This document shows, one piece after another, positions 1 to 18,588 of a stretch of 18,588 bases of DNA. The DNA is from Planctomycetaceae bacterium (GTDB lineage Bacteria > Planctomycetota > UBA1135 > GCA-002686595). The stretch lies in contig JABWBL010000011.1 in NCBI GenBank assembly GCA_013360535.1, forward strand, positions 1 through 18,588, given 5' to 3'. Numbering within the stretch: position 1 is the first letter of the stretch; the number at the start of each line of letters is the position of its first letter. The notes below the pieces were generated by a model. That model worked only from the letters and a program-made list of their open reading frames with translations, did no database searches and was not told the DNA's origin. Both the position numbers and the translations under genes were made by a program.

Positions 1-160
1 TCGCGACCGGCAGCGCGCCGGGGATCGCGACGCAGGCGAGCGCGAGCGCTCCGGCCAGTTGCCGCAGCGCCCGCGAGTCGCGCTTCGCCCTGTCGTCGTG
101 CTCCAAGTGCTTGGGATCCTCGCCCACGCTGTTGTACCGTTTCCCCGTGATCGGCCGCAC
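1..160 (-). CDS. N-terminal fragment of a small predicted membrane protein, cut by the window edge
   Basis: On the minus strand an open frame enters the window's left edge. It reads from a GTG at 160 (other in-frame GTGs lie at 178 and 184) through RPITGKRYNSVGEDPKHLEH, then a basic stretch (DDRAKRDSRALRQ), then the start of a hydrophobic helix (LAGALALACVAIPGALPVA). Nearly every codon ends in G or C, as in the confident genes nearby, and the basic-then-hydrophobic order fits a cytoplasmic N-terminus leading into a membrane segment. There is no ATG available, so the start is uncertain. It is divergent to the flippase gene at 188, with no more than about 30 bases between them. A small AtpZ/AtpI-like or other short membrane protein is possible, but too little is present to name a family. 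Confidence 0.5.
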   Translation of the reverse strand, partial: MRPITGKRYNSVGEDPKHLEHDDRAKRDSRALRQLAGALALACVAIPGALPVA

Positions 161-187
161 GCCCCGCCCCCAGCGCACGTCCACCCG

Positions 188-1468
188 ATGAGCGTCGCGG
201 CACGCCTCCGGGCCGCCCTGAGCGGCAAGTTCCGTCAGGACGCCCTGTGGAACCTCGGCGCGGTCGCGATGCTCGCGATCTGCGGCTTCGCGATCAACGT
301 CGGCATCGGGCACGAGTACGGCGCGGCGCCCTTCGGCGTCTACAACCAGGTCTGGGCCGCCTACATCTTCTTCAGCCAGTTCGCGGTCGGAGGCGTCGAC
401 CGCTCGGTGCTGCGCGCCGTCGCGGAAGCGCCTCACGACCGCCAGCGGGTGGCGACCGCCGTGCTCGGAGCGGTGGTGCCGACCTTCGCGCTCGCGGCCG
501 TTGCGGCGGTGCTGTTCTGGTTCGCGGGTCCGGCGCTCGCGCGGCTGCTCGACAGTCCCGGTGTCGCACGAGGCATCGAAGCGGCCGCTCCGGGCCTGTT
601 CTTCTTCGCGCTCAACAAGGTCGGCCTCGCCGTCGTCAACGGCCAGCAGCGCATGCGCACGTTCGCGCTGTACAGCATGCTGCGGTACGTCGCGATGCTC
701 GGCGGGCTGGGGGTCGTGTTCGCGAGCGGGATGAGCTCCGACCGCATCGCGTTCCTGTTCACGTTCGCCGAGGGCTTGCTGTTCGTGCCGCTCGCGGTCG
801 ATGTCGTGCGCCAGCTGCGTCCGGCCGGCGGAAACTGGGTCGAATGGTCGCGCGAGCACCTGCGTTACGGCGCGAAGAGCTTCGCGAGTGGCATGCTGCT
901 CGAGCTGAACTCGCGCGTCGACGTGCTGATGCTCGGCCTGTTCCTCTCCGATGGCCCGGTCGGCGTGTACAGCTTCGCGGCCTTCGTCGCGGAGGGCGTG
1001 TACCAGGTGCTCGTGGTCCTGCAGAACAACTACAACCCGATCCTCGCCGAGCACATCTCGTCCGGGCGGCTGCGCGAGCTCGAGCCCGTCGTTCACAAGG
1101 GCCGGCGCGTGACCTACGCGATCTTCGCCGGGATCGCGCTCGTGGCGTTCGGCGGTTATCCCGTGCTGCTCGCGGCCCTCGCGCGGCCCGAGTTCGCGGC
1201 TGGCTGGCTGCCGTTCGGCACGATCCTCCTCGGCATGCTCATCGCCTCCGGTTACATGCCCTTCGCGCAGGCGCTGCTGATGGCGAACCGTCCGGGATGG
1301 CACACTCTGATGATGGCGAGCGTCGTGCTGGTCAACGTCTTCGGCAATGCGTGCCTCATTCCTTCGTTGGGGCTGGTCGGCGCGGCGGCGGGCACGGCGT
1401 TGTGCCTCGTCTCCGCGACGGTCGTGCTGCGGGGCATGGTCGAGCGGCTCGTGGGCTTGAGGCTCTAG
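188..1468 (+). CDS. Polysaccharide/oligosaccharide flippase (Wzx/MATE-like, MOP superfamily)
   Basis: The protein is 426 residues and almost entirely hydrophobic helices with short polar loops, the usual size and look of O-antigen or exopolysaccharide flippases. Such proteins move undecaprenyl-linked oligosaccharides across the inner membrane. The N-terminus (FRQDALWNLGAVAMLAICG, then YGAAPFGVYNQVWA) has the family's pattern of a first helix followed by a 'G.FG.Y' turn. Midway, around residues 222-260, the segment HLRYGAKSFASGMLLELNSR followed by DVLMLG matches the conserved 'YG..S...........D..ML' start of the second helical bundle. I chose the ATG at 188 because the longer frame back to 59 adds a Pro/Arg-rich stretch unlike a flippase N-terminus, and it would overlap the divergent gene. 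No good Shine-Dalgarno site precedes it. The next gene begins one base after its stop, so they are surely co-transcribed. The family is clear; the substrate is unknown. Confidence 0.85.
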   Translation: MSVAARLRAALSGKFRQDALWNLGAVAMLAICGFAINVGIGHEYGAAPFGVYNQVWAAYIFFSQFAVGGVDRSVLRAVAEAPHDRQRVATAVLGAVVPTFALAAVAAVLFWFAGPALARLLDSPGVARGIEAAAPGLFFFALNKVGLAVVNGQQRMRTFALYSMLRYVAMLGGLGVVFASGMSSDRIAFLFTFAEGLLFVPLAVDVVRQLRPAGGNWVEWSREHLRYGAKSFASGMLLELNSRVDVLMLGLFLSDGPVGVYSFAAFVAEGVYQVLVVLQNNYNPILAEHISSGRLRELEPVVHKGRRVTYAIFAGIALVAFGGYPVLLAALARPEFAAGWLPFGTILLGMLIASGYMPFAQALLMANRPGWHTLMMASVVLVNVFGNACLIPSLGLVGAAAGTALCLVSATVVLRGMVERLVGLRL

Positions 1469-1469
1469 C

Positions 1470-3245
1470 GTGACGCTCACGAAAACGAAGCTCGGCTGGA
1501 TCCTGATCGCGCTGCTGACGCTGGCGGCGCTCTCGCTGCGCGTGCGGGGCATCGCGCACGGCCTCCCGACGTCGCTGGAACTCGACTGCAAGATCCCGCG
1601 GCAGGTGGAGCTGCTCCGCCAAGGTGGCGAGGCGTGGCGCACCGACAAGGAGTTCCGCTGGTACCCGCTGCTCGTCGCGCACCTCGCGAAGAGCCTGCCG
1701 CCGCCGGTGCCGGCCGCGGCCGATGCTCCGCTCCCGCAGCAGCTGCAAGCTGCGGCGGCGCCGCACATCCAGACGCGACTGCTCGTGGCGTTGCTCGCGG
1801 TGCTCGCGATTCCGCTGACGTACCTGCTCGCGCAGAGCTTCGTGAGCCGCCGCTGGGCGTTGCTCGCTGCGGCGCTCGTCGCGACGAGCCTGCTGCACCA
1901 CAACTTCTCGCAGCAATCGCGCCCGCACGCCGTTTCGGGCACGTTGTTCCTCGCTGCCGTCGTCGCGTCGCTGCGCCTGCGCCGCAAGGGCAACGTGCTG
2001 AACTACTCGCTCGCGGGCGCGGCCTGCGCGGCGAGCCTGGGATGCCTGCAGACGGGCGTGTTCACACTGCCGGCGCTCGTCGCGGGGCATCTGGGGCGAC
2101 GCACGGCGACGAAGAAGTGGTTCGACGTGCGCCTCGTGTTGCCGCTCGTGCTGATCGTGCTCTCGTTGCCGGTGTTCTATCCGTTCCTGTTCCTCACCGA
2201 TCCCGGTGAAGCCGCGAGCAACACGAAGAACCTCGGCTTCGACAGCGCGAGCTGGACCGTGTACCTCGGAGGGCACGAGATCTTCCTCAAGCGCTTCCTC
2301 GGCGGCGGCGTCAAGCCGACGGTGTGGGCGTTGTGGAGTTACGACCCCACGCTGCTCGTGCTGCTGCTGGCCGCGGCCGTGGCGTGGCTGCTGCGCAAGA
2401 AGCCGCTCGCGGGCGCGCCTCGAGAGGACGACTTCTCGCGCCGGCGCGACCTCGTGGTGGTCCTGTCGTTCGTGCTGCCCTACTCGCTCACGCTGCTCTT
2501 GTACGACCGCACCTACGAGCGCTTCCTGATTCCGTTGCTGCCGTTCGTCGCCGTGTGGGGCGCGTGGGCGTTGCGCGAGCTCGCGAAGCGCTGCGAGAAG
2601 CTCGTTCCTGCACTCGCCGAGCCGCAGGGGCAGATCGCGCTCGCGGGCTTCGTGCTGCTGCTGCCGAGCTGGGGCTCGTGGAAGCTCTCCCAGATCCGCG
2701 CCGCGCCCCACACCACCACGCTCGCCGCACGCTGGCTCGAGACGAGCGCGCGACCCGACATGGACGTGCGGCTGTGGCCGGGGCTCGACCTGCCGCTCCC
2801 GCGCGAGCTCGAGTCGATCGGGCCGTGGCCGGGCCCGAAAATCGAGCTGGAGGCGCGCTTCCAGTGGCCTTGGACGCGTTATCAGGCCCAACATCCCGAA
2901 TGGCGCGCGGACGAGCGCTGGAAGCTGCGTTGGTGGCCCGCGAAGCTGATCCAGATGCGCAATGAGCCCGGGACCTACGTGGCCGAGCAGATGGGCGAAC
3001 TGGCCGTGGTCGAGGTCTTCGCCGACAACCGCGCCGACCCCGCCGGAACGGCCGTGCGGCAGGCGCTCCAGCGCGACATGGAACTTCTTGCGCGGTTCAC
3101 CCCGGACGGGCCAGGCACGGGCAGCGAGCATCCGCTCGGTTGCCAGGAAGAAACCAGCGTGCAGCCGCCGGCTTTCCTGTGGCGCGTGCTGGGCGCGACG
3201 GGCACCGGGCCCGTGATCGAGGTCTACGGCCGCCCGCGCCGATAA
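1470..3245 (+). CDS. GT39/ArnT-like multi-pass membrane glycosyltransferase
   Basis: This is a 591-residue integral membrane protein with roughly nine to eleven predicted helices and a soluble C-terminal tail. Helix one (residues 8-24) is followed by an external loop with acidic residues E37 and D39 (TSLELDCKIPRQVELLRQ). That is where PMT/ArnT-type (GT-C fold) enzymes carry their catalytic acidic residue. A 'QQSRPHA' motif after the fourth helix resembles the 'RPY/HA' loop of this group. Such enzymes use polyprenyl-phosphate sugars as donors and transfer them on the outer face of the membrane. The start is GTG, one base after the flippase stop, with GAGG at about 1458 as a weak ribosome site inside the flippase end. 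The downstream GT2 enzyme could make its lipid-linked donor. The C-terminal 200 residues match nothing I recognise. The exact acceptor is unknown. Confidence 0.75.
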   Translation: MTLTKTKLGWILIALLTLAALSLRVRGIAHGLPTSLELDCKIPRQVELLRQGGEAWRTDKEFRWYPLLVAHLAKSLPPPVPAAADAPLPQQLQAAAAPHIQTRLLVALLAVLAIPLTYLLAQSFVSRRWALLAAALVATSLLHHNFSQQSRPHAVSGTLFLAAVVASLRLRRKGNVLNYSLAGAACAASLGCLQTGVFTLPALVAGHLGRRTATKKWFDVRLVLPLVLIVLSLPVFYPFLFLTDPGEAASNTKNLGFDSASWTVYLGGHEIFLKRFLGGGVKPTVWALWSYDPTLLVLLLAAAVAWLLRKKPLAGAPREDDFSRRRDLVVVLSFVLPYSLTLLLYDRTYERFLIPLLPFVAVWGAWALRELAKRCEKLVPALAEPQGQIALAGFVLLLPSWGSWKLSQIRAAPHTTTLAARWLETSARPDMDVRLWPGLDLPLPRELESIGPWPGPKIELEARFQWPWTRYQAQHPEWRADERWKLRWWPAKLIQMRNEPGTYVAEQMGELAVVEVFADNRADPAGTAVRQALQRDMELLARFTPDGPGTGSEHPLGCQEETSVQPPAFLWRVLGATGTGPVIEVYGRPRR

Positions 3246-3254
3246 GGCGCTCCG

Positions 3255-3283
3255 TTGACAAGCCCACCCCGGCCGTCAAAGTA
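3255..3283 (+). promoter_or_regulatory. Candidate sigma70-type promoter before the GT2 gene
   Basis: A perfect TTGACA lies at 3255-3260, ten bases after the stop of the preceding gene. Sixteen bases later is CAAAGT (3277-3282), a 3-of-6 match to TATAAT; a 17-base spacer would give AAAGTA. Transcription would start near 3290, leaving a leader of about ten bases or less before the ATG at 3299. No Shine-Dalgarno site is present there. The -35 match is striking in such GC-rich DNA, but the -10 is poor, so this is a candidate only. Confidence 0.35.
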
Positions 3284-3298
3284 CCTCCGCTTTCCGCC

Positions 3299-4279
3299 AT
3301 GGACGCCGCCCTCCTCTCCCGCCACTCGATCGGCGTCGTGATCCCGGCCTACCGGGTCGCGCGCCACATCGAGCAGGTCGTCCGCGGCCTCCCGGCCTTC
3401 GTGAGCAAGATCATCGTCGTCGTCGACGCCAGTCCCGACGACACGTACGAGCGCGTCGCGGCCCTCAAGGACCCGCGCGTCGTGCTGCTCAAGCACGAGG
3501 TCAACCAGGGTGTCGGCGGCGCGATGCAGACCGGCTTCGCCAAGGCGGTCGAGCTCGGGCTCGAGATCGTGGTCAAGATGGACGGCGACGACCAGATGGA
3601 CCCGGCCGAGCTGCCGCACCTGATCCAGCCGCTGGTCCTCGGCCTCGCCGACGTCACCAAGGGCAACCGCTACGAGCACGTCTCCGCGCTCAAGTCGATG
3701 CCCGCCGTGCGCATCTTCGGCAACGCCGGCCTGACCTTCCTCGTCAAGCTCGCCTCGGGCTACTGGAACCTGTTCGACCCGGCCAACGGCTACGTCGCCG
3801 TGCGCGGCGACCTGCTGCGGCGCCTCGACCTCCAGAAGCTGCACAAGCGCTACTTCTTCGAGTCCGGTTTCCTGATCCAGCTCGGCATCATGCGCGCCGT
3901 CGTGCGCGACGTCGCCATCCCCGCGCGCTACGGCGACGAGCAGTCCTCGCTCTCGATCCCACGCACGCTGTTCGGCTTTCCGCCGAAGCTCCTGTGGGGC
4001 TTCGTGCGCCGCATCTTCTGGCGCCACTTCGTCTACGACTTCACCGCGCTTTCGCTCTACTTCCTGCTCGGCCTGCCCTCGCTCCTGTGGGGCGTGATCT
4101 ACGGCTCGATCGTCTGGCTCGAGGTGCAGGAGACGCAGGTCGACGCCACCGCCGGCCAGGTCATGCTCGCCGCGATGCCGATCATCCTCGGCGTGCAGTT
4201 CCTCTCGCAGTGCTTCGCCTTCGACATCCAGAACGTCCCGCGCCAGCCGCTCTGCGGCCCGCTCGAGCCGCGCGACTGA
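3299..4279 (+). CDS. GT2 glycosyltransferase, dolichyl/undecaprenyl-phosphate sugar synthase-like, with C-terminal membrane segments
   Basis: The protein is 326 residues. Residues 10-200 form a GT-A/GT2 domain: strand IGVVIPAYRVARHIEQVV, then the nucleotide loop IIVVVDASPDDT (38-49), then NQGVGGAMQTGF (69-80). The metal-binding acidic cluster is MDGDDQMD (94-101). The order and wording match DPM1/GtrB-type enzymes that move a sugar from a nucleotide to polyprenyl phosphate at the cytoplasmic face. Two hydrophobic segments near residues 236-262 and 277-301 would anchor it to the membrane. The start is the ATG at 3299: it places the Rossmann strand at the usual distance, while the longer frame back to 3140 runs inside the preceding gene. 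Codon third positions are almost all C or G. It plausibly feeds the neighbouring GT39-like transferase. The sugar is unknown. Confidence 0.85.
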   Translation: MDAALLSRHSIGVVIPAYRVARHIEQVVRGLPAFVSKIIVVVDASPDDTYERVAALKDPRVVLLKHEVNQGVGGAMQTGFAKAVELGLEIVVKMDGDDQMDPAELPHLIQPLVLGLADVTKGNRYEHVSALKSMPAVRIFGNAGLTFLVKLASGYWNLFDPANGYVAVRGDLLRRLDLQKLHKRYFFESGFLIQLGIMRAVVRDVAIPARYGDEQSSLSIPRTLFGFPPKLLWGFVRRIFWRHFVYDFTALSLYFLLGLPSLLWGVIYGSIVWLEVQETQVDATAGQVMLAAMPIILGVQFLSQCFAFDIQNVPRQPLCGPLEPRD

Positions 4280-4652
4280 GACAATAGGCCGCGGCGGGCG
4301 GGAAGAGCGGAGGCGATGCTGACGAAAGACGCAACGGTAGCGGTGAGTGCGACGGATTCCCAGTGGACACGATCGGCAACTGAGCGACGAAGGAGAGCAG
4401 CGGGGAGTCGAACTGCATGAGTCGGTCGTTCCCGAAGCGACTGCTCCGCAGGGAGCCTCAGGAGAGGTCGTATCCCTGGGCTCGCAGCAGACGCTGGTTC
4501 GGTTTCTGGAGCGAGGTCTCCCCCCAAGCGATTCTCCGAGCCGCCCTGAGCACATGGAGGGTCTTCGGCATCGACAACACCAGCGTCCTCGCCTCTGTGA
4601 CTGGACGTCAGGACGAATGCAACGTCTACTGAGCGTCGAAAAGGAGCCTTGG
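4280..4652. other. Intergenic stretch without a convincing gene
   Basis: About 370 bases separate the GT2 gene from the propeller gene. Open frames exist on both strands, for example 4417-4632 (plus, 71 codons), but none shows the G/C-ending codon pattern, a ribosome site, or a recognisable protein. Base composition drops from that of the GT2 gene right after 4280, so this is the left margin of the compositional island. I see no clear terminator hairpin after the GT2 stop and no inverted or direct repeat that would mark a mobile element end. A promoter for the gene at 4653 should lie here, but no pair of boxes stands out. Confidence 0.5.
4641..4646 (+). promoter_or_regulatory. Strong Shine-Dalgarno site fixing the start at 4653
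   Basis: AAGGAG lies six bases before the ATG at 4653. This is the clearest ribosome site of any first gene in the window. It rules out the long in-frame upstream extension to 4347, whose translation before the signal peptide looks random. Confidence 0.7.
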
Positions 4653-6323
4653 ATGACTAGCCTGTGCCGTGGCGTTGTTGTGTTGGCCACACTCCTGTCC
4701 CAACTGGCCGTCGGCCAAGGGACTGTGCGCGTGTCCGTTTCCTCGAGCGGAACGCAGTCCGACGGTCCGTCGACTCAGGCTTCGGTCAGTTTCGACGGCC
4801 GACACGTCGCGTTCACAAGCCACGCGACCAACCTGGTCGCGGGCGATGCCAACGCGCTGAGTGACGTGTTCGTCCGTGACCTGGCCGCCGCGACAACGGT
4901 TCGTGTGAGCGTGGGCAGTTCGGGAGTCGAGGGGAACGGAGCCTCCGACCAACCGGCAGTTTCGGGCGATGGACGGTTCGTGGCCTTCAGAAGCCTGGCC
5001 AACAATCTCGTGCCGGGCGACACCAATGGTCGCGCAGACATCTTCTTCCACGACCTTCAGGCCGGGACCACGGTGCGGGCGAGCGTGACCACACTTGGGG
5101 CGGAGCTTACCAACGCGAGTTCCTTGCCATTCTTCAGTCAAGACGGGCGCTACCTCGCTTTCCTCGTCGGAGTGTCGAACCTCGGAGCGGCGGGCATCTA
5201 CGTCCGCGACACAGTGACTGGCGTCACGACGGCACGAATCACTCGCGTCTCTCCCGAAACGGTGTCCCGGCCTTGGCTCTCGGCCACGGGATCGACGGTC
5301 GCAACGTGGGGCTACGATGTCATCGACTTTGGCGAGGGCGGCTACGTCGGACTGGTCGCATCCAGCCCGAGCGGGCCATCCGGCTATTTCAGCTTCGGTG
5401 GACTCACTTGGGATGGACCGAACACGCGTACCGTAGCCATCTCCGCCGACGCGCGATTCGCGGTGATGCAGCACGACGCGGTCATCGGCAACTCGTCCAT
5501 CATGCAGATGAACGTGTACGTCCGCTCGCTGATCACGGGCGCCATGCAGTGCGAGAGCCTCACCCTTGCAGGCGATGGAGCTGGAGCGGTCAACGGCACG
5601 CTGTCCGGGGACGGCTCCTTGGTGGCGTTCGAGAGCTCCTCCCCCCTCCTGATTCAGGCTGACACGGCCGGAGTCCGCGACATCTTCGTACGAAACCGCG
5701 TTTCCGGTCGTACCGCGCGGGTCAGCGGCGGCAGCGGCGCACTTGAATCCAACGGTCACTCGTACAACGCCATGCTCGCCTCCGATGGCGGACACGTTGT
5801 ATTCGAGAGCGATGCGACGAACCTCGTGCTCGACGACAGCAACGGAATGCGCGACGTGTTCCTGGTAGAGCTCGCTCTGAGCGAGCTGAACATCTACACG
5901 TATTGCACCTCTGGCACCACGGTGCACGGCTGCGTCCCGTCCATATCCAGCACTGGAATCCCTAGCGCTAGTACGCCGAGCGGGTTCAACGTCATCGTGA
6001 ACAACCTGGAAGGCGATCGGTACGGCCTGCTGTACTACGGCTTCTACTCAGCGGCTGTCCCGTGGGCGCCTTCGAGCACGAGCTTCCGCTGCGTGTCGCT
6101 CCCGATGCAACGGACGGGAGTGCTCGAGTCGGGTGGCACTGCGGGCCAGTGCAATGGCCATCTCCAGATCGACTTCAACGCTTGGCTCCACGCTCATCCT
6201 GCGTCTCTCGGCAGCCCGTTCGTCAGCGGCCAGGTGTTTCACATGCAAGGTTGGTTTCGAGATCCCGGCGCGCCCAAGCAGACCAACCTGAGCAATGCAC
6301 TGAGATTCGCTCTGCTCGAGTAG
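4653..6323 (+). CDS. Secreted beta-propeller (TolB/PD40-like repeat) protein with planctomycete-type C-terminal domain
   Basis: The 556-residue protein begins with a signal peptide (residues 1-22, LCRGVVVLATLLSQLAVGQG). About six blade repeats follow, visible at roughly 46-77, 104-135, 162-187, 263-292, 318-348 and 376-406. Each has the pattern 'S.DG..VAF.S.A.NLV..D.N...D.FV.D'. The recurring GDANALSD, GDTNGRAD and DDSNGMRD loops could bind calcium. Such WD40-like/PD40 propellers usually act as extracellular binding scaffolds. Residues 413-556 form a separate domain beginning NIYTYCTSGTTVHGC, with four cysteines (C418, C427, C480, C500) and ending QGWFRDPGAPKQTNLSNALRF. I associate this style with the C-termini of secreted planctomycete proteins. 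Codon use is relaxed: in a 20-codon sample from 5100, 14 end in G or C, against 19 of 20 in a sample from 9601. Its ligand is unknown. Confidence 0.75.
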   Translation: MTSLCRGVVVLATLLSQLAVGQGTVRVSVSSSGTQSDGPSTQASVSFDGRHVAFTSHATNLVAGDANALSDVFVRDLAAATTVRVSVGSSGVEGNGASDQPAVSGDGRFVAFRSLANNLVPGDTNGRADIFFHDLQAGTTVRASVTTLGAELTNASSLPFFSQDGRYLAFLVGVSNLGAAGIYVRDTVTGVTTARITRVSPETVSRPWLSATGSTVATWGYDVIDFGEGGYVGLVASSPSGPSGYFSFGGLTWDGPNTRTVAISADARFAVMQHDAVIGNSSIMQMNVYVRSLITGAMQCESLTLAGDGAGAVNGTLSGDGSLVAFESSSPLLIQADTAGVRDIFVRNRVSGRTARVSGGSGALESNGHSYNAMLASDGGHVVFESDATNLVLDDSNGMRDVFLVELALSELNIYTYCTSGTTVHGCVPSISSTGIPSASTPSGFNVIVNNLEGDRYGLLYYGFYSAAVPWAPSSTSFRCVSLPMQRTGVLESGGTAGQCNGHLQIDFNAWLHAHPASLGSPFVSGQVFHMQGWFRDPGAPKQTNLSNALRFALLE

Positions 6324-6835
6324 ATTCGGGCAACGCCGGGAGTTCGCGAAGCCGTGAGCTTGCGAGCTCTCAGGACGTTGGCTGCTCCCCCGGACCGGAG
6401 GCACTTGGCGGCGTACATCTCAAGTGCTTCACAGCTCTTGGGACGACCGCCGGGATTGCGCGCCATCCGACGAGCCTCGAGGCACCTCGGGTTGTGCCGA
6501 CTCCGGTTGCGGAATGAGGAAGTGCGCGGACCGCAGGGCGTGGACTTCTTGCCTTCCGATTCCAACTGTGGGCGGGGTCCCGGCGTTGCGGGCGACGCGC
6601 CGCCGGCGAAGACGAGGTCGACTTCTTGGGAATGCGGCGCCCCTGAGATCCGTGCGACGGAGCGTTGCGCCACTCCAGACAGCGTGGATCAAGGATCGAG
6701 CGCCCATGGCGCAGGTCGATGGAAGTCGTGTCGGTTCAGGCAATCATCACGGAGCCGAAGCACAGGCTCGCAGCGTTTCGCGTTGCACCGAGCCGGGATC
6801 ACCGGCTCGCCGATCCTGCCTGCCGCGATCGCTGA
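6324..6835. other. Intergenic stretch with relaxed composition and no convincing gene
   Basis: Five hundred and twelve bases lie between the propeller stop and the stop of the convergent amidotransferase gene. Several overlapping frames are open on both strands (plus 6354-6842, minus 6239-6673). Their translations are rich in Arg, Ser and Pro, with no domain, no ribosome site and no G/C-ending codon pattern. A 5-bp palindrome (GAGCT-TGCG-AGCTC, 6356-6369) follows the propeller gene but has no T-run. A 7-bp hairpin at 6790-6808 is listed separately. The region could be a decayed gene; nothing in it is recognisable. Confidence 0.45.
6790..6808 (-). terminator. Weak hairpin downstream of the amidotransferase gene
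   Basis: GAGCCGG (6790-6796) and CCGGCTC (6802-6808) form a perfect 7-bp GC-rich stem with a 5-base loop, 27 bases past the minus-strand stop at 6836. No T-run follows in the minus direction, so it would be at best a hairpin-only terminator or a transcript-end stabiliser. Confidence 0.25.
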
Positions 6836-8788
6836 TCAGTAGAGCTTCGGCGCGGCGTTGATCTTCTGGATGGCTTCTTCGAGGTTGAAGCCGACGATCT
6901 GCGCGTATTCGCGGAGGCTCGGCCAGCGCGGGTGGTTGAACTCGGCGGCCTTCTTCAGGGCCTCGTCGCGCGAGAGCACGCCCTCGCGGATCATGTTCGA
7001 GAGCATGACCTCGTCTTCCGAGAAGCCCGCCATCGTCATGTAGATGTAGTTGTAGAACGGCGCGGTGCCGTCGCCGATGCGCCACGTGGTCGTGGTGTCG
7101 GTCGCGACTTCCCAGTCGTATTCGTTGCGGATCGTGTCGACGATCGTGCGCTCGTCCCACTTGAGGTAGTGGAAGAGGTAGAGGAAGTCGTCCTTGACGA
7201 CGAAGGTCTGGTAGTAGGCGTCGAGCGTGTCCTTGAGGGACTCGTTCCAGTAGCCGGGGTTCTTCAGGTAGTTCTTGAAGTAGTACCAGAGCAGGCGGAA
7301 CTCGTCCCACTGGTGCAGGCCCGTGAGCGTCATCCCGTGGTCCTTCTCGCGGATGCCGCACAGGCCCGTCTTGTAGGGCGTGTCCTCGATCATGTTGCCG
7401 GTGCAGAAGATCACGAGCTTGATGCCCGTCTCCTGCCGCAGCTCGCGCGCGTACTTGTAGAACTGCTTGTCGCCCGCGGTGAACAGCGTGACCATGCCGA
7501 GCTCCGGCTTCTTGAGCCAGGCCTCGACGTTCTTGCGCACGTAGCGGCGCTTGGTCGGGATGTCGGCGGAGCGCAGGATGTGCTCGACGCCGAGCTTGCC
7601 GCACAGGCGCGCCTGGTTGCGGCGCGCGAGGTCGGTGACGAGGCCCCAGTCGTACGTGAACGCCACGGGATTCATCCCGAGGTTCTTCTTCACGTAGTGC
7701 AGGCCGTAGGCGCTGTCGCGACCGCCCGAGAAGGCGAGGATCACGTCGGGGCTGCCGTCCTTGGAGCGATAGGGCTCGACCTTGCGCAGGAGCGCCTCCT
7801 CGCCCTTCACTTCGATCGTCTTCCACTTGCGGCAGTAGCTGCAGACGCCGTCGGCGTCGAAGTCCATGAACGGATAGGTCTCCGGCAGGATGCACTTCTT
7901 GCAGCGCCGCAGGTTCTTGCCCGTCTTGGTGTGGTCGATGATCGCGACGCGCGAGTCGACGCTAGAGAACTTCGGCGCGGCCACGGGCGCCGGAGCCTTG
8001 CCAAGGCTGTTGAAGGTCTCGAGGCCGAGGTCGTTCAGGCCGACGAGCAGCCCCGTGCCGGCGTGCAGCTGCTGGATCTCGCACTTGCCCAGCCGATCGG
8101 CGATGCCGGCCGTCTCGAGCATGCGCTGCAGGATGAAGCGCTCCGAGGCGAAGGCGCAGATCGTCTTGCGTTCGTTGGTGACGTAGAAGAGCGATCCCGT
8201 GTTGGTCGCGAGCAGCAGGTTCGACACGTCGTCGAGGAAACACGCGACGCTCGCCGCGCCCTCGATCTCCGCGAACGTCTGCCGCGTCGCCCAGACCACG
8301 TCCTTCGAGGCGTCGAAGTGCTTGCGCAGCACGTTGACGAGCACCTCGGTGTCGACCTCGGTCTTGCGCTCGAGGTCGGGGTGAGCCCGCCACAGGCGCG
8401 CGTCGTTGACGATGATGCCGTTGTGGATCATCACCGAGCCACGCGCGATTACCGGCTGGTTGTTGTCGCCCTCGGTCTGCGCCCCGTTGGTGACGAGGCG
8501 CGAGTGGCCCGTGATCGCGAGCGTCGCCGGCTGGCCGTCGTGCAGCGCACGGGTCCAGCTCGTCAGCGCCGCATCCATGACCTCGGAGTACTTGGGGTTG
8601 GCGAGGAACTGGTCGACCGAGCCCGCCTGCTTGAGGACGTTGATCGTCCGGCCGTCGTGCACCGCCAGACCCGCCGCCTCGCGGCCGCGCGCCTCGGAGC
8701 AACGGAACAGGGCCTCGACGACGCTGCCCGCGAAGGGCGCGTCGAAGGCCGGATCACGGCCGTAGACGACTCCAAAGATGCCGCACAT
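6836..8788 (-). CDS. Fused glutamine amidotransferase: class II glutaminase + zinc ribbon + PP-loop sugar amidotransferase (WbpG/PseA-like)
   Basis: The 650-residue protein has three parts. Residues 1-250 are a class II (Ntn) glutaminase: MCGIFGVV with nucleophile Cys2, GHSRLVTNG (94-102), IHNGIIVN (121-128) and VDTEVL (145-150, D146). These match the GlmS/PurF/AsnB active-site loops. Residues 296-319 hold a zinc ribbon with C296-x2-C299 and C316-x2-C319 (CKKCILPETY, then GVCSYCRKW). From 349 a PP-loop ATP pyrophosphatase follows, with SGGRDS at 354-359. Ribbon plus PP-loop is the layout of N-acetyl-sugar amidotransferases, which adenylate an acetamido sugar and add ammonia to make an acetamidino sugar. 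Here the glutaminase is on the same chain. The ATG at 8788 is the only sensible start, since Cys must be residue 2 after Met removal; the frame stays open upstream without meaning. Transcription is divergent from the gene at 9094. The substrate is inferred only. Confidence 0.8.
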   Translation of the reverse strand: MCGIFGVVYGRDPAFDAPFAGSVVEALFRCSEARGREAAGLAVHDGRTINVLKQAGSVDQFLANPKYSEVMDAALTSWTRALHDGQPATLAITGHSRLVTNGAQTEGDNNQPVIARGSVMIHNGIIVNDARLWRAHPDLERKTEVDTEVLVNVLRKHFDASKDVVWATRQTFAEIEGAASVACFLDDVSNLLLATNTGSLFYVTNERKTICAFASERFILQRMLETAGIADRLGKCEIQQLHAGTGLLVGLNDLGLETFNSLGKAPAPVAAPKFSSVDSRVAIIDHTKTGKNLRRCKKCILPETYPFMDFDADGVCSYCRKWKTIEVKGEEALLRKVEPYRSKDGSPDVILAFSGGRDSAYGLHYVKKNLGMNPVAFTYDWGLVTDLARRNQARLCGKLGVEHILRSADIPTKRRYVRKNVEAWLKKPELGMVTLFTAGDKQFYKYARELRQETGIKLVIFCTGNMIEDTPYKTGLCGIREKDHGMTLTGLHQWDEFRLLWYYFKNYLKNPGYWNESLKDTLDAYYQTFVVKDDFLYLFHYLKWDERTIVDTIRNEYDWEVATDTTTTWRIGDGTAPFYNYIYMTMAGFSEDEVMLSNMIREGVLSRDEALKKAAEFNHPRWPSLREYAQIVGFNLEEAIQKINAAPKLY

Positions 8789-9093
8789 GAGGTGGTGAGG
8801 GTCCTGACTGTCCGGGGGGCCCGGCGGGGACAGGGTGTATCGGCCCAGCGCCCGAGGCGACTCCACGGGAGTCCCCCAAGAGCACCGGGGCGAAGGCGCG
8901 TCCCCTCGCGCACCCCAGACTCTACCCGCCACGGGAGGCTCGCCAAAGGGAAGGGGCTTCCCGAGCAGGCCTCCGGAACCAACCCAGAGGGCTGCCGAGT
9001 CCCCCTGCGAAGCTCGAGCGCTCCGCCCCCCGAGCGGGAGAAATCTCGCGCCTTCGACCGCAGCTCGAGGCGTCCAGTTCCTAGCATCTGGGC
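8789..9093. other. Divergent intergenic region (amidotransferase / arylsulfotransferase-like)
   Basis: These 305 bases must hold promoters for both flanking genes. Open frames cross it on both strands, but they only extend the neighbouring genes or lie antisense to them. On the minus side a TACACC box lies at 8834-8839 with no good -35. On the plus side TAGCAT lies just before the ATG at 9094 (listed separately). Neither start has a Shine-Dalgarno site. No operator-like palindrome stands out. Confidence 0.4.
9082..9087 (+). promoter_or_regulatory. Candidate -10 box (TAGCAT) close to the start codon
   Basis: TAGCAT fits TAnnnT in a GC-rich context, and its last base is six bases before the ATG at 9094. 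There is no Shine-Dalgarno sequence between them. If used, the transcript would be leaderless or nearly so. No convincing -35 lies at the expected distance. Similar TAnnnT boxes precede the genes starting at 17040 (minus) and 17253 (plus). Confidence 0.3.
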
Positions 9094-10614
9094 ATGATCC
9101 CCCACCTGTCCCTGCTCCTCGCCCTCGCCACGCTCCTGCCGCAGGATGCCGCCCCAAAGGACTCCCCGGCCCCGGAACGGTCCTCGGGCCTCACGGTCCA
9201 CAAGCCCGCGGCCAGCGACGGCTACGTCCTGTTCGCGCCCCTCAAGTCGCCCTCGATCTTCCTGCTCGACCGTGACGGCAAGGTCGCGCACGAGTGGAAG
9301 CACGGCTTGCCGCCGCTGGCGGTCTACTTGCGCGAGAACGGCAACGTGCTGCTCTCCAGCCGCATCGACGAGAACCCGACCTTCTTCGGCGGTGGCCTCG
9401 GCGGGCGCATCACGGAGTACGACTGGGACGGCAACAAGGTGTGGGAGTTCGTGCTGAGCGACGAGAAGCGCTCGCTGCACCACGACCTCGAGATCCTGCC
9501 CAACGGGAACGTGCTCGCCATCGCCTGGGAGCACCTGAGTGCCGCCGAGGCGGTCGAGCAGGGCCGCGATCCGCGCTTCGTCGAGGCCAAGGGCTGGTGG
9601 CCGGACACGGTGATCGAGATCGAGCCCCAGCGCCCCAGCGGCGGCAAGATCGTCTGGGAATGGCGCGCGAAGGACCACCTCGTGCAGGACTTCGACGCCA
9701 AGCGCAAGAACTACGGCCAGGTCGCCGACCGCCCCGGCCGCATCGACGTCAACGCCGACCACCGCGACCAGCCGCCGATGACGCCGGAGGAGGCGCGGCT
9801 GGCGCGCGAGGAGGCGAAGAAGCTGCGCGAGCTCGGCTACGCGGGCGGCGACGAGGAAAAGCACGCCGAGCAGGGCGACGCCCCACGCGAGAAGCGCGGC
9901 GACTTCCTGCACCTCAACTCGGTGCACTACGACCCGGCGCACGACCTGATCGCGCTCTCGACGCCACACCTGCACGAGCTGTGGATCCTCGACCACTCGA
10001 CCACCACGGAAGAGGCGCGCGGCTCGACCGGAGGCAAGTATGGCAAGGGGGGCGACCTGCTCTACCGCTGGGGCAACCCGCGCACCTACGGCTGCGGCAC
10101 GCAAGCGGACCAGAAGCTCTTCTACCAGCACCAGCCCGACTGGATCCCCGCCGGCCATCCGGGCGCGGGCCACATCCTCGTCTTCAACAACGGCTCCAAG
10201 CGCGGGCCGGTCGAGTACAGCTCGATCGACGAGCTCGTGCTGCCCTTCGATCCCAAGCTCGGCTTCCAGCGCGAGCCCGGCAAGGCCTTTGGGCCCGCCG
10301 AACCCGCGTGGAGCTACACCGCGCCGGAAAAACCCGACTTCTTCTCGTTCTTCATCTCCGGCACGCAGCGCCTCGCCAACGGCCACACGTTCATCTGCTC
10401 CGGCAAGCAGGGCCGTTTCTTCGAGGTCACGCCGGCGGGCGAGATCGTGTGGGAGTACTACAACCCCTACGGTGGCGAGATCGAGATGACCGCTGGCAAC
10501 GCCGCCCCGCCGCCGAAGGGTCCGAGCCCTGTCGAGGCCACGAGCTGCTTCCGCGCGACGAAGCTCGCCCCGAACCATCCGGGTCTCGCACGCCTGCGCA
10601 ACGCGGCCAAGTAG
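9094..10614 (+). CDS. Secreted arylsulfotransferase (ASST)-family beta-propeller protein
   Basis: The 506-residue protein opens with a short signal peptide (MIPHLSLLLALATLLPQDA). The body is a propeller of the arylsulfate sulfotransferase type, with the family's signature phrases in order: HHDLEILPNGNVLAIAWEH (H129/H130), HLNSVHYDPAHDLIALS (H273), GDLLYRWGNPRTYG (R325), and QHQPDW (H346) before GAGHILVFNNG. Known bacterial ASSTs move sulfate from one phenol to another in the periplasm using a catalytic His plus further His and Arg residues. The His-His-Arg-His order is kept here, though I cannot prove which one is the nucleophile. An unusual charged insert at about 228-272 (PMTPEEARLAREEAKKLREL, then GYAGGDEEKH) interrupts the propeller just before H273. 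Many proteins in this family have no tested activity, so a non-catalytic role is possible. The gene ends 10 bases before a strong hairpin. Confidence 0.8.
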   Translation: MIPHLSLLLALATLLPQDAAPKDSPAPERSSGLTVHKPAASDGYVLFAPLKSPSIFLLDRDGKVAHEWKHGLPPLAVYLRENGNVLLSSRIDENPTFFGGGLGGRITEYDWDGNKVWEFVLSDEKRSLHHDLEILPNGNVLAIAWEHLSAAEAVEQGRDPRFVEAKGWWPDTVIEIEPQRPSGGKIVWEWRAKDHLVQDFDAKRKNYGQVADRPGRIDVNADHRDQPPMTPEEARLAREEAKKLRELGYAGGDEEKHAEQGDAPREKRGDFLHLNSVHYDPAHDLIALSTPHLHELWILDHSTTTEEARGSTGGKYGKGGDLLYRWGNPRTYGCGTQADQKLFYQHQPDWIPAGHPGAGHILVFNNGSKRGPVEYSSIDELVLPFDPKLGFQREPGKAFGPAEPAWSYTAPEKPDFFSFFISGTQRLANGHTFICSGKQGRFFEVTPAGEIVWEYYNPYGGEIEMTAGNAAPPPKGPSPVEATSCFRATKLAPNHPGLARLRNAAK

Positions 10615-10623
10615 CTTGCGACG

Positions 10624-10664
10624 ACGCCGCGCCGGTCGCTTGCTGCGACCGGCGCGGCGTTTTC
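10624..10664 (+). terminator. Intrinsic terminator with a perfect 16-bp stem
   Basis: ACGCCGCGCCGGTCGC (10624-10639) and its exact reverse complement (10645-10660) enclose a 5-base loop (TTGCT). The stem ends in a short TTTT run (10660-10663). It starts 10 bases after the stop of the gene ending at 10614 and lies 8 bases beyond the stop of the convergent giant gene at 10672. The T-run is on the plus-strand side, so it works best for the arylsulfotransferase-like gene. The stem may also block transcription coming from the giant gene. Confidence 0.85.
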
Positions 10665-10671
10665 GTGGCGT

Positions 10672-13600
10672 TCAACGCGCGGGCGGAGCGATCTCGCGGA
10701 TCGCCGCACCTTCGCTCTCGCTCGCGACGAGCACCGCATAGCGCGTCGCGTCGTTCGCGCCCTCGCCCGACATCGAGGCGTAGTCGAAGCGCCCGCGCAG
10801 GTCGGTGTAACCGTCCTTGTGGAAGCGGACGGTCCCGTTGGCGAGCTTCGCGTACACCTTCACGTAGGTCTTCGGCAGCGCCTTGCCACTCGTGCTCGAC
10901 GTGACGGCGAGCTGGCCGAAGTCCTCCATCCACTGCACGCGCAGCGTGCCCTGCAGCAGCGGAACGCGGCGGACGAGGCCCCCCGAGCGGACCTCGACGA
11001 GCACGTTGGCGCCGCGGACTTCGGCGGGCACCTCGACCTTGGTCTGCGCCGCGGTGGCGGACAGCGCGAGCTGCGCGGTCGCGCGCGGCTTGACGAACGC
11101 GAAGGCCTGCGAATCCTGGCCGACAAACGGGTTCGTCGAGAACAGGAACTCGATGTCCATCGGGAAGTAGCTCAGCTCGCACCCGGTCAGGTTCGAGTGC
11201 CGCACGACGAGCCCGCCGTCCTCGACGGAGAGTTCCAGCACCGGCGCGGCCGCGGCGAGGGCAGCCTGCCGCGTGTTGCGATCCTCGCCCACGTTGCGCG
11301 CGACGGCCTTGCCCTCGGCCTCGTCGAGCTGCGCCAGCACCTCGCCGAAGAGCTTCTGCCAGCGCTCGACGGGGAACTCGCGGTAACGCTCCGCGATGGC
11401 CCGCGCGGTGCCCGGATTGTCCGAGAAGAAGGCCGCGTAGGCGCGCAGGTAGTCGAGTTGCAGCTTCTCGCGCACCTGCCGCTCGTCGACGCGCGCGAGC
11501 GTGGCGAGCGCTTCCTCGATGCGATCCTGCAGCAGCAGCTGGTAGGTCGCCTGCATCAGGTCCTCGGCCGAGAGCGTCGGCTTGTGGCACAGGATCGAGA
11601 GCAACTCGCGCCAGCGCTGCTCCGCGAGCTGGTTGCGCACCTCGCGCTTCGCGCCGAAGGCGTGGGCGCGCGGGTTGACCAGCGGATCGAACTCGAGCTG
11701 CTCGCTCTCGAGCTCGAGCACGGGATCGATGCGCACGAGCGGGCTCTGGAGCCACGGTCCGGCGACTTGACTGAGCCCGCGGTCGTGCTCGAGCAGCTCG
11801 CGCGCCCCGAGCTTGTCCTCGTGCAGCAACGCATAGCCCCACAACGTCGAGTCATAGGCGAGCCGCGCGCGCAACGCCCCCGTCAACGCCTCGTAGGCCT
11901 TGCGGTCGCGCATGCGCCACGCGACGCTCGGCAGCGAGACTTGCTCGAGGTTCGATTTGTCGAGGAGCTTGAGCACGTCCTCGAGCGAGCCGCGCTGGCT
12001 GACATACTCCCAAGAGGTCGCGTCGACCTGGCTCGGCTCGGAGAGCACGTTGAAGTCGAGCGCGTCCGCGAAGGCGACGAGCTGCTCCTTCTCGGCGACG
12101 TGCACGGGGTAGTGCGCGAACTTGCCAGGCTTGGGGAAGTAGAACGGCGACTCCAGCCGCGCCGTCGAGTAGGGCTCGAGCCGCAGGCTGACGCCCTTGG
12201 TCGAGCGCCCCGCCGAAAGCGGGACCGACCCAGCCGGCAGCTGGACGAGCAGCTCGACCTCGTGCGGCTCGGCCGTCGGATTCGTGAGCACGACCTGCAG
12301 CGTGTACGGCACGCGCGAGAGGAACTCGCCGCGCACGTACTTCTCGCGCTGCATGCCGTCGACGATCTCGTGGCGATCATCGAGCCGCGCGACGCGCTGC
12401 GTGACGAGCATCGGCGTCGCCGCCGTCGCCTTTGGACTCTCGCGCAGCTCCTTGCGCACCGCCAGCACCGGCGAAGCGGGCAGGATCGTGCGGATCCCCT
12501 GCGCGTCCTCGACCTTCGGCGCCGCGGCCTCGAAGGGCAGGTCGAGCACCGCGAGCGCGAGCAGCATCTCGTTGAGCGAGTCCGTCGCCTGCGGGAAGTT
12601 CGTCGACAGGAAGGGCGTCGCTCCGGCCGCCTGAGCGAAGTCGAGCCAGAAACGGTCGGGGGCGACGAGCCACCCGCCCTGCTCGTGCAGCATCACGTTC
12701 CAGTAGTTGCGCTCCGCGAAGACCTTCGTGGTCCCGACGGGCACGAACAGCTGCTGTTCCTGCGCCCGCCGCAACGCAACATCACCCTCTGCGTCCTTGA
12801 AGGCGCGCTTGTCGAGCTCCTCCGACTCGGCGAGCTCGTTGCGCTCGCCCTCGCCGATGAAGAAGTCGTCCGCCCCGTCGTTCTTGCGCTTCGAGTCCGA
12901 GCCCGGCTCCCCGGCCTTCTCCGGAGACGGCATGTTCCCGCCTCCGCCGATCAATCCGGGGGCGCCCGGCGCCTGACGAGCCGGAGCTCCCGCACTTCGA
13001 TCGGTCAGGAACCCGAGCGTGACGGCGTCGTTGAAGCCGAGGTTGTCGAACGGATTCGCCTGGTCCTTCGCGAGCCCGCCGAGCGCCGTCTGGAAGTCGC
13101 GCTCGAGCTGGGCGAGGTCGACTGGGCGCACCTCCACCGCGTCGCGCACCCAGCGCTGGCCCGCGGCCGTGCGCCCTTGCACGCGCTGCGTTAGGAGAAT
13201 GCGTTCGAGCACGTTGAGCTGCTCGAAGCGCCGCGGCTCGAGGTAGCGCGCGACGTCGTCCCCGAGCAACCAGTGGTCGAGGAACTGCTTCTCGAGCTTG
13301 TTCGCGAGGTACGGCTTGACCACCTCCTCGAAGAACTTGGCGTCCTTGCGCAACAGGAACAGGTGCAGCTCGTGGCAGGCGTGCTCCGAGTACAGGCGCC
13401 GCTTCTCCTGCGCGTCGAGCTTCGGCCAGCGCGTGAGGAACTCGAACGGCGCGAGGCCCGCAGCGTTGCCACCGCGCCCGAGGAAGTACGCGAACACGTC
13501 ACCGAGCGTCGAGTAGACCTGCAACGCTTCGGTCGAGGCTTCATCGACCTTGAGCGTCTCGCCGGCCTTCACGAGCTCGATGCGCCGCTGCTCGACGCGG

Positions 13601-16600
13601 TGCTTCGCCGGATCGAGCGCCGTCATCAGGCGCCGGTCGCGCGCCACCAGCGGCGTGCCCGCAAGCGCGAGCGAACGCGAAACACGATCGCCGGAGTCGA
13701 GCGCGACCACGTGCACGAACGTGCCGTCACCCAGCTGGCCGCGCTTGACGCGCACCACGCCGTCCTTGTCGGGGATCAGGTTCGCGGCGAGCGTGCGCGC
13801 TCCGCCGAGGAACTCGTAGTTCGGCTCGAGTCCGGCTTCGCCGGCAGGGACGCTGTCCCTGCTTTCCATCTCCCGGCCCGAACCGCCACGAGCCTTGAGG
13901 TTCTTGCGTCCGCCGAAGCGTCCGCCCGCGCCCCCGCCGGTGCCGATCGACGTGAACGCCTCGTCGAGCTCCCACGGATTGAGCAGCAGGCTCGGCCGCG
14001 CGAGCATGTTGCCGGGGAACTTGCGCGCGAAGCGACGCTCGAGGATGTAGCGGTATTCGTCGGAGAGTTCGCGACCTGCGCGCAGGTCACTCTCGGGGAT
14101 CTCGAGCGCGAGCGAGCGCTGCGGCAGGTCCGGTTCGTAGCCCAGACGCCCCACCGAGAGCGCGGGCATGTAGCGCGTCGCGAAGACGTGCACGCGTGCG
14201 TCCGGGTCCGCACCCGAGAGCCGCACGACGACTTCGTCGCCTTCCAGCGCGACCCCGCGGATCGCGAGCGGCGCCGAATCGACGAGCTCGAGCGCACGGT
14301 TCGCCCCGATCGCCCAGCCGTCCCGCTTCTCGCCGGCCGTCACCTGCACGCGCACGCTCGCCTGCACGTCCTTGAGCCACAGCAGGTAGTCCCCGGCCGC
14401 CAAGCCGCGCAGCTCGAGGTACTCCCCCGCGAGCGCCAGCCGCTCGAACTCGTCCCGCACCGACGCGGACTTCGATTTGAACGAGTGCAGCGTCGCCACC
14501 GATCGGTCGAGCTTCGTGGCCCTCGAATGGTGCGCGATGCGCAACGTCTCGCCGACGACGCCGCGCAGGACCTGCGGCACCTGGGCGAGCTCATCCTCGA
14601 GCGCCCAGCCGCGCCACTCGCCGCCAAAACCGTTGCAGTTGACGACCTGCACTCCGTCGAGCGTGCCCAGCCGGATGCGCCCTTCCTTGTTCGAGCGCAA
14701 CGACAGCTCGAACTTGTCCGTGTAGTTGCGGTGCTTGAGCTGGAACTGCAGCACGCGGTCTGCCACGGCCTCGCCGGTGCGACCGAGCACGTCGACGAAC
14801 CAACCCTCGGCATCGCGGCCGAGCAGCGGGCAATCGAGCGTGTTGCCGCGCTCGAGCTTCGACAGGTCCACGCTCAGGAGCGAGCAAGCCTGCTCGACCT
14901 TCTCGCCGTCGGAGAGGCGCGTGATCTTGCCGCGCAGGGTCACTTCGAGCCGCGCCAGCCGTCCGGGCACGACGAGCTCGTGCACGAACTCGCGGTCGAG
15001 CCGCAGCTCGAGACCGCGCAGCTCGGCTGTCGCCGCCGTGCCGTCGAAATTGGTCGTCGTCACCGCGAGCACCGCGTCCTCGAGCAGCGACAGCGACGCG
15101 AGCGAGTCGTTCACGAGCAGCCACGGCCGCAGCACAAGCTGCGCCTTCGAGCCCGCGCGCAGCTGCTCGACATCGACGAAGCCGTCCCCGCGCAGCATGT
15201 AACTCTCCTGCGCGTGCTCGAAACGCCCGAGCGCGACCCGGGCGCCACTCTCGAGCACCACCGGTTTTCCACCCGGCTTCGAGGTGAACGGCACGACGAT
15301 CTCGCCCTTGTCGTTGGCGTCGTAGCGGCGGCCTTCGAGGTGCAGCGCGGCCTTGGGCTGCGCGGTGCCGCGCTCGTCGACGACCCGAACCACGTGTCCC
15401 GCCGCGCCCGTGCGCGCGATCAGCTCGAGCCCGCCCTTGCGGATCACGGCGCGGCTCGCGGTGCCGTTGCCGATGAACTCGACCACGTACGTGCCCGGCT
15501 TCGAGAGCCGCGGGAAGTCGAACTTGCGGCGCACGCGCTGCAGCGGGCCTTCGGCGTACTCGAGCGTGCTCTCCTCGTTGGCGACGAGGCCATCGAGATC
15601 GATCGACGCGTCGATCTCCCGCCCCGTGGCCGTGTAGTAGTTGAGCGCGTGGATCTCGTAGACCTTGACGAGCAGCTTGGGGACATTCTTGACGTCGAGC
15701 TCGATTCCGACGGCCTCGTCGGCGCCAAAATGTTCCTTCTGCGTCGGCGCGAAGTGGAGCTCGACCCGCTGCTTGAGCTGCTCGTAGTAACCCGGATCGT
15801 CGAGCAGCGTGTACCAGCGCTCCATGTCGCCGCTGTTCGAGAGGATCTTCGTCTCGGCGAACGTGCGCTTGAGGTACGTCGGCTCGACCAGCGCGTCGAA
15901 GGCCTTGGTGTCGGCGGCGTCGCGCAGGAAGCGCTCGAGCAACGCGCGCACGAGCGGCTCGTCGTTCGCGATCGGCCCGAAGCCCGTGGAGAACTGGCTT
16001 CCGAGCTCGGCGACCTCACGCGTGCGCTCGGCGTTCTCGTAGGCCTTGCGCGGCGTCGTCGTCGAGTTGCGCGGCAGCCGCAGGTAGTCCTGGAAGCGCG
16101 TGAGATCGAGCTCGCCCGTGCGCAGGTCGAGCTGCAGCCGATGGAACGCCACGTGCGCCTTGAACGAGTTGAAGCCACCCGAGAGCCGCGCGGTCAGCGT
16201 CGCGAGGCGCTCGAGGTAGGCGCGCCGCGCCCCGACGTCGCGCTCGACGTTCTCGTCGGCCCCCGGCGCGAGCCGCACCATCCACGCGTTGACGAACTTC
16301 TCGTCGTTGAGGAGCGCCGGCCTGCGCCGCGCGAGCTCCTCGAGCTGTCCGAGCGTCAGCGCGCCGTGCAGCGGGAGGCTCCCGAACCCGCCCGAGTTGC
16401 GCAGCTCCAGATGCCGCAGCACGAGCTCGAGCACGTTGGGCAGGTCCGCCGTTCGCAGCTGCGACATCAGGCTCGCGAACAGCGCGTCGTCGAGCTCCTC
16501 CGCCGCCATGCGTTCGAGCGCCGCCCCGCGCAGGCCCGTCACCGTGCGCGGATGGATCGCCAGCGCCCGCTCCTTCCACGCCGCGTCGCTCACGCTGGCG

Positions 16601-17040
16601 GGATCGAGCTCGGTCGGCACTTCCGGCCGCGCGCCCGGCACGTCCGCCGAGTGGCTCAGGTCGGGCCCGAGCTGGTTGCGCAGCCATTCCCAGCCGCGCT
16701 TGGGATTCTGGTCGAAGGTCAGGAGGTGCTGGCGCACCGCGATCTCGGCGTAGCGCGCGTTCGAGTCGCCGAAGCGCTCGCGCCACGTGCGCAGCAGGCT
16801 TTCGACCGCCGCGAAATCGCCCGCGTGCTGCCGCTCGAGGCACGACCAGTAGTAGAAGGTCTCACTGCCCGGGATCAGCTGCGCGAGCAGCGCCTTGCGG
16901 TCGGTCGAGAGCGCGAACTGCTCCTCGAAGTCGGCCTGCCGCCCTTGCGGCTCCGCCTGCGCCCGCGGCGCGAGGATCCCCAGCCCCAGTCCCGTCGCCA
17001 GCACCGCACCGCACGTCCAACGCTGCATCGTCCGTTCCAT
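10672..17040 (-). CDS. Giant secreted macroglobulin-like (alpha-2-macroglobulin-type MG domain) protein, 2122 residues
   Basis: A signal peptide (MERTMQRWTCGAVLATGLGL, then GILAPRAQA) leads a protein with no later membrane anchor. Residues about 30-420 look helical and solenoid-like. From about 436 come beta-rich MG/Ig-like domains (VKNVPKLLVKVYEIHALNYY and a second at about 530-560). A conserved-looking block at about 985-1020 reads LSDEYRYILERRFARKFPGN. Two low-complexity linkers follow: glycine-rich at about 1028-1060 (GTGGGAGGRFGGRKNLK) and Gly/Pro then acidic at about 1345-1415. A helical repeat-like stretch lies near 1825-1900. The end (2057-2087) carries KTYVKVYAKLANG and FHKDGYTDLRGRFDY. 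No CxEQ thioester is present and cysteines are few (about seven after the signal peptide). I chose ATG 17040 over 17049 because GAAGG at 17050-17054 sits nine bases before it. Macroglobulins trap proteases; whether this one does is unknown. Confidence 0.7.
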   Translation of the reverse strand: MERTMQRWTCGAVLATGLGLGILAPRAQAEPQGRQADFEEQFALSTDRKALLAQLIPGSETFYYWSCLERQHAGDFAAVESLLRTWRERFGDSNARYAEIAVRQHLLTFDQNPKRGWEWLRNQLGPDLSHSADVPGARPEVPTELDPASVSDAAWKERALAIHPRTVTGLRGAALERMAAEELDDALFASLMSQLRTADLPNVLELVLRHLELRNSGGFGSLPLHGALTLGQLEELARRRPALLNDEKFVNAWMVRLAPGADENVERDVGARRAYLERLATLTARLSGGFNSFKAHVAFHRLQLDLRTGELDLTRFQDYLRLPRNSTTTPRKAYENAERTREVAELGSQFSTGFGPIANDEPLVRALLERFLRDAADTKAFDALVEPTYLKRTFAETKILSNSGDMERWYTLLDDPGYYEQLKQRVELHFAPTQKEHFGADEAVGIELDVKNVPKLLVKVYEIHALNYYTATGREIDASIDLDGLVANEESTLEYAEGPLQRVRRKFDFPRLSKPGTYVVEFIGNGTASRAVIRKGGLELIARTGAAGHVVRVVDERGTAQPKAALHLEGRRYDANDKGEIVVPFTSKPGGKPVVLESGARVALGRFEHAQESYMLRGDGFVDVEQLRAGSKAQLVLRPWLLVNDSLASLSLLEDAVLAVTTTNFDGTAATAELRGLELRLDREFVHELVVPGRLARLEVTLRGKITRLSDGEKVEQACSLLSVDLSKLERGNTLDCPLLGRDAEGWFVDVLGRTGEAVADRVLQFQLKHRNYTDKFELSLRSNKEGRIRLGTLDGVQVVNCNGFGGEWRGWALEDELAQVPQVLRGVVGETLRIAHHSRATKLDRSVATLHSFKSKSASVRDEFERLALAGEYLELRGLAAGDYLLWLKDVQASVRVQVTAGEKRDGWAIGANRALELVDSAPLAIRGVALEGDEVVVRLSGADPDARVHVFATRYMPALSVGRLGYEPDLPQRSLALEIPESDLRAGRELSDEYRYILERRFARKFPGNMLARPSLLLNPWELDEAFTSIGTGGGAGGRFGGRKNLKARGGSGREMESRDSVPAGEAGLEPNYEFLGGARTLAANLIPDKDGVVRVKRGQLGDGTFVHVVALDSGDRVSRSLALAGTPLVARDRRLMTALDPAKHRVEQRRIELVKAGETLKVDEASTEALQVYSTLGDVFAYFLGRGGNAAGLAPFEFLTRWPKLDAQEKRRLYSEHACHELHLFLLRKDAKFFEEVVKPYLANKLEKQFLDHWLLGDDVARYLEPRRFEQLNVLERILLTQRVQGRTAAGQRWVRDAVEVRPVDLAQLERDFQTALGGLAKDQANPFDNLGFNDAVTLGFLTDRSAGAPARQAPGAPGLIGGGGNMPSPEKAGEPGSDSKRKNDGADDFFIGEGERNELAESEELDKRAFKDAEGDVALRRAQEQQLFVPVGTTKVFAERNYWNVMLHEQGGWLVAPDRFWLDFAQAAGATPFLSTNFPQATDSLNEMLLALAVLDLPFEAAAPKVEDAQGIRTILPASPVLAVRKELRESPKATAATPMLVTQRVARLDDRHEIVDGMQREKYVRGEFLSRVPYTLQVVLTNPTAEPHEVELLVQLPAGSVPLSAGRSTKGVSLRLEPYSTARLESPFYFPKPGKFAHYPVHVAEKEQLVAFADALDFNVLSEPSQVDATSWEYVSQRGSLEDVLKLLDKSNLEQVSLPSVAWRMRDRKAYEALTGALRARLAYDSTLWGYALLHEDKLGARELLEHDRGLSQVAGPWLQSPLVRIDPVLELESEQLEFDPLVNPRAHAFGAKREVRNQLAEQRWRELLSILCHKPTLSAEDLMQATYQLLLQDRIEEALATLARVDERQVREKLQLDYLRAYAAFFSDNPGTARAIAERYREFPVERWQKLFGEVLAQLDEAEGKAVARNVGEDRNTRQAALAAAAPVLELSVEDGGLVVRHSNLTGCELSYFPMDIEFLFSTNPFVGQDSQAFAFVKPRATAQLALSATAAQTKVEVPAEVRGANVLVEVRSGGLVRRVPLLQGTLRVQWMEDFGQLAVTSSTSGKALPKTYVKVYAKLANGTVRFHKDGYTDLRGRFDYASMSGEGANDATRYAVLVASESEGAAIREIAPPAR

Positions 17041-17049
17041 TCGTGGCAT

Positions 17050-17054
17050 CCTTC
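17050..17054 (-). promoter_or_regulatory. Shine-Dalgarno site deciding the giant gene's start
   Basis: On the minus strand GAAGG directly abuts an ATG at 17049, too close to serve it. It is nine bases before the in-frame ATG at 17040. The later start also gives a shorter, more typical signal-peptide N-region. A third in-frame ATG (17028) is possible. Confidence 0.45.
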
Positions 17055-17088
17055 GTCGCGCTCTTCCGGGAGGGCCGCGTCTCGCGCG

Positions 17089-17094
17089 ACTCTA
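17089..17094 (-). promoter_or_regulatory. Candidate -10 box (TAGAGT) for the giant gene
   Basis: On the minus strand TAGAGT, a TAnnnT match, lies about 50 bases before the chosen start at 17040 and stands out in GC-rich DNA. The expected -35 position reads TAGGAG, which matches TTGACA poorly. Confidence 0.25.
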
Positions 17095-17218
17095 GCGCCG
17101 CGCGAAACCCGCTCCTACACGGTCGTGCCAACGCCGCCGGGCCTCCGGAGTTTGGCGAATTCCCGATTTGGGCCGACGCCGGCAACCTCGCCCCGTGGCG
17201 ACCCCCGCCGGGCGCGGC

Positions 17219-17224
17219 TACCCT
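17219..17224 (+). promoter_or_regulatory. Candidate -10 box (TACCCT) for the membrane-protein pair
   Basis: TACCCT lies 28 bases before the ATG at 17253. Seventeen bases upstream of it is TGGCGA (17196-17201), a 3-of-6 match to TTGACA. This is weak evidence, given as the best promoter candidate on the plus side of this divergent region. Confidence 0.25.
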
Positions 17225-17252
17225 GCCAGCGCCTCTTCCCGAGAGCCTCCCG

Positions 17253-18089
17253 ATGAGCACTCCCGCCCGCGATCCGGCCGTGCACTACGGCCGCAGCCAC
17301 GACGTTCTGCCGCCCGACGACGACACCGCGCTCGCGGACTTTTTCGCCGAGCAGCACGCGCGACTCGAAGTCATCCGCCGCAACGAGATCTGGGACTGGC
17401 TGGGTGGCAACGTCCTCAGCTTCAGCCATCCCGAGCGCCTGCTGCGCGGAGTGTGGACCGAGATCGCGTCGATGGCGCTGCTCGTGCTCACGATCCTCGT
17501 CGCCGGCTTCACGCATGGGCCGGTGCTGTGGAGCTTCGCGGCGCTGACCCTCGCTTGCCTCGTTCTCGGTCGCTGGCTGCGCACGCAACCGCTGCGGCTG
17601 ACCGCCGCCCACTACCGACGCGCTGGCGCCTATCCCGCCGCGGTGTTCGCTTCGGGCACGGCCCGCGAGGACGAGCACGCCATTCCCTTCGTGCACGCGC
17701 TCGTCGGCTTCGAGGTGCGCAACTGGAAGGAGCTGCGGCAACTCGTCGCCGCGGCCGAACGCCTCGAAGCGCTCGTCGCGGGACGGGCCGAGGCGCCTGT
17801 GGAGCTGCGCGAGTTCGTCGGGCGGCTGCGCGCCGACCTCGAGGCGAAGGTGTGCGACACGACGCGCCTCGAGCTGCCCGCGGCATTCGGACTTCCCGCG
17901 ACCGAGGTCGTGCGCACGTACTACGGCCCGCAGTGGCTGCCCGACGGCGGGCTCGACTCGCGCCTCCTGTTCGTGCTCGCCGACCGCGCCCACCGCGGCC
18001 CCGACCGCTCGCGCGTGATGTTCCACAACACGTGGGGCTGCGGCGCCGCGAGCCTCGCCGCGCACTTCCCGCTGGGAGGTGAGGCATGA
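17253..18089 (+). CDS. Hypothetical membrane protein, first of a coupled pair
   Basis: This is a 278-residue protein of unknown family. Residues 1-65 are soluble and acidic-polar (DDDTALADFFAEQHARLEVI). Two adjacent hydrophobic segments follow at about 72-90 and 92-108 (EIASMALLVLTILVAGF; VLWSFAALTLACLVLG), ending in a basic turn (RWLRTQPLR). The rest is a cytoplasmic-looking domain with YRRAGAYPAAVFASG, a long amphipathic helix (ELRQLVAAAERLEALVAG) and a C-terminal alpha/beta portion. I chose the ATG at 17253 because the upstream in-frame stretch runs through the divergent promoter region and reads as random. Its stop overlaps the next gene's ATG. Its two-helix-then-domain plan resembles that gene. 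No function is proposed. Confidence 0.7.
   Translation: MSTPARDPAVHYGRSHDVLPPDDDTALADFFAEQHARLEVIRRNEIWDWLGGNVLSFSHPERLLRGVWTEIASMALLVLTILVAGFTHGPVLWSFAALTLACLVLGRWLRTQPLRLTAAHYRRAGAYPAAVFASGTAREDEHAIPFVHALVGFEVRNWKELRQLVAAAERLEALVAGRAEAPVELREFVGRLRADLEAKVCDTTRLELPAAFGLPATEVVRTYYGPQWLPDGGLDSRLLFVLADRAHRGPDRSRVMFHNTWGCGAASLAAHFPLGGEA
18075..18082 (+). promoter_or_regulatory. Full-length Shine-Dalgarno (GGAGGTGA) inside the upstream gene's end
   Basis: All eight bases match the complement of the usual 16S rRNA 3' end. GGAGG is six bases before the ATG at 18086, which itself overlaps the previous stop (ATGA). This fixes the start and suggests strong, coupled translation. Confidence 0.75.
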
Positions 18090-18588
18090 AGCCGCGTGAA
18101 CTGCGCGAGCAACTCGCGCGCCTGGAGTGGACCGGCAAGCTCGAGAAGCACATCCCGGAGGCGACGCCGGCGATGCCGTGGGCCGACGTGATCTCGATCC
18201 TGCCGTTCGTGTTCTACGCGGCGATCTTCGTGCACATGGTGAGGCTCGTGCTCGCCGCGGCCGAGGCCCAGAAGGCCGGTGGTGCGCCGCGCCCGCCGGA
18301 CGCCGAGCTCCTGTGGCTGGTCGCGCTGATCGTGCTCAGCCAGACCGCGCGCTTCGGCTGGGGGCTCGTGCGCACGCGCGAGGAGTCGATCGGCCGCCGC
18401 TTGCGCCGCAAGGGCAAGCTCGTGCCCACCGCGATCGTGCAGGCGAACAACAACTACTACGACCCCGACAACGAGGCTCCGTGGCCGGGGGCGCTGCTCC
18501 TGTCCTTCGACCCCGTCGCTCTCGAGGCGCCGGAACGGCTCGACGAGGTCGCGCGCGGGCTCGCGCGGCTCAAGCACGCCGACCGCAG
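18086..18588 (+). CDS. Hypothetical membrane protein, second of the pair, cut by the window edge
   Basis: Positions 18086-18588 give 167 complete codons and no stop. The protein starts MKPRELREQLARLEWTGKLE and has hydrophobic segments at about 37-56 (VISILPFVFYAAIFVHMVRL) and 73-86 (ELLWLVALIVLSQTARFG). A basic patch (GRRLRRKGK) comes next, then VPTAIVQANNNYYDPDNEAP and a helix (ERLDEVARGLARLKHADR). The order of two helices, basic turn, 'P.A.V.A' strand, acidic loop and helix parallels the protein at 17253, so the two may be remote paralogues that act together. Its ATG overlaps the previous TGA by the ATGA arrangement. The family is not recognised. Confidence 0.75.
   Translation, partial: MKPRELREQLARLEWTGKLEKHIPEATPAMPWADVISILPFVFYAAIFVHMVRLVLAAAEAQKAGGAPRPPDAELLWLVALIVLSQTARFGWGLVRTREESIGRRLRRKGKLVPTAIVQANNNYYDPDNEAPWPGALLLSFDPVALEAPERLDEVARGLARLKHADR

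Follow-up and report, generated by a model that had tools for sequence, protein, structure and literature searches.

The window (the whole 18,588-nt stretch analysed) carries a minus-strand gene whose product, judged by its sequence, is a secreted bacterial CAGE protein. From profile alignments and predicted models, its subunit appears to belong to the macroglobulin superfamily, as a divergent form with a chain of MG domains. Macroglobulins are known as traps of protein-cutting enzymes, and the reading we favour, with a probability of roughly 0.42, is that this secreted CAGE is a thioester-free, protease-triggered trap built on a divergent macroglobulin subunit. Its features are listed by window coordinate.

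10672..17040, minus strand: CAGE/AbpF-family gene, 2122 aa plus stop, alternative start at 17049
16954..17040, minus strand: putative signal peptide, residues about 1-29 (sequence and a crude hydrophobicity test)
15841..16953, minus strand: N-terminal region, mostly helical, residues about 30-400 (AlphaFold model A)
13999..15771, minus strand: tandem macroglobulin-like beta domains, NIE-MG1-like onwards, residues 424-1014 (model A, fold comparison)
15634..15693, minus strand: block 1, VKNVPKLLVKVYEIHALNYY, residues 450-469 (conservation, BLASTP)
14008..14067, minus strand: block 2, LSDEYRYILERRFARKFPGN, residues 992-1011, directly ahead of linker 1 (conservation)
13831..13998, minus strand: linker 1, disordered, residues 1015-1070, candidate bait-region equivalent of nearly fixed length and variable sequence
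13882..13935, minus strand: Gly/Arg motif GGAGGRFGGRKNLKARGG in linker 1, residues 1036-1053
13651..13821, minus strand: post-linker-1 strands, residues 1074-1130 (model A strands 1055-1096, VIA ranges)
13078..13506, minus strand: helical domain, residues 1179-1321 (AlphaFold model B)
12787..13071, minus strand: linker 2, disordered, residues 1324-1418 (AlphaFold model B, family length range)
12037..12420, minus strand: MG7-like beta sandwich, residues 1541-1668 (modest evidence)
11317..12009, minus strand: C-terminal domain, mostly helical, residues 1678-1908 (model B)
10684..11259, minus strand: C-terminal beta pair, NIE-MG1-like, residues 1928-2119
10780..10824, minus strand: block 3, FHKDGYTDLRGRFDY, residues 2073-2087 (conservation)

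An earlier note, made from the DNA letters, had described a secreted protein of 2122 residues. The size is borne out by a single uninterrupted ORF, although translation could equally well begin at an in-frame ATG three codons upstream. Secretion fits as well: the N-terminal residues resemble a Sec signal peptide, and a crude hydrophobicity test finds a strongly hydrophobic N-terminal window in 215 of 242 database proteins of the family.

CAGEs are hollow protein cages of microbes, including slime moulds and ciliates, already named in a preprint with a cryo-EM structure and reported in bacteria and many protists (PMC12485934). That preprint describes Dictyostelium AbpF as a solved CAGE, places Tetrahymena CAGE1-3 in the same family, and gives the eukaryotic CAGE as a hollow D2 homotetramer whose architecture is kept between Tetrahymena and Dictyostelium despite about 25% identity; bacterial members have secretion signals by DeepTMHMM and a PVC distribution, and the function is unknown according to the discoverers (PMC12485934). 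The window protein resembles these proteins in length, helical/beta order, lack of Pfam domains, bacterial signal peptide and PVC distribution: it has 2122 aa and 0 Pfam families (CAGEs: about 1,900-2,400 aa, no Pfam domain), and AlphaFold models A and B give the region order helical, beta run, helical, beta, helical, beta, which matches the domain list in the preprint (PMC12485934). The tetramer has been seen in the eukaryotic proteins, whereas the window protein is known here from sequence and models.

For this assignment, sequence was compared directly with an AbpF from Paratrimastix pyriformis (Metamonada; P0241, 2416 aa, named Actin-binding protein F), while the Tetrahymena and Dictyostelium CAGEs were compared by description. 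The Paratrimastix protein is a full-length homologue, with three co-linear BLASTP segments over residues 40-607, 578-1245 and 1416-2120, 45% identity to the searched C-terminal part (E 3.5e-43), and 32.5% identity over 2006 columns. The search gave 1918 homologues at E <= 0.01 out of 7994 scored candidates, and relatives of about 2100 aa occur in several phyla; 30 pattern matches in viral contigs included no relative. The note's suggestion of a family common to planctomycete-like bacteria and eukaryotes was thus correct, as the protists with CAGE also indicate (PMC12485934), and the homologues extend well beyond one genus. In our tree the Paratrimastix protein lies on a long branch and joins none of the starred sets that span at most half the rows; the tree therefore gives no direction of transfer.

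Kinship to the macroglobulins is shown by profile alignment to planctomycete A2Ms, which is significant and co-linear. With hhalign, residues 432-791, within the tandem beta domains, align with planctomycete A2M 599-991 (E 5.9e-11), residues 1859-2092 with 2479-2737 (E 3.5e-10) and, weakly, residues 1557-1751 with 2106-2314 (probability 25%); the best reversed control reached only E 0.53. Residues 435-715 also align to four thioester A2Ms (E 5.7e-6), and BLASTP of residues 438-573, covering block 1, finds a long planctomycete A2M that bears TPRs (L086, E 8e-8). In a VIA fold search with the first half-model, the top 15 matches were all A2M, TEP or C5 chains. The MG domains that the note had predicted are therefore seen by fold comparison and profile alignment, with Pfam and NCBIfam silent: the window protein matched 0 families at E <= 10, including the PF00207, MG2, BRD and TED models of Pfam. 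Four other members gave nothing significant in Pfam, although one had two weak matches below threshold and a second had a single such match, and PDB sequence searches with the single protein and then with family profiles gave no significant match. The preprint gives Foldseek top hits to A2M for single CAGE domains, 4 and 6 (PMC12485934).

Compared with bacterial A2Ms (E. coli, Salmonella and L086), the window protein is alike in its NIE-MG1-like start, MG domains, disordered segment at the bait position and MG7-like domain, and it has a C-terminal domain in common with the long planctomycete A2Ms. It differs in having no CxEQ thioester and no recognised CUB-TED, and in its extra helical domain, for which no A2M counterpart was identified in model B, and linker 2. 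Human A2M, A2ML1, complement C3-C5 and insect TEP1 share the MG-domain chain by fold, with structural alignments at about 7-14% identity; the window protein differs from them in having no thioester and no significant sequence-level match in the PDB searches. The strands at residues 1074-1130 probably make up the latter half of the MG domain that would carry the bait, MG8 in bacterial numbering. Further along, residues 1557-1668 were at first taken for bacterial MG10, an idea we dropped, as it rests on the weak hhalign match; most fold rows lead to MG7 of C3/C4, while those for bacterial A2Ms in that search run as far as the C-terminal end of the A2M chains, so the label MG7-like is provisional. 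The C-terminal beta pair is possibly an internal duplicate of residues 435-587, as a direct hhalign comparison of the two pairs suggests (E 0.003).

The thioester motif GCxE[QN] occurs in 0 of 321 family sequences, in line with the missing CxEQ that the note had seen in the window protein. A looser CxE[QEN] pattern with limited middle residues occurs in 15 of 317, and in ten of these it falls within the N-terminal helical region, at residues 357-420. CxEQ is likewise missing from 13 of 15 long planctomycete A2Ms checked, and some PF00207 proteins also lack it. We propose that the CUB-TED region of the CAGE subunit has been lost or has become unrecognisable: no CUB-TED was recognised, a result that is not evidence of TED absence. 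Of 50 fold rows, 9 span the C-terminal helices as far as model 851-853 and take in later regions of C3, C4, C5 or CD109, but at an rmsd of 18-23 A, which makes them uninterpretable.

Conservation was counted in 199 aligned sequences, in which 120 columns are near-invariant (at least 97% conserved); the Paratrimastix protein keeps 105 of them. The three blocks had been called strongly constrained. Jointly they are enriched, with 16 of these columns within their 55 residues vs about 3 expected, but unevenly so: block 3, by far the most constrained, holds 11, block 2 holds 4 and block 1 only 1 (mean majority frequency 0.73, 0.78 and 0.66, respectively, in the 25-residue rows holding most of each block).

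Both predicted linkers are disordered, with pLDDT < 50 in the AlphaFold models for most of residues 1015-1070 and 1324-1418. As possible bait, only the first is a candidate: it is in the right place and varies as a bait would, whereas linker 2 does not resemble one, with a length anywhere between 58 and 476 across the family. Among 320 sequences (an uneven sample, mostly top hits near the window protein or consensus plus genome loci), linker 1 is 49-81 residues long (5-95% range 50-56), has at least two K/R in 98%, and has a mean pairwise identity of 0.20, vs 0.69 before and 0.41 after it (3000 random pairs). Its location at the A2M bait position is supported by aligned ranges only: VIA ranges cross it and end at model 1098-1102, past the bait of E. 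coli A2M, which is disordered at about 923-963. Position, disorder and variability make linker 1 a candidate bait-region equivalent that may be cleaved. The accessible part of the preprint names no bait in CAGE (PMC12485934). The Gly/Arg motif in linker 1 is a feature of the window protein's clade, with a similar motif in 73 of 320 members; it is also present in some planctomycete A2Ms, e.g. between the BRD and A2M domains of L086, and in membrane-anchored toroid proteins.

Around the genes (80 loci plus the window, up to 9 kb per side, many flanks shorter) there is no widely conserved neighbour; the largest cluster, by appearance a protein kinase, covers 11 stretches, and the window's neighbours are absent from all of the 25 clusters listed. 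The window gene lies near glycan-synthesis genes. A2M-like genes flank 2 of the 80 loci, on either side at L075 and upstream at L080. In one genome (L125) a thioester A2M (GCTEQ) immediately precedes the CAGE gene in the same orientation, with open frames 163 nt apart. CAGE and A2M showed no association; of the 50 genomes with a match, three were dropped from that count (G033, G052 and G072, with distant matches to macroglobulin-like proteins), and G097, G139 and G192 were kept though they have fragments only. In a smaller set of 41 relatives, 24 had a match, and 15 had a family copy once motif-only and A2M-like matches were removed by reading the rows.

By analogy with the solved eukaryotic CAGEs, the bacterial protein would assemble outside the cytoplasm into a hollow homotetramer of about 1 MDa; human A2M is a tetrameric trap too. 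The subunit would retain the MG-domain chain, the disordered bait-position segment and the MG7-like domain, along with the C-terminal region found in planctomycete A2Ms that carry TPRs. Once inside the cage, a protease would cut the flexible, fixed-length segment at residues 1015-1070, the cut would release the bait-bearing MG domain, and the cage would close or alter access, retaining the protease by steric confinement with no covalent bond. Tetramer formation in this species, cleavage, closure and trapping are all inferred. A wider history, in which this thioester-free macroglobulin with linker 1 as bait arose in bacteria from TPR-bearing A2Ms by CUB-TED loss and was later used intracellularly by eukaryotes, is rather doubtful.

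A serious contender is a constitutive container or holdase-type chaperone in the periplasm/paryphoplasm, with the linkers as uncut flexible gates or straps. A strap would suit the nearly fixed length of linker 1, the thioester motif is absent, and the preprint describes a hollow tetramer with a cavity of about 600 cubic nm and side openings, contacts with diverse proteins inside and outside the cage, and eukaryotic members that lack secretion signals (PMC12485934). The same source saw no substrate density in the cavity (PMC12485934), and macroglobulin kinship together with a hypervariable segment at the bait position would need an extra reason.

We think it unlikely that the protein is a scaffold or an adhesion/cytoskeletal protein, with the cage form secondary and the MG and helical domains serving to bind actin and Asf1 in eukaryotes and envelope polymers in bacteria. 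Actin and Asf1 are eukaryotic partners, unexpected in a bacterial periplasm, and the 80 loci lack a widely conserved neighbour, though the glycan-synthesis genes near the window gene would suit such a role. AbpF does bind actin and two Tetrahymena CAGEs bind Asf1, as cited in the preprint, but the cage architecture is conserved over the great divergence reported there (PMC12485934). An ordinary bacterial alpha-2-macroglobulin that has lost its thioester, and so a product of decay that does not make a separate family, would explain MG domains with a missing CxEQ, as in most of the long planctomycete A2Ms checked. PF00207 does not match, and we find this explanation highly improbable, as decay is excluded by the 120 near-invariant columns, the occurrence of relatives with about 2100 aa across several phyla and the full-length conservation into a eukaryote.

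With A2M kinship and a candidate bait at a fixed place, the choice between chaperone, container and protease trap becomes a simple cleavage test. If CAGE is such a trap, a macroglobulin-type trap with no covalent thioester would exist across many unicellular eukaryotes and PVC bacteria, and an ancient side branch would be added to the evolution of complement-like proteins.

The CAGE gene is a single unbroken open reading frame, whose product has a signal-peptide-like N-terminus:

10672-17040, minus strand: CAGE open reading frame, 2122 residues

Pfam and NCBIfam returned no family for this protein, even at E 10, and neither the single sequence nor family profiles found a significant sequence relative in the PDB. 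Database proteins include 1918 homologues at E ≤ 0.01 (7994 candidates scored). The best 120, query included, are 2061-2157 aa long, and the others among them share 40-89% identity with the query and are called hypothetical or uncharacterised where named at all. A GTDB genome scan gave at least 563 loci encoding the family, the best 80 of which come, by the submitters' own titles, from Planctomycetota, Verrucomicrobiota, Lentisphaerota, Kiritimatiellota, Hydrogenedentota, Ozemobacter, one Deltaproteobacteria bin and unnamed bacteria. Of 199 genomes from the window's phylum, 50 had matches and 47 were kept as CAGE genomes, the three dropped having distant matches to macroglobulin-like proteins. 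No family member was found in viral contigs.

Three family members of 2394-2538 aa (P0240, P0242 and P0243) have an enlarged linker 2 (residues 1324-1418 in the window protein) and group with Verrucomicrobiota in the tree; TPR domains are annotated in P0240 and P0243. The protein database lists PF28559.1 for one member, P0236, for which our Pfam search did not report it; part of this protein may fall under a more recent Pfam family. Another planctomycete carries a short broken copy with an internal stop (G097:C207:74936-75699), and Candidatus Uabimicrobium amorphum, which performs phagocytosis-like uptake, has at least two copies (L047, L061).

A 2025 preprint, 'The CAGE complex', describes a hollow homotetramer of ~1 MDa from Tetrahymena cilia and Dictyostelium (AbpF), with function given as unknown, more than two-thirds of homologues bacterial, prevalence highest in Pseudomonadati (PVC lineages especially) and signal peptides predicted for most bacterial homologues (PMC12485934). 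Whether the window protein belongs to this family was tested with a padded query, which limits candidates to ~2393 aa or longer. Four of 155 candidates matched and one was eukaryotic: a 2416-aa protein from Paratrimastix pyriformis (Metamonada), annotated 'putative Actin-binding protein F', whose gene lies on a contig of 1.7 Mb. It aligns end-to-end with the window protein in three co-linear BLASTP segments (E 7e-109, 2e-63 and 3e-58), is 32.5% identical to it across 2006 aligned positions, and keeps 105 of the 120 positions that are ≥97% conserved in an alignment of 199 sequences. Because of this full-length homology, we identify the window protein, by sequence and through this AbpF-annotated protein, as a bacterial CAGE. 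The earlier note's suggestion of a family common to planctomycete-like bacteria and eukaryotes thus holds, in line with the preprint (PMC12485934), and its main points, drawn from sequence alone, were correct. On a crude N-terminal hydrophobicity test (threshold 1.8) the P. pyriformis protein scores 1.26 vs 2.0 for the window protein, which agrees with the preprint's account of eukaryotic members (PMC12485934). In a tree of 84 sequences it forms a long branch outside every starred set of at most half the rows, a placement that makes recent contamination by one of the sampled groups less likely and is compatible with transfer in either direction.

Three blocks (residues 450-469, 992-1011 and 2073-2087) had been proposed as strongly constrained. 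Together (55 residues) they hold 16 of the 120 conserved positions, with ~3 expected, but unevenly: 11 fall in block 3, four in block 2 and one in block 1. By eye, the window and P. pyriformis proteins have 8/20, 9/20 and 14/15 residues in common in blocks 1, 2 and 3.

The family is kin to alpha-2-macroglobulin (A2M) and lacks its thioester: as had been noted for this protein, the motif is absent, here from all 321 family sequences. Thioester loss is likewise common in long planctomycete A2Ms, since 13 of 15 have no CxEQ-like motif by regular expression. These proteins (L086-L088, L109-L119, L124) are ~2590-3150 aa, L087 being partial, and all listed except L087 carry PF00207.

Linker 1 (residues 1015-1070) is largely disordered in the AlphaFold model of the first half. 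In a fold-comparison search (VIA) with that model, the strands on either side of it fall, by the aligned ranges, before and after the bacterial A2M bait; the ranges end at E. coli/Salmonella A2M residues 1011-1020, past the bait, which PMC4498604 gives as disordered at about 923-963. Across 320 sequences, linker 1 spans 49-81 residues between anchors W1023 and L1078 (central 90%, 50-56), and 98% of the sequences have two or more Lys/Arg there; linker 2 varies between 58 and 476 residues. Over 3000 random pairs, mean pairwise identity is 0.69 in the 39 residues preceding linker 1, 0.20 within it, 0.41 in the following stretch and 0.12 in linker 2. A bait has to be in the right place, disordered, variable and always present, and linker 1 fits on all four points (its disorder being modelled), making it a candidate bait; a structural strap, however, would equally account for the constant length.

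A GG[AS]GGxFGGR-like motif occurs in linker 1 of 73/320 sequences and in the long A2Ms L086 (between BRD and A2M domains), L087, L110 and L119. Non-macroglobulin toroid proteins carry one too, so it is not specific; it is perhaps a processing or docking site. At L083:2235-3812 (contig C178 of the window's own genome), L084 and L085, a like motif, IGIGGGAGGKFGGRFGGRKNLKARGG, precedes a squalene-hopene-cyclase-like domain; the protein (525 aa) also has an apparent TM stretch and an acidic Pro/Glu-rich stretch. Short matches to linker 1, read by hand, lie in open frames of 521-759 aa in 15/41 genomes.

CAGE may be a thioester-free, protease-triggered trap (probability about 0.4): secreted to the periplasm or paryphoplasm, the presumed tetramer would be cleaved by a protease in linker 1, close, and hold the protease by steric trapping. 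Rare gene arrangements favour this. A2M-like genes flank CAGE at 2/80 loci, and in one genome a thioester A2M lies directly upstream, the open frames 163 nt apart:

L125:2110-14660, same strand: thioester A2M frame (2035 aa, GCTEQ), then CAGE gene

Three observations count against a trap: secretion signals are generally missing from eukaryotic CAGEs, the presence of CAGE in a genome is independent of that of PF00207 A2M genes (A2M in 32/47 CAGE genomes vs 109/152 others), and CAGE has no widely conserved gene neighbour. The neighbours in the window form a glycan-synthesis setting, the PMT_2-like call being slightly below cut-off, and are not among the 25 recurrent neighbour clusters listed:

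137-10611: polysaccharide flippase, PMT_2-like glycosyltransferase, GT2, PD40 repeats, glutamine-amidotransferase-domain protein, arylsulfotransferase-like protein

That CAGE is instead a constitutive container or chaperone is a realistic possibility, at somewhat under even odds.

The CAGE family has already been described in a preprint (PMC12485934), and the window protein is an added member. In literature searches and in passages of that preprint, we found no paper that reports a sequence-level link between CAGE and macroglobulins or proposes a CAGE bait. The new contribution is this proposed sequence-level kinship together with a candidate bait in CAGE, and a way to test them.
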